A stretch of DNA of 64,000 bases from a bacterium. GTDB taxonomy: Bacteria > Planctomycetota > Planctomycetia > Planctomycetales > Planctomycetaceae. The stretch spans positions 1 through 64,000 of the forward strand of contig WGME01000009.1 of the NCBI GenBank assembly GCA_016125225.1, written 5' to 3'. Within the stretch, counting starts at the first letter, position 1, and each line of letters opens with the position of its first letter. The position numbers were made by a program, and so were the translations under genes. The notes beneath the pieces were generated by a model. That model was not told the origin of the DNA. It ran no database searches and worked only from the letters and a program-made list of their open reading frames with translations. This document shows positions 1 through 64,000 of the stretch, piece after piece.

Positions 1-3000
1 GCCGATCTGGAAGCGGACCTGGGGATCGACAGCATCAAGAAGGCGCAGCTCATCGGCGAACTGGCGGAGAACTTTGAACTGGCGCATCTGGCCGGGTCGC
101 TACAGGAACTGTCGCTCGACGATTTCCGCACGCTCGATTCGTTGTTGGGGTTTGTGACGAGTTCCGCGTCCGCCGTGGAGTCATCGGTCGCGGTCGCCGT
201 CGCGGAAGAACCCGCCGAGACCCGCATTGAGAGCGTTTCCCCGGCGACCGAGCAGGTCTCGGCTGTTAATTCCCACGACGAACTGACGAACGCCTTCAGC
301 GTGGTCTCGTTAGCGGGCACGCCTTACGAAATTGGCTATCAGCATGGCCAAAGCCAGGGGGCGGCGGTTCGCGTGATCCTCGAACGCTACAGTGCGATGC
401 TCGGCCCACGCCTGCAGAACATTCCGGAACTGGAAGAAGCCCTCGCCAAGCCGACGATGTACTTTGGCGAAGCCGAAGTGGAGGAGTTGCGCGGCGTTGC
501 GGATGGGGCTGGTTTGCCCCCCGCAGCCATTCTGGCTCACAACCTGGGCATGTATCCCGACTATGTTCCCGGCTGCACCCAGTTTGCATTCACCCGGCAA
601 AGCAATCCGAAATACGGGCTGGTGCATGCGGTGAATGAAGATTCTCCGCTGTCGTTAACGCTCCCCGATTGTCTGTCGCGGATCGTGCAGATTCGTCGTC
701 CCACGGGGGGGATTCCGCATGTGACGTTCAGTGTGTCGGGGCAACTCGGCGGCTTGAACGGCATCAATGCGGCCGGATTGGCAATCACCAGCACGCTGCT
801 GCTCGATTGCCCGCGACGTGTGGAAACGGCGATTGGCAAAGTGCATCCGGTGGTGGTGAAGCGACTGCTGGAACAGGCCGAATCGATTGAAGATGCGGTC
901 CGATTACTGCGAACCATCGACCGGGCAGGGGCCTGGAGCCTCTGTTTGAGTGAGTTCCATTCCGATCGGCTGTGTTACCTGGAATACGATGGCGAATCGC
1001 TCGAAATCCAGGATCGCCCCGCGACAGTGCTGACCACGAATCACAGTCTGCTGCAAACGCCGGTGGCCGATGTGCCCCAGCACTCGAAATATCGACTGGA
1101 ACGGCTGCAGCAACTCATGGCTCAAGCCGATCGCGATGGTGTCCCTCTGGAACTGGCTCAGCAGGTGCTGCGGGATCGATTCGATCTGGGACGTGGTCGC
1201 TTGACGGCCCATGCGACGATGAACACGATTCGTCGGGTCGACAACCAGATCAGCATCGTGATGCGGCCGGAGTACGGCGAACTGTATGTCACTCCGGGGC
1301 CTCATTCCGGCAACCTCGTCGACAACTACTTCCGCATCGATGTGCGTGATCTGCTGGGGGTTTCCCGGTCACCGAACCAGGCCGCCCGGAACGGGCACCA
1401 TGTTTCTTCAAACGGCAAAGGGCACCAGAACGGCGAATCGCCAGTCGTCGTCACGACCACGGTCGCGACTCGCACAGTGTCAAAACCGCTTGCGGATGTG
1501 CGGGCCGGATTGCCCACGGATGCCGAGCGACTTGTGCAGCGGCATGTACTGCGGATGCGGTCGGCCCCGTTGCCCGCAGATACGGTCGCAGTTCCCTCAT
1601 TGACAGGTGCGGCGGTCGTCCTGGGTCAGAACAAAGTCGCCACGGCATTAAAGGCCAAGCTGGAATCGATCGGGATTGCCGTTCACCAGTTGACCGTCAC
1701 GGAAGATGCCGACGCCACGTTGACCGCCTTGCAGACGTTGTGGAAACAGCAACCGTTGTTGCATCTCTTCTTAACCACGGCCCGCGATGAACAGGCCGCG
1801 AAGTGTGGAACGCAGACATGGGCGGAACGGGTGACATCAGGCGTGATGACACCGTTCCTGGTCTGCCAGAAGTGGGCTCAACTGATCCAGGACGCCAAGC
1901 TGACCGGCAAGGCCAGTCTGATGGCGGTGACCGCCATGGGCGGCGACTTCGGAATCGCCGGTCGGTTGCACAGCTTCGAAGGGGGCGGATTGACGGGCTT
2001 GTTCAAGGGCCTGCATCGAGAACTTCCCGAGATGACCGTGAAGGTCGTCGATGCTCCGGCTGAAGAAAATCCTGACACCCTGGCTACCGAAGCATTGCGG
2101 GAACTGACACAGACTCAAGGCCCGCTGGAAGTCGGACTGATCCGTGGTCAACGACAGGTTGTGCAGGCCGTACCGCAACAGGCGTCGTCACAACGACCGT
2201 CAGGCAAACAGCCGCACGGTGTGTGGGTGGTGACCGGGGGAGCGCGTGGGGTCACGGCTGTCGTAGCGCGAGAACTCGGTAAGCGGTTCGGTTTGAAACT
2301 GCACCTGCTGGGTTCGACACCGGAACCGCAGATTGACCCGAGTTGGCGTAATCTGAGTGAAGCGGGTCTGAAGTCACTCAAACGGACCGTGATGGATCAG
2401 GCGCGTGCGGCTGGCCAGAACCCCGCCAACACTTGGAAAAACACCGAGCGGGCCATCGAAATCGATCGCACCCTGCGGGCCTTCCGGGCTGAGGGTGTCG
2501 CCGTGGCATATCACGCCTGCGATGTGTCCAGTCATGATTCGCTGGCGAAAACTCTCGACGCGATTCGTCAGCAGGACGGCGGCATTCATGGCGTGATTCA
2601 TGGAGCGGGGCTGGAAGCGGCCTGCCGGTTCGATAAGAAAAAACGTGATCTGGTGCGGGCCACCATCGGCGTGAAAGTCGATGCTGCTGTTTCGTTGATC
2701 GAGTTGCTGGCGAATGACCCGCTGGAATACTTCGTGGGCTTCGGTTCCACGAGTGGCCGGTTTGGTGGCATGGGCCAATGCGATTACTCGATGGCGTCGG
2801 ACATGTTGTGCAAGCTGTGTGCTGACCTGCGGACTCAACGACCCGAAGTCGCGGCGATCGGACTGCATTGGCCACCCTGGGCCGATGTGGGAATGGCCGC
2901 CCGTCCGGAAAGTAAGATCGCACTGCAATCAAGCGGGCTGACCTTCATGCCTCCGTTGGAAGGGGCAGCGCACGTGCTCGACGAACTGCTGACGGCCGCC

Positions 3001-5157
3001 GGGGAAAGCGAACTCCTCTTCCTCGATAAGCCCGACCGGATTGATACCGATCAGACCATGCCCACGGCTGCGGTGAAGGCCGAGTATCTGCGTCGTGAAC
3101 CGTTGGTTCAAGCGGCGGCAGTGGTCGATACCATCCACAGCCTGAATCCCGGTCAATCGTTGATCGCCGATCTGCGTTTCGATCCGACGGTCGAGCCCTT
3201 CCTGCTGGAACACCGTCATCAGGGAACACCGATTCTGCCCGCCGTGGTCGGCATGGAAAGCATGATTGAAGCCGCGACTATTCTGGCGGCCAATGGCCAG
3301 CAGGTCACGGGTATTTCGGGCATGACGGTCCATCAGGGGCTGCGGTTCCATACCGATCGTCCCCAGCGAGCCCGGGTGGTTGTGGAGGGCACGCGATGTC
3401 GCCTGGAAGCCGATTTCTGTGATCGCCAGGGGCGACTGGTGGAACCCCACCGCTTGCAAATGGATGCCACGCTCGAACTCGCCGAGAAGGCTGCAGCCTT
3501 GCCTGCGGTCGATCTTGGACCGAAGCCGACGCAATGGACCCCACATAAGTATGTGGTCGACTGGCAGACCATGAAGTTCCCGGAAGAAGCCCGCGTGTAT
3601 CACGGAGCCCCTTTCCAGGCATTGAAAGAGTATGCCCTGGTCGAGGGTGGGTTGTGGGCCAAGCTGATCGTGCCACCTTCGTCCCAAATTGCCGGAGACA
3701 GGAACGCCGCCGGTTGGCAATGGCCGTCCGCGACCATCGATGCCGGACTGCTGGCTGCTGACCTGATGGTTTGGAATACGCTGCATGTCGCCGATTTGCC
3801 GCACGCGTTCGGTCGCATTCGTCTGGCTCGGTCTCTGCAACCGGGCGAAGCGTTGATTTGCCGCGTCTGGCTGCGTCAGCGAGCGGAACGCATGATTCTG
3901 ACCGATTGGGTGCTGGTGGATGCCCAGGGCCAGGTGGTGGTCCAGGTCGATGGTTTTGAGATGGTGCAAGTGAAGACGGGAACGACAACACCGTCGCCAA
4001 CGACCGCACCAACAGGCACGGTATTTTCATCCCCAGCCGATACCGTTCCCGCAAGTTCGACCCAAGTCGCCTCATCCGCGGGTCCGGCACCGGCTCCGTT
4101 GCCACCGACGTCGTCGTTACGTAAACCACGCGTGGCCTCCGTCGCCGACGGTTCGCCGCTTCCCGCTCCGGCACCGTTACCGAAATCTGATGTTCCGCCG
4201 CAAGAAGCGCTGGGCAGCAAGAACGCTACGCCGCACGTTGTGGCGGCCAGTGCCCTGCCCCGCATCGAGCCGGTGCAGTTGTCGTCGCTACCATTGATTG
4301 AAGCCGCACACTGGGAATCGAACGATCGACTGCTGGCCGAGTGTCTGTTCCATCCGCAGCACGATCCGTTCCTCGATCAACATCGCTTCAGTGGTCGCCC
4401 GCTGCTGCCGGCGGTAATCGGTCTGGAAGCGATGATTGAAGCCGCTTCGCTGACCGGACAGGCCCGTTCTCCCGTGGTGCGGAATTTCGAAATTCTCGGC
4501 CCGTGCAAATTCCGCGAGCAGGAACCGCAAACGGTGCAGGTCGCGGTGGAGCGTCACCAGGATGGCTGGAAATGCTGCTTGTTGAGTACCGGGGCAAAAC
4601 CGGCGGTGTTGCAGCAGGCCACAATTGCCTTCCGTGATCCGCTGCCTCAACTGGAAGGTCCCTCAATGGAAGCGCCTCCCTTCCCTTACAGCCCGATGCA
4701 ATATGCCAGCAAAGGTCAGGCACAACTGGTCCATGGCCCGTTGTTCCAATGCCTCAAAGGACTCTCGTTACAGCGTCACATGGGCTGGGGGAAAGTGGTG
4801 GGAGTCGCCGCCGGAGATCTGGGTGGTGCTCGCCAGGGGAACTGGTTCCTGCCGGTCGCCATGCTCGATTCCTGCCTGGTGGCCTGCGGTGTCGACCTGT
4901 TCATTCTGATGAATAAACGGGTCGAAATTCCGCAAGGGATCAAACATCTGCAAGTGGGGCGGTTACCCTCTGCCGATGAAACCTGCACGCTGCGGTTGTT
5001 CTATCGCGGGAATGACGAACAGCACACCACCTATGACCTGTACCTGTTCGGCAAACCCGGCGACCTGCTGCTGTCAGCGGAAGGCTACCGCGGCGTGAAG
5101 ACCGTCAAAGGGGCCGATGCCTCGTTGTGGGATGGGGATTTCAAAGACCGGTTGTAA
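1..5157 (+). CDS. Pfa/PKS-like multidomain synthase, 3' part (ACP - C45 acyltransferase - KR - DH - DH)
   Basis: The frame is open from base 1, so the gene begins upstream; 1718 residues are visible. Numbered from the window edge, an acyl carrier protein end comes first (LGIDSIK, phosphopantetheine Ser11). A peptidase C45 / acyl-CoA:6-aminopenicillanate acyltransferase-like Ntn-hydrolase domain follows (about 101-453, putative nucleophile Cys192 in GCTQF). Next are a structural KR subdomain (534-733) and a catalytic ketoreductase with TGGARGV near 745, Ser916 and Tyr929. Two dehydratase-type hot-dog domains both keep HxxxGxxxxP (His1071 and His1461), separated by a Pro/Ala-rich linker (1329-1420). 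KR plus paired DH resembles Pfa-type secondary lipid synthases. The internal C45 domain is unusual and may transfer or release the acyl chain. It is first of three co-directional genes. The product is unknown. Confidence 0.88.
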   Translation, partial: ADLEADLGIDSIKKAQLIGELAENFELAHLAGSLQELSLDDFRTLDSLLGFVTSSASAVESSVAVAVAEEPAETRIESVSPATEQVSAVNSHDELTNAFSVVSLAGTPYEIGYQHGQSQGAAVRVILERYSAMLGPRLQNIPELEEALAKPTMYFGEAEVEELRGVADGAGLPPAAILAHNLGMYPDYVPGCTQFAFTRQSNPKYGLVHAVNEDSPLSLTLPDCLSRIVQIRRPTGGIPHVTFSVSGQLGGLNGINAAGLAITSTLLLDCPRRVETAIGKVHPVVVKRLLEQAESIEDAVRLLRTIDRAGAWSLCLSEFHSDRLCYLEYDGESLEIQDRPATVLTTNHSLLQTPVADVPQHSKYRLERLQQLMAQADRDGVPLELAQQVLRDRFDLGRGRLTAHATMNTIRRVDNQISIVMRPEYGELYVTPGPHSGNLVDNYFRIDVRDLLGVSRSPNQAARNGHHVSSNGKGHQNGESPVVVTTTVATRTVSKPLADVRAGLPTDAERLVQRHVLRMRSAPLPADTVAVPSLTGAAVVLGQNKVATALKAKLESIGIAVHQLTVTEDADATLTALQTLWKQQPLLHLFLTTARDEQAAKCGTQTWAERVTSGVMTPFLVCQKWAQLIQDAKLTGKASLMAVTAMGGDFGIAGRLHSFEGGGLTGLFKGLHRELPEMTVKVVDAPAEENPDTLATEALRELTQTQGPLEVGLIRGQRQVVQAVPQQASSQRPSGKQPHGVWVVTGGARGVTAVVARELGKRFGLKLHLLGSTPEPQIDPSWRNLSEAGLKSLKRTVMDQARAAGQNPANTWKNTERAIEIDRTLRAFRAEGVAVAYHACDVSSHDSLAKTLDAIRQQDGGIHGVIHGAGLEAACRFDKKKRDLVRATIGVKVDAAVSLIELLANDPLEYFVGFGSTSGRFGGMGQCDYSMASDMLCKLCADLRTQRPEVAAIGLHWPPWADVGMAARPESKIALQSSGLTFMPPLEGAAHVLDELLTAAGESELLFLDKPDRIDTDQTMPTAAVKAEYLRREPLVQAAAVVDTIHSLNPGQSLIADLRFDPTVEPFLLEHRHQGTPILPAVVGMESMIEAATILAANGQQVTGISGMTVHQGLRFHTDRPQRARVVVEGTRCRLEADFCDRQGRLVEPHRLQMDATLELAEKAAALPAVDLGPKPTQWTPHKYVVDWQTMKFPEEARVYHGAPFQALKEYALVEGGLWAKLIVPPSSQIAGDRNAAGWQWPSATIDAGLLAADLMVWNTLHVADLPHAFGRIRLARSLQPGEALICRVWLRQRAERMILTDWVLVDAQGQVVVQVDGFEMVQVKTGTTTPSPTTAPTGTVFSSPADTVPASSTQVASSAGPAPAPLPPTSSLRKPRVASVADGSPLPAPAPLPKSDVPPQEALGSKNATPHVVAASALPRIEPVQLSSLPLIEAAHWESNDRLLAECLFHPQHDPFLDQHRFSGRPLLPAVIGLEAMIEAASLTGQARSPVVRNFEILGPCKFREQEPQTVQVAVERHQDGWKCCLLSTGAKPAVLQQATIAFRDPLPQLEGPSMEAPPFPYSPMQYASKGQAQLVHGPLFQCLKGLSLQRHMGWGKVVGVAAGDLGGARQGNWFLPVAMLDSCLVACGVDLFILMNKRVEIPQGIKHLQVGRLPSADETCTLRLFYRGNDEQHTTYDLYLFGKPGDLLLSAEGYRGVKTVKGADASLWDGDFKDRL

Positions 5158-5217
5158 GCCAGCACAAAAGCACCGTTTGACAGTCTGCGGCAGATGTTTC
5201 GACAGGATGTGAGAACC

Positions 5218-5898
5218 ATGTTCGATTTGGCCGGAAAAGTGGCTCTGGTGACGGGAAGTTCCCGAGGCATTGGTCGCGCCGTGGCCTTGAAGCTCGCAGC
5301 GGCCGGTGCCGATGTGGTGGTGAACTTTGCGAACTCTCGCGATGCCGCTGATGAACTCGCTGAACAAATCGCCGATCTCGGTCGCCGTGTGGGTGAAGTG
5401 CAAGCCGACGTGACAGAACCCGATGATGTCCAGTCGATGATCGAATGGATTGGCCAGTCGTTCGGTCGGCTTGATATCGTCGTCTGCAATGTGCCGCAGC
5501 CGCCGACCACGCCGCTCCTGTCGGCTCGGTTTGATACCCGATCGTCGCTGCTCTCGCATACCGTGTGCCCACTGGTGCTGCTGGCACAAGCGGCTCAGCC
5601 TTGGTTCGAAAAATCGGCCCGGCCCGGCAAACTGATCGCCCTGGCCTGTCGTGCTCCGCACCAGTTATCTGGCTTGCATGCCGCCGAACATGGGGCCTGG
5701 CAACAGGCCGTGGGGCAATTGGCTCGGGAACTTCACGGTCAACAAGTGAACGTCAATGCCGTTCAAACCGCGACCGATGCCGTCGCCTTGCAGTCCGCTG
5801 CTGCCGATGCCGTGCTGTTTCTGGCCTCGCCGCTGAGTGATCAATTGACGGGGCAAACATTGGAAGTCGGTCGTCTGCAGGCCGTATCGGTCTCTTAA
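5218..5898 (+). CDS. SDR-family protein, catalytic residues lost
   Basis: This 226-residue protein has the classical short-chain dehydrogenase fold: the nucleotide-binding TGSSRGIG near residue 11 and an acidic DVTEP segment are intact. Aligned to FabG-type enzymes, however, the Ser-Tyr-Lys triad is replaced by Ala141, His154 and His158 (the YxxxK site reads HAAEH), and the NNAG motif reads CNVP. It therefore probably binds nucleotide but is not a conventional reductase; a structural or regulatory role is an inference. It lies 60 bases after the synthase and 43 before the GH3 gene. I chose the ATG just before FDLAGKVALVTG; an in-frame ATG at 5194 would add eight residues. Confidence 0.85.
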   Translation: MFDLAGKVALVTGSSRGIGRAVALKLAAAGADVVVNFANSRDAADELAEQIADLGRRVGEVQADVTEPDDVQSMIEWIGQSFGRLDIVVCNVPQPPTTPLLSARFDTRSSLLSHTVCPLVLLAQAAQPWFEKSARPGKLIALACRAPHQLSGLHAAEHGAWQQAVGQLARELHGQQVNVNAVQTATDAVALQSAAADAVLFLASPLSDQLTGQTLEVGRLQAVSVS

Positions 5899-5941
5899 GG
5901 AGTACCGCGAGCCGTGACGGTAACGGCTCGGAGAGATTCGC

Positions 5942-7624
5942 ATGGGGCTATTTTCCGCCATCGCTCAAGCCTGGACCGTGCAGCGAGCCATTCGCGATAT
6001 TGCCCGGTACGATCGTGCCACTCGCGCTCCGCTGAAGACACAGCACCAGTTTCTGTTCGATCAGCTGCAGCGCGAACGCGAAACCGCCTTCGGCCGTGAT
6101 CACCGATTCGCTGACATTCGCAATCTGTCCGATTTCCGTCGCCAGGTGCCCGTTCAGCGCTATGAAGATCTCGAACCCTACATCGAACGTGTGAAGCAGG
6201 GCGAGACGTCGGCGTTATTTCATCAGCAGCGGGTGCGGATGTTTGCCCTCACCAGTGGCACGACCCAATCCCGCAAGTTCATCCCCGTGACCGACCGGGT
6301 GCTCGACAATTATCGTCGCATCTGGACGGCGTGGGGTCTGCTGGCCTATCAGCCCAACCCGGCTCTCTTTCGCCATGGTCGACTGACGTTTGTCAGCGAT
6401 TGGGATGAATTCCGTACCCCGACAGATATCCCCTGTGGCAGCATCAGCGGCTACACGGCCCATTTGCAAAATTGGGTCGTGCGGAAGGGATACGTCTTAC
6501 CGCCGGAATCGGGCAAGCTCCATGCGACCGAGGCCCGGCGGTATCTGGCCTGGCGACTGGGTCTGGGACGCAAAATTGGTTCCTGGATGTCGCCGAATCC
6601 CAGCACGTTGGTTCAACTCGCGCGATATGGCAGCGAACACGTCGAAGAGTTGCTCCGCGATCTGCATGACGGCACGTTGACGTCGCGCTTCGACTGGCCC
6701 GAGGCATTGCGTCAGGTTCTGCGCACCGCACTCAAACCACAACCTCAGCGAGCGAAAGTGCTCTCGCAACTGGTGGAGCGCACCGGCCAATTGTTACCGC
6801 GAGATGTCTGGCCCGAGTTGCAGTTGCTCGGTTGCTGGACCGGTGGCAGCATGCAGAGCTATCTGCGATCCTTCCCGGAGTATTTTGGCGAGATTCGCAT
6901 TCGCGACCTGGGACTCATCGCCAGTGAAGGCCGCATGACGTTTCCCGTGGCCGACCGGACACCAGCGGGCGTCCTGGAAATTGTCAGCGGTTACTACGAG
7001 TTCATCCCGGTCGATGAGATTGATGCGCAGCAACCGACCGTGCTCGAAGCCCATGAACTGCAGGCAGGCCGTGACTACTACATTCTGCTGACCAATGCCA
7101 GTGGCCTGTATCGGTACCATATCAGCGATGTGGTCCGTTGCACGGGTTGGCATCATGCGACTCCGCTGCTGGAATTCCTGAACAAAGGGAGCAGCATCTC
7201 GAACATCACCGGGGAAAAGCTCACCGAGCATCAGGTGGTGCAGTCGCTGACGCGCACGCTGGCCCAAGCCGGACGGACGATCGACACGTATTCGTTGGCC
7301 CCGTGCTGGGATGAATCGGCCCCCTATTACGGCTTGTTCGTGGAAGAACCGCAGCCGGGTGAAGCCGCCTGGCCCGAGGATTTTGCAGAGCAGCTCGATC
7401 GCCAATTGTGCGACGCGAATATCGAATATGCCTCGAAACGATCGTCAGCGCGGCTTGGTCGGGTGGTTCTGAAAGGGTTGCCGACCGGGTACTGGGCCGC
7501 ATGGGATCAACAGCGGCGGGCACAGCGCGGCGGTTCGGTCGAACAGTACAAGCACCCCTGCCTGATCACTGATATGGAATTTCACCGCCAGATCTCCGAG
7601 AACGTCCAAGCTGCTGTCCGCTGA
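5942..7624 (+). CDS. GH3-family acyl-adenylate / amidosynthetase-like enzyme
   Basis: At 560 residues the protein matches the length and layout of the GH3 (auxin-responsive promoter) superfamily. In the acyl-adenylating fold these enzymes activate a carboxylic acid with ATP and typically conjugate it to an amino acid. The ATP-phosphate loop TSGTTQS starts at residue 104. The later motif with YRYHISDVVRC and the segment LNKGSSISNITGEKLTE match the GH3 nucleotide-binding and hinge regions. A good ribosome binding site (GGAGAG) lies six bases before the ATG. Its position as third gene behind a Pfa-like synthase suggests that it activates or conjugates the synthase product; the substrate cannot be read from sequence. 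Bacterial GH3 proteins are mostly uncharacterised. Confidence 0.88.
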   Translation: MGLFSAIAQAWTVQRAIRDIARYDRATRAPLKTQHQFLFDQLQRERETAFGRDHRFADIRNLSDFRRQVPVQRYEDLEPYIERVKQGETSALFHQQRVRMFALTSGTTQSRKFIPVTDRVLDNYRRIWTAWGLLAYQPNPALFRHGRLTFVSDWDEFRTPTDIPCGSISGYTAHLQNWVVRKGYVLPPESGKLHATEARRYLAWRLGLGRKIGSWMSPNPSTLVQLARYGSEHVEELLRDLHDGTLTSRFDWPEALRQVLRTALKPQPQRAKVLSQLVERTGQLLPRDVWPELQLLGCWTGGSMQSYLRSFPEYFGEIRIRDLGLIASEGRMTFPVADRTPAGVLEIVSGYYEFIPVDEIDAQQPTVLEAHELQAGRDYYILLTNASGLYRYHISDVVRCTGWHHATPLLEFLNKGSSISNITGEKLTEHQVVQSLTRTLAQAGRTIDTYSLAPCWDESAPYYGLFVEEPQPGEAAWPEDFAEQLDRQLCDANIEYASKRSSARLGRVVLKGLPTGYWAAWDQQRRAQRGGSVEQYKHPCLITDMEFHRQISENVQAAVR

Positions 7625-7704
7625 TGGCGGCAGGGTTCGCCGCTCGCGAATTCCTGAACCGACATGAACATTGCCAATGTTTTGACGAAGCGACCCGTTG
7701 GCAA

Positions 7705-7734
7705 TTGTCTCTCGCGATCACGGCGGTTTAGAAT
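7705..7734 (+). promoter_or_regulatory. candidate sigma70-type promoter for the GspE-like gene
   Basis: TTGTCT and TAGAAT are separated by 18 bases, about 135 bases before the ATG at 7870. The region is otherwise non-coding. This is pattern recognition only. Confidence 0.35.
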
Positions 7735-7869
7735 GGACGATTGTTCTCTGCACGACATTGCGGGATTTTCTGCAGGGAAACGACTGAGAAACAGAACACT
7801 AGCTGGCTTGTTGGGGTTTCCTCAAGCCAAGCTGAGTTCGTTGCGCTGCACGAGTTGGGGTAGGTACGC

Positions 7870-9774
7870 ATGTCGGGCTGGTGGAAACTGACGGCAATCA
7901 TCGTCCTGATCGGAGCCATCGGCACCGCAACTTCTGCGACTGCCCAGGACAACCAGTTCTCGACACCCCCGCCAGTCAATAATGGACTGCCCAATGCCGC
8001 TCCCCAACCCGTCGGCGGACCAATGGCCCCGGTTCCCGTCGTCGTAGGCGGTGTTTCGACGGGCTTTGGAGATCGTTACCCGCCCGTGCCCGGCGGCGTC
8101 TTCTTTCGCGGTGTCGCCACAATTTCTCCAGAAGGTTTGATTCTTCCGCAGGAGCATCTCGCCGGCTTCTACTTCAGTTGGTTTAGCCTGATCTTTGTGC
8201 TGGGGCTCTTTTCACTATGGGTGTGGACCGCCGGTTGGATCGACGACGATTCCGGGCGACTCAAAGTCCGTCAGGAATTCTGGAACAGCACGGTGTTGCT
8301 GGTGGGTATTTGCGGATTCGCTTTGGCGCTCTGTTGCCCCAGCTTTTTGCTCTCGTTTCTGTGCCTGACCTTGGCCTATGCCGTCCCCATGGGAATTTAT
8401 GTCGCTGAACGCAATCAGCGGGTGCCGGAGTCGGGCAAGGTGCTCACGCCCCGGCATTTGCAATCGGTGGCAAACCGGATGCTGGGTCGCCTGGGAATTC
8501 GCTTGGGCGGCAAAGAAGCGACGGTGCATGTGGGTGGCCCACCGATCCGCCTGATTGGCAAATCGACCAAGGGAGCCGGTGAGGTCGACCGCTCGCGTCA
8601 GGTCGAAAACTCCAAGGGCTACATGGCGGCCAAAGAGCTGATTTACGATGCCATTCTGCGGCGATCCACCGATATCCATCTCGAACCCAAGGCGGATGAG
8701 ATGGGCGTCCGGTTGCGTATCGACGGGGTGATGTATCCCGCGGAGCCCTTTGATCGCCCGACCGGCGATGCCATCATCAACATCTTCAAGGTGTTGTCGG
8801 CGATGGACATCACCGAACGACGCAAGCCGCAGGACGGCAGCTTTCGGGCAGAGATGGAAAATCGCGAGATCGATTTCCGCGTCGCCACGCAGGGCCTGCA
8901 AGCTGGCGAGAAGATGAGTATTCGTATTCTCGACGTCGGCAGTTCGGTGCGGCGGCTCAGCGATCTGGGGCTGCGGAAAGCCGTGCTCGATCAACTGGTC
9001 GAGATCGCCCATCAACCCCACGGCCTCTTCCTCAGTTGCGGTCCGACGGGGGCCGGTAAATCGACCACCTTGTATGCCGCTCTCCACGAGATTGATGCTT
9101 ATGAAAACAACATCATCACCGTGGAAGACCCTGTTGAATACAAGATGGAGAACATCACACAGATCGAGATCAACACCAAGGCGGGGCAAACGTTTGCCAA
9201 CTCGCTCCGCAGCATCCTGCGACAAGACCCCGACGTGGTGATGATCGGCGAAATTCGAGACGGCGAGACCGCGAAAATCGCCTGTCAGGCGGCGAATACC
9301 GGTCACATGGTCTTTTCGACCGTGCACGCCAACGACACCATCACCGCCTTGTCGCGACTGGTCGACCTCGGCGTGGAACCCTTCATGTTGGCCGATTCTC
9401 TGTCGGGGATTCTCGGCCAGCGACTGGTGCGCAAACTCTGCGATGACTGCAAGGAAGCCTACAAGCCCTCGGCGGATGAGTTACAAAGAGCGGGGCTGCC
9501 CGCCGATAAGGTTGATAAGTTCTTTCGGCCACCCCACAAGCCCGAAGGCACCTGCCCCACCTGCAACGGGCTCGGCTATCTCGGTCGGACGGGTGTGGTG
9601 GAACTGCTGGTGATCAGCGACCGTCTCCGCGACCTGATTCGTGAGAAACAGAGCATGACGGCGGTGAAGGCGGAGGCCCGCAAGAACGGCATGTTGTACA
9701 TGCGGGAAGAGGGCTTACGTCTGGTGGTTCGGGGGACAACCTCACTCGATGAATTGCTCCGCGTTGTAAAATAG
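7870..9774 (+). CDS. GspE/PilB-type secretion or pilus ATPase with N-terminal membrane segments
   Basis: The C-terminal 400 residues are a type II secretion / type IV pilus ATPase. Visible motifs are Walker A GPTGAGKST (about 391-399), the Asp box and Walker B with GEIRDGETA (about 460), a His box (STVHAND), and paired zinc cysteines CDDC (about 524) and CPTC (about 562). The N-terminus is unusual for a cytosolic ATPase. It has a signal-peptide-like hydrophobic start (WWKLTAIIVLIGAIG), a Pro/Gly-rich stretch, and two or three hydrophobic segments between about 95 and 180. It may be membrane-tethered and drive a pilus or T2SS-like machine, but no other subunits are nearby. Start from length and frame; the ribosome binding site is weak. 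Confidence 0.88.
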   Translation: MSGWWKLTAIIVLIGAIGTATSATAQDNQFSTPPPVNNGLPNAAPQPVGGPMAPVPVVVGGVSTGFGDRYPPVPGGVFFRGVATISPEGLILPQEHLAGFYFSWFSLIFVLGLFSLWVWTAGWIDDDSGRLKVRQEFWNSTVLLVGICGFALALCCPSFLLSFLCLTLAYAVPMGIYVAERNQRVPESGKVLTPRHLQSVANRMLGRLGIRLGGKEATVHVGGPPIRLIGKSTKGAGEVDRSRQVENSKGYMAAKELIYDAILRRSTDIHLEPKADEMGVRLRIDGVMYPAEPFDRPTGDAIINIFKVLSAMDITERRKPQDGSFRAEMENREIDFRVATQGLQAGEKMSIRILDVGSSVRRLSDLGLRKAVLDQLVEIAHQPHGLFLSCGPTGAGKSTTLYAALHEIDAYENNIITVEDPVEYKMENITQIEINTKAGQTFANSLRSILRQDPDVVMIGEIRDGETAKIACQAANTGHMVFSTVHANDTITALSRLVDLGVEPFMLADSLSGILGQRLVRKLCDDCKEAYKPSADELQRAGLPADKVDKFFRPPHKPEGTCPTCNGLGYLGRTGVVELLVISDRLRDLIREKQSMTAVKAEARKNGMLYMREEGLRLVVRGTTSLDELLRVVK

Positions 9775-9830
9775 TGGGCCGACTGACTCTACCGGAACAG
9801 TCTCCGGTGGCGAACATAACGGGATGACCG

Positions 9831-10586
9831 ATGATCGATGTGGTGATGATTGGTGTGCTGGCAGGCGTGACATGGTTTGTCGCCAGTGAGGGAGCCTGGT
9901 CGGCCGGTGTCACGTTTTTGAGTGTCATCTTGGCCGGTCTGGTCGCCATGAATTTCTTTGAACCGGCGGCCATTCTGCTGTCGCGCAGTCTGCCCGGTTG
10001 GGATGACCGCTTTGACGTCATTGCCTTGCTGGGGTTGTTTGCCGGTGGTGTGTTTCTGTTACGGATGCTCGGCGAGCGTGTGGCCCCGTCTTATATTCAA
10101 GTGCATGCGATGGTCGATCAGGTCGGTCGTTGGGCCTTCGGATTGGGGACGGGTTACGTCACCATGGCAATTCTGCTGACCGCGTTGCATACCGCGCCGG
10201 TGTCTCGTGAAATCCTCGGGTTTACTCCCGAGCGAGCAAACGTGTTCGGTCTGGCTCCCGATAGTCAGTGGTTGGGGTTTACGCAGTATGTTTCGGAACA
10301 CGCCCTCGCTCGGCACGACGTCGGTGTCTATCTGGGAGCTCCTCCGGGAACACCACACGGCTTTGATGCCCCCTATTTTCAGGTCGGTGATCCGGCCAAG
10401 CCGCTGGACAACACGTTCTGGTCTTCGTTCCCCATCCGTTATGCCATGCGCCGTGAGCGGATCGCTGGTGGAGGTGCTGCACCCGCCGCACCAACGGGTG
10501 GTGGTGTGCCAGGGGGACAACCGATGGGCCAGCCTGGAGTGCCTGCCTCACCGGGAGGTGGCAACGCTCCGGTGCAAGGTTTCTGA
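9831..10586 (+). CDS. CvpA-family membrane protein
   Basis: The first about 140 of 251 residues form four hydrophobic helices in the CvpA (colicin V production protein) pattern: IDVVMIGVLAGVTWF, a second helix after GAWSAGVTF, a central FDVIALLGLFAGGVFLL, and a fourth around GYVTMAILL. The C-terminal tail is soluble and ends in a Gly/Pro/Ala-rich low-complexity segment. It follows the GspE-like gene by 56 bases and is probably co-transcribed with it. CvpA proteins are envelope proteins of unclear biochemical role, so no reaction can be assigned. Confidence 0.75.
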   Translation: MIDVVMIGVLAGVTWFVASEGAWSAGVTFLSVILAGLVAMNFFEPAAILLSRSLPGWDDRFDVIALLGLFAGGVFLLRMLGERVAPSYIQVHAMVDQVGRWAFGLGTGYVTMAILLTALHTAPVSREILGFTPERANVFGLAPDSQWLGFTQYVSEHALARHDVGVYLGAPPGTPHGFDAPYFQVGDPAKPLDNTFWSSFPIRYAMRRERIAGGGAAPAAPTGGGVPGGQPMGQPGVPASPGGGNAPVQGF

Positions 10587-10625
10587 CGACCGTCACGCTC
10601 GTCATCAAGCTCATCTCAGCCGCAG

Positions 10626-10681
10626 GGTCAACTCCGTTCGTTGACCTGTGGATGCGTCCAGACTTTCCTCGAACAGTCTGA
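10626..10681. other. two small inverted repeats between the CvpA-like gene and uvrC
   Basis: GGTCAAC (10626-10632) pairs perfectly with GTTGACC (10640-10646) around a 7-base loop, 40 bases after the upstream stop codon. A second pair, CAGACT/AGTCTG, follows near 10660-10681. Neither is followed by a T-run, so they are either weak terminators or operator-like sites ahead of uvrC. No known operator was recognised. Confidence 0.3.
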
Positions 10682-10784
10682 GACGCGAAAATCGATGTGA
10701 GATTTTGCACCCATTGTGGACCTGTGCGTAGCAACGTGAAGTTGTGATCGCAACGACTTTCTCCTCGACTGCACATCACGCCGC

Positions 10785-12125
10785 ATGACCGAACCGCTAC
10801 CAGACCCCGCCGCCGTGGAACCGCCGCTCGATCCGCGCGAGAAGGTCAAAACCTTTCCGACGACATCCGGCGTGTATCTGATGAAAGATGCCCGTGGCCG
10901 GGTGATTTATGTCGGCAAGGCGGTGAACCTGCGGAGTCGCGCGGGGAGCTATTTCACGAAGCAGGCCCTCATCGATCGGCGCACCTGCGACCTGATCCCC
11001 GAAATCTGCGATATCGATTTTCTTTCGACCGACAATGAGGTCGATGCCCTGCTGCTCGAAGCCCGGCTGATCAAAGACGTTCAGCCCCGGTTCAACAGCG
11101 AACTCAAAGACGACAAGACCTTTCCTTATCTGGAAATCTTTATTCGTGAACCCTTTCCGCGAGTCGAGTTCACGCGGAAACCTCGGCCGCGGGGCACGAA
11201 ACTTTATGGACCATTTACCAATGCCCGGAAGCTGCGGGGGGCCATTGCCGTCTTGCAGAAGATCTTCCGGTTCCGCAACTGCTCGCTCGACATTCGCCCC
11301 GAGGATGAACGCTGGCGGTGGTTTCGGCCGTGTCTGCTCGCGAGCATTCAGCAATGCACCGCCCCGTGCAATCTGCGGGTCTCGAAGGAAGAGTACCGCC
11401 GTGATATCCGCCGTCTCATCATGTTCCTGGAAGGGAAAAAGTCGCGGCTGTTTCGCGAACTGAAAACCGAGATGCAGACGGCGGCCACAGAACTCAAGTT
11501 TGAAAAAGCAGCCCGGCTGCGTGATCAGATCACAGCGCTCGAAAATCTGAATCTCCGAGGCAACCTCGACGAGCACGCCCAACCGGAAGTCTTTCAGATC
11601 GATCCGAAAAAGGGAGTTCGCGGCCTGCAGAAAATCTTCGAACTCACGGAACCACCCCGGCGGATCGAAGGCATGGACATTGCCCATCTGCAGGGGGGCG
11701 AAACCGTGGCCAGCCTCGTGCAGTTCATTGATGGGCTGCCGTTCAAGCACGGCTACAAGCGGTTCAAGATCCGCAGTGTTGATGGCGTGGACGACTTTGC
11801 TTCAATGCGGGAAGTCGTCAGCCGCCGCTTTCGCCGGTTGCAGCAGGAAGGAGAAGTCTTTCCCGATGTACTGTTGATCGATGGTGGCAAGGGGCAACTC
11901 AGCAGCGCGATGGAAGCTTTCAAGGATCTCGGCATCACGCCGCCCTTTGTGATTTCACTGGCCAAGCGCGAGGAAGAAATCTTCTTGCCGGGAGAGAGCG
12001 AGCCCAAGATTCTCAGCAAGCACTCTTTTGCCCTGCGACTGCTGCAGTACGTGCGAGACGAATCGCACCGTTTTGCGCAGCAGTACCATCATCTGCTGCG
12101 CAAACGATCCACATTCGAAGACTGA
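10785..12125 (+). CDS. uvrC: UvrABC excinuclease subunit C, short form lacking the HhH tail
   Basis: UvrC makes the dual incisions of nucleotide excision repair. The GIY-YIG nuclease is at the N-terminus (GVYLMKD and IYVGKA), followed by a zinc-independent middle, a UVR/UvrB-contact helix (about 225-255) and the RNase H-like nuclease with GMDIAH, LLIDGGKGQ and DESHRFAQQYH, so the second active-site triad is present. The protein stops at 446 residues, right after this domain. Typical UvrC (about 600 residues) continues into a tandem helix-hairpin-helix DNA-binding region, which is absent here. A terminator starts eight bases after the stop, so the short form looks native rather than frameshifted. 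Confidence 0.92.
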   Translation: MTEPLPDPAAVEPPLDPREKVKTFPTTSGVYLMKDARGRVIYVGKAVNLRSRAGSYFTKQALIDRRTCDLIPEICDIDFLSTDNEVDALLLEARLIKDVQPRFNSELKDDKTFPYLEIFIREPFPRVEFTRKPRPRGTKLYGPFTNARKLRGAIAVLQKIFRFRNCSLDIRPEDERWRWFRPCLLASIQQCTAPCNLRVSKEEYRRDIRRLIMFLEGKKSRLFRELKTEMQTAATELKFEKAARLRDQITALENLNLRGNLDEHAQPEVFQIDPKKGVRGLQKIFELTEPPRRIEGMDIAHLQGGETVASLVQFIDGLPFKHGYKRFKIRSVDGVDDFASMREVVSRRFRRLQQEGEVFPDVLLIDGGKGQLSSAMEAFKDLGITPPFVISLAKREEEIFLPGESEPKILSKHSFALRLLQYVRDESHRFAQQYHHLLRKRSTFED

Positions 12126-12132
12126 AAATTTA

Positions 12133-12160
12133 GCCCCCGGTTGGTTTCAACCGGGGGGGC
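12133..12160. terminator. intergenic hairpin between convergent genes
   Basis: A GCCCCCGGTT arm pairs with AACCGGGGG across a 6-base loop, directly after the uvrC stop. No long T-run follows on the plus strand; an AAATTTA stretch precedes it, giving a short T-run in the minus direction. It probably serves as a shared terminator for uvrC and the convergent haem-dehydrogenase gene. Confidence 0.6.
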
Positions 12161-12183
12161 TTATGATTGGAAGCCTCGGCCAA

Positions 12184-14721
12184 TCACTTCGCGAACATGG
12201 CATGCGTGCGATCGCCTCGGGAGAGCAGGTAGGCCATCAGGTCGAGAATTTCCTCTTCCTGCAGCGTGTTCAAAAGGCCGTTCGGCATCATCGAGGTCTT
12301 GGCCGGGAACATCTCTTCAATCTTGCGGCGGTCGATGGTTTCCTGGGCATCCGGGTCGAGCATGTTCGTGTTGAGCTTCATCGTATCGCCGTTGAGGTTC
12401 ACGATCCGGCCGGTCACCGCTTTGCCATCTTCTGTCACGACAGTCACGGCGGCATACTGATCGCTGATGACCTTGCTCGGGTCAACAATCGATTCAAGCA
12501 GATCGCGCGAGCTGAATCGTCCGGCGACTCCTGAAAGATCGGGACCGACAGCGCCGCCCAGGTTGTCGTATCGGTGACAGGCAAAGCAGTTCGCGGCGGC
12601 AAACATGGCCTTGCCCTTGTCGAAGTCTCGGCCTTTGAGACCCGGCGACGTCTTATCGACCAGTTCTTCCAATGTCCAATTCTTCACGAAAGGACGAGGC
12701 GGTGTAACGGCCTGCGTGATCTGTTGCGGCGGCTGGGCATTCAGAATCGGCTGCAGCCGTTGAAACTCTTCGGGCGTCAGCGTGGCTATCGCATCCTTCT
12801 TGATGTTCTGCACAAAGAGGGCGAAGCTGGCCCCGCCGCGATAACCCGCCGCCTTCACGAACCACTCAAAGTATTGCTGGCGGAGTTCCGGCGTCCAGCC
12901 GGCCTTGAGCATGCGGAGTGAGCGGGCATACTCGATCTGCTCTTCCTGAGTGGGGGCCGCATTCAGCAAGGCCACGAGTTTCGGAGCGGCCGACGGTCCC
13001 TGAAGATAGACCAGCAACTGGCCGAGTTCCGCATTCAGAAAGGGCTGGTCAGCGGGCAGCAGCTTGTCGAACTTGGCGATCAATCGCACTTGAGTCGCGA
13101 CATCGGGCGGTCCCAGTCGCACAAAAGCCAGTTGATAAGCGCGGGCCAGATCCAATTGCTGAGCCGGTGACAATTCCGACCAGTCGATCCGATCGAGGGC
13201 TGCCAGTACGAGAGCTAGTAGTTCCGGTTGCGTGGCGGGTTGATCCGGTTTCCGATGAAACGGATCGCTGCCGCTGACTCGCACCAAGGCCAACAAAGCG
13301 GGGATGGCCGTCGCGGGATCAGTTTCGTTTAAAGCGCGGTCACGCCAGGTTGCAACCGGTTGCGATTCAATCGCCACGCGGGCCGCATTCCTCAAGATGC
13401 GGTCGGTATGAGCCAACGCGGGCCAGGCGATCGGAACCGCATCCGGCACGACTTCACCATGGAAGCCTTCCAGTGTATTTCGAACATTCCGATAAACATT
13501 GGCTACGGGATCATCAATCGTCTGTACGGACGCGGTCGATTCGCTGCCGGTATAAGTCACGCGGTACAAGCCCGATGTCGTTTTGCGACCACCGATGGCA
13601 AAGTACATGGCACCGTCCTGGGGATTGATCACCACATCGGTGAGCGGCAACGGCGTGCCGGTGATGAATTCCTCCTTGGTCGCGGTGTACGTCGACAGAT
13701 GCGGCGTCAGATGGACGGCATAGAGCTTGCCATAGCTCCAGTCGCAGATGAACAACGCGTCCTGATATTTCGCCGGGAATTTCGCTCCATAACCAAAGGT
13801 GATTCCCGTGGGTGAACCGGGGCCGATGTTGACCACGGCGGGCCAACTGTCGGCATAGTAGGCGGGCCATTTGCCGGCCCCGTTCCGCCAGCCAAATTCG
13901 GCCCCACTCACCACATGATTGATCCGCGTGGGACGATACCACGGTGTGTTCGCATCCCATTCCATGTCGGCATCGTAGGTGAAGAGATCGCCGAACCGAT
14001 TCACGGCGGCATCGAACTCGTTGCGGAAGCCGACCGAAACCAGTTCCCACTCTTTACCAGCCGGATCGATCCGATAGATCGCTCCCCCGGGGCCGAGCAC
14101 ATCCTTCATGAAGCCGCGACCATCGGGCATGCGGGGCAGCAGATGATCTTCACCCCACACTGGCGGCACGCGCGTTTTGTCGAACTGGGTCAAGGGAACC
14201 TGATTGCCACAGACGATGTAAAGCCCTTCGCCATCGGGAGTCGGGACCACGGCATGCGGACCGTGTTCACCCGCGCGGCCTTCGAACAGCCGCAGCGTTT
14301 CGAGACTGTCGAGAACATCGTCGTTGTTCGTGTCTTTCACACGGTAGACACCGGCCTGATACTTACCACCCGCTGAGTTCACGACGACATACAGACTGTC
14401 AAACGCCCAGACCAAGCCCTGAGCTTCACCAATCGCCACGGGAACTGGTTCGACTTTGATGGCCGTCGTGGCAGTCGGCAACGTGACACGAAAGAGTCCG
14501 CCATATTGATCGGACACAATCAGTCGGCCTTTGGGGTCAACGCATAGATTGACCCACGATCCCTGTTGCTCACGTGGGACAGAGTAGAGCAGTTCGACCT
14601 GGAAATCCTTGAGGACTTTCAGGCTTTCCGCCGGGGTTGCTGTCGGTTCCTTGGCAGAAGCGACGCGAAGAAAAACTGCCAACCCCAAGCACAGTGTCCA
14701 CCACGCTAACCGGCAAACCAT
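12184..14721 (-). CDS. PVC-type membrane-bound dehydrogenase with C-terminal haem c domain
   Basis: This exported 845-residue protein has a signal peptide ([12 protein letters not shown]). A sorbosone/glucose-dehydrogenase-like beta-propeller (about 40-400, with [18 protein letters not shown] and [17 protein letters not shown]) is followed by a helical middle (430-640) and a cytochrome c domain whose haem site CFACH lies near residue 710. The ending is the signature of the Planctomycetes/Verrucomicrobia haem-binding domain ([17 protein letters not shown]). It probably oxidises a sugar-like substrate in the periplasm and passes electrons to its own haem; the substrate is unknown. I start at the ATG before VCRLAWW because the preceding 32 residues would sit in front of the signal peptide. 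Confidence 0.88.
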
Positions 14722-15032
14722 GTGGCCAATCCTCAAGTGTGTTCCAGAACGGCAAGACGAGTTGGTGTGTTGTAGTCCAAAACCGGTGTGATCGGCCAGC
14801 CTGCAGAGCCGTTTCAAGAACCGACGACACGCCTGTCACATCCTCCAGAACAGTAAAAATCGCCGAACTTACCGAGACGTATCCTTCGGTTCTGACGAAT
14901 TCCGAAAGAATCTCATCTTTCCCTGAAGTTCGGAATATGGTAGACGGGCATATGCCGCACGGTCTTAGGGCCAGGTCGTGGTGTCGGCGAAGGGCGTCGT
15001 CGGCGTTGTTTTCGGGCGGGAAAGGATTCCCC

Positions 15033-17510
15033 ATGCGTGGATTGTGGAAGCTCGCAGCCATGTCGGCCGTGATCGGTGCGGGCTTGGTCGTGGTTTGGCA
15101 GGCACAACAAAGTCTGGAAGCGAACGGAGATCCGGCGATCACGCTGGCTCCAGCCGCAGCCGAGGACGCACCGGATTTAACCCCCGAGCGTACCGCGTCG
15201 GCCTCCACGGTGAACGAAGTCAACGCTTCGGTCCCTCCAGAAATCGATCCCTTTCTCGATCTGAAAGGGAACCCCAATGTGGCCAACAGCCCCGAGGCGG
15301 CTCAGTCGGAACCGGCCACCGGTCCTCAACTGTCTGACGAGCCGCTTCCCCCGTCAATGCCCGATGCAGAACGCTACACCCGAGGACTCGATTTCCGTCG
15401 CAGCCCTCAGTTGGCCCAACCCGCAGACCCAACCGATCCGGCGGCCTTTGAGTCGGTTGAGCCACGTCGGTTGGCGAGTGCCGAGGAGAGTGTCCCCGCC
15501 TTGCCGGAACTCACAGATCAACCCGAGGTGGTGAATGCCGCTGAAGAGTTCGGACCGACGCCCGTTGCCGGTCAACCCAACAAGATCGCATTGACCGCTG
15601 CCGAGGAAGCAGCCGATCCCTTTGCGGATTCCGCTCCCCCCGACCTTTCGTCACCGCGCTTGCCTCAACCGAAGCCCGCGACGATGGCTGCAGAACCACC
15701 GGCCGCCGCTCCCACTGAAGACTTTGATCCATTCGGAGCAGCCCCGGAGCCTGAACCAAAAGCGGAACCGGTGCCATCTCCGGCGGCGGAATTTGATCCC
15801 TTTGATACCGCCCCGCCGCCGATGCCGGCCAAACCTGCGAATCCTCCCAAGCTGCCGATCGACCTGGATGAACCGCCGGGCTTTGATCCATTCCCTGCCG
15901 AACCTGTCCCACAACCATCGCGAGAGCCAGCCCCGTCGCCGTTACCGTTGGATGTCGGTCCGGAAGCGGCTCCCTTGCCGGGGATGAACGACCGAACCCG
16001 TACCAATACTGTCGCACCGACCGAACCGACCGAGACAGCACCGCCCCCGCGACGGACGCCTTTGCCCCCGCGTGAAGCCGATCCCGCATTGCTCTTCCGT
16101 GGCGATGGTGAGGTGACGCAAGATGCCCCGCGTGGTGTGCAGGAACCTCGCTTGTCGATTGAAAAACTCGCTCTCTCACAAGGGGTGATCGGGCAGCCGG
16201 TCGTCTATTCCATTGTCATCAAAAACATTGGCAATAGTGCCGCCCAACAAGTGACGGTCGAGGATCGGATTCCTCGTGGATCGCGGCTGGTAGGCACGGC
16301 TCCTCAAGCCGAAATGATCGAGAAGCGGCTCGTCTGGCGCAAGCTCGGCAACCTGCAGCCTGGCGAAGAACGTAAGATCTCCATCAAGGTGATTCCCGAA
16401 GAAGAAGGCCCCATCGGTAGCGTCGCCAAAGTGACCTTCGTGACCGAAATCGCTGCGGAAATCACGGTCTATGCTCCGCGTCTCAAACTCGCGGTCAACG
16501 CGCCGAGCGAAGCCAAGGTCGGCCAGACGATTCCTCTTACGTTCGTGGTCTCGAACCCGGGCAAGGGCGATGCGTCCAACGTGATTGTGCGCAGTGTCTT
16601 GCCGGAAGGTCTGCAGCACCCGGCCGGGGCCGATCTGGAATACACCATTGGAACGCTGGCACCGAACGAAACGCGTGAAGTTCGGCTGGAAGTCACCGCC
16701 CTCAAACCGGGGCGTGCGACCCCCACCACAATTGTGACCGCTGATGGCGATGTCTCCACGGAGTCGAAAACCAATGTGGAAGTGATCGGCGAACAATTGC
16801 TCCTCACCCGTAGCGGACATGACCGGGTTTATCTCGGTCGCAACGCCGTCTTTACCAACAACGTGACCAACGAAGGCCAACGGCCTGTCACTCAGATCAA
16901 GGTGACTGAGGTCGTCCCCGATGGATTTGAGTTCGTTGAGGCCAGCCAGGGCGGGACTTACTCTTCGACGGACCGCACGGTCAATTGGGTCATTCCCAAT
17001 CTGGCCCCGGGAGCCGCATCAACCGTTTCCGTCACCCTGGCGGCGAAGACGCTCGGTCGCTTCGATACCGTCGTCTCGGCCACAGGCCCCAGCGGCAGCA
17101 CCGCCATGGTTAAGCCGCAAGTCGCGATCGAAGGTTTCCCGTCTCTGTCGGTCGAGCGCTTGAACGAAGAACGACTGATTGGTGTCGGCGAACAGCTCAC
17201 CACCAAAGTCCAAGTTCAAAACCGTGGCACGGCGACCGCTAAGCGAGTTGGTTTGCAGATCGACCTGCCGACCGAGATGAAGCTCGTTTCCGCCTCGGGA
17301 CCATCGACTTACAAAATCGATGGGCAACGGCTGATCTTCGATCCGATTGCCAGTATCGATGCCAACGGCTCGGCCGCATACGAACTGGTGCTCGAAGCGA
17401 AAGCCGCGGGTGACAGCCGACTCGAAATGCAGATCTCGGCAGATCACCTGAAGCGTCCCATCCGTCACGATGAACCGATTCAGGTGGTGGCCGACGCTAA
17501 GCCCCGCTGA
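15033..17510 (+). CDS. exported DUF11-repeat protein with Pro-rich DPF-motif region
   Basis: An N-terminal signal anchor (LWKLAAMSAVIGAGLVVVW) precedes about 340 residues of low-complexity Pro/Ala/Glu sequence containing five D-P-F tripeptides (IDPF, ADPF, FDPF three times). From about residue 374 there are four tandem immunoglobulin-like modules of the DUF11 type, each with a VxNxG core such as VIKNIGNSAAQQVTV and VSNPGKGDASNV. These are typical of surface or cell-wall-associated proteins of planctomycetes. The ATG at 15033 is favoured by AAAGGA six bases upstream; longer readings would run over the divergent gene's start. Its stop abuts the next gene's stop with no base between. Function unknown, probably structural or adhesive. 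Confidence 0.82.
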   Translation: MRGLWKLAAMSAVIGAGLVVVWQAQQSLEANGDPAITLAPAAAEDAPDLTPERTASASTVNEVNASVPPEIDPFLDLKGNPNVANSPEAAQSEPATGPQLSDEPLPPSMPDAERYTRGLDFRRSPQLAQPADPTDPAAFESVEPRRLASAEESVPALPELTDQPEVVNAAEEFGPTPVAGQPNKIALTAAEEAADPFADSAPPDLSSPRLPQPKPATMAAEPPAAAPTEDFDPFGAAPEPEPKAEPVPSPAAEFDPFDTAPPPMPAKPANPPKLPIDLDEPPGFDPFPAEPVPQPSREPAPSPLPLDVGPEAAPLPGMNDRTRTNTVAPTEPTETAPPPRRTPLPPREADPALLFRGDGEVTQDAPRGVQEPRLSIEKLALSQGVIGQPVVYSIVIKNIGNSAAQQVTVEDRIPRGSRLVGTAPQAEMIEKRLVWRKLGNLQPGEERKISIKVIPEEEGPIGSVAKVTFVTEIAAEITVYAPRLKLAVNAPSEAKVGQTIPLTFVVSNPGKGDASNVIVRSVLPEGLQHPAGADLEYTIGTLAPNETREVRLEVTALKPGRATPTTIVTADGDVSTESKTNVEVIGEQLLLTRSGHDRVYLGRNAVFTNNVTNEGQRPVTQIKVTEVVPDGFEFVEASQGGTYSSTDRTVNWVIPNLAPGAASTVSVTLAAKTLGRFDTVVSATGPSGSTAMVKPQVAIEGFPSLSVERLNEERLIGVGEQLTTKVQVQNRGTATAKRVGLQIDLPTEMKLVSASGPSTYKIDGQRLIFDPIASIDANGSAAYELVLEAKAAGDSRLEMQISADHLKRPIRHDEPIQVVADAKPR

Positions 17511-19574
17511 TTACTCCAACCGGGCAGCGCCCGCGGATTCTTCAGCAGGTTCGACCGCCGGAGGCACGCCGGGTGCTTCCGAGTTGGCGGGCAGGTCGAA
17601 CAATTGCGGGCCTGGTTCGATCATCTGCGGGTAGACACCGGTGCTCACGGCGGGGGCCAGCGTCTTGGGGGCATTGCGAGGATGGATCGCTTCGCCACGC
17701 AGCCATTCCTTGCGTTCTGCGTCGTGATAAGCCTTATGCGGCCAGGCCCCTTCTTCGAGATAAACTTCGTTGTAGTCGAGCAGGGTACCCTTTTCGAACT
17801 GCACATTCTTGGCAGCCAGCGTGTACTCGACCAGTGATCGAAAGTAGGCCACGTCGGCTTCCGCCACTCGGCGCTGGGCTTCCAGTAACAGATCGAGTGT
17901 GGCGTTGTCGGCATCGAAGGCTGCTTGTGTCGCCTGCAACTGCTGACGAGCGGCGATGCGACGATTCAAATTCGTTTCCACGATCGCATAGGCCCGTTCC
18001 ACATCGGCCACGGCATTGCTCAAGTCGAAGACGACGCTGCGTTCCTGCTCCAGTAGCATGGCTCGTTCACGCGCAAGTTTGAGCTCGGAATTTCGAACGG
18101 CAGCGTATGCCTGGCGATAACCAATCGGCATGGAAAACTCGAAACCAAGTTGCCATTCCTGGAAGTCGCCGCTGACCAGATCGGCGACCGCATTGTTGAA
18201 TTGGCCCGGAACACCCGATCCATTGGGAAGCAATTCATCTCCGAAACCTCGCCATCGATAACGGCTGACGGCATCGAGCTGAGGACGCAGAAAGTTTTTG
18301 TTCGCCGTCAGTTCGGCTTCGGCTTTTTTGATCTGCCACTTCTGACGACGCAATTCGATGCGCCGCGTGAGTGCTTCAACCAGACTGTTTTCCCAGGCGT
18401 AGATCACCTGGGCTTTCAACGGTTCATCGGCAGGACGGATCAGACGGCCTTCGTTGATCGGCAACCCGATCAACAGCCTGAGACGGCGTTCCGTGACGAA
18501 GACCCCGCCGGAACCGCGGAATGTGCCACCGGTGCTGCCGTTATTCGTGCGTGTGCCATCGATCAGTCGCCCCTGCAAAGCGTTCTGGGCTTCTTCCTGA
18601 AAGCGGTAGTATTGCTCGCGAGCCTGAGCTTCCTTTTCGGCTTCGCCACCCCGACGGCCCTGTTCGTACAATGCATGTACGCGTTGCCAGGTTTCCAGGG
18701 CCGCATTCCGGGCAGCGATTTTTGCATCGAGATCGCGGTAAGCGAAGTACAAATCCCAGTAGGCGTTTTCGACATCACTGACGAAGTTTCGAACGGAGAG
18801 TTCGAAGTCAGCGAGGGCAACATCGGAGTTCAACCGGGCCACGACCACACCGTTGATGAGTCCCGGTGAGGCATTTGGTCCAGCAATCCGGTTGAAATCG
18901 ATTCCGCCCCCTTGCAGAAAGGGATGCCGAGCTTCCACATCGAACCATGTAGTATAGGCACTCGGTACAAAGTTGCCCGGTGCGTTGTTCCAGTCGTATT
19001 GCGTGTAGTTCTTGATGGCGAACTGAGTGCCGGTCGCGCCGGTCTTCGCCAACTGCGATTGCGAGACGGCGAAGTTCTGTTGCAGCAAACGGGTGCCCCC
19101 GCCGAAGAACACGTTGTTCAAAGCCCGGTCGTTGTTCTCATACGAAAAGCTGCTGGTGAAGGTGGCGTCGTATGCCGCCAAAGCTCCTTCGACACCAAAG
19201 CGCGGATTGCTTTCAGCAAGTGCCGGGTCTTGCTTGGTGCGGACGTTGTCGGGTGATCGCAGGACCAATCCCCCGAGGTCGCGAATGACTTTGGAACTGG
19301 CCAAAGCCAGATGCATCGTTTCCTCAAGTGACAGGTCGAGATATTCATGAGGCTCGTCGACACCCAGCGAGACGGGCCGTTGCGTGGTCGCGATCAAATC
19401 ATCAGCCGGGGTGACTTCATTCGGGAACTCGACTTGCCGTGCCAGATGGGCATAGTGCCCGTTGTCGACATCGATTGTCGATTCCGCGGTCGGAGTGTAA
19501 TGGGCACACCCCGGCGCCACCATTGCGGCGGCAGCCAGCCAGCGTCCCCATGAGATCCACGGTCCTCGCAGCAC
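17511..19574 (-). CDS. TolC-like outer-membrane efflux protein (lipoprotein-type signal)
   Basis: The 687-residue product has two OEP-like halves: helical tracts around SVRNFVSDVENAYWDLYFAYRDLDAKI and, later, RRIELRRQKWQIKKAEAEL, ending with the repeat in which YAIVETNLNRRIAARQQLQATQ pairs with the earlier tract. This is the alpha-barrel/beta-barrel layout of TolC-family outer-membrane channels, but it is longer than the usual 450-500 residues because of an insertion. The signal peptide ends in MVAPGC, a plausible lipobox. I chose a GTG start with GGGGGGATC about eight bases upstream; an ATG at 19625 would add 17 residues. No membrane-fusion protein or inner-membrane pump is adjacent, so its partner is unknown. 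Confidence 0.82.
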   Translation of the reverse strand: MLRGPWISWGRWLAAAAMVAPGCAHYTPTAESTIDVDNGHYAHLARQVEFPNEVTPADDLIATTQRPVSLGVDEPHEYLDLSLEETMHLALASSKVIRDLGGLVLRSPDNVRTKQDPALAESNPRFGVEGALAAYDATFTSSFSYENNDRALNNVFFGGGTRLLQQNFAVSQSQLAKTGATGTQFAIKNYTQYDWNNAPGNFVPSAYTTWFDVEARHPFLQGGGIDFNRIAGPNASPGLINGVVVARLNSDVALADFELSVRNFVSDVENAYWDLYFAYRDLDAKIAARNAALETWQRVHALYEQGRRGGEAEKEAQAREQYYRFQEEAQNALQGRLIDGTRTNNGSTGGTFRGSGGVFVTERRLRLLIGLPINEGRLIRPADEPLKAQVIYAWENSLVEALTRRIELRRQKWQIKKAEAELTANKNFLRPQLDAVSRYRWRGFGDELLPNGSGVPGQFNNAVADLVSGDFQEWQLGFEFSMPIGYRQAYAAVRNSELKLARERAMLLEQERSVVFDLSNAVADVERAYAIVETNLNRRIAARQQLQATQAAFDADNATLDLLLEAQRRVAEADVAYFRSLVEYTLAAKNVQFEKGTLLDYNEVYLEEGAWPHKAYHDAERKEWLRGEAIHPRNAPKTLAPAVSTGVYPQMIEPGPQLFDLPANSEAPGVPPAVEPAEESAGAARLE

Positions 19575-19830
19575 GGCGAGATCCCCCCGATGACCTTCAA
19601 CGACGCCGGCGCACCCCCAGAGCACACGAAAACAGCGTCGTCTGGTTCATCGGCAATCAGCACGACCGGTACACATGGAAAGTTCGGAAGAACTAGCAAA
19701 ACCGTAAGAGTCTACCTTTTGAACCATCAAATATCGGTAGAACTGCCAAGCCATTCCCGCCGCTCTGCGGGGCAAACTTCGCAGATTTCCGGCAATTCCT
19801 GCCGATGTTTACCCGCTGAGGCTCTGGGAA

Positions 19831-21633
19831 CTATTTCAGACCCGGCAATTCCGGGAAGAGCATCTTGTGCGGATCATCGACTTTGTGGTTGGGGTCGGTG
19901 ATCCGTCGGGCACCTCGCCCCTGCAGCCCATGTTGGGCACCATGATACGTGTGGCAGTCGGTGCAGCGGTGGCTGATGCCCCCCGTACGCTCTCGGCGGT
20001 TGACTGGTGCGTGGCACTTCTGACACAGCTCGATACTCGGCAGATCCGGCGGGTGCTGGTACACCCCATCCCACGTCTTGGTGACAGAATTCGCCAAGGC
20101 TGCGGCACGTTCTTCGGGAAGATTCTCGCTGGCTGATCGCGGGTGACAAACGCCGCAGACCAAAACTTCGTGAGACAGATGATCGAACCGGGCTCGCGGT
20201 TGCCAGATTGTCGGGGTGTTGACCGCTCGAATACGTTCGGGAACCGGCAGCCCCGATGCGGACTGGCCTTCCGCAAAGTGACATTCGCCACAGGTGGTCC
20301 GCCCGGCAAACAGGCGGACCGCTGCATCTTCGATCGCAGTCTCCGCAGCCGGTGCGGCATAGGCCAGCAAGGCAAATAGATTCTCAGAGGCCTGCTTCGC
20401 TTCTTGCTCGGCCTCATTACGCAATTGTTGGCGATCTTCTTCCGTCAAGAGTTCAAGAGGCGGATCGAGTCGCGGCGGGCGTTGCGGTTGCTCCAAACGT
20501 TGCTTCAACCGATCCGTGACCAGTCGCTGGCTGAATTCGCCCAAGAGAAAATGCTCAACTTCCGGCGGTTGTAACCGGTGCGGTACGGTGGGACTGTTAG
20601 CCTCGGAGCTATAGCCCAGCGGGTGACAGCCGCGACAGTGCTTCTCAAAAACAATTGGCAAATAGACGCCACCCCGGCCACGCGGCGGCAACAACATCTC
20701 GCCCGGTAATCCGTCGATGGCTGCAACGGTCGGGGTCAGCCGTCCGGCATCCAACTGATGACAATCGTGGCAGTCGAGTTGGACGGGATCATCCATTCCC
20801 ACTGTCCGACCTTTGAGATATTGCTCGCGGACAGCGGCATCGATTTCCGAATACCGGAAGGCCATGCCGGTGGTGGCCGTTTCCTCACGCGGATCGGTCC
20901 GTTTGAGTCCCATACCCAGTTGCATATGCACAGCATGGCTGAACTTCAAGCCACGCGGGTGATGAGATGTCAACTCGGTTTGTTTGGCATCGGGCGGTAA
21001 TGGGGCGACGGCTCGGAATTCAGGATGCCCCCGCGTAAATCCGGCTATGGCGAGTGCGTTGATTCCGTTGGCGAGTTCGTGTTCCCGGTGATGCTGGAGA
21101 TCGGAATGACACCGCGTGCAGGCTGAATCGTCGAGGCTGGTCAGCCGAACATTTTTCCCTTGATGATCACGATGGCAATCGGCACATTGCCCCACATCGC
21201 GAGTCAGCATGTTGTCGTGATGTGTGAGCGTTTCATGACAGCGCTGGCAGCGTAAATCGGCCGTGTAGGCCAACTCCTCTTCCGGGACGAAATTGGAGAG
21301 CAGGCTCGACATGGTCAGCCCCTGCATCAACGGCAGCGGCTTCTCGGTCTGCATGGGCTGAAACGGTTGATGACACGCATCGCATTGCTGGTCCCAGGCG
21401 GAGTGTGCCCGCGTGACTTCTCCCGGTGACGTGCGGCTGTCAAACAGACTCGCCTGACCGGCGCCGCGTCCAAGCGACATCGACCAGATGACAACCGGCA
21501 CCACCACGGCCAGCAGCAGGATCAGACCCGACCATTTGCGGGCCTGTTCCAATCGGTCCACGACCTGATCGTGATGGTGATATCCCCACCACGTGCGTTG
21601 CGACTTGGTTTTGCTGGTGTTGGGCAACAGCAT
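19831..21633 (-). CDS. decahaem c-type cytochrome, membrane-anchored
   Basis: Ten CxxCH haem-c sites are visible in the 600 residues: CDACH, CQRCH, CADCH, CTRCH, CHDCH, CRGCH, CGECH, CGVCH, CQKCH and CTDCH. One hydrophobic segment (about 36-53, ILLLAVVVPVVIW) anchors the protein, leaving the haems in the periplasm. Several sites resemble cytochrome c3/c7-type modules (CADCHRDHQGK). It is the last gene of a leftward trio, 13 bases after the cytochrome b gene. Inference: it accepts electrons from that cytochrome b and delivers them to a periplasmic or extracellular acceptor. No catalytic family (nitrite, hydroxylamine or tetrathionate reductase) was recognised. Confidence 0.9.
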   Translation of the reverse strand: MLLPNTSKTKSQRTWWGYHHHDQVVDRLEQARKWSGLILLLAVVVPVVIWSMSLGRGAGQASLFDSRTSPGEVTRAHSAWDQQCDACHQPFQPMQTEKPLPLMQGLTMSSLLSNFVPEEELAYTADLRCQRCHETLTHHDNMLTRDVGQCADCHRDHQGKNVRLTSLDDSACTRCHSDLQHHREHELANGINALAIAGFTRGHPEFRAVAPLPPDAKQTELTSHHPRGLKFSHAVHMQLGMGLKRTDPREETATTGMAFRYSEIDAAVREQYLKGRTVGMDDPVQLDCHDCHQLDAGRLTPTVAAIDGLPGEMLLPPRGRGGVYLPIVFEKHCRGCHPLGYSSEANSPTVPHRLQPPEVEHFLLGEFSQRLVTDRLKQRLEQPQRPPRLDPPLELLTEEDRQQLRNEAEQEAKQASENLFALLAYAAPAAETAIEDAAVRLFAGRTTCGECHFAEGQSASGLPVPERIRAVNTPTIWQPRARFDHLSHEVLVCGVCHPRSASENLPEERAAALANSVTKTWDGVYQHPPDLPSIELCQKCHAPVNRRERTGGISHRCTDCHTYHGAQHGLQGRGARRITDPNHKVDDPHKMLFPELPGLK

Positions 21634-21646
21634 GGAACAGTCCGGC

Positions 21647-22624
21647 TCACAAATACCGCAATGCGGTGAGGATATGAATCGTTAATAAAGAAACCAGAAA
21701 CCATGTCAGTCCGAGATGGACCCAAATCCAGTTATGCAACCAGAAATGCAATCGTCTTTGGACTTCCAGCTGACGACGCAGGCTGCACAGCTCTTCCAAC
21801 TGGTCGACGAGATTCAGCAACAGGGGCTCATTCCCGGCAGGCCGTGATTGCAGGTCGCGACGCAACCGCCGGAAGGCCTGCATGGCTCCGCCTTCACTGA
21901 CTAAAGCCGAGCGCCGAAATCGCCGCAGGACGAACGGCTCGGCAATTTCCCTATAAAACTGACGCAGTTCCTGCAGCCGAGTTTCCAAGGCGTCTCGACT
22001 GACTTTCATTTCCCAATCGAGCTGGCGGCAATACTCGGCCGCGTGCTTGGCACAGGTCGGCTCGATCTCTACGGCAGGGACTTCAACCGCGACCGTATTC
22101 CGCATCCGCCGGGGCAGATAGGTCTGCATGCACAGACCCCACACTCCACTGACGTTGATGACGAACATGGTCCACATCAACCACCAGGGCCAGGAGAAGG
22201 GGGCTCCCCAATCCCAGCGAAAGCCAATGTGCATCCATGACAGGGGAAACGTAATGATCCCCAACCACAGATGCAGCAGCATCCAGTATTTGACCTTGAA
22301 GATTTCCGCGTTCGGGATCAGGCCGCCCAGTTGCCGCACGCGCATTCGCTTGCGAATTACCAGACAGATTTCGAAGGCCGCAACCATTGTGGCCGCGATA
22401 CCGATCAGGAGGCCAACCGGGGAACCCGCCCGCGGCCACGTCTTCGTGACACTGGCAGCCCAGATCCAGAGCGACAGGCAAGCACTGAAGATCAACAGGC
22501 TCAGCAGGACGCTGAGAGTTTTCGCGTGCCGGAGTAACCACTGTTCGAGTGCGCGGAACAAACCCCAACGGCGACGGCCGGGTTCAAACTCCCGCGGTGG
22601 CACAATGGGTTGTCGAATCAGCAC
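21647..22624 (-). CDS. di-haem cytochrome b-like integral membrane protein
   Basis: Five membrane helices are predicted by eye (about 36-58, 66-88, 112-134, 144-166, 300-325). Two helices each carry a His pair with 13 residues between: His118/His132 (in LLHLWLG to WMHIGF) and His303/His317 (VHLGLTW to TIH). This spacing is the hallmark of proteins binding two b haems across the membrane, as in cytochrome b and ferric reductases. A cytosolic helical loop of about 110 residues separates the pairs. The start is a GTG with AGGA upstream. Between a pentahaem and a decahaem cytochrome gene, it is the obvious transmembrane link from quinol or cytosolic Fe-S donors to the periplasmic haems (inference). 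Confidence 0.82.
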   Translation of the reverse strand: MLIRQPIVPPREFEPGRRRWGLFRALEQWLLRHAKTLSVLLSLLIFSACLSLWIWAASVTKTWPRAGSPVGLLIGIAATMVAAFEICLVIRKRMRVRQLGGLIPNAEIFKVKYWMLLHLWLGIITFPLSWMHIGFRWDWGAPFSWPWWLMWTMFVINVSGVWGLCMQTYLPRRMRNTVAVEVPAVEIEPTCAKHAAEYCRQLDWEMKVSRDALETRLQELRQFYREIAEPFVLRRFRRSALVSEGGAMQAFRRLRRDLQSRPAGNEPLLLNLVDQLEELCSLRRQLEVQRRLHFWLHNWIWVHLGLTWFLVSLLTIHILTALRYL

Positions 22625-22667
22625 TCTTACATTCCTGGTTCAGTCGCGGCCGTCATCTCGGCATCAG

Positions 22668-24224
22668 TCACTCGGAATCGGGGGGCATCGGCCAATGTAC
22701 AATCCGGTCTCGCAACCGGTTATAGGGTTCGGCCAATTGTTCGGGAGCATACCGGACCGGACTCCGTTCGGCATGTGCAGGCCAACGTAATTTTTCGTAG
22801 AGCCCCGCCAGTTGCTGGTGAATCTCCTGCAGCGATTCCGTTTGCTCTGGTAATACGTGCCATTGAGTCTGTCGCTCCCAAGTGGCCAACAGATAGTAAG
22901 CCCGGGCTGCCTCATCCCAGGTCCATTCACCGGGATGATCAACGGGCCAAACCGGCATGGCATCGGTCAACAAAACGGCATCGCTCCCGTTCGATTGCGG
23001 TTGGACGGCCACCTGCCATTGTGCATGAACTTGAGCGGCGAGCGTCACTACGGCATCGGGCGAGTCAAATCGCTCGACCTGCCGGGTCAGCTGCGTGAGC
23101 TGAGTCTGCAACTCGGGCGACAACTGACCACGCAGAGCGAGTTGCGCTGGGCCACCATTCAACCAACCCGTCCACGAAGCCAGACTGGGACGGGTGGCCC
23201 GGACGGCCGATAGTCGCCAGTCGATTCCGTGCAAACCATGATGGCAGGCGTAGCAATCCAGGCTGGCAAACTCCGGCCAGGACGGGGACGGAGATTCGCC
23301 CGCCCGCTGTGCCCGGTCTCGCAGAAGTGCCAGTTCAGCTGTCGCGACTAAGCGTTGTCCATGAATCGCATTCTGCACCCGATTCCACTTTGGTATCGAC
23401 GTCGTATCACGACTGGCTGTCAGCTCGCGAGAAGTATCCAGCTCCTCATCCTGCCAATGGGGCGGAAGCCGCTCGACATATGTCTGGTAGTCGAACAGGA
23501 ACCGAGGATGTCCCGCGGCGATCAAATCATGATTCATATCGCGTGTTGGCAAACCGTCCTGGGGAGAAGCGGCAGCACCAACATGGCAACCGACGCAGAC
23601 TGCGGCCCGTTGCTCGGCCGTTTCGAGCCGTCGTAGACCACCGGCAGCATAAGCGGCTTGAAGTCCACCACGGCCATGCGAGTCGAGCCACTGCCGACTG
23701 TCGCCTCCGGTCGTGGTATGGCAGGCATCGCAGCTGACACCTTCTGACCGAAAAGCCACAAGGCTTGGTTGATCATGAGCGGTCGCTGTCGCCAACGTGG
23801 GCGTGGTGTGACAGGCCAGGCAACGGGTTTCGTGTTCCGGATGGGGAGGCGACTTGATGGCTTCTTCGTTGCTGAGTCCACGCCAGCGCTGCACGATGTG
23901 TCGTGACCGGGCGGTCAGCAAGGTCCGATAGGCCCGTGAATGAGGATCATAGTGATTCCAGAACGTCGCCGCATTTTTTAGCTGAGCGGGGATGATCGCG
24001 AGCTGATCGAGAGAACCAGCAACCGCCTGACGGTCGGGCCCACCGTGGCATCCGCGTGCCGTGCATGAACTTCGACCGACGAAAGTCTCCACGCCAGCTG
24101 GAGTAGAAAACTGTGGGCGGGGGGGAGTCGTTTCAGCGGCGGGAACCGTGGCGCAGAGGACCAGCATGCTGGCGATCCATGCCAGACGCACCTTGCCATC
24201 AATCGGCCATACCCCGGGACGCAC
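22668..24224 (-). CDS. pentahaem c-type cytochrome (cytochrome c554-like)
   Basis: After a signal sequence (AWIASMLVLCATVPAAE), this 518-residue protein has four CxxCH motifs (CLACH, CDACH, CVGCH, CYACH) and one atypical CTARGCH (C-x4-CH), giving up to five haems. The spacing and the phrase GVSCDACH recall the cytochrome c554 / hydroxylamine-oxidoreductase-like multihaem superfamily. The C-terminal 200 residues are helical and haem-free. It is the first gene of the leftward operon (GTG start, GAGGG about ten bases upstream) and is divergent from the NuoEF-like gene. It is probably a periplasmic electron carrier or terminal reductase; no substrate can be named. Confidence 0.85.
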   Translation of the reverse strand: MRPGVWPIDGKVRLAWIASMLVLCATVPAAETTPPRPQFSTPAGVETFVGRSSCTARGCHGGPDRQAVAGSLDQLAIIPAQLKNAATFWNHYDPHSRAYRTLLTARSRHIVQRWRGLSNEEAIKSPPHPEHETRCLACHTTPTLATATAHDQPSLVAFRSEGVSCDACHTTTGGDSRQWLDSHGRGGLQAAYAAGGLRRLETAEQRAAVCVGCHVGAAASPQDGLPTRDMNHDLIAAGHPRFLFDYQTYVERLPPHWQDEELDTSRELTASRDTTSIPKWNRVQNAIHGQRLVATAELALLRDRAQRAGESPSPSWPEFASLDCYACHHGLHGIDWRLSAVRATRPSLASWTGWLNGGPAQLALRGQLSPELQTQLTQLTRQVERFDSPDAVVTLAAQVHAQWQVAVQPQSNGSDAVLLTDAMPVWPVDHPGEWTWDEAARAYYLLATWERQTQWHVLPEQTESLQEIHQQLAGLYEKLRWPAHAERSPVRYAPEQLAEPYNRLRDRIVHWPMPPDSE

Positions 24225-24332
24225 CTTGAATCATCCCTCATCATCAACCGTAGTAGTACAGGCGTGAGCACAGTAACGTCAGTCCGCCTGTTGATGCAAT
24301 GGCGTCCGCCTGAAACTTTTCTCACACCTAGC

Positions 24333-24362
24333 TTGACACCTGGTTTCTTTGCCACGTAGGTT
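24333..24362 (+). promoter_or_regulatory. candidate promoter of the NuoEF/NuoG/ferredoxin operon
   Basis: A perfect TTGACA lies 18 bases before TAGGTT in the 249-base divergent spacer. It would give a leader of about 105 bases before the ATG at 24474, which itself has AAGGA seven bases upstream. Confidence 0.45.
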
Positions 24363-24473
24363 ACTGCCGAAGACAGCTCTGTCGTGAGGTCGTGTCCCAT
24401 GGCCAACCCTCGTCGAAACGTTCAGAGCTTGTGACTCCAGGATGGTGTCGGCCAAACCGCCGAAGGATGTGTC

Positions 24474-26963
24474 ATGGTCGAATCGCTGCAGACCACCGGT
24501 CGCGTGGCTCCCAGTTCGGCCATCGCTGATGACCCCGTGCATCAGACGGTGACCTGGAAACTGCTGGAATTGCAGCAGCGCTTGGCCTATCTGACCAATG
24601 AAGATCTGTTGCGACTGGCCCAGAAGCTGGAAACGCCGCTGCACCAGCTGGAAGAAGTGGTCAGTTTCTTCCCGCACTTTCGACGTGAACGCCCCCCGGT
24701 GTGCGAAGTTCATGTCTGCCGCGATCTGGCTTGCCATCGCGCTGGTGCTGCCCGATTGATCGCCGAATTACAGCAGGCCTTTCCCGATCAACCAGCCGGA
24801 AAAGTTCCCCAAAACATCGTAGTTCGACCAGTTTCCTGTCTGGGACGCTGCGACCGTGCCCCAGCTGCGTTTATTGAATTCCCCCAGCAACGGGAGAGTG
24901 ACTTACCCCCCGGTCAATCGACGAATGCCTCCGCTGGCAACGGACATGCCGAGCTGTACGGCATGCATCAGCGTTCCGCCGAAGAACTGATTCGCGTCCT
25001 CACGCAGTGTCTGGCGGAAGAAAAACGGCCCGATGAACTGGCCAAAACCGACGACGACGCTAGCTTCCTGCCGCCCACATTCTCCGCTTGGGACATCGAT
25101 CCTTACCAGCTCCCGAAGAAGGGAAGTGGTGCCGCGGCCTTGCCCGTGCATTACGCGGTGATCCGGCGGTTGCAACTGCACAATCAGGAATTCGCCGGTG
25201 ATTTCGACGCCGCCAAATCCAAGCTCGGATTGTTCGATAAGTTAAAACAGGCAAACTTGCGGGGCATGGGCGGGGCGGGGGCTCCGGCCGAACGTAAATG
25301 GCGCGACATGGCCGATGTCGATGCCCCGGCGAATACGCCGCGCTACATCGTCTGCAATGCCGATGAAAGCGAACCGCTCACATTCAAGGACCGGGAAATT
25401 CTCCTGCGGACCCCGCATCTGGTCGTTGAGGGGATGATTCTTGCCGGACTGCACTGCGGAGCCGAACGGGGCTACATTTACATTCGGCATGAATATCACG
25501 AGCAAGCGGAAGCCGTTCGCGAGGCTATTCGCATCGCCGAGCAGAATAATTACTGCGGATATAACGTGGCGGGGCTGGGACGCAATTTCTATCTCAGCGT
25601 CTTCGTCAGCCCGGGGGGATACATCTGCGGCGAGCAAAGTGCCCTCATCGAGGCGATGGAAGGGCACCGGGCTCAACCCCGCAGTAAACCACCGGGGTTG
25701 GAATCGAATGGCCTCTTCGACAATCCGACACTGCTCAGCAACGTAGAAACCTTTGCCTGGGTTCCGGCGATCGCGTTGGGGTATTCCGCACCACGTCAGA
25801 AGGCGAAACCCCCGGCCGCCAGTTCCGCCGCTGCTATGGTCACCTCAGCCACGGCATCATTGATCCCGCCTGCCATAGATCCGAATTGGTATGCGGAACA
25901 AGGCTATCGGCCGAACTATCAGGGACCGCCAGCCATTCGTCTTTGTACGGGGGTGGATGCCGTCGCCACCAGCGACGACCCGCAAGCAGTCTTCGAGACC
26001 GCTTCAGGTACGGCCTACAAGGGCCGACGGCTCTTCTCGATCTGTGGTGATGTGGGAAATCCGGGCGTGTATGAAATGCCGATTGGCGCTCCGCTACGCG
26101 ACCTGATTCAACTGGCGGGAGGTGCGATCGGTGGCGAAAGTCAAATTCGGGCACTAGCCACCTCCGGGCCATCAGGCGGATTTTTGCCAGCCCGCATCAC
26201 CGATCCGAATCTCGTCGCCTGTTTCCGTTTCGTTTTGACTGATCAGGCCGGCCGCTGCAAAAAGGGTGTCGACCGCAGCGAACAGGCGTTGCGCAAGTTG
26301 CTCGCTGATGCCGAGCCCTTACGTCAGGAACAAGCCGCCTGGATCGCACTGGGGGAATCGGGTTCGCCGACCGAGGTTCAGGAACGGAATGCCCGGTTGA
26401 ACGCACTGGGACGCGATATTGCCCGGGCTCAAAGCGATCTGGCTGATACCATTGCCCGCAACCGCCGCCTCGAACATTTCTGCAATCAGTTGATGCCAGA
26501 CGGTGCCGACAGCCAGGTGATCGATCTGCTCGGCTTACCGCTCGACATCGATGCCTTCCGAACCACTTGCAATGAGTTTCTTGAATTAGGCCCGTCCATC
26601 GATCCAGATGCCCCCGCCTGGAAACGAGCCAAGGCCGTACACCTCCCCGCCGGAGCCTTGCTGGGAGCCGGTATGGCTGTCTTCGCGGGAGAGGTCGACA
26701 TGATTGATCTCGCCCGCAATGCGACCGAGTTCTTCAGTCGCGAGACCTGTGGCAAATGCGTTCCCTGTCGCCTGGGATCTGGTCGTTTCGTGCAGTTGCT
26801 CAAGGAACTCACTCCTGATGCCTTGACCAGCGAACATCTGCAACTGATCTCGGATCTCGACGAAGCCCTGCGAGAAACATCAATTTGTGCTCTGGGCACG
26901 TCGGTCCCCGCACCGCTAATGTCACTGCTGAAGTATTTCTGGGATTTATCGAAAGTTACCTGA
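24474..26963 (+). CDS. NuoE-NuoF fusion: NAD(P)H-oxidising flavo-iron-sulfur subunit
   Basis: One 829-residue chain contains both complex I-like modules. The NuoE thioredoxin-like [2Fe-2S] site is Cys82, Cys87, Cys122 and Cys126. NuoF follows with the NADH loop RGMGGAGAP, the FMN motif CNADESEPLTFKDR, GGYICGEQSALIEAMEG, an SLBB region, and the N3 [4Fe-4S] cysteines 759, 762, 765 and 805. All cofactor ligands are present, so it should oxidise NAD(P)H. An insertion of about 140 residues, partly coiled-coil-like, splits the usual spacing before the N3 site. Such fusions occur in soluble hydrogenases and NAD-dependent formate dehydrogenases, but no hydrogenase or formate dehydrogenase gene is in the window. 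First gene of the rightward operon. Confidence 0.92.
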   Translation: MVESLQTTGRVAPSSAIADDPVHQTVTWKLLELQQRLAYLTNEDLLRLAQKLETPLHQLEEVVSFFPHFRRERPPVCEVHVCRDLACHRAGAARLIAELQQAFPDQPAGKVPQNIVVRPVSCLGRCDRAPAAFIEFPQQRESDLPPGQSTNASAGNGHAELYGMHQRSAEELIRVLTQCLAEEKRPDELAKTDDDASFLPPTFSAWDIDPYQLPKKGSGAAALPVHYAVIRRLQLHNQEFAGDFDAAKSKLGLFDKLKQANLRGMGGAGAPAERKWRDMADVDAPANTPRYIVCNADESEPLTFKDREILLRTPHLVVEGMILAGLHCGAERGYIYIRHEYHEQAEAVREAIRIAEQNNYCGYNVAGLGRNFYLSVFVSPGGYICGEQSALIEAMEGHRAQPRSKPPGLESNGLFDNPTLLSNVETFAWVPAIALGYSAPRQKAKPPAASSAAAMVTSATASLIPPAIDPNWYAEQGYRPNYQGPPAIRLCTGVDAVATSDDPQAVFETASGTAYKGRRLFSICGDVGNPGVYEMPIGAPLRDLIQLAGGAIGGESQIRALATSGPSGGFLPARITDPNLVACFRFVLTDQAGRCKKGVDRSEQALRKLLADAEPLRQEQAAWIALGESGSPTEVQERNARLNALGRDIARAQSDLADTIARNRRLEHFCNQLMPDGADSQVIDLLGLPLDIDAFRTTCNEFLELGPSIDPDAPAWKRAKAVHLPAGALLGAGMAVFAGEVDMIDLARNATEFFSRETCGKCVPCRLGSGRFVQLLKELTPDALTSEHLQLISDLDEALRETSICALGTSVPAPLMSLLKYFWDLSKVT

Positions 26964-27016
26964 CCGGGTAGAGTCTGTTACCGCGCGACCGAACGATCTG
27001 GGAAAAGAGGACAGAC

Positions 27017-29617
27017 ATGGCTCGGGCCGTCCGTGGCGAAGAAATCGACGAATATCAGAACCGGGACCAGTTCGGCCGGCTGATTCGCGTCACGAAATCG
27101 GTGAAAGAAGACCTCGACAAGCCTTTGAGCCTGCATGTCGATGGTGTCCCCTTACGGGTGGCGAAAGCCTGCCTGGCCACCGACGCCTTGGGAGCCCCGC
27201 TGAAAAACAAAGACGGCAGCGAGAAAATTCGGGCCACCACGCTTCTCGATGCCATCACCCAGGCAACAACACGCGGCGAGAAGCTGCGTTCTGCGGTTGC
27301 CGTCCGCCTGGGCTGGAAGAACGATCCGTCGCAACACTTGTCCGAGTGGTTGGCCACACAGTTGGGAGTTCCCGCCGAGCGCGGACACGAACGGACTTTT
27401 GTCGACGCCATCTGTCAACGGGCTGAGACCGATGCGGCATTCGGAGATTCGCTGCGTCGATATCTGCAAGATGAGTTCGATCCTCCCATGCCCAGTCCGC
27501 CATCGAAAGGGGCTGCGGCACGACCAACCGAGCCGACCAATGCCTCGCCGCAATCCCGGGCCATCCGGCGTTTGCTGGGCGATGGGATTCTGTTCCCACC
27601 CACGAATGATCCAGAGATCCGTCGTATTCCGGTACTATGCCATCAGGATCATCTCACGCCGGTGGCGATGTGCCGGGTCTGTGCGGTTCGCATTGTCGAT
27701 GGCAAGCGCAATCGCATCAGCCGGAATCTCGTGCCTGCTTGTCAACATCGTGTCGATGAGGTCGAAGCAGTTCTCACGATGTGGAGTACCGCGGAGGAGA
27801 ACTGGAATCATCCGGACATCCCTCCCACGCTGCAGCGCGTGGCACCGCAGGCCGATGAGCAACGCATCGCTGTCCGCCGGAATGTGCAGGTGTTGACGGA
27901 ACTGCTGCTTTCGCAATGTTTTCGCCCCGAAATGGACACGGGACCCGAACAGCGCGGCCAGAAGTATCTGAACGAATTGGCGCGACTCAAAGCCACGCTG
28001 GATGCGAATTCGGCGGCGTTCCCTGATGTGCCTCCTCTGGCGGTCGATGCCCAGGGTGTTCCTTCGCGACTCGAGCGAATTCAATCGACCAGGCATGTGA
28101 AATGGCCACGACGTGCCGATGGCAGTTCCCAGCCACCCGGCAGCGATCCCAATCGCCGCCAACCCTTTGAAGTCGATTACGATAGTTGCATTCTCTGTGA
28201 CCGCTGCATCCGCTCTTGTCGTGATGTCCGGGAATTCGATGTTCTCGGCCGCTCGGGGAAAGGGGCGGGAGCCCACATTGCTTTCGATCTCGACGGCCTC
28301 GCCATGTATGACTCCAGTTGCCGGTCTTGCGGCGAATGCATGAAGGCCTGTCCGACCGGAGCCATTACGTTTCACGAACTGGTTCTTCCCCTGCGGGAAA
28401 GCACGGGGACCAAGTCGTCCCAGGCCATTGCCGCATGGGAACGCGATTTGGCTCGTGACTCTGCGACCGTGGTGGACTGCCACGAATTGCAAAAGGCCGT
28501 TGCCGCCGATTTACGCGAGTACGAACCGTTTCTCAGAATTCCCAAAGCCTTCCTGGAATGGAATAAAGGGGCCATTCGTCGGCGTGAGTTGAAAGCGGGG
28601 ACGGTCATTGCCCGGGAAGGCGAATTCGGAAATGTGGCGTTCGTGATGGAACGGGCGACTCCCGGTCAGGACAACGCGACTTATCTGGGGGCGTTCCGCA
28701 AACTCGGTCGCCCGCAGACTCCGGAACAACGGGCAGCCGCACGTTCCAGTTCCCTTTCATCATCAGAGCTGGCCCGTTTTGAGCGACTGCACGGTCCGCT
28801 ATTCGCTCAGCTAGATGCTGCCCAACCAGGGCGAGATGCCGAAGATCTCGCTGGCCGGGTGATTGGCGAAATGAGCCCGATGACTCACGACCGCCGAACC
28901 GCAACACTCATCGCCTTGCGAGACTGTCGCATCCTCGAAATCGACCGGAATGTTCTGTCGGAACTATTACGGGTACCAGAGCTTCGCAAAAAAATCGAAA
29001 AGAACTATGCCCGTCAGGCCCTCAACAATTTCCGTTCGGAACCCCATGGCCATCTCGCCGGAGCGAAATCGTCGGCCTTTCAACGCTCGCTCTTTGCAGA
29101 GCTCGTGGAAGCCGAGGTGGAGCGGCTGTTCAATTTCCTGACTGATCAGAACAAGCCTGATGACGCTAGCCTGTCGGACGGTACCCGCGACGGCATCCTG
29201 CAAGCGAAAGTGAACCCGCAGTGGGTGCAGTGCTATCCCGACCAAACGATCTGTCGACTCGGAGATGTGGCCGCGGACTTTTATTTCATCTACCAGGGCT
29301 ACGTGAAAATCGAACTTCCCAACGGCGAATGGGAACTGATGGGCCAACAGGAATACTTTGGCGACTTTCCGTTGGTGAAACTGGCGCTCAGTCTGATTGA
29401 AGATCCTCCTCCCAAGGAATGGGTTGGAGAATTTCGTCTGTCGCAGATCATGCAACGGGTTAAGCCGCGTTCTGCGAATATCGTGGCCTTGGACAGTGTC
29501 GAATTGTTTCAATTTCCGATTGTCCCTGTCGCTGAGTTTCTGGCCTTGCCGGAACAGCGACCGATCCTGGAAAAAATGTCGGCCGCCATGCAGCGTAAGC
29601 AGCAACAGAATCGGTAA
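27017..29617 (+). CDS. NuoG-like Fe-S protein with two cyclic-nucleotide-binding domains
   Basis: The 866-residue protein joins an electron wire to a ligand sensor. After a novel N-terminal region (1-190) comes a plant-type [2Fe-2S] site (Cys208, 219, 222 and a later VPAC), then a two-cluster ferredoxin module (CILCDRCIRSC from residue 391, CRSCGECMKACP near 434), as in the NuoG/HydA N-terminus. From about 515 a CRP-like cNMP domain follows with phosphate-binding-cassette-like GEMSPMTHDRRTATL. A second cNMP domain occupies about 725-860 (YFGDFPL, PRSANIVAL), where the usual Glu is Asp. There is no molybdopterin or H-cluster domain. It lies 53 bases after the NuoEF gene with AAGAGGA before the ATG. 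Inference: electron transfer gated by cAMP/cGMP. Confidence 0.88.
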   Translation: MARAVRGEEIDEYQNRDQFGRLIRVTKSVKEDLDKPLSLHVDGVPLRVAKACLATDALGAPLKNKDGSEKIRATTLLDAITQATTRGEKLRSAVAVRLGWKNDPSQHLSEWLATQLGVPAERGHERTFVDAICQRAETDAAFGDSLRRYLQDEFDPPMPSPPSKGAAARPTEPTNASPQSRAIRRLLGDGILFPPTNDPEIRRIPVLCHQDHLTPVAMCRVCAVRIVDGKRNRISRNLVPACQHRVDEVEAVLTMWSTAEENWNHPDIPPTLQRVAPQADEQRIAVRRNVQVLTELLLSQCFRPEMDTGPEQRGQKYLNELARLKATLDANSAAFPDVPPLAVDAQGVPSRLERIQSTRHVKWPRRADGSSQPPGSDPNRRQPFEVDYDSCILCDRCIRSCRDVREFDVLGRSGKGAGAHIAFDLDGLAMYDSSCRSCGECMKACPTGAITFHELVLPLRESTGTKSSQAIAAWERDLARDSATVVDCHELQKAVAADLREYEPFLRIPKAFLEWNKGAIRRRELKAGTVIAREGEFGNVAFVMERATPGQDNATYLGAFRKLGRPQTPEQRAAARSSSLSSSELARFERLHGPLFAQLDAAQPGRDAEDLAGRVIGEMSPMTHDRRTATLIALRDCRILEIDRNVLSELLRVPELRKKIEKNYARQALNNFRSEPHGHLAGAKSSAFQRSLFAELVEAEVERLFNFLTDQNKPDDASLSDGTRDGILQAKVNPQWVQCYPDQTICRLGDVAADFYFIYQGYVKIELPNGEWELMGQQEYFGDFPLVKLALSLIEDPPPKEWVGEFRLSQIMQRVKPRSANIVALDSVELFQFPIVPVAEFLALPEQRPILEKMSAAMQRKQQQNR

Positions 29618-29625
29618 GTGCCATC

Positions 29626-30339
29626 ATGACGACCGCCACCAAAATCGACCGTTCCCTGCAGCGAGATTTCATCGAGCTGGGATTGTACGAAGGTCAGGAA
29701 CTGCTGGTTCTCGACCTCGAAAAGTGTACGCGTTGCGATGAATGCGTCCGTGCCTGTGCCGATGGGCATCACGGCCTCACACGAGTCATTCGCGATGGCC
29801 CCCGATTCGAGCAGTTTCTGGTGGCGATCAGTTGCCGGTCCTGTCACGATCCGCGGTGCCTCAATGGCTGCCCGGTTGATGCCATCCATCGAGAGCATTT
29901 TGGCCTGGAAATTGTCATCGACAACCAGCGGTGTATTGGCTGCTCGGTGTGTGCGACCAATTGCCCGTTCGGCAGCATCCGCATGGTCGAGTGTGACGAC
30001 CTGGGGCATGAGCATGAGCTCGATCGTACGGAATGGGCTCACCTCGCGGACCGCTACACCACTCCGGAGGCCGCTGCCAATTCCAAAACCAAAGCCCGCT
30101 TGCGGGCGGCCAATTGCGATTTGTGTTCCAGTCTGCAATCTCCCATCGAACGTGAAAGCCCCGAGACCGAGCGCGTTCCCCGCTGTGTTTATGCTTGCCC
30201 GCATGACGCCGCACACCGTATGACGGGGCAAGCCGTGTTGGCCTGTGCGAATGCGCATCGGCAGCAGTTTCTACAGGAACAACAGGATGCCGCATCGCCC
30301 GGCGGGCTGTTCGGCTGGCTCGCCAACCTCATTGGTTGA
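29626..30339 (+). CDS. four-[4Fe-4S] ferredoxin (DmsB/HycB-like electron-transfer subunit)
   Basis: Four cysteine clusters are visible in 237 residues: CTRCDECVRAC, CRSCHDPRCLNGCP, CIGCSVCATNCP, and a split CDLC ... CVYACP. This is the arrangement of the iron-sulfur subunits that connect catalytic subunits to a membrane cytochrome b in DMSO/polysulfide reductase-type complexes. It starts eight bases after the NuoG-like gene, so the two are translated from one message. It is the natural link between the cytosolic NAD(P)H-oxidising subunits and the divergently encoded di-haem cytochrome b (inference). Confidence 0.9.
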   Translation: MTTATKIDRSLQRDFIELGLYEGQELLVLDLEKCTRCDECVRACADGHHGLTRVIRDGPRFEQFLVAISCRSCHDPRCLNGCPVDAIHREHFGLEIVIDNQRCIGCSVCATNCPFGSIRMVECDDLGHEHELDRTEWAHLADRYTTPEAAANSKTKARLRAANCDLCSSLQSPIERESPETERVPRCVYACPHDAAHRMTGQAVLACANAHRQQFLQEQQDAASPGGLFGWLANLIG

Positions 30340-30548
30340 GGTTTCTCGCTGACATCGTCTCATTCAGCCGCGGTCTTTTCTTTCGCGACATCGCGGTTCC
30401 ACTTTGAGTAAGATACGCGGCGGGGATTCATGGGCCGCTGGATCTTCGCGCATGGTGCTACCGTGCAGCAGAGACAACAGGTCCCAATCGGACGAGTTAC
30501 AGCAGCAGGTTCGTTGTCGAAGTGGCTGCCTGCGATTAAGGTCGGGTT

Positions 30549-33500
30549 ATGTCGAGCGATTCCGTTGAACAACTCCTGGTGCCAGGCAGCCAGGAACCGA
30601 ATGCAAAACAGTATGCGTTCCTGTTCACCGATCTGGTCAATTCCACGGGTCTCAAAGGCCAGCTCAACGCCTGGCGATATGTCTGCAATGTGCTGGAACC
30701 GCATGACCGCATCTTTCGCCAATTGCTCAGCGAGTATCAGCATGCTCACGAGATCAAGCACTTAGGTGACGGTTTTCTTGCAGTCTTTGGTGATGTTCGG
30801 GATGCCGTCTGCTTTTCGCTGCGTTTTCATCACGCACTGCAGAATTACCCGTGGGAACTCGATACCGCTGATCAGAAAGTGCTGACACGCATCGGTATCG
30901 ATATTGGTTTTGCCGTGATTCGTACCATCGATGGTCGGCCGGTCGATGTCTTTGGTTCCAACGTGGATGTTGCCAGCCGCGTGATGAGTGCCGCCGATGG
31001 TGGCCGCACCTTACTCACGCTCACGGCCTATGAAATCGCACGGCAGGCGGTGGCCTTTCTGCAAATGAGTCTCCAACAAACAGGCTTGGAATCTCCCAAG
31101 GTCACGCTTTCAAAGCATGGCGAGTATCGCATTCAGGGGGTCGATCAGTCCGTCGTATTGTGCGAAGCCTGTCTGAACGATCTGGTTCCACAGGCACCCA
31201 AAAGCAATCCTCCTAAAGTCATCAATCTGGCTGATCAGCACTGGGAACCCGAAACGCCGCAAGGCGAACTGAATCTGACGGGCATTCCCGACCGTCCTGG
31301 CTGGAAGCTGGTCCGCAAACTGGGGGAAGGAAGTTTTGGTGCCGCTTATTTGGGAGAAGCTCTCGACGATAGCGGTAACCAGCGTGTCTTCAAGTTCTGT
31401 CGCAGCGTCGACCGTCTCGATTCATTTCGAAATGAGCTGGAGATTCTCAAGCAGATCAAGTTTCTGCGACGCAACGATATCGTCGGATATGTCGGCGCCC
31501 ACCTTGATCGACCTCCGTATTTTCTGGAATTCGAATATGTCGATGGGGGGAACCTTTATGAGTGGGCGCTGGAACGCGGCGGCCTCCATACCATTCCGTT
31601 ACAAGAACGGTTAGATATCTTCGCTAAGATTGCCGCGGCCGTGGCTGCCGCCCATCGTGAGCGAGTATTTCATCTCGATCTGAAACCCTCCAATATTCTG
31701 ATCGAGCAGTTACCGGATGGAAGCTGGCAACCAAAACTCACCGACTTCGGGATTGGAGCCGTTGAAGTCGATGGGAAAGTCAGTCCGCAACGTCTGATGA
31801 TTCCGGGAACCGACCGGCATTCGGGAAGCCGGACGGCCCGCCATATGTACATCCCGCGCGAAGTCTCCGGTGGCTCATCCAACAGCAAGTTGACCGAGAC
31901 GCCGGCTGCCATGCTCGACGTGCGCGACGTTTATGCGCTGGGGGTGTTGCTGTTTCAGTTTGCGATTGGAGATTTGCAGCAATCCTTGGAACCTGCGGCC
32001 ATCAAACTCGTCAAACCGAAGCTGCTCCGGGAAGACATTGAAGAGGCCACGCATTTCGATCCTACGCAACGGCTGAACTCGGCGGCTGAACTGGAACGTC
32101 GCGTCAGACGTTTACGCTCGCGGCAACGGCTGAATTTTCTGGCCCATTCGTTCATGCCTTATATGACAATTGCCGTGACTTCGCTGGTTTTTGTCATCGT
32201 GCTCTGCGTGATCTTCTACAACAACTACAATATTGCTGAAGAAGCTCGCGTGGCTGAGCAGGAACAGCGTCATCGCGCAGAAACCTATAAGCGGGAAAAA
32301 CTCGATGCGTTCCGGCAAGTCTGGAACAAACTTGACCGACAGGATCTGCCGCTCGGTTCCGGAGAAGATGACGCTGCCAAGGTCCAGTTGCTCACGGAAA
32401 TCCGTCACTGGCTGATTGGAGAAGCTGAGACCGACCTCGAAGAGATCAAAGACAGTGACACGTCTTTGAACAACCAGATCGAGTATGCCCGGCTCACGCT
32501 ACGCATTTCCGAACTGCTCGACAATGAAAACCAGGAAGCTGAACAGGACCGGCTGCAGGATGGATTAAAGGTATTAACAGCAGCCCATGCAGAGGCACCA
32601 CAGAATCCAGAAATTCAACTGCTGATTTCTGATCTGCACAATCAACTGGGACAGAATGCGATCGGGAAAGACCCAGCGGAAGCGACTCGTCAGTTTGAAC
32701 TCTGTCTGCAGGAGCGCGAGCAACTCGTTAGTGATCTCACGACAGGCAAAATCACGCTGGAAAAATCGCCGGGCATTCCCCTGTGGGAATATGAACGCAA
32801 ACGCTTATCGGCGTTGCATAACCTGGCGGAGTTGTCGTGGAATCGACTCAATCCGCAACTCGAAAGTAACTTGCCCGAACCGACGAATGAATTTCGTGAA
32901 GCTCTGGACCTGCTGAATTCACGTTTGGCGGCGGCCATTGCGGGGCGTCAGGTGCTGGCCACGCAGCATCCGGAATCAGCGGCGGCACGGCGAGATCTCG
33001 CATCAAGCCAGTATCTCATGGGACGCATTTTGTCTCGCTTTGGTGAAGTGCTACTAGCACAAAATGATGCCTCCGGGTCGGCGAAGCAGTTTCACGATGC
33101 CTTACAGCAGTTCGAAGCCGCCAGTGATAATTTCCATCAATCGAATCAACTGCAACCGAACGCGATCACGCACCAAAGGCTGGTGGAAACCTTGCGGGAA
33201 TTGATCGATCTGCAACTCGGATTGGGTAATGTGGTGGCCGCCAAAGATTTGAAATCCCAGCTTTCGCAGCAGGTATTGCAGCTATTGCCATCGCGGGTTC
33301 GCGATTTGAGTGCCCGGGTCTACTTTACTGATGCCATGCTGTCATTGAAGCTGTTCGAGAATGATCAGTTGCCCGATGACCGCGATTGGGCTCGCCTCAA
33401 CCTCAAACTTGCCGAACAGATTTACGAGACCCTGACGAAGCTACAGCCGGAAGAATGGCATTACTGGTACGATTTGGGCATTGTTCGCGCAAACACCGGT

Positions 33501-33692
33501 CAATTGCTCTCCGATTCTGAAGTCCCCACGGAACGCAAGCAGGCAGAAGAAAAGTTCCAGCAGGCACTCGATGCCTGGGATCAGATTCGAAAGACCCAGC
33601 CTGCCAACTTCAAGGCGGATCTGCAGGAGTTGTATGACCACACGCAGCAGCAACTCAAAGATCTGCAGTCGTCGAAGCCCCAAAAGACATGA
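30549..33692 (+). CDS. class III nucleotidyl cyclase - Ser/Thr kinase - TM - TPR-like fusion protein
   Basis: Domains in order over 1047 residues: class III cyclase (about 20-190), Hanks-type kinase (250-530), one membrane helix (538-560) and a helical TPR-like region. The cyclase keeps metal Asp28 (FTDLVNS) and Asp74 (HLGDGF), base-recognising Lys70 and Asp133, and Arg144, but the transition-state Asn is Asp140 (NVDVASR). The kinase has the glycine loop LGEGSFG, Lys282, HLDLKPSN (catalytic Asp377; the HRD Arg is Leu) and DFG (Asp399). Lys/Asp at the base positions favours ATP over GTP. It lies 209 bases after the ferredoxin gene. Cyclase plus kinase in one chain, next to a cNMP-binding redox protein, suggests a local signalling pair (inference). 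Confidence 0.88.
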   Translation: MSSDSVEQLLVPGSQEPNAKQYAFLFTDLVNSTGLKGQLNAWRYVCNVLEPHDRIFRQLLSEYQHAHEIKHLGDGFLAVFGDVRDAVCFSLRFHHALQNYPWELDTADQKVLTRIGIDIGFAVIRTIDGRPVDVFGSNVDVASRVMSAADGGRTLLTLTAYEIARQAVAFLQMSLQQTGLESPKVTLSKHGEYRIQGVDQSVVLCEACLNDLVPQAPKSNPPKVINLADQHWEPETPQGELNLTGIPDRPGWKLVRKLGEGSFGAAYLGEALDDSGNQRVFKFCRSVDRLDSFRNELEILKQIKFLRRNDIVGYVGAHLDRPPYFLEFEYVDGGNLYEWALERGGLHTIPLQERLDIFAKIAAAVAAAHRERVFHLDLKPSNILIEQLPDGSWQPKLTDFGIGAVEVDGKVSPQRLMIPGTDRHSGSRTARHMYIPREVSGGSSNSKLTETPAAMLDVRDVYALGVLLFQFAIGDLQQSLEPAAIKLVKPKLLREDIEEATHFDPTQRLNSAAELERRVRRLRSRQRLNFLAHSFMPYMTIAVTSLVFVIVLCVIFYNNYNIAEEARVAEQEQRHRAETYKREKLDAFRQVWNKLDRQDLPLGSGEDDAAKVQLLTEIRHWLIGEAETDLEEIKDSDTSLNNQIEYARLTLRISELLDNENQEAEQDRLQDGLKVLTAAHAEAPQNPEIQLLISDLHNQLGQNAIGKDPAEATRQFELCLQEREQLVSDLTTGKITLEKSPGIPLWEYERKRLSALHNLAELSWNRLNPQLESNLPEPTNEFREALDLLNSRLAAAIAGRQVLATQHPESAAARRDLASSQYLMGRILSRFGEVLLAQNDASGSAKQFHDALQQFEAASDNFHQSNQLQPNAITHQRLVETLRELIDLQLGLGNVVAAKDLKSQLSQQVLQLLPSRVRDLSARVYFTDAMLSLKLFENDQLPDDRDWARLNLKLAEQIYETLTKLQPEEWHYWYDLGIVRANTGQLLSDSEVPTERKQAEEKFQQALDAWDQIRKTQPANFKADLQELYDHTQQQLKDLQSSKPQKT

Positions 33693-33700
33693 GGCCGCGA

Positions 33701-35848
33701 TCAGTCGGCTGCAAAGTAGTGCTTGATTTCCCGTGTGATGCGTCGCACGCGCTGATTGAAGGCTTCGCGGCTGCGGCACCATCCCAATGGTCGAATCTTC
33801 AGCCCGATGCTGACTTTTGCGGTGTTACGTCCCTTGCGGGCCTGTGCGCCCAAAGGATTGCTGAACTGCACACGGATTTCCACCGGTTGTGATTCCGAAG
33901 TGTTGCCCCAGAATCCGAACAACGTGCTACGCCCCTGTTGCAGCAGTACGTGATCGGCCGTCACTTCGAGCAGCTTGGCTCCATAGTCTTCGACATAGCC
34001 ACCCAGTTTGTAAATGACCATATCTGCCGCAACGACTGCGGAAAACCAAACGTTGCTGATCATTGGGCCTTCGAGTTCCTTGGCCGCTTCAGCTTCGTTT
34101 TCACTCGCCAAAATCTGTTCGTTGGTCAGCACGCAGGTTTTGTCACGCCCCGTATTTTTGGCGTTATACAATGCCTTGTCTGCCCGGCGGAGAATGCTTT
34201 CCATCGAATCGCCGGTTTCCACTTCGGTGGCACCAAACGATGCCGTCACCCGCAAGCGACTGTTCCCTCCCATGGGGCACGACCGGATGGCCAGACGCAG
34301 ACGTTCCGCCCGACGCTCCGCCTGTTCGAGAGTGGTATCGGGACAAAGAATGACAAATTCTTCGCCACCGTAACGCGCCACAAGTTCGCCGCAATAGGTT
34401 TCCCGCTGCAAGGTTTGAGCGATATCAATCAACACCTGATCGCCGACGGTATGGCCATACGTATCGTTGATGCTTTTGAAGAAGTCAGCATCAGCGAAGA
34501 TCAGGCTGAACGGACTTTCGGGATCTTTCTGGAACTCATTCAGGTGGACCGTCAACTGCGTTTCCAGCTCTCCGCGATTGGCGACGGCAGTCAACGCATC
34601 GCGCGTCGCCGCGAGCTTCAATTCCCGCAACTCCTGCGGACGACGGTGGCCGCTGCGTGTGAGGTCACGATAAATCTCCACGACACCCAGGAGCTGTCCG
34701 GTATCATCGTGAATAGGTAAAGCCTGCAATTCGACACTCAAGGTACGACCATCGGCACGGTTCAGCTGCACGTCACAGACAACCGGTCCACCCCCTTGCA
34801 CCACGCGGTGCATCGGACAATCGGTTTCATTGAGCGGCTCGCCATTCAGGTCGGAATACTTCAGCAACCCGCTGCTCCAACGGCTGCCAAGAACCTGTGT
34901 GGAGGGATGCCCCGTCAGATTCTGCAGGCTTCGATTCCAAACCAGTACGCGGAGATCGGCATCAAAAATGGCAAAACCGTCGTACAGACTTTCGAGGACA
35001 TACAGATGGTTAAAGACGTGGCATAGGGAATTGGCTTCCAGCATTTGCTGGGGTCCAGCCGGACTGCAGATCTGCACGGCGTCAAAGTCGGAGCCATCGC
35101 TGGAATAGGGCAGGCCATGCCGAGCGATGTACCGTTCCAAGGCGGCCACCACATTGGCATCGAACTGCGTGCCGCCCTCTTTTCGCAGCACTTCCAGAAT
35201 GCTTTCGTGTGTCCGTGCTGGGCGATCCGCCCGGACGGCACTCATCGACTCATAAGCCGCTGCGACTGCCAGAATACGTGCCCCTAGTTGAGTTTCACGG
35301 CCCATCTGCTTGAGGGGATCGCCACCGCCATATCGGGCTTGTGCCTGACTCAGCAGTTCGAGCAGGGAACGATCGACACGGCAGGCCTGCAGCACGTCGA
35401 GTCCCATATTGTAATGCAAGGCAATCAGTTCGAGCTCATCTGGACTGAGGCGGCCCGGTTTGAACAAGATGTGATCAGGGACGCCGATCTTGCCGATCTC
35501 ATGCAGCAGCCCGGCCACTTCCAGCAGCTTAAGCGCATGCCCTTCCCAGCCCAGATATTCAGCGAGGCCGACAGCCAGCAAGGCAACGCGGCGCGAATGC
35601 CGCATGGTATTGATGTCACGATGATGCAAACCGGAGAGTAGATTCCGCAGCACGCTCGGGCTGATGATGCCATCGAGACTGGCATGTAACTCAGGCGTTT
35701 CCGCCTCTCTGACCGCCGTACAGGACATCCGCATCAGCAAAGCCAGATTCCGCGACGCATCGCATCCGGCGTGCGGGGCCAGCATCGTGGCCTGCGCCTC
35801 GGACAGATACAGCTGATCTGTGACCGATGACATGTAATGATCGGACAT
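33701..35848 (-). CDS. degenerate HD-GYP - PAS - GGDEF diguanylate cyclase
   Basis: The 715-residue protein contains an HD-GYP-like domain (about 80-250), a PAS domain (290-400) and a GGDEF domain (430-590) with FADADFFKSINDTYGH and active-site GGEEF; a C-terminal region of about 115 residues is unassigned. GGEEF is catalytically competent, and no RxxD inhibitory site is seen five residues before it. In the HD-GYP part the HD pair reads HE (LLHEIGK), the HHE segment is missing and GYP reads GDP, so c-di-GMP hydrolysis is unlikely. No membrane helix is seen, so it is probably cytosolic. Its stop lies 8 bases from the stop of the cyclase-kinase gene. Confidence 0.87.
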   Translation of the reverse strand: MSDHYMSSVTDQLYLSEAQATMLAPHAGCDASRNLALLMRMSCTAVREAETPELHASLDGIISPSVLRNLLSGLHHRDINTMRHSRRVALLAVGLAEYLGWEGHALKLLEVAGLLHEIGKIGVPDHILFKPGRLSPDELELIALHYNMGLDVLQACRVDRSLLELLSQAQARYGGGDPLKQMGRETQLGARILAVAAAYESMSAVRADRPARTHESILEVLRKEGGTQFDANVVAALERYIARHGLPYSSDGSDFDAVQICSPAGPQQMLEANSLCHVFNHLYVLESLYDGFAIFDADLRVLVWNRSLQNLTGHPSTQVLGSRWSSGLLKYSDLNGEPLNETDCPMHRVVQGGGPVVCDVQLNRADGRTLSVELQALPIHDDTGQLLGVVEIYRDLTRSGHRRPQELRELKLAATRDALTAVANRGELETQLTVHLNEFQKDPESPFSLIFADADFFKSINDTYGHTVGDQVLIDIAQTLQRETYCGELVARYGGEEFVILCPDTTLEQAERRAERLRLAIRSCPMGGNSRLRVTASFGATEVETGDSMESILRRADKALYNAKNTGRDKTCVLTNEQILASENEAEAAKELEGPMISNVWFSAVVAADMVIYKLGGYVEDYGAKLLEVTADHVLLQQGRSTLFGFWGNTSESQPVEIRVQFSNPLGAQARKGRNTAKVSIGLKIRPLGWCRSREAFNQRVRRITREIKHYFAAD

Positions 35849-35952
35849 TCTGAAACCTACTGCGAAGCGGCGCCTAAGGACTCGTCCTCATCGCGAAACC
35901 TAGCTTCTGTCAAGCATTGAGCAAATCAGTCCGCGATTCCTCGCGACATCTG

Positions 35953-35983
35953 TTGACGGAAATCAACGCATGGCTGGTTTAGA
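35953..35983 (+). promoter_or_regulatory. candidate promoter for the halogenase-like gene
   Basis: TTGACG and TTTAGA are 19 bases apart in the 269-base spacer, about 135 bases before the ATG at 36118. Spacing is slightly long; pattern only. Confidence 0.3.
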
Positions 35984-36117
35984 GTGACCGCAGCGGTTTT
36001 AACGTTCCCTGACCATCGGCGACGGCGACGTTCCGAGGCGTTACAATCGTGACACGCCGCAAATTCGTTCAGGCTTTCGACCTGCTGACTCATGCATCTG
36101 CCGAGATTGGCCCGTCC

Positions 36118-37590
36118 ATGTCAGAACCATTTGATGTGCTGATCGTGGGTTCGGGGTTCGGTGGCAGTCTGGCCGCACGACTTTGCCAGCAGATTGGATT
36201 GCGGCCTGTCCTAATCGATGCCCAGTCTCACCCCCGATTTATGATTGGGGAATCAACGACGCCGTTAGCCAACCTCGTATTGGAATCGATGGCGGATCGC
36301 TACCATCTTCCCTGGCTCCGTCCTCTGGCCAACTATTCTTCATGGAAAGCTGCGTATCCACAGTTGGATGTGGGCTTGAAACGCGGCTTCAGTTACTTCC
36401 ATCAGATACGCGGAGAGGCATTCACGCCCCGGGCTGATCACGCGAATGAACTTCTTGTCGCCGCGAGTCATGGTCCGGATGATGCTGATACGCACTGGTT
36501 GCGGGCCGACTTTGATCATTTTCTCGTTGAGCAAGTCCGGGCCGCTGGCATCCCGGTGTTTGAACGCACACGCATCACTCACCTGGAATTGAACGATCAG
36601 ACGTGGTTAGCGCAGACGGTGACCGATAACACGGGAACCAACAGGACGCTCGAAGCTGCATTCCTGATCGATGCCAGTGGCAGCGGAAATTTCCTGGCCA
36701 AGGTGTTGGACCTGCCGATTCAGACATCGTCGCTACTAACCCATTCGCGGGCCATCTATGGACATTTTCGCCATGTGCGCCCGTGGGAAGAACTGTATGT
36801 CGCGGCGGGTGGCCATGTAGCCGATCATCCCTTTCCTTGCGATCAGGCGGCCTTACACCACGTCTTCGATGGTGGGTGGATGTATCAATTAGGATTCGAT
36901 TCCGGCATCACTTCCGCGGGGTTCAGTTTAAGCGATCTCGATATAACCGAGGCTCCGGAAGTCACATGGTCACGGTTGTTAAAAGAGTATCCCAGCATCG
37001 GCGAGCAGTTCGCTGAGGCGGAGGTGATTTCGAATCAAGGCCGATTGATTGCCACTCCGCGGTTACAACGCCAGATTGGTCAGGCCGCTGGCTCGAACTG
37101 GGCGATGTTGCCGAATGCGGCGGGCTTCATTGATGCCCTCCACAGCACGGGCAATGCCCATACACTGATGGGAGTAGAGCGACTGATTTCCATCTTCGAG
37201 CAGCATTGGCAATCCCCCGGCTTAGGTCCCGCATTAGCCAGGTATGACCAGACCCTGCAGGCCGAATTGACGCTGATTGACCGCATTGTCGCCGGATGCT
37301 ATCGAGGCTTTCGCGATTTCCCGCAGATGGTTGCCATGTCCCTGTTCTATTTCGCAACGGCGATCTGGTCGGAATTCCGGCGACGATCAGGAACTGATGT
37401 ACCGACGGCGTTTCTCTGCGCAGATGAGCCGCAGCTGCGAACTGCTGTTGATCAAGCCATCGATATGATCGGTCGGACCGATGTTACGACAGACGATGTG
37501 GTGCAATCGATTCTAGGGTCCATCGCCCCGATCAATCTGGCAGGACTGGGTGATCCACAACGGCAGAACATGTACCCGTATCCGCAATAA
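36118..37590 (+). CDS. FAD-dependent, tryptophan-halogenase-like oxidoreductase
   Basis: The 490-residue protein begins with the FAD dinucleotide motif GSGFGGSLAA and the halogenase-superfamily phrase PRFMIGESTTPLA. A second conserved block (LIDASGSGNFLA) and a C-terminal helix set follow. The lysine-containing WxWxIP motif of true flavin-dependent halogenases was not found, so it may be a related dehydrogenase or monooxygenase. I chose the ATG directly before SEPFDVLIVG; a GTG at 36049 with GAGG upstream would add 23 residues. The MFS transporter gene starts 14 bases downstream, suggesting a two-gene operon in which a modified small molecule is exported. Confidence 0.82.
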   Translation: MSEPFDVLIVGSGFGGSLAARLCQQIGLRPVLIDAQSHPRFMIGESTTPLANLVLESMADRYHLPWLRPLANYSSWKAAYPQLDVGLKRGFSYFHQIRGEAFTPRADHANELLVAASHGPDDADTHWLRADFDHFLVEQVRAAGIPVFERTRITHLELNDQTWLAQTVTDNTGTNRTLEAAFLIDASGSGNFLAKVLDLPIQTSSLLTHSRAIYGHFRHVRPWEELYVAAGGHVADHPFPCDQAALHHVFDGGWMYQLGFDSGITSAGFSLSDLDITEAPEVTWSRLLKEYPSIGEQFAEAEVISNQGRLIATPRLQRQIGQAAGSNWAMLPNAAGFIDALHSTGNAHTLMGVERLISIFEQHWQSPGLGPALARYDQTLQAELTLIDRIVAGCYRGFRDFPQMVAMSLFYFATAIWSEFRRRSGTDVPTAFLCADEPQLRTAVDQAIDMIGRTDVTTDDVVQSILGSIAPINLAGLGDPQRQNMYPYPQ

Positions 37591-37604
37591 GTCGAGAGAC
37601 CAGC

Positions 37605-38924
37605 GTGGAGAGTCGAAAGCCAGAGTCCGAGCAGAAGCTCAATACGATCACCACTCGGCAGCGTCGCGCGATCTGGTGGAATGCCGCGTTATGGATGGCC
37701 GGACATACGCTGACATCCGGGGCCTTTCTTTCCTATTTCGCTGTCGATCTGGGAGCGTCTTCGTTGTTGCTGGGATTGCTGGCGGCGGCTCCTGAATTAG
37801 TCGGTTCTTCCGGGTTGTGGAGCCGCTGGCTGAGTCAGTGGGTGGGGTCACGTAAGGTGACGTGGCTGGTTTGTACGGTGATCGCCCGGGCCTTCACGAT
37901 GCTGATTCCGTTGGCCGGCGCACCGCAGATGGAATTGTGGGGCCTGTCGTCGCCATGGGTAGTACTCGCTCTGGTTCTTATCAGCCAATCATTCCAGGGC
38001 GTAGCGACCACCTTGTATTTCGCCTGGCTGACAGATCTCACAACACCAACGGGTTGGGGCCGCCTTTTCGCGGGCCGCAACATTGCCAGCCTGATTGTCC
38101 AGATGACCGTTCCCGTGTTGGGTGGTTTGATCCGTGATCGCTGGAAACGCTCGATGCCGGCGGATGAACTCTGGTGGGCCTATGCCATCGTGTTTGCCAT
38201 CGGCATCGGTCTATTGCTGATCTCCATCTGGCCGCTGTGGATGATTCCCGATCCTGAGCCTCGTCAGACATTCTCCGCCCGCCCGCCAGTCTTATCTCTC
38301 GGCAGATGGTGGCAAGATCGTTCACTGCGTCGTCTGCTCGCACACAGCTGGTGCCTGGCGATCGCGAATGGCCTCACGCAGGCGGCGTTCTTCAAATATC
38401 AGATCACGGTCGTGGGATTGAGCCTGACCGGATACTTTCTGCTCGCCGACATCATGTATGGCTTGCAGGTGATCACCAGCTTATGGGCGGGACGTTGCCG
38501 GACGGCGGCCGATCACCGTCGCGTGCTGTTCCTGGGGACATTGATCACCACGTTCTCGCTGCTGTTCTGGTGCCTGGCATCCCGCGAGCAATGGTGGTGG
38601 CTGATCGGGGCATTCGTCTGCTGGGGAGCCTTCGGAGCCGTGAATGTTGCTGGCCCCAATCTGCTGTTCGCACTGAGTCCGCGTCACGAAACCACCGTTC
38701 CGCTCGCGTTGTTCCGTCAAGTCGCCGGAACCTTAGCGGGCTTATCGGGCATCCTCGGCGGCTGGTGGCTCGACAGTCTGACGGTCTTCAGTGATACCGG
38801 AAAACCGACGATTCCACTCACGGCCTTCTGGCTGATCTTCGCCACATCCTGGATCGGCCGAGTCATCGCCGCCCTGCTGGTGCTGCGTGTTCCTACTGGT
38901 TCAGACCTGACCCCTGAAACCTGA
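37605..38924 (+). CDS. major facilitator superfamily transporter
   Basis: The 439-residue product has about twelve hydrophobic helices in two halves separated by a basic/Pro loop around residues 215-235 (PDPEPRQTF). Short charged loops such as RWLSQWVGSRK after helix 2 are in the MFS style. The substrate cannot be inferred. The start is GTG, 14 bases after the flavoprotein gene. The last five codons (LTPET) lie in a direct repeat that overlaps the stop. Confidence 0.82.
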   Translation: MESRKPESEQKLNTITTRQRRAIWWNAALWMAGHTLTSGAFLSYFAVDLGASSLLLGLLAAAPELVGSSGLWSRWLSQWVGSRKVTWLVCTVIARAFTMLIPLAGAPQMELWGLSSPWVVLALVLISQSFQGVATTLYFAWLTDLTTPTGWGRLFAGRNIASLIVQMTVPVLGGLIRDRWKRSMPADELWWAYAIVFAIGIGLLLISIWPLWMIPDPEPRQTFSARPPVLSLGRWWQDRSLRRLLAHSWCLAIANGLTQAAFFKYQITVVGLSLTGYFLLADIMYGLQVITSLWAGRCRTAADHRRVLFLGTLITTFSLLFWCLASREQWWWLIGAFVCWGAFGAVNVAGPNLLFALSPRHETTVPLALFRQVAGTLAGLSGILGGWWLDSLTVFSDTGKPTIPLTAFWLIFATSWIGRVIAALLVLRVPTGSDLTPET

Positions 38925-38930
38925 CCCCTG
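38905..38930. repeat. tandem 12-base direct repeat at a convergent gene junction
   Basis: ACCTGACCCCTG occurs twice (38905-38916 and 38919-38930) with AA between. The first copy and part of the second are translated as the end of the MFS protein. A degenerate relative with three CCTGA units lies at 59128-59152, also beside the 3' end of a gene. Confidence 0.7.
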
Positions 38931-38934
38931 TTTC

Positions 38935-40026
38935 CTACGTATTAAACAGGAAGTGACAGATGTCGCCGTCCTGCATGATGTATTGCTTCCCTTCCACACG
39001 GAGCTTGCCCGCGTTGCGGATTTCTTTTTCGGTCTTGTAGGTTTCGAGATCGTCGAGGTTATAAATTTCGGCGCGAATGAAGCCCTTTTCGAAGTCGGTA
39101 TGAATCACCCCAGCGGCTTGCGGGGCCGTCGCACCAACGCGAATTGGCCAGGCCCGCACTTCCTGCTCTCCCGCCGTGAAGAAGCTCTGCATGCCGAGCG
39201 TGTGATAGGCCGCCCGCGCCAAAGCTGCGAGTGCCGGTTCTTTCAGACCGACCGATTCGAGCATATCTAACCGATCGGCTTCTTCCAGTTCGGCGAGTTC
39301 TGATTCGAGTTTCGCACAGACGGGGACCACATCGGCCCCCACTTTCGCAGCGAACTCGCGGACCTGCATCACCAGCTTGCCTTCGCCCGCGAGGTCGTTC
39401 TCATCGACATTGGCTACATACAGAATCGGTTTCGCCGTCATCAAACCAAAGCTCGAGACCGCTTTCTGCTCGGTTTCGTCGAAGGTCATCTTGCGGAGCG
39501 GCTGATCGCTTTGCAGCTGAGCCAGGCACTTCTTGATGACTTCGACACGCAGCTTGGCTTCTTTATCGCCGCTCTTCGCCGAACGTTCGGCTTTGGGGAG
39601 CGAGTTATCGAGCGTCTGCATGTCGGCGAGCATCAGTTCGATTTCGATCGTCTCGATATCGGAAACCGGATTGACCGCACCGGCGACGTGAATGACATCG
39701 TCATCTTCAAAACAGCGGACGACCTGCAGAATGGCGTCGACTTCACGGATATGGCTGAGGAACTTGTTGCCGAGTCCCTGACCTTCGCTGGCCCCCTTCA
39801 CAATCCCGGCGATGTCGACCAGTTTGAGCGCGGTCGGCACAATCTTCTTCGGGACAATATATTTCGTGATCCGAACCAGTCGGTCATCGGGCACACTGAC
39901 GATGCCCTCATTCGGCTCGATCGTGCAAAAAGGATAGTTCGCACTCTGTGCCGATTTCGACATCGTGAGAGCATTGAACAGTGTGCTTTTGCCCACGTTG
40001 GGCAGACCAACAATTCCGGCTTCCAT
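38935..40026 (-). CDS. ychF: YchF, Obg-family ribosome-associated ATPase
   Basis: Length (363 residues) and motifs are those of YchF/OLA1: P-loop GLPNVGKST, switch region [16 protein letters not shown], and NVDEN in place of the GTPase NKxD, the change linked to ATP preference. The C-terminal TGS domain has [27 protein letters not shown]. YchF binds ribosomes and is linked to stress responses. Start at the ATG before EAGIVGLPN with AGG upstream; a longer frame would add 25 unconserved residues. It converges on the MFS gene with 10 bases between stops. Confidence 0.96.
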
Positions 40027-40152
40027 GATCCTGCTTGATGCTGAGAGTACGCGGCGGAGAACGACGAACAGGCCCCAAGATACCGCACTCCGCCCATCCA
40101 CGCCACCGGGGCCAACCGGTGTGTCTATGCGAAGAGTTTGCTGATTTTGAGA

Positions 40153-40420
40153 TCAGGACTGCTCCGCGAATGGTGCCAGTTCAGGGATGGCAGACGCCCC
40201 GGAGATCAACCGGGACAGTTCTGTTTGTGGAATGGCGGGAAAGTCCCGGCTTTGCGATTCTGAAAAGTCCTTGTGATCACCTCAGATAACAAACGAGCAT
40301 CAAATTCAAAACGCCGCGACAGGAGCCACAGATCAAAGAAGTCCTTCAGACGACCGTTGAGCTGCCCGAGCTGCACCATACTGGCCAAGCCAGCGGCCGT
40401 GGTTGCAAACATATGCACAC
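40153..40420 (-). pseudogene. remnant of an AbiEii-type nucleotidyltransferase toxin gene
   Basis: Read leftward, the sequence encodes a fragment with LGQLNGRLKDFFDLWLL followed by a segment with FEFDARLLSEVITRTF. This is the conserved C-terminal part of AbiEii toxins (the family motif is close to SRMKDFYDLWLL). After TFP the expected frame breaks: continuation (FPAIPQTELSRLIS) is in another frame, ending at 40153. There is no N-terminal nucleotidyltransferase motif and no AbiEi antitoxin in the remaining space. It is a decayed fragment of a toxin-antitoxin system. Confidence 0.7.
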
Positions 40421-40489
40421 CAGTTGATACTGACGACATCACAATTCTTATCCCGAATCTCACGTTTCGATTCTCAAAGGATGGCAGCC

Positions 40490-41494
40490 ATGAAGCGTTG
40501 TGTTGGACTCAGCCTGTGCCTCGCGTGGTGTGTCTCGGCACTTCCGGCCGCCGAACTTCCAAAACCCGTCCGCATGGGTTGCGGCATCATGACGTTCGAA
40601 ACCGTGCCCGGCTGGGGGCTGGGTGACGACGGCAAATCGCAGATCGGCCCAACGCACGGCAGCGTGGTCATCGATAAAGCGGGCAACATCTACACCAGCG
40701 CTCAAATCGGCGTCTTCGTGTTCAATCCCGAAGGCAAAATCGTCCGCCGTTTCATTGGCGATCAATACTCGAACATTCACGACATGGAAATTCGTGACGA
40801 AGGCGACGCCGAGTTCATCTACGGAGCCCGCAACGCGGCGGCCGAAGGGATCAAGTTCCATGCAGAAACCGGCGACATTCAACTCACGCTCAAATACCCG
40901 GAAGAGTCCGGCCTGAAACTCACCAAGTTCGCACCAACGGCGATCACCGTCGCACCGAACGGCGAGATCTACCTCTCCGACGGTTATGCCAGCAACCACA
41001 TCTTCAAGTTCGACAAGACCGGTAAATACGTTTCACACTTCGGCGTGAAGGGGAACGGCATGAAGGAATTCAACACCGCCCACGGCATGACCCTCGATAC
41101 CCGTTATGATCCGCCGCGGCTGCTCATCTGCGACCGCAATCACACGCCGAAGGGTCGGTTGTTGCACTACACGCTCGAAGGCGAGTTTCTTGAAGAAGTC
41201 GTCACCGGCCTGGGGATGCCCACCTCGGTCGCTATCCAGGGCGACTATGTTTCGGTCCCCGATCTGCACGGGCGGCTGGTGATTCTCGATAAGAGCAACA
41301 CCATCATGGCGGTGCTGGGTCACAACCCCGACCCCAGCAAACGCGGCAGCTTCAACGTCCCGCAGGAACAATGGATCGAAGGCCTCTTCAGCGGCACCCA
41401 CGGCTCCTTCTGGGACAAAGACGGCAACCTCTACGTACAAGACTGGAACACCTCCGGCCGCATCATGAAACTCGTCCGCGTGCCACTGCAGTAA
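40490..41494 (+). CDS. exported six-bladed beta-propeller (NHL-like) protein
   Basis: The 334-residue protein has a signal peptide (CVGLSLCLAWCVSALPAAE) and repeated propeller strands of the NHL type: DKAGNIYTSAQIGVFVFNPEGK, APNGEIYLSDGYASNHIFKFD and DKDGNLYVQDW. It resembles the peptidylglycine-hydroxylating-lyase / SMP-30-like propellers widespread in planctomycetes; no catalytic residues can be assigned with confidence. Two ATGs lie nine bases apart; the second (40490) is chosen because AAAGG sits nine bases before it and directly abuts the first. Confidence 0.82.
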   Translation: MKRCVGLSLCLAWCVSALPAAELPKPVRMGCGIMTFETVPGWGLGDDGKSQIGPTHGSVVIDKAGNIYTSAQIGVFVFNPEGKIVRRFIGDQYSNIHDMEIRDEGDAEFIYGARNAAAEGIKFHAETGDIQLTLKYPEESGLKLTKFAPTAITVAPNGEIYLSDGYASNHIFKFDKTGKYVSHFGVKGNGMKEFNTAHGMTLDTRYDPPRLLICDRNHTPKGRLLHYTLEGEFLEEVVTGLGMPTSVAIQGDYVSVPDLHGRLVILDKSNTIMAVLGHNPDPSKRGSFNVPQEQWIEGLFSGTHGSFWDKDGNLYVQDWNTSGRIMKLVRVPLQ

Positions 41495-41576
41495 CCGCGA
41501 GCGAAGAACTGCGCCCCGTGTTGTATCGGCGATAGTAAAGCCGCCACCGCCGCGTGGCGGGGTATCTGATCGCGTA

Positions 41577-41607
41577 GGCTGGGTTAGCCGCTAGGCGTAA
41601 CCCAGCC
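41577..41607. repeat. palindromic intergenic element, copy 1
   Basis: GGCTGGGTTA pairs perfectly with TAACCCAGCC around an 11-base loop (GCCGCTAGGCG). A second related hairpin lies 43 bases downstream, so the pair forms a REP/BIME-like unit. Confidence 0.65.
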
Positions 41608-41650
41608 ATGACAATCAATCGAACGGGCAGCCATCTGGATCATGCAGAAG

Positions 41651-41680
41651 AAGCTGGGTTACGCTCCGCTAACTCAGCTT
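41651..41680. repeat. palindromic intergenic element, copy 2
   Basis: AAGCTGGGTTA pairs with TAACTCAGCTT (one G-T wobble) around CGCTCCGC. It shares the CTGGGTTA arm with copy 1. Confidence 0.6.
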
Positions 41681-41914
41681 ATGTCACTGTCGGCATTCAG
41701 CTTCGCTTCCGCGTACCGCAGCTTCCGAACAATCTACTCCTGCGCTTTCATCTCTGATCTCGTGGGCCTTTAGGGGGCGGTTGAGACCATCATACCGCGT
41801 GGTTCAGAATCCAAAGGCAGACCACATTGACATGCTTCTTCAAATCCTCACCAAACATTCATAATTTCTTCATAAATGGGCTGTATCTTCCGCCATCTTA
41901 CATCGCTCGTAATG

Positions 41915-41953
41915 AAAAAAACCTCGCTTGCGGCTGGTACCCGCAAGCGAGGT
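41915..41953 (-). terminator. strong intrinsic terminator for leftward transcription
   Basis: A perfect 13-base-pair stem (ACCTCGCTTGCGG with CCGCAAGCGAGGT, 7-base loop) is followed, reading leftward, by seven T residues. On the plus strand there is no T-run, so it acts leftward. The nearest leftward gene ends at 42645, 690 bases away, so the transcript it ends is unexplained. Confidence 0.75.
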
Positions 41954-42032
41954 GCATTGCTGCTCTCGGTGGATTTTGCGGCCCCCCGTGAGCGGCATTC
42001 TTTGTTATTGCCGCACTAGAAAGAAGTTGGCC

Positions 42033-42206
42033 ATGTCTTTGCCAACACTTCTACGTGTCGTAGGCTATGGCTCCCTTGTTGTGGTGGATTCACCCGGGGG
42101 GCACGTTCTTGCGTACACGTCGATCTTCATTGCCGAGCTTCTGGAAGCTAGTGCAGAACTCAAACATCCCGCAAAGAAGGAGACAAAAGAAATCAACAAC
42201 AAATAA
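42033..42206 (+). CDS. possible small ORF, 57 residues
   Basis: ATG at 42033 opens a 57-codon frame: a hydrophobic first half (LLRVVGYGSLVVVD, VLAYTSIFIAELL) and a Lys/Glu-rich end. AGAAAG-type purines lie about 12 bases upstream. No family is recognised and it sits in a gene-poor region; it could be a small membrane-associated peptide or chance. Confidence 0.3.
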   Translation: MSLPTLLRVVGYGSLVVVDSPGGHVLAYTSIFIAELLEASAELKHPAKKETKEINNK

Positions 42207-42589
42207 CTAGCTGAGAACTCGGAAGAAAATTCTTCCAGTCATGCTGAATCGCAGATGTTAGTGGTCTGGTACCCTGTTTGTCAATCAACCGCAGCGTTTT
42301 TTTTTTGTGTGTGTTATTGGCACAGGGAATACCGGGTAAATCTCTGCTGTAACATAGTTGCAAAATTTTACCTGGTAGTGGTTTACGTCTCATTATTTCT
42401 TGTTACTCAAGTTTTCACGTTAACGGGTCCATAGGCGGATTTTTGTTCGCCTATAGACCTGGTGTGTACGAATGTTACCGTTATTTCTGGGGCCTTGCTG
42501 AAATTGAGGGTGTAAATCTGGCTCGAATCTTCACCCTCACTCCTGCCGATGTAGCCCACACGAGAATGACACCGTCCACGATTACCTCG

Positions 42590-42626
42590 CGTGTGCCACT
42601 GCTGGCTTGGCCAGCAGTGGCACACG
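42590..42626. repeat. perfect 16-base-pair palindrome
   Basis: CGTGTGCCACTGCTGG is followed after CTTGG by its exact reverse complement. It lies 19 bases beyond the stop of the leftward beta-propeller gene. There is no T-run, so it is either a transcript-stabilising 3' hairpin or a member of a dispersed palindromic family. Confidence 0.75.
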
Positions 42627-42644
42627 AATCGCTTCGGCGATGCC

Positions 42645-43931
42645 TCATCCATGCACAATCTCGCCGATCTCCGCCAGATAGACTTGGCGGCCGTCGGCGT
42701 GGGGGGAATCGAAGACCACACTCTTGCCGTCGCGGCTGGCGCTCGGGTGGTTGTCGCAGCGCCATTCGCCGCGGTATTCCCGGGGTGAGACGAAGTGCCC
42801 GAGCGGAACGCGGCGGTTGGTGGGGATGTGATACAGGTACGGGTGCTGGATGCCCGCCGCATCGGGATAGGTGTCGTTCAAGACCCAGGTGTTATCGGTC
42901 CCCGGCACATAGGTGTTGTGGCCATTTTTGGTCATCACATCAGGGCCGACTGGGGTCACGTGTTCGGTGTGGTCTTCGTAGAGATAGAACCGGTCCATGA
43001 GCGACGGGTGCCAGGCCCAGGCGAAGATGTGTTGCGGATCACGCCAGACGAAGTGCGACGTGCCGCCATGCGGGTCGAGGACATACGGGTCGCTGCCATC
43101 GTAGTTGATGGTGATGGCCCGCGTGAAAAAGGCCTGCTTGAAGCCCGGCGTGTGCCAGCGATGCAGGAAAAAGAGCCGCGAGCCATCGGGGTTGCACAGC
43201 AGGTGATTGAACCAGTGCTTCGACTGCGGACGGAAGGCGGCTTCCTCGCGGCCGAGGTAGGGAATTTGTGCGGCGTCGGCGAACGAGAAGATCAGTTCCT
43301 GTTGCCCCGTCTGTAGATTGATCCGCCAGAGACCGGCGTCATCGGGGGCGAGAACGTCACGATTCGGGTCCACGATTCCGGCATAACCATAGCCGGGGCG
43401 GGTATCGTTCAAACGGCGGAAGTCGGGGGCAAACGCCGTCTGACCATCGGAACTCAGGCAGTAGAAAGGCACTGGCAGCGTGCGGCGTTTGCCGGTCTGC
43501 ACATCGAGAATGTGGGAGACGAACCGGTCGCCGTCGCGGTCGTTCCAGGCGACTTGTGAAGCCGTACCGGGGACCCATTGCAGCATACACCCCTGCTGCC
43601 AGTTCCAAGCGGACGATGACCCCAGTTCGATCCAGCGATCATGATCACTGGTATCGACCATGCCAACGCGGATGGTATCGTCGGCGGTGGGGGAACGGCC
43701 TTCGAAATCGACTTCGTTGGCCAAGACGAGCTGATTCGTCGGATCAAACAGCAGCTTGTCGTAATAACCCCGCCAGTGAAATTTTGGACCGTGCGTAATG
43801 GCCCGCACCGGCGGCAGTTTTTCCGTGGTCGATGAGGCATCCTGAGCCCATAACCGCTGCTGAAGAAACTGGCACGCGGTGAACGACAAGCCAAGAGATT
43901 GCAGAAACGCACGGCGGGAGTAGGACGTCAT
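42645..43931 (-). CDS. Tat-exported WD40-like beta-propeller protein
   Basis: The 428-residue protein starts with a twin-arginine signal (SRRAFLQSLG) and continues as WD40/TolB-like strands: SHILDVQTGKRRTLPV, INLQTGQQELIFSF, CNPDGSRLFFLHRW and the end SASRDGKSVVFDSPHADGRQVYL. This layout resembles oligogalacturonate-lyase-like propellers, though lyase residues cannot be confirmed by eye. It is probably periplasmic and carbohydrate-related. It is downstream of, and in the same direction as, the repeat-protein gene at 44077. Confidence 0.78.
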   Translation of the reverse strand: MTSYSRRAFLQSLGLSFTACQFLQQRLWAQDASSTTEKLPPVRAITHGPKFHWRGYYDKLLFDPTNQLVLANEVDFEGRSPTADDTIRVGMVDTSDHDRWIELGSSSAWNWQQGCMLQWVPGTASQVAWNDRDGDRFVSHILDVQTGKRRTLPVPFYCLSSDGQTAFAPDFRRLNDTRPGYGYAGIVDPNRDVLAPDDAGLWRINLQTGQQELIFSFADAAQIPYLGREEAAFRPQSKHWFNHLLCNPDGSRLFFLHRWHTPGFKQAFFTRAITINYDGSDPYVLDPHGGTSHFVWRDPQHIFAWAWHPSLMDRFYLYEDHTEHVTPVGPDVMTKNGHNTYVPGTDNTWVLNDTYPDAAGIQHPYLYHIPTNRRVPLGHFVSPREYRGEWRCDNHPSASRDGKSVVFDSPHADGRQVYLAEIGEIVHG

Positions 43932-43970
43932 GAGCCAAACCTTCGACTTCTGCTGAAACGATGTTTCAGA

Positions 43971-44027
43971 AGCTGCTTTCCATGAGTCGAGTCGTGAATT
44001 CCACGCGGACCCTGTTGGAAAGCAGCT
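43971..44027. repeat. long inverted repeat between two leftward genes
   Basis: AGCTGCTTTCC (43971-43981) and GGAAAGCAGCT (44017-44027) are perfect 11-base arms with a 35-base loop. CTGAAACGATGTTTCAG just left of it is a second small palindrome. Possible terminator or 5' leader structure for the propeller gene. Confidence 0.5.
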
Positions 44028-44076
44028 TATCAGGTTTCATTGGCTCGGGGCGACCTTCAGGTTCGGCGTTAGCCAA

Positions 44077-45372
44077 TCACTTCTTCGCGGTCGTAGTCGC
44101 AAATTCTCCGCCGATGAGTTGGATGCTAATCTCAGCGGGGAGGAAGCCGGTATCGATATAAGTGAAGGTCAGCGACAGGTCGCCTTTCTTCAATGCGACG
44201 GTGCCCGCCATGTCATCCAGCGTGGCGACTTCTTCTTTCCAGCCGTCCTTGGTGAAAGCCTTCTGCCAGTCGACCACCAGCGACTTCGCTTTGCCGCCCG
44301 CAGTTTTGAACTCGATATTCGTGGGCTTGGTCTGTACGTCTTTGGCCTCGGCGGGCAGGGTGATAGCCACTTGCGTCTTCGGAGCGCTCTTGCCAGCAGC
44401 TGCCGCTTTCATGGCGGCGGCTTTGGCCCGGGCTTCGATTTCGGCCACCACTTTGGCCGTCTGATGTTTGACCAGCACCTGATATTTCTCATCGACCTTG
44501 GTCAATTGAATTTCGATGAGATCCTTCGCGGGATTGCGGAGGATCAGCTCTTCGCGGAAATCGACTTTCAGGAAGTGATCGGTGGTGGCCTGCCAGCCTT
44601 CCTTGCTCAAGGCTGACTGATAGAACTTCTGCAGGCCTGCGGCATCGAGTGCGGTCTCGAAGGAAATGGTGGTCGTGGTGTCGGCGTATTGCAGCATCTG
44701 GGCATCGGGCGGGGCGGGCAAATCGGCCGACATCAGGCTCGAGGTGTAGTTGATCATCGTCTTGCCCGGCTGAGCGGGGGCATCCGAAATCAGCAGTTGC
44801 AACAGCACGGCATGCTGTTTGAAAGTATGCATCGGCCCTGCACTGCCATACGGTTGCCAGCCTTTCGCGGTGAGGACCTTGATGCACTCAGCCAACGCCG
44901 CTTCGGGTTTGGCATCGGACACATAGAGTTGCGTGATCGGAAAGCTAGAAAGGACTTTGGCACCGGCAGGCGCGGGCACAGTCTTTAAGTCGACATTGCC
45001 CAACTGTTGCAGACTCAGGCTGACCAGGTCCCCTTGAGGAAAGGCCGAAAGTGCCAGCCGGTAGCCCTGCTTCTCGAATGTCGCGCTGGCATAGGCCTCG
45101 GAAATGGTGCTGCCGGGCAGTTCTTTCCAGCCCTGCTTGGCCAAAGCGGCCTGATGATATTTGGTAAGATTGGCCACGTTCCCCGGGGCGTTGTAGCTCA
45201 GGTTGGCGAGCGTCTGTGAGGGTGGCGTTTCCGCTTTGGGAGCCAGCGGGAAAGTTCGCAGATCGAAATTCTTCGCGGCTTCAGCGACAGTGGCGGGTGG
45301 TGCGGCTGAGACTCCGCCAACCAGAAACAGGCATGAGCTGATCACAAGGCACGGGAACCAACCGCGAGACAT
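44077..45372 (-). CDS. exported protein with four helix-strand repeats, unrecognised family
   Basis: A signal peptide (WFPCLVISSCLFLVGGVSAA) precedes 410 residues with a recurring motif ending in GW: YHQAALAKQGWKEL, CIKVLTAKGWQPY, FYQSALSKEGWQAT and WQKAFTKDGWKEE. Each follows a beta-rich stretch, so it looks like four copies of one alpha/beta module of about 95 residues. No domain name was recognised. An Ala/Lys-rich linker separates repeats three and four. The ATG with GGAG six bases upstream is preferred; longer reading adds 30 residues before the signal peptide. Divergent from a small membrane-protein gene. Confidence 0.75.
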   Translation of the reverse strand: MSRGWFPCLVISSCLFLVGGVSAAPPATVAEAAKNFDLRTFPLAPKAETPPSQTLANLSYNAPGNVANLTKYHQAALAKQGWKELPGSTISEAYASATFEKQGYRLALSAFPQGDLVSLSLQQLGNVDLKTVPAPAGAKVLSSFPITQLYVSDAKPEAALAECIKVLTAKGWQPYGSAGPMHTFKQHAVLLQLLISDAPAQPGKTMINYTSSLMSADLPAPPDAQMLQYADTTTTISFETALDAAGLQKFYQSALSKEGWQATTDHFLKVDFREELILRNPAKDLIEIQLTKVDEKYQVLVKHQTAKVVAEIEARAKAAAMKAAAAGKSAPKTQVAITLPAEAKDVQTKPTNIEFKTAGGKAKSLVVDWQKAFTKDGWKEEVATLDDMAGTVALKKGDLSLTFTYIDTGFLPAEISIQLIGGEFATTTAKK

Positions 45373-45492
45373 GGCGACTCCAGATTTCAGAGAAAACGAT
45401 TTCCACCGGCGCTGCAAAGCCGTACGGTACGGAATCATCCTTGTTACTGGCCCGGAACGCAATTCAACCCGCTTATGGGATGAGACGGCGTC

Positions 45493-45675
45493 ATGAATTT
45501 CTCACGAGATACCTGGTTTCGCCTGACGGCCTTGGCATCGTTTGTCGCCGCCTATCGTTTTATTGCGCATGGCGTGACGTTGAAGGATCATGTTTCTTTA
45601 GGAATTGGTTACGCCGCCCTGGCTGTGGGCCTGATATTCGTTGTGATGGCCTTCCGCACGAAGCGGCATGAATAA
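45493..45675 (+). CDS. small two-helix membrane protein
   Basis: Sixty residues with two hydrophobic segments (WFRLTALASFVAAYRFI and LGIGYAALAVGLIFVVMAF) joined by a short polar loop and ending in KRHE. No ribosome binding site stands out. It is followed at once by a small hairpin (AACCTCC/GGAGGTT, 45678-45692). Supported by composition and position, not by a known family. Confidence 0.55.
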   Translation: MNFSRDTWFRLTALASFVAAYRFIAHGVTLKDHVSLGIGYAALAVGLIFVVMAFRTKRHE

Positions 45676-45761
45676 AACCTCCCGGAGGTTCATAACGCAG
45701 AGCTCTGGGTGCCCGCTGAGAGACAGGCTGTTTTTACAGCAAAACACGGTTGAAACTCGTC

Positions 45762-45790
45762 TTGCTCTGATCGTCAGCCCCCGTTAGAGT
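45762..45790 (+). promoter_or_regulatory. candidate promoter for the methyltransferase gene
   Basis: TTGCTC and TAGAGT are 17 bases apart, about 70 bases before the ATG at 45861. The -10 resembles TAGAAT at 7729 and TTTAGA at 35978. Confidence 0.35.
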
Positions 45791-45860
45791 TCGCCCGCCG
45801 CGAGCTTCGGCAGATTTTGCCGCTCGTGGCCCAAGGCCATGTTTTGCGGGCGAACGATTG

Positions 45861-46898
45861 ATGCGGCCGGAACTTTACCAGCGACTGCGCTGTCCCCGTT
45901 GCCAGGGTCGGCTGGGGTTACAGGTCGAGGCCGGTACTTATGACGACGTCACCACCGGCTGGCTTGATTGCCTGGCTTGCGTGGAACGCTTCGCGATCAT
46001 TTCGGGTATTCCGCGATTTGTGCCCTGCGAAGCCTATGCCGATAGCGTGGGCATTTTATGGGACGCATTTCGACATGCAGTCCTCGACAGTGCTTTAGGT
46101 CTGACGCAGAACCATGACCGCTTCCTGCAACAGAGCGGTTGGACTGTTGACGAGCTGCAAGGAAAATGGATTCTTGAAGTCGGTTGCGGTGTCGGCCGTT
46201 TTACCGAGATTGCGTTTCAAGCCGGTGCGAACATCGTTGCGGTCGATTATTCCACGGCCGTTGATGTTTGCCATAAAAATCTGGGCGATGATCCGCGGCT
46301 GCATTATGTGCAAGGCGATATCTACGGTTTGCCGTTTCGTCCGGCGCAGTTCGATTATGTGTATTGCTTCGGCTTGCTGCATCGGTTGCCCGACCCGCGT
46401 TCCGCCATTCTGCATCTGTCGACCCATTTGAAACCCGGTGGGAAGCTAGCGGTCGATATTGCGCCGCCACGCTGGTTCCGCCGCTTTGGTCCCACAGCCT
46501 GGCTGCGCTTCCTGACACGTCACATGTCCCGGGCGACGGCCCTCAAGTTTTCGATGGCTCTCACCAACGCCTTACTGCCGGTGCAGCGGGCTCTGGGGAT
46601 GGTGCCGGGAATTGGTCGGCGGCTGGAGCGGCTATTGCCCATCGCACCGATTGATACTTTGGGATTATGCACCCGCGAGGTCCAGCACGAACGGGCCTGC
46701 CTGGCGATGTGCGACCGTTTGACGGCGACGCATCATCAACCCGGTTGTCGCGACAAACTCACCGAGTGGTTGACCGACGCGGGCATCAATGACCGACAGA
46801 TTTTCGCCACACAGTGGATTGTCGGCCGGGGGAGCAAGCCCGTGGCTCACCAATCAAACTCCAGCATGAGCACTCCCACCCAGCCACGGGCCGCGTGA
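45861..46898 (+). CDS. class I SAM methyltransferase with N-terminal zinc-ribbon (Trm112-like)
   Basis: The first 60 residues hold four cysteines (LRCPRCQGR and DCLAC) typical of a Trm112-like zinc ribbon. A class I methyltransferase follows: motif I ILEVGCGVGRF, acidic end of strand 2 (VAVDYS), motif II with GDIYGLPF, FDYVYCFGLLHRL and LKPGGKLAVDI. Such enzymes methylate small molecules, lipids or quinones; the substrate is not evident. The stop lies nine bases before that of the convergent FAD gene. Confidence 0.85.
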   Translation: MRPELYQRLRCPRCQGRLGLQVEAGTYDDVTTGWLDCLACVERFAIISGIPRFVPCEAYADSVGILWDAFRHAVLDSALGLTQNHDRFLQQSGWTVDELQGKWILEVGCGVGRFTEIAFQAGANIVAVDYSTAVDVCHKNLGDDPRLHYVQGDIYGLPFRPAQFDYVYCFGLLHRLPDPRSAILHLSTHLKPGGKLAVDIAPPRWFRRFGPTAWLRFLTRHMSRATALKFSMALTNALLPVQRALGMVPGIGRRLERLLPIAPIDTLGLCTREVQHERACLAMCDRLTATHHQPGCRDKLTEWLTDAGINDRQIFATQWIVGRGSKPVAHQSNSSMSTPTQPRAA

Positions 46899-46907
46899 TC
46901 GTTGATA

Positions 46908-48296
46908 TCATGCCTCCGTAAATGGTCCGCCGCCGAATCGCGCCAATTGTTCCCGCACGGTGATGCCGCCGATCTCTTGCGGTGAGGATTTCCGGTCAAT
47001 CGACAAGGCGGCAGCCACCCCGGCGGCTTCTCCCATGGCCATCGCGGTCACCGTCACGCGTGTCGAGGCATGCGCCCCGCGCGTCGCTGAATGACAACGT
47101 CCCGCGACCAGCAGATTCTCAATCTGCTGTGGCAGCAGTGAGCGATAGGGAATGTCGTACGGCTCCGGTTGGACTTTCTCGGGCGCGAAATCATTCGCAC
47201 TGCCCACCGTCACCTTGTTCGGATGCAAATCGAGATACCAGCACCCGGTGGCAATGGCGTCGTCAAACCGCCGGCTCTGCATCAGGTCCTCTTCCTTGAG
47301 CACGTATTGGCCAATCAGCCGGCGTGATTCCCGCACACCAATCCAAGGATAGGCTTCCAGAAGGTACGAGTTTTCGAAGCCCGGCACATGCTGTTTCCAC
47401 GCGCGAAACATCGCATGGGCATCGGCTCGCCCCTGCATCTCGGCCCGTGACAAATCGGCGGCATCGGTGGGGTTCGCAGGCACACGCACGCCATGCACGT
47501 AGATTTCGTCATCGCCGAATAGGAACATCACGCCCGGGCCGTAGTACATCGGCAGCTCACCCGATTGCTGAGCCATCGCCAATGCCGCACGACATTTCTG
47601 ACTCAGGTCGGGTGTCTTCTTCACATGACCGATCCGAAAGTGCAATGTGAGTGGCTGGACCTCAGCGTTCTGTTCAAACGGAGCGCCGGACCACGCAGCG
47701 ACATCGGCATCACCAGTGCAATCTATCACGACTTTCGGCTGCACACGGACAATGCCATCCTTATTCGCAACGCAGACCTCATGAATGCGGGTGCCTTGTG
47801 TGATGACATCACACACCAGCGAATTGAACAACACCTGCAACCGTGGTTGTTGCTCTTTCAGCAATCGGTCGAGCAGCAGCTTGAACTCGAAGGTGTTTGG
47901 AATGGTGGGATTGTGCTTGGCGACCGTCTTGGCATCCGCCGCACAAACGCCAGACTTTGATAACAGTTCCAGTGCAATCCCTCGGACCACGATACGGTGA
48001 TCGCGAATGTTAGCAATGCCATCGAAGTAGGGTAACCCGACGCTGGTAATGATACCGCCCGCAAACGGCGCTTTCTCGACCAGCAGCACCTGGGCCCCGG
48101 AACGGGCCGCCGCCAATGCTGCCGCGGTCCCCGCACAACCGCCGCCGCACACCAGCACATCGACGGAGATCGTTTTGGAAAGTCGCGGAGATGTCGCCGC
48201 TTTCGTGGCTGCCTGGGTAGGTGTGACCATCGCCGTCGCTGCAACAGCGGTCGCGGCGCGCATAAATTTCCGTCGTGAATTGCCTGGCTGTGTCAT
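46908..48296 (-). CDS. Tat-exported FAD-dependent oxidoreductase
   Basis: A twin-arginine signal (SRRKFMRAATAVAATAM) leads into a FAD-binding fold with VLVCGGGCAGTAAALAAARSG near residue 45 and GGIITSVGLPYFDG. The C-terminal ATRGAHASTRVTVTAMAMGEAAG closes the FAD site. It belongs to the FAD_oxidored group that planctomycetes pair with polysaccharide-degradation genes. Substrate unknown. The ATG at 48296 is used so that the Tat motif lies near the N-terminus. Confidence 0.85.
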   Translation of the reverse strand: MTQPGNSRRKFMRAATAVAATAMVTPTQAATKAATSPRLSKTISVDVLVCGGGCAGTAAALAAARSGAQVLLVEKAPFAGGIITSVGLPYFDGIANIRDHRIVVRGIALELLSKSGVCAADAKTVAKHNPTIPNTFEFKLLLDRLLKEQQPRLQVLFNSLVCDVITQGTRIHEVCVANKDGIVRVQPKVVIDCTGDADVAAWSGAPFEQNAEVQPLTLHFRIGHVKKTPDLSQKCRAALAMAQQSGELPMYYGPGVMFLFGDDEIYVHGVRVPANPTDAADLSRAEMQGRADAHAMFRAWKQHVPGFENSYLLEAYPWIGVRESRRLIGQYVLKEEDLMQSRRFDDAIATGCWYLDLHPNKVTVGSANDFAPEKVQPEPYDIPYRSLLPQQIENLLVAGRCHSATRGAHASTRVTVTAMAMGEAAGVAAALSIDRKSSPQEIGGITVREQLARFGGGPFTEA

Positions 48297-48450
48297 GATG
48301 TCGGTCTCGCGGAGTATGGTCAAAGGAGATGGTTTTCATAATAGTCACGTCACGCCATTTTCAGAACCAATCCGCAATCGTTAGCATTGCTCCTGAGCTA
48401 TCGGCATTGCATCATGCTGGAGTGCTGTCAGGCCTTATAAGGTTGACGAT

Positions 48451-48882
48451 ATGCCGCTAAAAGATCCCATCGCTGCCTACAACGCCAGCAGCAACCTGGA
48501 GGCCCATCTCGTTTGCACGCTGCTCAATGAAGCGGGTGTCGAGGCGATGGTTGTGGAAGATGTCTCAACGGCTGGGCTATGGGTCGGTGGCACGGTCAGT
48601 GAGATTCACAAGCCGCAAGTCTTCATTGAACGCGATGACATCGAACGAGCCCGACCTCTGCTAACGGACTATGATTGCCAGAACGCCACTCGCACGGCCG
48701 CCCAGAGAAATTCGGCAGCCGTGGACTTCATTCAAATGGAGTGCGAGCACTGCCGTTCTCTTTTGCAGTTCGCTGGATCACTCAGCGGCACCGTGCAGTT
48801 GTGCCCCCAGTGCAGAAAGTATGTGGATGTTGTGGACCCGAATGCTCCGCAAGACTGGCAAATTGCCGATGAATCTCCTTAA
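48451..48882 (+). CDS. DUF2007-like protein with C-terminal zinc ribbon
   Basis: The N-terminal 75 of 143 residues match the DUF2007 pattern (LEAHLVCTLLNEAGVEAMVVEDV, PQVFIERDDIERARPLL). The C-terminus carries MECEHCRSLL and QLCPQCRKYV, a four-cysteine zinc ribbon. DUF2007 proteins are small and of unknown, possibly regulatory, role. The methyltransferase gene begins only three bases after its stop, so the two are translationally linked. Confidence 0.7.
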   Translation: MPLKDPIAAYNASSNLEAHLVCTLLNEAGVEAMVVEDVSTAGLWVGGTVSEIHKPQVFIERDDIERARPLLTDYDCQNATRTAAQRNSAAVDFIQMECEHCRSLLQFAGSLSGTVQLCPQCRKYVDVVDPNAPQDWQIADESP

Positions 48883-48885
48883 ACC

Positions 48886-49620
48886 ATGAGCTTGCAATAC
48901 TTCACTGCTGCTGAGGCCGCATGCCGGTACGATCGCTATCGTCCCAAGGTGCATCGCGTGCTGCTCGACTGGTTAGCGACCGTGGTTCCCGGACGACGAT
49001 TCACCCGGGCCTTGGATGTGGCCTGTGGGACCGGCGACTCCACGGTGCCACTGATGGAGATCGCCAACCAAGTCACCGGTATCGACACCTCTGCGGAAAT
49101 GCTCCGGTTTGCGGCCGCGAAAGGTCTCGCTGTTCAACAGAGATCGTATCAGGAACTACCCACTGGTCCCTTTGATCTCATCAGCGTCTGTATGGCCTGG
49201 CATTGGTTTGATCGCGATCTCGCGATCTCTGAGTTGAGGCGAGTTTCGGCACCATCAGCGATCTGGTTGATCAGCAACTTCGCCTTTGCGGGACGACCTG
49301 GTGACACGACGTTTCAACGCTGGCTCAAGGAATGGTACCTCTGTGAGTTCCCTTCGCCACCCAGAAAACCGACGACCTTCTGGGTGACGCCAGCGGATCA
49401 GGGACTTGCTGAACTCGCTCACCAATCGATTACCTTACCACTGACATTTTCCCGCGAGGACTTGATCGGCTATCTGACCACACAATCCAATGTCGAGGCC
49501 CGCATACAGGCCGGCCTGAGTTACACCGATGCCGAACAAATGATAGATGCAACCATGCCAGTGACGTCGTCATCAGGATTTGAGTACATAGGGCAATACA
49601 CGGTAGTGGAGGTCAAGTAG
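48886..49620 (+). CDS. class I SAM-dependent methyltransferase
   Basis: The 244-residue protein has motif I ALDVACGTGDSTV (about 37-50), TGIDTSAEML, the post-motif PFDLISVCMAWHWFD and WLISNFAF. This is the Methyltransf_11 pattern of small-molecule methyltransferases. It starts three bases after the DUF2007 gene. Substrate unknown. Confidence 0.82.
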   Translation: MSLQYFTAAEAACRYDRYRPKVHRVLLDWLATVVPGRRFTRALDVACGTGDSTVPLMEIANQVTGIDTSAEMLRFAAAKGLAVQQRSYQELPTGPFDLISVCMAWHWFDRDLAISELRRVSAPSAIWLISNFAFAGRPGDTTFQRWLKEWYLCEFPSPPRKPTTFWVTPADQGLAELAHQSITLPLTFSREDLIGYLTTQSNVEARIQAGLSYTDAEQMIDATMPVTSSSGFEYIGQYTVVEVK

Positions 49621-49745
49621 GACAGTCACCATCCAGCAGCGCCAGTAAGGGCGATTAGAGGTTCCGCGTTCATCGGCACTTGCTCGCACTGCGGACTGGT
49701 TGCGATCCAACAATGCTCCCGGTCAACCAGTCTTACCGCCCCACA

Positions 49746-49775
49746 TTGGCTCCCGGAAACGTCACGCGGTACACT
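49746..49775 (+). promoter_or_regulatory. candidate promoter for the glucose-dehydrogenase-like gene
   Basis: TTGGCT and TACACT are 18 bases apart, 56 bases before the ATG at 49832. The same two hexamers occur at 62647-62675 before xylA with a 17-base spacer. Confidence 0.45.
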
Positions 49776-49831
49776 ACCTGGTTCGTGTCGATTCCCGATT
49801 CTCCGTGGTCTATTGTGAAGTATCGCTCGCT

Positions 49832-50929
49832 ATGAAAGCCGTTGCTGTGATCCCCGGACGCCCGAACAGCGTCCATCTCACCGAAGCTCCGATGCCCCAA
49901 CTCAACGATGTGCCCAATGGGCGGGGCGTACTGGTGAAAGTGCTGCAAATCGGCGTTGATGCGACCGACCGGGAAATCAACGAAGCCCTCTATGGCAATC
50001 CGCCCCCGGGATTCGACTACCTCATCATCGGCCACGAAAGTTTTGGCGAAGTGGTCGAAGTCGGGCCCAATGTCCGCGATCTGAAACCCGGTGATCTCGT
50101 CTCCTGCACCGTGCGTCGGCCGGGAACATCGATCTACGATCAGATCGGTCGTAATGACATCACCAGTGAGGAAACATACTACGAGCGCGGGATCAACCTG
50201 CGGCACGGTTACCTCACCGAGTACTTTGTTGACGACTGCGAATTCATGGTGAAGGTGCCGCAGGGGCTGAAGCACCTCGGCGTTTTGTCTGAACCGGCGA
50301 GCGTCTGTGCGAAGGCGCTCGAGCAGGCGTATCTGGCGCAACAGCGATTGCAGGTATGGCGGCCGAAGAAGGCCTTCGTACTGGGTTCCGGTCAGATCGG
50401 CTTGCTCGCCACGATGATGCTGCGTCTTAAGGGTCTGGAAGTTTACACCCTGGCCCGCGGACCGAAGCCGAACCTCAAGGCGGAAATCGCGGAAGGTTAT
50501 GGTGCCACTTATGTCAGCACCAAGGCCAAGAGCCTGAAAGACCTCGCGAAGGAAGTCGGCAAACCCGATCTGATTTTTGAAGCGACGGGAAACAGCCAAC
50601 TCTGTTTCGAGGCGATGGAAGTCCTCGGACTGAATGGGGCACTGGTCTGGACCAGCATCACCGGCGGTAAGAAGGAAGTAACGGTTCCGGCCGATGCGAT
50701 CAATCTGCAATGGGTGCTCGGAAACAAGTTGCTCGTCGGTTCGGTCAACGGCAACCGCTATCATTTTGAGCAGGGCATTGCGGCCTTGGCCGAAGGGGAG
50801 CTCGCCTTTCCCGGCGTGACCGAAAAAATCTTGACCAACCCCGTGCAGGGTCTCGACCATTATCAGGAAATGATGCGGTTGCTGGTCGAAGAGAAGGACG
50901 CACTGAAGGTCTTTGTCAACGTGTCGTAG
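49832..50929 (+). CDS. glucose 1-dehydrogenase-like medium-chain dehydrogenase
   Basis: The 365-residue protein has the GroES-like half with GVDATDREI and [13 protein letters not shown], supplying Asp, His and Glu ligands for catalytic zinc, and a Rossmann half with [15 protein letters not shown]. The first ligand is Asp rather than Cys and the structural zinc lobe is missing, both features of archaeal/bacterial glucose 1-dehydrogenases. NAD(P)-dependent oxidation of glucose or a related sugar is likely. The ATG at 49832 matches family length; a longer frame from 49700 would overlap its promoter. Confidence 0.85.
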
Positions 50930-51080
50930 CCAACCGATTCGGCAAACCGTTTCCGTGGTTTTCGCTGATCGGAATGATGAAATCTCTTTGATGGGAGCGG
51001 TTGACACTGGACCTGAGAGCACGAACCGCCTGTAATTCATGTGAAGCCGATCGCTGAACACCGTCACTGGATGCCATTGC

Positions 51081-52523
51081 ATGACAGAGGTGATTGCCGC
51101 CGAGCAGGGGCAGCGCAAAACCGCGTTGTCAGGGATGACGACGATCTTCATCGCCATGGTGCTGGTGCTGGTGTACTACCAGGCGCCCTTCATGCGGGCG
51201 GGTTGGGCTGGGTACTATTATCCGCTGTTCTGGATGTTCATTGCCAGCTTGGTTATCTATGGCGTGTTGGCCCTGACGTTGCCGACGCATTGGACACAAC
51301 GGCTGACATCGCTCAGTCGGCATCGCATGACGATTCCCCGTGAGGGAATTGGCTATTTGCTGATCATGACGGTGCTGTTCATCGGTTCGTCGCTGACGCA
51401 CTCGAACACGCTGCTCCTCGTGTTCGCTGCGATGGCCGGACCATTCGTGGTGAACGGCTGGGTGACCTATACCATGCTCAAGAATGTGCGGGCGTCTCGC
51501 ACTCCTCCCGCGCGGGCCATGGTCGGTGAGTTATTCAGCGTCGAAATCGATCTGGAAAATCAGACTCACCTCGTTTCGATGTGGATGATGGTCGCTCAAG
51601 ACCAGGTGACATACGGCCATTCCACCTGGGTGCCCACGGTACTGTTTACACGTGTTCCTTCCATGTCGGTCATCGCCGGGCATTACCAGATGCGGTTAAT
51701 GCAACGGGGGCGTCATCATTTTGGACCGATACGAATTACATCCCGCTTTCCTTTGGGGCTCATCGAACGAGGTTGCTTATTTCGCGATTTTGGCGAGATG
51801 CTGATTTATCCTCGGATCGGCCGGCTGTCGCCGCAATGGAAGCGGCGGTTGCTCGGTGCGAGTGAATTGATTGAAACGCCACAACCGCGCTCTGGTGTCT
51901 TCGATGACGAATACCACCATTTGCGGGAATATCTGTCGGGAGATAATCCCCGGGCCATTCACTGGCGAAGTTCCGCCCGACGGAATCAATTGATTGTGCG
52001 TGAGTACCAGCAGAATCGCGAGCACCATCTGTTATTGCTCGTCGACTTATGGCTTTCGAACCAGCCTGCTGAAACCAGTCGCCGCTTGGTGGAACAGGCG
52101 TTGTCACTCACCGCGACGTTGTGTTCTGAACATCGCTGGGAATGTCGCGGTGCCACCTTGACAGTGGTTTGCTGCGGCAAAGAAACCTGGCGGTGGGAAG
52201 CCCGGGCCAATTCGTCGGGGCTGGAATCTCTCTTTGATCGTCTGGCGTTGGTCGAGCCGAGCCGTGAGAACGACTTTGTTCCGCAAGCCCGGAAAGCGAT
52301 GAGCCAGATGGCAACAAACACGCGCGTGGTTGCCATATCACCCCGTGTTGAAGCCATCGATTTGCGTGCCGACGCTTCCCTGCCCACGGAATCGTTGTCG
52401 GTCGCAGCGATCCAGTGGTTGAATGTGGATGACACCACGTTTGCAGACCTGATTCAATTCCCTGATGAGCTGCCACGGCAACCGGCTTCGGTGGTCACCC
52501 CCGTATTGCAGGAGACAGCCTGA
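51081..52523 (+). CDS. DUF58 membrane protein
   Basis: Two to four membrane helices in the first 135 of 480 residues (FIAMVLVLVYYQ, IGYLLIMTVLFIG) are followed by a cytosolic/periplasmic beta region and the DUF58 signature EYHHLREYLSGDNPRAIHWRSSARRNQLIVREY near residue 290. DUF58 genes usually sit beside a MoxR AAA+ ATPase and a transglutaminase gene. The transglutaminase partner overlaps its stop by one base, but no MoxR gene is upstream here. Confidence 0.88.
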   Translation: MTEVIAAEQGQRKTALSGMTTIFIAMVLVLVYYQAPFMRAGWAGYYYPLFWMFIASLVIYGVLALTLPTHWTQRLTSLSRHRMTIPREGIGYLLIMTVLFIGSSLTHSNTLLLVFAAMAGPFVVNGWVTYTMLKNVRASRTPPARAMVGELFSVEIDLENQTHLVSMWMMVAQDQVTYGHSTWVPTVLFTRVPSMSVIAGHYQMRLMQRGRHHFGPIRITSRFPLGLIERGCLFRDFGEMLIYPRIGRLSPQWKRRLLGASELIETPQPRSGVFDDEYHHLREYLSGDNPRAIHWRSSARRNQLIVREYQQNREHHLLLLVDLWLSNQPAETSRRLVEQALSLTATLCSEHRWECRGATLTVVCCGKETWRWEARANSSGLESLFDRLALVEPSRENDFVPQARKAMSQMATNTRVVAISPRVEAIDLRADASLPTESLSVAAIQWLNVDDTTFADLIQFPDELPRQPASVVTPVLQETA

Positions 52524-54895
52524 TGCAGGTGGTGTCACTCTTCAAAATCAGCCTGTATGCTCTGACGGCTTTAGCGGCCTGGATGCTGGGGAGCGCGGAA
52601 AACGGTTGGATTCCGTATATCACGCTACCCGTGCTGATCGCGGCCTATCTCGTGATCGAATCCAAGCCCGGGCGGTCCTTACCTCCGGGACCAGCCAATT
52701 TTCTGGGGGCATTGGCCGTCGCTGCCGCCGCGTGGGAATTCTCCTTCCCCGATAAGGAAGCCAAGTTGCTTTCCGGGGCTCACCTCCTGGTCTATGCCAC
52801 CTGGATTGTGATGTTCCAGGAAAAAACCTACCGCATGTACTGGTGGGTGATGGGCCTGGGTGTCCTGCAGGTCGCCGTGGCGTCGGTTCTCTCTCCGGGG
52901 CCGTGGTTTGGCTTGTATCTGGTCGTTTACATCTGCGGCGCGCTGTGGACGATGAGTATCGCTTCTCTGTACCAAGTGCAGCAGTTGTATGGGTCCGGTC
53001 AGGTTGGCTGGCAGTGGGAAACGCCATTGACCAACGGCCATAGTCCGTCCGGTGAAATCGCATCTATCATGGTTCTTCCTGCAGTCCAGCACGATGAATC
53101 TCAGCAATGGCTCTCGCGAAGATTCTTTGGTGGGATGCTGATCCTCACATCGATGTCGGTCGGTGTGTCGGCGGCATTCTTCGCCTTCACGCCCCGTGTC
53201 TGGTTCGGGCCGCAAAACATCTTTGGGGACGAAACAATCGAAGGGCTGACCGACCGCAAATCGACCACCGGGTTTGCTCGTGAAGTCCGACTCGGTGAAT
53301 TGGGCGAAATTCTGGAAAGTCTGGAACCGGTCTTCTCGGTGACCTGTGTCGATGCGCTCACGGAAGAACCTGTCACCCTGGAGGCTCTGTCGCAGCGTCT
53401 CGGCATGGAAGAGCCCTACTTCCGCGGTGCCGTGATGACCGAATATGAACGCGGCAACTGGTATCCCGAGCGAAATGATCAGCCGGTGCGGATGAGCCGC
53501 ATTTTCAATAAGCCGGGGATTCGCCAGGAAGTGGTAATGGAACCCACGGTCGAGGAAGTGTTGTTTTGTGTCGGCACGCCAGCCGCCGCCGAAATGCTGT
53601 CGCGACGTGAAGACATTTTCCTGCATCTCTCAACCGGCATCATGGTTCGCGAGACACGGCCGGAATCACGCGAGCGCGTGCACTACATCTCATATGTGGA
53701 ACCAATTTCCGAGGAGTTGCGACGCGTGCGAGGCACACCGGTGGCACGTGGACTCTGGTGGCAGAATATCGAGCGGTCTTATCTACGGCGGACACAGTTT
53801 TTCGATCAGCGACGGTTTCCGGTGCTGACGGCTTTGGGCCAGCAGCTTGCCAAAGACCTGCAGAATCAACTGGGCCATGAACCGACACCTTATGAAATTG
53901 CCCAGCACTTTGAATATTACCTGCGAGACAGCGGCGGGTTCGGCTACACCCTCAATTTGTCCGTGGTCGATCCATCGATCGACCCGGTCGAAGACTTTTT
54001 GCAGAACCGGAAAGAAGGACACTGCGAATACTTCGCTTCCACTTTGACGCTGCTGCTCCGTTCGGTGGGCATTCCCGCCCGACTCGTCAGCGGTTTTAAG
54101 GGGGGCGACTACAATCAGCTGCGGGGGGTATGGGAGGTCAAGGAATGCCATGCCCATGCCTGGGTGGAAGCCTGGACGGGTAACGATGTCTGGATCACAT
54201 TGGACCCCACACCGGGTCTGGCACGGCAGGAAACCATTGCCGATGTTTCCAGCAAAATTGGTTTCTGGGGCAAGCTACGATCTTCCTCATCCATGATGTG
54301 GGAAGACTATGTGGTCAATATCAATCTGCAACGTCAGAAGCAGTCGCTGTATCGACCGTTGCAGGAATTCTTCAGCAAGCTGGTCGCCTTAAGCAAGCGT
54401 GTCTTTGGCTCCTGGGAATCGTTCTGGAACAGCCTGGTCTATGTCGCCACGCATCCTTCCGAATGGCTGAGCATTACGGGTGGCATTCTCACTTTTGTGC
54501 TGCTGCTCTCGTCCTTTTTGTTCGTGCGATTCTGCCAATGGCTCTGGAAATTTCTGACAGACTCGGGGTTTCGCCTCTCCTGGTGGGAAGCCTCTCAGCC
54601 CATGCCTTTGGCCGTGGTCTTTTATGAGCGCTTTCTGAAGTCGCTGAAGAAGCTGGGTATTCAGCGAGCACCCAGCGAGACGCCGCTCGAATTCGCACAG
54701 AGTCTGGAAGAACGGTTCCGGACTATCACGCCCGATGGCGCACTGCGGGAATTACCCGAGCGTGTCAGTCGTGCATTTTATTCCGTACGCTATGGCGGCG
54801 AGGAACTACCACCGACCGAGCGCGACTGGCTCGAACAACAGCTGGCACAACTCGAAGCCGTCGTTCAGCCCCGGCACAAGCCCGCCCCAGCCTGA
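52523..54895 (+). CDS. TgpA-like membrane transglutaminase
   Basis: A run of about six membrane helices (residues 5-230) is followed by a transglutaminase-like domain with Cys501 (EGHCEYFAS), His545 (AHAWVEAW) and Asp561 (LDPTPG), a complete catalytic triad. A further helix lies near 660 (GGILTFVLLLSSFLFV), followed by a C-terminal DUF4129-like tail. This is the TgpA architecture (790 residues). It starts on the last base of the DUF58 stop (TGATG), so translation is coupled. Confidence 0.9.
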   Translation: MQVVSLFKISLYALTALAAWMLGSAENGWIPYITLPVLIAAYLVIESKPGRSLPPGPANFLGALAVAAAAWEFSFPDKEAKLLSGAHLLVYATWIVMFQEKTYRMYWWVMGLGVLQVAVASVLSPGPWFGLYLVVYICGALWTMSIASLYQVQQLYGSGQVGWQWETPLTNGHSPSGEIASIMVLPAVQHDESQQWLSRRFFGGMLILTSMSVGVSAAFFAFTPRVWFGPQNIFGDETIEGLTDRKSTTGFAREVRLGELGEILESLEPVFSVTCVDALTEEPVTLEALSQRLGMEEPYFRGAVMTEYERGNWYPERNDQPVRMSRIFNKPGIRQEVVMEPTVEEVLFCVGTPAAAEMLSRREDIFLHLSTGIMVRETRPESRERVHYISYVEPISEELRRVRGTPVARGLWWQNIERSYLRRTQFFDQRRFPVLTALGQQLAKDLQNQLGHEPTPYEIAQHFEYYLRDSGGFGYTLNLSVVDPSIDPVEDFLQNRKEGHCEYFASTLTLLLRSVGIPARLVSGFKGGDYNQLRGVWEVKECHAHAWVEAWTGNDVWITLDPTPGLARQETIADVSSKIGFWGKLRSSSSMMWEDYVVNINLQRQKQSLYRPLQEFFSKLVALSKRVFGSWESFWNSLVYVATHPSEWLSITGGILTFVLLLSSFLFVRFCQWLWKFLTDSGFRLSWWEASQPMPLAVVFYERFLKSLKKLGIQRAPSETPLEFAQSLEERFRTITPDGALRELPERVSRAFYSVRYGGEELPPTERDWLEQQLAQLEAVVQPRHKPAPA

Positions 54896-54937
54896 TAGTG
54901 TCCCCGTCTTCTGCATGCACAACCAGGTTTGTTGAAC

Positions 54938-55510
54938 ATGGTTTATCTCAACCGCATCTATACCAAAACCGGTGATGATGGTACGACAGCGCTCGGGGAT
55001 GGCACACGCCTTTCCAAAACCCATGCCCGCATTACGGCTTATGGTGGTGTCGATGAGTTGAATGCCGTCCTGGGACTGGCCTGTCTGCATGCGCCCTCCA
55101 CCGGCTTCGCCACACCATTGCGACAGATCCAGAATGATCTGTTCGATCTGGGGGCGGATCTCTGCATTCCGGAAACCGATGCTCCGACCGACTATCCTCC
55201 ATTACGCGTGACCACACGGCAGGTGGAACAGTTAGAGCAGTGGATTGATGCGGCGACGGCGAAACTCGAACCGCTGACGAGTTTTACTCTGCCCGGTGGC
55301 ACACCGTTGGCGGCCCATTTCCATTTGGCTCGCACGGTCTGCCGACGAGTCGAGATTGGGGTCGTTCGGCTGGCAGAAACAGAGTCCATCAATCCGCTGG
55401 TGCTGCAATACCTGAATCGACTTTCGGATCTGTTGTTCGCCTGGGCCCGCCTCGCGAATGATAACGGCCGCGGCGATGTGTTATGGATACCGGGCGGAAA
55501 AGCGGAGTGA
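54938..55510 (+). CDS. PduO-type ATP:cob(I)alamin adenosyltransferase
   Basis: The 190-residue protein carries the signature TKTGDDGTTALGDG, the following YGGVDELNAVLG, and the C-terminal RRVE ... LNRLSDLLFAWAR with Asn-Arg-Leu-Ser-Asp at the cobalamin/ATP site. It forms adenosylcobalamin from cob(I)alamin and ATP. Start at the ATG before VYLNRIYTKTG; a TTG three codons earlier is possible. B12-dependent enzymes are not in the window. Confidence 0.92.
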   Translation: MVYLNRIYTKTGDDGTTALGDGTRLSKTHARITAYGGVDELNAVLGLACLHAPSTGFATPLRQIQNDLFDLGADLCIPETDAPTDYPPLRVTTRQVEQLEQWIDAATAKLEPLTSFTLPGGTPLAAHFHLARTVCRRVEIGVVRLAETESINPLVLQYLNRLSDLLFAWARLANDNGRGDVLWIPGGKAE

Positions 55511-55590
55511 CGACGGGCCACATGGTGGCAGACAAGTCACCTGTCACGTTCCGTACGAACATAAGGTCTCAGGCACGTCATCCGTCGCGG

Positions 55591-57075
55591 TTATTCAGTG
55601 ACGACGGCGGCTTGCCAGCCCGCGAGAAGCTGCGTCGTCAGGCTGTCGACAAGTCCTCGATGCGCAGCGTCATTCGCGATGTTGGTGTTTTCCTGCGGGT
55701 CGGTCTGATGATCGTACAGTTCAACCGAGACCAACTGCTTGGGGTTGTTGCGCTCCACCCACCTTGTGAAGCGATAGCGATCGGTCCGCATTGAATAACC
55801 CATCAAGGCCGTTCCCTGGAACGCGCGGGGATACTGGCTGAAAGCCACCGTCTTGGCGATCGCAGCGGGATCATGCAGCACGCGAACCAGACTGGTGCCT
55901 TCCAAATGCTTCGGCAACGGCAAGCCGCATAGCTCCGCGAGGGTCGGATAAATATCGACGAACTCGGCAAGCGATTCAGTCTGTTGGCCCGCGGTCTTCA
56001 GCCCCGGAACAGCGATAATGAGTGGCGTGTGCGTATCATTCTCGACATTGCTGTGCTTGCACCAGGCGCCATGCTCGCCGAGTTTCCAGCCATGATCACC
56101 CCAGAGGACCACGATGGTCTTCTCTGACAGCTTCAACCGATCGAGTTCATCGAGAACCCGGCCGAGTTGGGCATCCATATAACTGATCGCGGCGTAATAC
56201 CCATGCTTGAGTTGCCGGGCCAGATCATCGGGAATGGGCCCCGTGGGAATACCGTGATAAGCCCGCAGCTCACCGCCCGGCAACACGGCATATTCGGGAG
56301 CATCATGCGGTGGGTACGGGTTGGGAGCCAAGTTGATCGCAGCCGGGTCGTACAAGTCCCAATACTTCTTCGGGGCCACGAACGGCAGATGGGGGCGAAT
56401 GAAGCCCACACCCAGCCAAAAGGGCTGCTGCTCGGCACGCTCACGCAATGCGGCGACGGCCATGTCTGCCAAGGCACCGTCGTGGAAGTAATTATCGGGA
56501 ACATCGGCCCCTTCAAACGCCGGCCCATAATTGCGAACCTTGCCGCCCTTCTTTTTCTTGGGAGCGGTCTTCGAAGCCTCAATCTTGGCTTTCACAATGG
56601 CCATGTTCTCTGGTAGGCCATACGTGCCATGGCCACCCTTGGGGGAAGTCCAGGGAGTCGACCACGACGGCGGGTCATCGAATCCGCCGTGGTACAACTT
56701 GCCCATGCCTTGCACGAAGTAGCCCTGTTGACGAAAGAGTTGCGGCAGCGTGACCACGTCAGGCAAGGCCGTCCGAAAGTGCGTTTCCAGATCCCAGACT
56801 TTCGTGGTATCGGGCCGCGTGCCCGTTAACAGGCTGGAACGCGACGGCGAGCAGACCGCTTGTTGACAGTAGGCCCGCCGAAACGTCACTCCGCGTTGCG
56901 CCAAACGGTCGAGGTTGGGAGAATGCACATACTCGGCACCATAGGCACCGAATTCTGGCCGCAGGTCATCGACCGCGATGAACAACACATTGAACGGTTG
57001 AGACGGCTCCGCCGCAAACACCGCTGGAGCGACAGAGACACACAGCGCGTTCATGAGCAGCAAGACACGAATCAT
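55591..57075 (-). CDS. exported sulfatase, iduronate-2-sulfatase-like
   Basis: A signal peptide (VLLLMNALCVSVAPAVFAAE) precedes the sulfatase fold: metal site DDLRPEFG, formylglycine motif CSPSRSSLLTG whose Cys would be converted to formylglycine, the Asp-His pair near DHGWKLGEHGAW, and a C-terminal beta region ending near residue 494. It matches the planctomycete iduronate-2-sulfatase-type proteins used on sulfated polysaccharides. No sulfatase-maturing enzyme is adjacent. Confidence 0.93.
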   Translation of the reverse strand: MIRVLLLMNALCVSVAPAVFAAEPSQPFNVLFIAVDDLRPEFGAYGAEYVHSPNLDRLAQRGVTFRRAYCQQAVCSPSRSSLLTGTRPDTTKVWDLETHFRTALPDVVTLPQLFRQQGYFVQGMGKLYHGGFDDPPSWSTPWTSPKGGHGTYGLPENMAIVKAKIEASKTAPKKKKGGKVRNYGPAFEGADVPDNYFHDGALADMAVAALRERAEQQPFWLGVGFIRPHLPFVAPKKYWDLYDPAAINLAPNPYPPHDAPEYAVLPGGELRAYHGIPTGPIPDDLARQLKHGYYAAISYMDAQLGRVLDELDRLKLSEKTIVVLWGDHGWKLGEHGAWCKHSNVENDTHTPLIIAVPGLKTAGQQTESLAEFVDIYPTLAELCGLPLPKHLEGTSLVRVLHDPAAIAKTVAFSQYPRAFQGTALMGYSMRTDRYRFTRWVERNNPKQLVSVELYDHQTDPQENTNIANDAAHRGLVDSLTTQLLAGWQAAVVTE

Positions 57076-57127
57076 GATGTAGCACCACGGAGCAGGACGG
57101 GAAGAACCGCAAGCGAGACCGCATCAC

Positions 57128-57163
57128 AAAAACCCCATCTGGCAGATGCTAGCTGGGGTTTTT
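57128..57163 (-). terminator. intrinsic terminator of the TPR-protein gene
   Basis: AAAAACCCCA and TGGGGTTTTT arms form a hairpin 16 bases beyond the stop of the leftward gene at 57179, with Ts on both sides, so it could work in both directions. Confidence 0.7.
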
Positions 57164-57178
57164 GATCACTCACAGAGT

Positions 57179-59080
57179 TCAACTGTTCGTCGATTCGGTT
57201 TCATCGGCGAGCGATTCACCGCTCAGCAGCTTGACCAACTGCGGCGACAGTTCGTCGTTGGGCTGCAACTTCGAGACGACTTCCAGCTCGGCCTTCGCCT
57301 CGTCTGTATACCCCAACGTCAGGTAGTGATACGCCAGCAGGAAGCGGGCATCGGCGGCATCGGGATGGGTGTTGCTAAACTCTTCCAGCGTTCGCAGTTG
57401 CTTGGCGTAGGTTTCCTCGTTGGGATACAGGCTTTTCAGCGTGTCCCAGTCCCAACCCGGCCCCGCGGCCAGCACGGCATAGATGGTGCCCGCGGCATCG
57501 TTGTAGTCCTGCTTCGCAAACAGCACGAGTCCACGGAATTCATGCAGGACAGGATCGCCGGGCAACTCCTGAATCGCCTCATTCACCAGCTTCAACGCGT
57601 CATCATACATACCCGCCTTGAATGCCAGTCGGCCTTGATCAAACTTCTCAACCGCGGCCTTGGTCTTGGGATCCTCTACCGGTGGGTTCGGCACTGGTGG
57701 CTGGCCCGACTCCGTCGTTGAGGCATCGACTGTCACGTTCACATTGACCGGCGCACTGGTAGTGGTTGTCGGTGGTGGGGTCACGGGGATGGGTTGCGAA
57801 TAGTCATAGATGATGGTCGTCGAGGTGGTCATCGGCACCGAGCAGTAGGGGTTCACGTAGACATAGTTGGGTGACGACAGCAGCCAACCCGTGGCCAGGC
57901 CCGTTGCATAGGCCGCCGGTGCGTAATAAGACGACGGCGGCCAATAGTTCCAGTAGCCCTGATGCCACCCGTAGTGGTACTGGTAAGTGGGGGCATTCCA
58001 CGGCTGCCCGTACCACGGTCGGTTATTGACGACGGGGCCATTATAAATGTTGTTGTTGATGGTGGGGGCGAACACGTTGTTCCCCGCGGCCACGTTGATT
58101 CTGTTGCCGTTATTGCTGCCGACATTCACTCCCACGCCGAGGTTGCCATTGTTGATAACCGGCCGAGATTCATAACTGGGGCGGGTGGGCCGGTTGGCAT
58201 ACCACGGCTGGTTGCCGCCGATGTTGGTGCTGTTATCGATGTTGATGCCGGGCCGATTGGTGATCTTGGTTTTATCGCGATCCACAATGCCCGTTTGATT
58301 GCCCGTATTGATGTTTGGCCGATTTCCAATATTCGTATCGTTGCCAATGCCCGGCTTCGTCTGATTGCCAGTGTTGATGTTCGGACGGTTACCAATTGCC
58401 GGTCGATTCCCCGGCGTGACATTCGGACGATTGGCAATGTTCCCCGTTCCTGGTAAGGCAGGCTTGGTATTGCCGGGAAGTGTAGTCGGACGATTCCCCG
58501 GCGTGATATTCGGCCGATTGGTAAGATTGTTCCCGCCACCCGGCAAATTCGTTCCCGGCGTATTGCCGCCGAGGTTGGGGCGATTCCCGGGTGTGATGTT
58601 CGGTCGGTTGCTGCCCAGGTTGCCTGGGATCTGACCGCTACTGCTGCCGGGCTTATTCGAAGGGAGAAAGCCCGGGCGACTCACGGCGTTGCTTCCCCCC
58701 GATGGCCGCTGCCCCAAGTTGGCATTTGACGAGCCAAGGTTCGGACGATTGCCCCCGCTGCTGGGCAATTTGCTGCTCGCGTTACCACTGCCACCTATCG
58801 GTCGATTGCCACCCAGGTTGGTCTTTCCTGGCGATCGAGAACCTCCTCCGAGTGCGTTTCCGCCACTGAACGATGGGGTCGCGGAGAGACTGGGTTTGCT
58901 GGTGGGCTTGGAACCTTTGTTCGGCAGACCACCGCCTCCCCCCAGATTGGAAGCACCGCCGCTGCGACCTCCAGCCGAAGGGCTGCGGCCGCCACCACTG
59001 CTACCACGCGGCAACGCCCAGACATCGCCCGCACATAACGCCAGCACGAGTGTCAAAGAGATCCAATGATAACGGGTCAT
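57179..59080 (-). CDS. exported Gly/Asn-rich repeat protein with C-terminal TPR domain
   Basis: After a signal peptide (HWISLTLVLALCAGDVWA) the 633-residue protein has a Gly/Ser-rich region, then a tract of repeats of the type NRPNITPGN, NRPNVTPGN and NRPNINTGN, a Tyr/Trp-rich segment (YQYHYGWHQGYWNYWPP), a short Thr/Pro stretch, and a C-terminal tetratricopeptide domain (about 480-630). This looks like a surface-exposed filamentous or adhesive protein with a protein-binding end; no family was recognised for the middle. ATG chosen with GGGAG seven bases upstream. Confidence 0.8.
   Translation of the reverse strand: MTRYHWISLTLVLALCAGDVWALPRGSSGGGRSPSAGGRSGGASNLGGGGGLPNKGSKPTSKPSLSATPSFSGGNALGGGSRSPGKTNLGGNRPIGGSGNASSKLPSSGGNRPNLGSSNANLGQRPSGGSNAVSRPGFLPSNKPGSSSGQIPGNLGSNRPNITPGNRPNLGGNTPGTNLPGGGNNLTNRPNITPGNRPTTLPGNTKPALPGTGNIANRPNVTPGNRPAIGNRPNINTGNQTKPGIGNDTNIGNRPNINTGNQTGIVDRDKTKITNRPGINIDNSTNIGGNQPWYANRPTRPSYESRPVINNGNLGVGVNVGSNNGNRINVAAGNNVFAPTINNNIYNGPVVNNRPWYGQPWNAPTYQYHYGWHQGYWNYWPPSSYYAPAAYATGLATGWLLSSPNYVYVNPYCSVPMTTSTTIIYDYSQPIPVTPPPTTTTSAPVNVNVTVDASTTESGQPPVPNPPVEDPKTKAAVEKFDQGRLAFKAGMYDDALKLVNEAIQELPGDPVLHEFRGLVLFAKQDYNDAAGTIYAVLAAGPGWDWDTLKSLYPNEETYAKQLRTLEEFSNTHPDAADARFLLAYHYLTLGYTDEAKAELEVVSKLQPNDELSPQLVKLLSGESLADETESTNS
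58250..58620 (-). repeat. degenerate tandem repeats encoding NRPN-type units
   Basis: About eight units of 24-40 bases encode variants of NRPN(I/V)(T/N)(P/T)GN. Codon use between units differs, so the repeat is old at DNA level but conserved at protein level. Confidence 0.6.
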
Positions 59081-59154
59081 GAAACGACTCCCAGCAGAGG
59101 GGGCATGGAGGCTGTTCGAGTGTACCAACCTGATACCTGAGGCCTGACACCTTG

Positions 59155-60054
59155 TTACTTCTTTGTAAACTTCACTTCAGCATCAGGCAGAAGTTGACCG
59201 GCAACTTCGCGATTGGTGATTTTCAGGGTCAGCGATTTCCCTTGCAGCGAGTAGTCATAAACTCCGCCGCCAAGTTGACCGATGGGAGTCGCCCCACTGG
59301 ACAGGACTGACCAGCCCGTTTCAGTCTTATCCCACACACCGCTACCATGTCCGCCTGCTGAATCGAAAAACCACGAGCGAATCGTTTCATCGATCGGGTC
59401 CCAGCCAATGAGCTGCAAGACGGTAAAGGGTTCGCCCTCTTTGGGGGTTACGAGATAGCGGAATTCCAGAAAGTTACGGTTGAGTTTCCAGTCGGCGGTC
59501 AGATCCACCTTGGCGGCGTCATCCGCGGCGGTCCATTCGCCGGTTAAGGCATCAAGTTGAGCCAGCGGATTGACCCGTTGTTCCGGCGCTTCGACCGTGG
59601 GCAAGGCTCCCAGATCGCGGACGCTGGCCAGTTGCCATTCCTTGCCGGTCTTGGTCCAGACGGCGGTGTAACGACTGCGGTCTATCAACCCATCGGCACT
59701 GGTGAACTGCAGGATGCCGTCCTGCAAGCCGACATCGGGCTTCAGCATTCGCACCGTCACATCGGTGATTTCCAGCTTGGTTCCTTGAAGTTCTTCCGCC
59801 TCGGCCGCCATCAGCGATTTGATGGCATTGCGGCCGCTGTAATGCTCGCCGGTGCTGGCCGTGTAGTCGGCGTCTTCCGCCCAGAACTGTGCAAAGCGGT
59901 TCGTATCGCCAGCATTAAATGCAGCCGCATAAGCTTTGATGGCAGCCGTGATACCGGCTTCGCCTTCCTGTGCCTGACCCGATGCAGCACCCGCGAGAAC
60001 CACACACAGCGTCATACCAGTTAACAGGGCCTTGCGAATTGCGCTTGTCACCAT
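59155..60054 (-). CDS. exported SnoaL-like / SgcJ-EcaC family protein
   Basis: A signal peptide (ALLTGMTLCVVLAGAASGQAQ) is followed by a SnoaL-like/DUF4440 cone fold (about 35-160: ITAAIKAYAAAFNAGD, FWAEDADYTASTGEHYSGRNAI) and a second beta-rich domain (170-299) of unknown type. SnoaL-like folds serve many small-molecule reactions or binding roles, so the function is open. The ATG at 60054 has GGGAG six bases upstream; an in-frame ATG lies two codons earlier. Confidence 0.8.
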   Translation of the reverse strand: MVTSAIRKALLTGMTLCVVLAGAASGQAQEGEAGITAAIKAYAAAFNAGDTNRFAQFWAEDADYTASTGEHYSGRNAIKSLMAAEAEELQGTKLEITDVTVRMLKPDVGLQDGILQFTSADGLIDRSRYTAVWTKTGKEWQLASVRDLGALPTVEAPEQRVNPLAQLDALTGEWTAADDAAKVDLTADWKLNRNFLEFRYLVTPKEGEPFTVLQLIGWDPIDETIRSWFFDSAGGHGSGVWDKTETGWSVLSSGATPIGQLGGGVYDYSLQGKSLTLKITNREVAGQLLPDAEVKFTKK

Positions 60055-60255
60055 GCTCATCTCCCACACCGTAGGCTTGCACCGAGTTGTTCAGCAGTGG
60101 TGTTCACTCTGCCACGCTGCCACATGAATTACAAGGAGTGATTGTCGGCACTTCCCCGCTTCGGGACGGATTTCGCCTTTCCTTCAGTTTTCTTTCTGCG
60201 GTCGTTTGAGGCGGCCCGAGGCTCTTCACCAGAGCTCTCTTATTATCAGACTTCT

Positions 60256-60299
60256 CGAAAAACAATAGCCCTGCTCACACAAGACTGCACGAGCAGGGC
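60256..60299 (-). terminator. intrinsic terminator of the OsmC gene
   Basis: GCCCTGCTC and GAGCAGGGC form a perfect 9-base-pair stem (14-base loop), followed leftward by TATTGTTTTTC. It lies about 30 bases beyond the OsmC stop. Confidence 0.72.
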
Positions 60300-60327
60300 C
60301 GTTTGGTTTTGATTCATTGAATCAAGG

Positions 60328-60756
60328 CTATTCCAAAGCAGCGTCCAGGGTAATCTCGGCCTTGAACAGTTTGGAGACTGGGCAACCCGCTTTGGCTTTG
60401 TTGGCGAGCTCGGTGAAGACGGCCGGGTCGGCACCAGGGACTTTCGCCCGCAGCGTGAGGTGGATTTTGGTGATCGCGTAACCGTCCGGCACCTGTTCCA
60501 GGGTTACGGCGGCGGTGGTCTCCATCTTCTCTGCGGTCAGTTTCGCTTCACCGAGAATCAGTGACAATGCCATGGTGAAGCAACTCGCATGAGCTGCCCC
60601 AATTAGTTCTTCCGGGTTGCTGCCCTTCTGGCCTTCAAAGCGGCTGGAAAAGCCATAGGGATAATTGTCGAGCGCCCCGGTTTCGGTGGATATGGCACCG
60701 CGACCATCCTTGATGCCCCCCTGCCAGACCGCCGACCCTTTGCGTGTAATTTTCAT
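60328..60756 (-). CDS. OsmC/Ohr-family peroxiredoxin-like protein
   Basis: The 142-residue protein has the family's two redox cysteines: HASCFTMALS and AGCPVSKL. It begins with KITRKGSAVW as in OsmC proteins, which detoxify organic hydroperoxides with thiols. Start is the second ATG (60756), placed eight bases after AAGGAG; the first ATG is only two bases from it. Confidence 0.92.
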   Translation of the reverse strand: MKITRKGSAVWQGGIKDGRGAISTETGALDNYPYGFSSRFEGQKGSNPEELIGAAHASCFTMALSLILGEAKLTAEKMETTAAVTLEQVPDGYAITKIHLTLRAKVPGADPAVFTELANKAKAGCPVSKLFKAEITLDAALE

Positions 60757-60860
60757 CGTCATTGCTCCTTGTCATGTGCGGGACTTCCCCTGCGGAGGAT
60801 TATCCCGCTTCCGTCACCACAGAAGCAAGCCGCTTACTCGATTGCGGACCATCAACCGCA

Positions 60861-62522
<1,662 letters not shown>

Positions 62523-62646
62523 AAAGGCTGCCCGATATCTCTGGGGTTTTCCGAAAGTCCGCATGCGTCGGACCATGGCAATTCTAGTGAAATTGCCCAG
62601 CGGTTGCCGCTGAGTCTCCGCTGGCTGGTTCGCAACACCGCAACGA

Positions 62647-62675
62647 TTGGCTCACAACCATGCGGCGGCTACACT
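62647..62675 (+). promoter_or_regulatory. candidate promoter of xylA
   Basis: TTGGCT and TACACT are 17 bases apart; the ATG of xylA is 78 bases downstream. Overlapping ACTATAAG could be a shifted -10. Confidence 0.45.
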
Positions 62676-62753
62676 ATAAGCAGCGAGATTATCCCATTTC
62701 CCCGTGGTCGGGTTCTGACCGCTGGTTCAGCAGCACACCTGTAGGTCTACATC

Positions 62754-64000
<1,247 letters not shown>

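Follow-up and report, generated by a model that had tools for sequence, protein, structure and literature searches.

Two divergent groups of genes lie side by side in the window analysed here, a 64,000-nucleotide stretch of a Planctomycetaceae genome, and raise the question of whether their redox, haem and cyclic nucleotide (cNMP)-binding products work together and, if so, how electron flow through them is controlled. In a group of soil and water bacteria, gene clusters of this kind appear to encode a sensor of their own and to pass NADH electrons across the inner membrane to a series of haem proteins. We consider it probable that the cluster encodes one NAD(P)H-to-periplasmic-multihaem electron-transfer system that is directly controlled by a cNMP. 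This interpretation, put forward in an earlier sequence-only reading, is supported by the parts themselves, their conservation, their linkage and the cNMP-binding cassettes, from which we infer complex formation, direction of flow, ligand binding, a hinge and activity. To our knowledge, an NAD(P)H-to-multihaem path and direct cNMP gating of electron flow are known nowhere together, and a search of the open-access PMC literature found no description of such a system.

The arrangement as two divergent operons holds, with all seven open reading frames located as the sequence-only reading had placed them (Table 1).

Table 1. Features of the proposed electron-transfer locus (positions in the window).
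Feature	Position	Strand	Basis
Decahaem c-type cytochrome, 600 aa	19831..21633	-	Ten CXXCH; PF14522
Five-TM cytochrome b	21647..22624	-	Two H-X13-H helices (TM3, TM5)
Pentahaem c-type cytochrome, 518 aa	22668..24224	-	4 CXXCH + one CX4CH; cytochrome c554-like region
Intergenic region separating the divergent operons	24225..24473	.	ORF coordinates; promoters presumed
NuoE-NuoF fusion, 829 aa	24474..26963	+	[2Fe-2S] thioredoxin-like, FMN/NADH, SLBB, N3 [4Fe-4S]
G-cNMP protein, 866 aa	27017..29617	+	HoxU/NuoG-type [2Fe-2S] + 2x[4Fe-4S], then tandem PKA-R-like cNMP domains
cNMP domain A, about aa 497-646	28505..28966	+	Phosphate-binding cassette G617-E618...R627-T-A629
cNMP domain B, approximate limits	29084..29551	+	Cassette FGD (not FGE) in the window, R818-S-A820
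4x[4Fe-4S] ferredoxin, 237 aa, DmsB/FdhB-like	29626..30339	+	16 Cys; no TM-like stretch
Class III nucleotide cyclase + Ser/Thr kinase + one TM-like stretch + TPR-like tail	30549..33692	+	

The proposed NuoE-NuoF fusion contains PF01257, PF01512, SLBB and PF10589 domains together with the FMN, NADH and N3 motifs. Its 829 aa compare with 547-783 aa in relatives, and its score of 303.8 bits against the NCBIfam nuoF model does not reach the equivalog cut-off (558.65). The following gene had been described as encoding a NuoG-like Fe-S protein, which is correct for its HoxU-like N-terminal part, where the ligands of the [2Fe-2S] cluster (Cys 208/219/222/242) and of both [4Fe-4S] clusters (Cys 391/394/397/401 and 435/438/441/445) are invariant in 47 sequences. 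The likeness does not extend to an N5-type His-Cys3 site, which is missing among the conserved positions of the 47-sequence alignment, or to a Mo-type domain, for which Pfam and NCBIfam gave no match. Among PDB entries, the G part comes closest to subunits of FDH and HydA. The two cNMP domains and the 4x[4Fe-4S] ferredoxin noted earlier are likewise present; the 16 Cys of the ferredoxin are invariant in 19 sequences, a pattern that fits four [4Fe-4S] clusters, and against NCBIfam it scored best with FDH3 beta and other models, DmsB among them, all below cut-off.

NuoEFG of complex I, HoxFU, HydAB and NAD-linked FDH resemble these proteins in the FMN/NADH/N3 motifs and in the HoxU/NuoG-type [2Fe-2S] and 2x[4Fe-4S] sites. 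In contrast to these relatives, the window's cluster lacks a Mo or hydrogenase domain match, a conserved N5 site and a quinone arm, and adds the tandem cNMP domains and the 4x[4Fe-4S] ferredoxin. A complex I fragment was rejected because another NuoF-type gene is present on contig C16 and the cluster contains no quinone-reducing or antiporter subunits. An NAD-linked hydrogenase or formate dehydrogenase was also rejected, as there is no H-cluster, NiFe or Mo subunit among the seven proteins; matches to hydrogenase and FDH models are confined to the Fe-S part. DmsB/FdhB/HybA-type systems, which pair a 16-Cys ferredoxin with a membrane cytochrome b, have this ferredoxin in common with the window, but here it is fused to cNMP domains in relatives, and the cytochrome b is of an unrecognised family.

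Haem motif counts in the two c-type cytochromes agree with their earlier description as pentahaem and decahaem, the CX4CH motif giving the fifth haem of the former. Exactly ten haem motifs are found in 64 of 65 distinct decahaem orthologues (68/69 before duplicate removal), and exactly one CX4CH in all 92 distinct four-CXXCH orthologues of the pentahaem protein (96/96 before duplicate removal). The decahaem cytochrome carries an N-terminal TM-like stretch (residues 30-59) and is presumably periplasmic and membrane-tethered. In the cytochrome b, both H-X13-H pairs claimed for it are present, and His118, His132, His303 and His317 are invariant in 24 aligned sequences (the window's included). These conserved TM His pairs with a spacing of 13 identify the product of 21647-22624, as a functional kind, as a putative two-haem membrane cytochrome b. 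Its AF2 model has a pLDDT of 83.7, and a loop of ∼130 aa is assigned to the cytoplasm from the charge distribution. Neither this protein nor a subtype II homologue matched a known cytochrome b family (Pfam and NCBIfam, up to E 0.1 for the window's protein). A profile search found no relative of it in the PDB, and a fold search with the model gave no meaningful match (best E 0.52), long helices weakening such searches. Given this lack of a family, profile or fold match, assignment as a bc1, FdnI, Ni-Fe hydrogenase or ferric reductase cytochrome was rejected. NOX, FRE and MsrQ carry two haems on H-X12/13-H helices (TM3 and TM5) and move NAD(P)H electrons outward. The window's cytochrome b shares this helix layout while lacking a sequence or fold match to them, and its system differs in having a separate Fe-S input and a multihaem output.

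In the proposed path, NuoEF would transfer hydride from NAD(P)H onto FMN and pass electrons through Fe-S clusters to the G protein, which would hand them to the ferredoxin; this order is suggested by the domain families and by the fusion of G, cNMP and ferredoxin parts in relatives. The ferredoxin would dock on the loop that the cytochrome b exposes to the cytoplasm, and electrons would cross the membrane via an inner haem held by His118-His303 and an outer haem held by His132-His317 (pairing predicted from topology), to reach the membrane-tethered decahaem cytochrome and the pentahaem cytochrome. The tandem PKA-R-like domains would act as a hinge linking the G clusters and the ferredoxin, and a cNMP from the linked cyclase may alter the hinge spacing such that the path opens or closes.

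Control by a cNMP would depend on the tandem domains, for which the PF00027 score (65.1 bits, cut-off 27.5) and the cassette indicate membership in that family. In domain A, G617, E618, R627 and A629 are all invariant in 25 and in 30 sequences. In domain B, G782, R818 and A820 are invariant in 47 sequences, and E783, nearly invariant in relatives, is Asp in the window. PKG and PKA-R are the best PDB profile matches of the tandem (E 2.8e-30 and 1.1e-27) and also its best fold matches; the predicted cNMP pockets retain the cassette, and the tandem resembles PKA-R/PKG in both profile and fold. The regulatory part of PKA is the sensor for hormone control of PKA in human cells. Tandem domains and cassette residues are shared with PKA-R and PKG, but the window's tandem is bacterial, is set between Fe-S modules and has no kinase in the same chain. 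A trypanosome PKA-R of the same fold is cAMP-independent, according to the titles of fold matches. Encapsulin family 2b shells likewise contain a CRP/FNR cNMP domain in a non-transcription protein; the passage describing them gives it no electron-transfer role, unlike the role proposed here (PMC8049743).

The proposed source of the ligand is the window's cyclase, which follows the ferredoxin as part of a cyclase-kinase, as had been claimed, with domains matched at 30549-33692 and a TPR match below cut-off. Class III catalysis presumably requires two metal Asp, a transition-state Asn and Arg, and a base-specifying pair. Both metal Asp, the Arg and a Lys/Asp pair are present in the window's cyclase, and Asp replaces the expected transition-state Asn. 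Class III cyclases are scarce (2-6 per genome). Among 14 contiguous genomes, picked by us and not strictly the most contiguous available, 11 have such a cyclase no more than about 10 kb away from the cytochrome b, with 0.11 expected. A cyclase is near a family locus in at least 17 of 67 family genomes (0.9 expected), and is present at 14 of 80 ferredoxin-related loci; none was found at subtype III loci. Lack of conservation, which whole cyclase-kinase similarity had suggested, was rejected when a cyclase-domain model showed differing cyclases beside various loci. The claim of an adjacent cyclase thus stands as linkage above chance that is recurrent but not universal. Two genomes of the same genus that have no cytochrome b of this kind match the window's cyclase-kinase in its kinase domain only.

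Even with a real electron path, the ligand of the cNMP domains could be a different one (2-oxoglutarate, c-di-GMP or a nucleoside), or these domains could serve as a structural spacer, the cyclase being a neighbour for other reasons. The ligand of Clp is c-di-GMP. Within the CRP family, Arg-Gly motifs like that of the cassette are used for other ligands, the motif binding 2-oxoglutarate in NtcA and being also present in Clp (PMC12937710). A cAMP-independent PKA-R exists, to judge from fold-match titles, no nearby cyclase is seen in 50 of the 67 family genomes (many with short contigs), and the Asp for Asn in the window's cyclase points the same way. However, G, E, R and A of domain A are invariant in 25 sequences, with G, E and R also invariant in 47 and A nearly so, and cyclase linkage in the 14 picked genomes is ∼100 times expectation and involves at least two architectures. 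We regard a different ligand or a spacer role as a minority prospect, though one with some weight.

The case for a single system of NuoEF, G protein, ferredoxin and cytochromes rests on gene order across genomes. A ferredoxin-alignment scan gave 80 loci encoding relatives of the window's ferredoxin, a set biased towards NuoEF and the window's subtype because this alignment served as the query. NuoEF, G-cNMP-Fd and cytochrome b form a same-strand string at 45 of the 80, and at 20 of the 23 Acidobacteriota loci. The order in Planctomycetota is mostly cytB-decahaem-[pentahaem]-NuoEF-G, and that in Acidobacteriota NuoEF-G-cytB-decahaem. NuoEF, G-cNMP-Fd, cytochrome b and both multihaem genes are present on contigs named Neorhodopirellula pilleata Pla100, Roseiconus nitratireducens JC645 and Rhodopirellula sallentina SM41. 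The two operons are therefore often adjacent or one string, and the objection that they might rarely be neighbours in related genomes falls away. Where full 10-kb flanks were available (n=36), NuoEF was present at 33 loci and cytochrome b with decahaem at 30; the cytochrome b was missing nearby in six, and in the genomes of loci L093, L117 and L131 it was found elsewhere. A cytochrome b-anchored set, counted by eye, comprises 25 loci in 24 genomes of the phylum sample: a 9- to 16-haem cytochrome adjoins the cytochrome b in all 25, a ferredoxin or cNMP-Fd is present in 22, and NuoEF in only six. Among 60 family loci with fetched flanks, six encode NuoEF, seven another reductase and 47 neither. 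In subtype II, an unrelated NAD(P)H-type reductase (TM-FAD-NAD-2Fe2S) takes the place of NuoEF, accompanied by an unassigned, outer-membrane-like protein that ends in Phe in six uncut copies and of which two members had no Pfam match. Among the seven window proteins, Pfam recognised no outer-membrane porin-cytochrome partner.

Such counts can also be read as a core of cNMP-Fd, cytochrome b and decahaem c that works on its own, linked to quinol or ferredoxin, with NuoEF/G as a separate soluble NADH:ferredoxin oxidoreductase sharing the operon. NuoEF is not in the fetched stretch of 19 of the 25 cytochrome b-anchored loci, the fetched flanks of all 25 subtype III loci contain neither NuoEF nor the reductase of subtype II, and L063 carries NuoEF-G-Fd without cytochrome b. 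This separation is somewhat improbable in our view, as it sits poorly with G, cNMP and ferredoxin parts forming a single chain at 75 of the 80 ferredoxin-related loci, with every subtype having this same ferredoxin as partner, and with a single string including cytochrome b and decahaem at 19 of 23 Acidobacteriota loci.

Among known export systems, CymA, ImcH and CbcL are likewise membrane b/c-type carriers delivering electrons to periplasmic multihaem cytochromes, but they are described as quinol oxidases/quinone reductases (PMC6295460), whereas the present system would have a cNMP sensor and would be fed by a ferredoxin and flavoproteins of the NAD(P)H type. Known export cytochromes are few in Planctomycetota according to one table of that survey, in which the homologue counts are 0, 2 and 0 in Planctomycetes against 0, 2 and 19 in Acidobacteria, the last two columns being CbcL/MtoC/MtrH and ImcH (PMC6295460).

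Flow might instead run in reverse, with periplasmic donors reducing the haems and electrons moving inward to ferredoxin and NAD+, perhaps driven by the membrane potential and under cNMP control. All the carriers are reversible in principle, and multihaem c beside cytochrome b is also known in inward-directed chains. Transfer from NADH to c-type haem is downhill, however, and outward electron movement follows the membrane field. The ferredoxin-reductase-type reductase and outer-membrane-like protein of subtype II also fit export, without proving it, and we judge inward flow unlikely.

Returning to outward, cNMP-controlled flow, we tentatively suggest that the cluster may represent an undescribed class of trans-membrane redox complex in Planctomycetota and Acidobacteriota, in which a PKA-R counterpart sits inside an electron wire and the cNMP of the locus cyclase switches NAD(P)H flow to periplasmic, perhaps extracellular, haems by direct allostery and not transcription. 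If true, this would be a respiratory-type complex that uses an unclassified cytochrome b to carry electrons from NAD(P)H to multihaem cytochromes and need not involve a quinone. It would also give the two phyla an electron-disposal route in the periplasm or outside, and bring PKA-like allostery into bacterial bioenergetics.

That the genes are chance neighbours with no joint function is very improbable. Both phyla carry the set, with its order shuffled, which speaks strongly against this even though the cytochrome b is missing from two genomes of the same genus (one being only 64% complete), where the flanking gene order is not kept either. In an empty-site comparison with these two genomes (20 kb each), the HD-GYP gene was the only one of 22 window genes found. 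This HD-GYP/GGDEF gene (33701-35848) was rejected as part of the system, its orthologues persisting in these genomes although the cytochrome b is missing there. The cluster is carried by named isolates and is therefore open to experiment.

The cluster is probably one system and not a chance set of neighbours. Its two divergent operons lie 249 bases apart in a 6.35-Mb genome of 42 contigs; domains were assigned with Pfam and NCBIfam, and haem and Cys motifs were found by script. Scanned against one genome per species (84,980 species), the ferredoxin alignment gave at least 405 relatives, of which the best 80 loci were kept. Grouped by record labels, some of which may be wrong for MAGs, these are 52 Planctomycetota-type, 23 Acidobacteriota-type, 2 Verrucomicrobia, and one each of Bacteroidales, Rhodanobacteraceae and Rokubacteria; the set overlaps other fetched loci, including identical contigs (e.g. 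L083 and L040). In 45 of these best 80 of at least 405, the genes for NuoEF, the G-cNMP-ferredoxin protein (G-cNMP-Fd) and cytochrome b run as a single string on the same strand, no gap exceeding 300 bases: 23/52 Planctomycetota, 20/23 Acidobacteriota (19 including the decahaem), Rokubacteria (1) and Rhodanobacteraceae (1). The remaining 35 lack a single string, some ending at a contig edge and some consisting of two convergent strings. In the 36 loci of this set with full flanks, NuoEF is present in 33, and cytochrome b plus decahaem in 30. G, cNMP domains and ferredoxin are fused in one chain in 75/80 (exceptions L063, L074, L120, L126 and L131), and the ferredoxin gene is separate in the window and in L063. 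The latter locus has the closest ferredoxin among the relatives listed (60% identity), with NuoEF and a split G/ferredoxin like the window; cytochrome b was not found within 10 kb, and its Bacteroidales label may reflect transfer or misbinning.

Features of the cluster, its surroundings and related loci
Location	Strand	Feature	Remark
Window 12184-14817	-	Large protein	CXXCH close to C-terminus (seen in translation)
Window 17511-19625	-	TolC-like look (by eye)	Directly downstream of decahaem gene
Window 24224 to 19831	-	Pentahaem c (518 aa), cytochrome b (325 aa), decahaem c (600 aa)	Operon
Window 24474 to 33692	+	NuoEF fusion (829 aa), G-cNMP (866 aa), ferredoxin (237 aa), cyclase-kinase (1047 aa)	Operon
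Window 33701-35848	-	HD-GYP-PAS-GGDEF protein	Adjoins cyclase
L036:14553-16745		cNMP-Fd	FHA domain at start
L045:8873-12412		LVIVD-repeat cytochrome	Adjoins cluster
L047:10786-12816		cNMP-Fd	FHA domain at start
L212:4497-6236		Linked cyclase	FHA domain

Cytochrome b as anchor gives a less biased picture than the ferredoxin-anchored set. Of 294 phylum genomes, counting that of the window, 29 have it, and 25 loci from 24 of the 28 others were counted by eye. A cytochrome with at least nine haems adjoins cytochrome b in 25/25, ferredoxin or cNMP-Fd is present in 22 (about 15 kb away in L041), and NuoEF in 6. In the family, cytochrome b is present in 75/150 genomes, and 60 loci were sorted into subtypes I, II and III, some being intermediate. 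Subtype I is window-like, and NuoEF occurs in 6/60 family loci. Subtype II features a TM-FAD-NAD-[2Fe-2S] reductase (NAD_binding_1, FAD_binding_6, Fer2; matched in 7/60), tetrahaem c, cNMP-Fd, a cytochrome b with a short loop, and decahaem; often close by are pentahaem c and an unassigned protein ending in Phe. This protein (∼548 aa; L211, L212, L223, L224, L226 and L229) is outer-membrane-like with a signal-like start (by eye), and lies beside the pentahaem c. Genus g3 of subtype II showed no such reductase, and near its usual place lies a gene for an FHA-cyclase. Subtype III (25 loci) has cNMP-Fd or decahaem with a 455-908-aa ORF for cytochrome b, and neither NuoEF nor the subtype II reductase was found in the fetched flanks. 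Overall, neither NuoEF nor the subtype II reductase was found in the fetched flanks of 47/60 family loci, many of these on short contigs. That two unrelated flavoproteins of NAD(P)H type occur in similar surroundings is the best sign of NAD(P)H as the input in the loci that have them.

Pfam and NCBIfam searches placed the window's cytochrome b in none of their cytochrome b families, a PDB profile search gave no match, and its model (pLDDT 83.7) had no fold match in the PDB. The aligned homologues are 18-33% identical to it, and 11 residues are invariant in 24 sequences, among them the four His of both H-X13-H pairs. Mean Lys+Arg counts (N-terminus 2.2, loop 2 3.5, long loop 4 21, loops 1 and 3 0.7 and 0.5) suggest that the N-terminus and loop 4 are inside and that the haem helices TM3 and TM5 run from inside to outside; because loop 4 is equally rich in acidic residues (20.7), the support for this predicted topology comes chiefly from loop 2 and the N-terminus. 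Subtype III ORFs reach 908 aa vs about 325, and a low-complexity Ala/Lys/Pro short-repeat insert such as KPDPKAMLAAAKAK lengthens their TM4-TM5 loop, loop 4 (L159, L160, L163, L164, L166, L168, L169 and L171), reminiscent of the RnfC repeat tail.

The decahaem has exactly ten CXXCH in 64/65 distinct orthologues, with a TM-like stretch ahead of the first haem in 44/69 (duplicates counted), and all 92 distinct pentahaem orthologues with four CXXCH also carry exactly one CX4CH. In 72 distinct NuoEF orthologues the N3 motif is present in all, the strict FMN pattern in 48 and the strict NADH pattern in 30, and the window has both patterns. The ferredoxin has 16 invariant Cys (19 sequences).

In the predicted cNMP sensor, G617, E618, R627 and A629 of domain A do not vary across 25 sequences drawn from all subtypes. 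The same holds for G617, E618 and R627 in 47 subtype I sequences, where A629 is nearly invariant. In domain B of subtype I, G782, R818 and A820 are kept and E783 is nearly invariant, the window having Asp at 783. In the PDB, the profile matched PKG (E 2.8e-30) and yeast PKA-R (1.1e-27) best. One part of the G-cNMP model (pLDDT 70.2, linkers poor) matches PKG/PKA-R folds and another part HydA/FDH alpha. Only two genes in the genome of the window matched the cNMP domain (E up to 1e-5). FHA domains on some cNMP-Fd proteins and linked cyclases hint at a possible Ser/Thr kinase input.

Electrons would pass along the carriers in the order given by family roles and fusions, and the cNMP gate would sit between G and ferredoxin, since the proteins examined have the cNMP domains upstream of the ferredoxin. 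Energetics make outward flow the likelier direction. The single modules are already known, and we regard NuoEF by itself as a variation on familiar NADH modules. The open papers searched contained no description of the assembled system, of this cytochrome b family or of an electron path under direct cNMP control, though a subscription paper is possible; we rate the assembled system as new as a category.

A class III cyclase is linked to the cluster far above expectation. PF00211 was searched genome-wide in 67/75 cytochrome-b-positive family genomes, leaving out those with weak or partial cytochrome b matches (G227, G295, G306, G318, G339, G348, G368 and G378), and gave at least 292 matches in 487 Mb (at least 0.60 per Mb). 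Among 14 genomes picked for contiguity (not strictly the most contiguous, 6/14 being genus g3), with 2-6 cyclases apiece, a cyclase is found no more than about 10 kb from cytochrome b in 11 vs 0.11 expected (G000, the window's genome, with G304, G152, G048, G069, G181, G291, G417, G359, G407 and G344), or 6/9 by genus; G333 and G137 have none that near, and that of G425 is 31 kb off. Taking every searched genome of 110 contigs or fewer gives 12/17, with G216 joining and G335 and G374 (both subtype III) having no nearby cyclase. The other 53, mostly fragmented, include at least five (G367, G216, G413, G403 and G408), and the linked cyclase of G302 was found by a cyclase model built in this analysis. 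Over all, at least 17/67 family genomes have a linked cyclase vs about 0.9 expected. In the best 80 of at least 405 loci, a cyclase ORF occurs in 14, ten of these at most 1.2 kb from a core gene (two, L089 and L093, short or cut); about 0.8 are expected in 1.31 Mb at 0.6 per Mb, a density taken from one family.

Cyclase architectures vary between cyclase-kinase-TPR (window) and FHA-cyclase (L211/L212), the ones covered by the domain check. At the aligned positions which we take to be base-specifying, 16 cyclase domains have Lys/Asp (window), Lys/Thr (L094, L185) or Asp/Gly (13, among them L212, L223, L195, L070 and L092), and therefore no nucleotide is predicted. The Asp/Gly pair is unlike that of textbook cyclases, adenylate and guanylate alike. 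The cyclase of the window carries Asp in the position where Asn is usual.

Orthologues of the adjoining HD-GYP-PAS-GGDEF protein (50-52% identity) occur in two same-genus genomes where no cytochrome b was found. The term LVIVD was not found in the papers listed by one literature search; besides L045, an LVIVD-repeat cytochrome adjoins the cluster in 19/80 loci (L063-L142, best 80 of at least 405 relatives). It has this position in loci of Planctomycetota, Acidobacteriota and Rokubacteria, and uncut copies are about 1200-1400 aa with 7-10 CXXCH, the Pfam basis being L045 alone.
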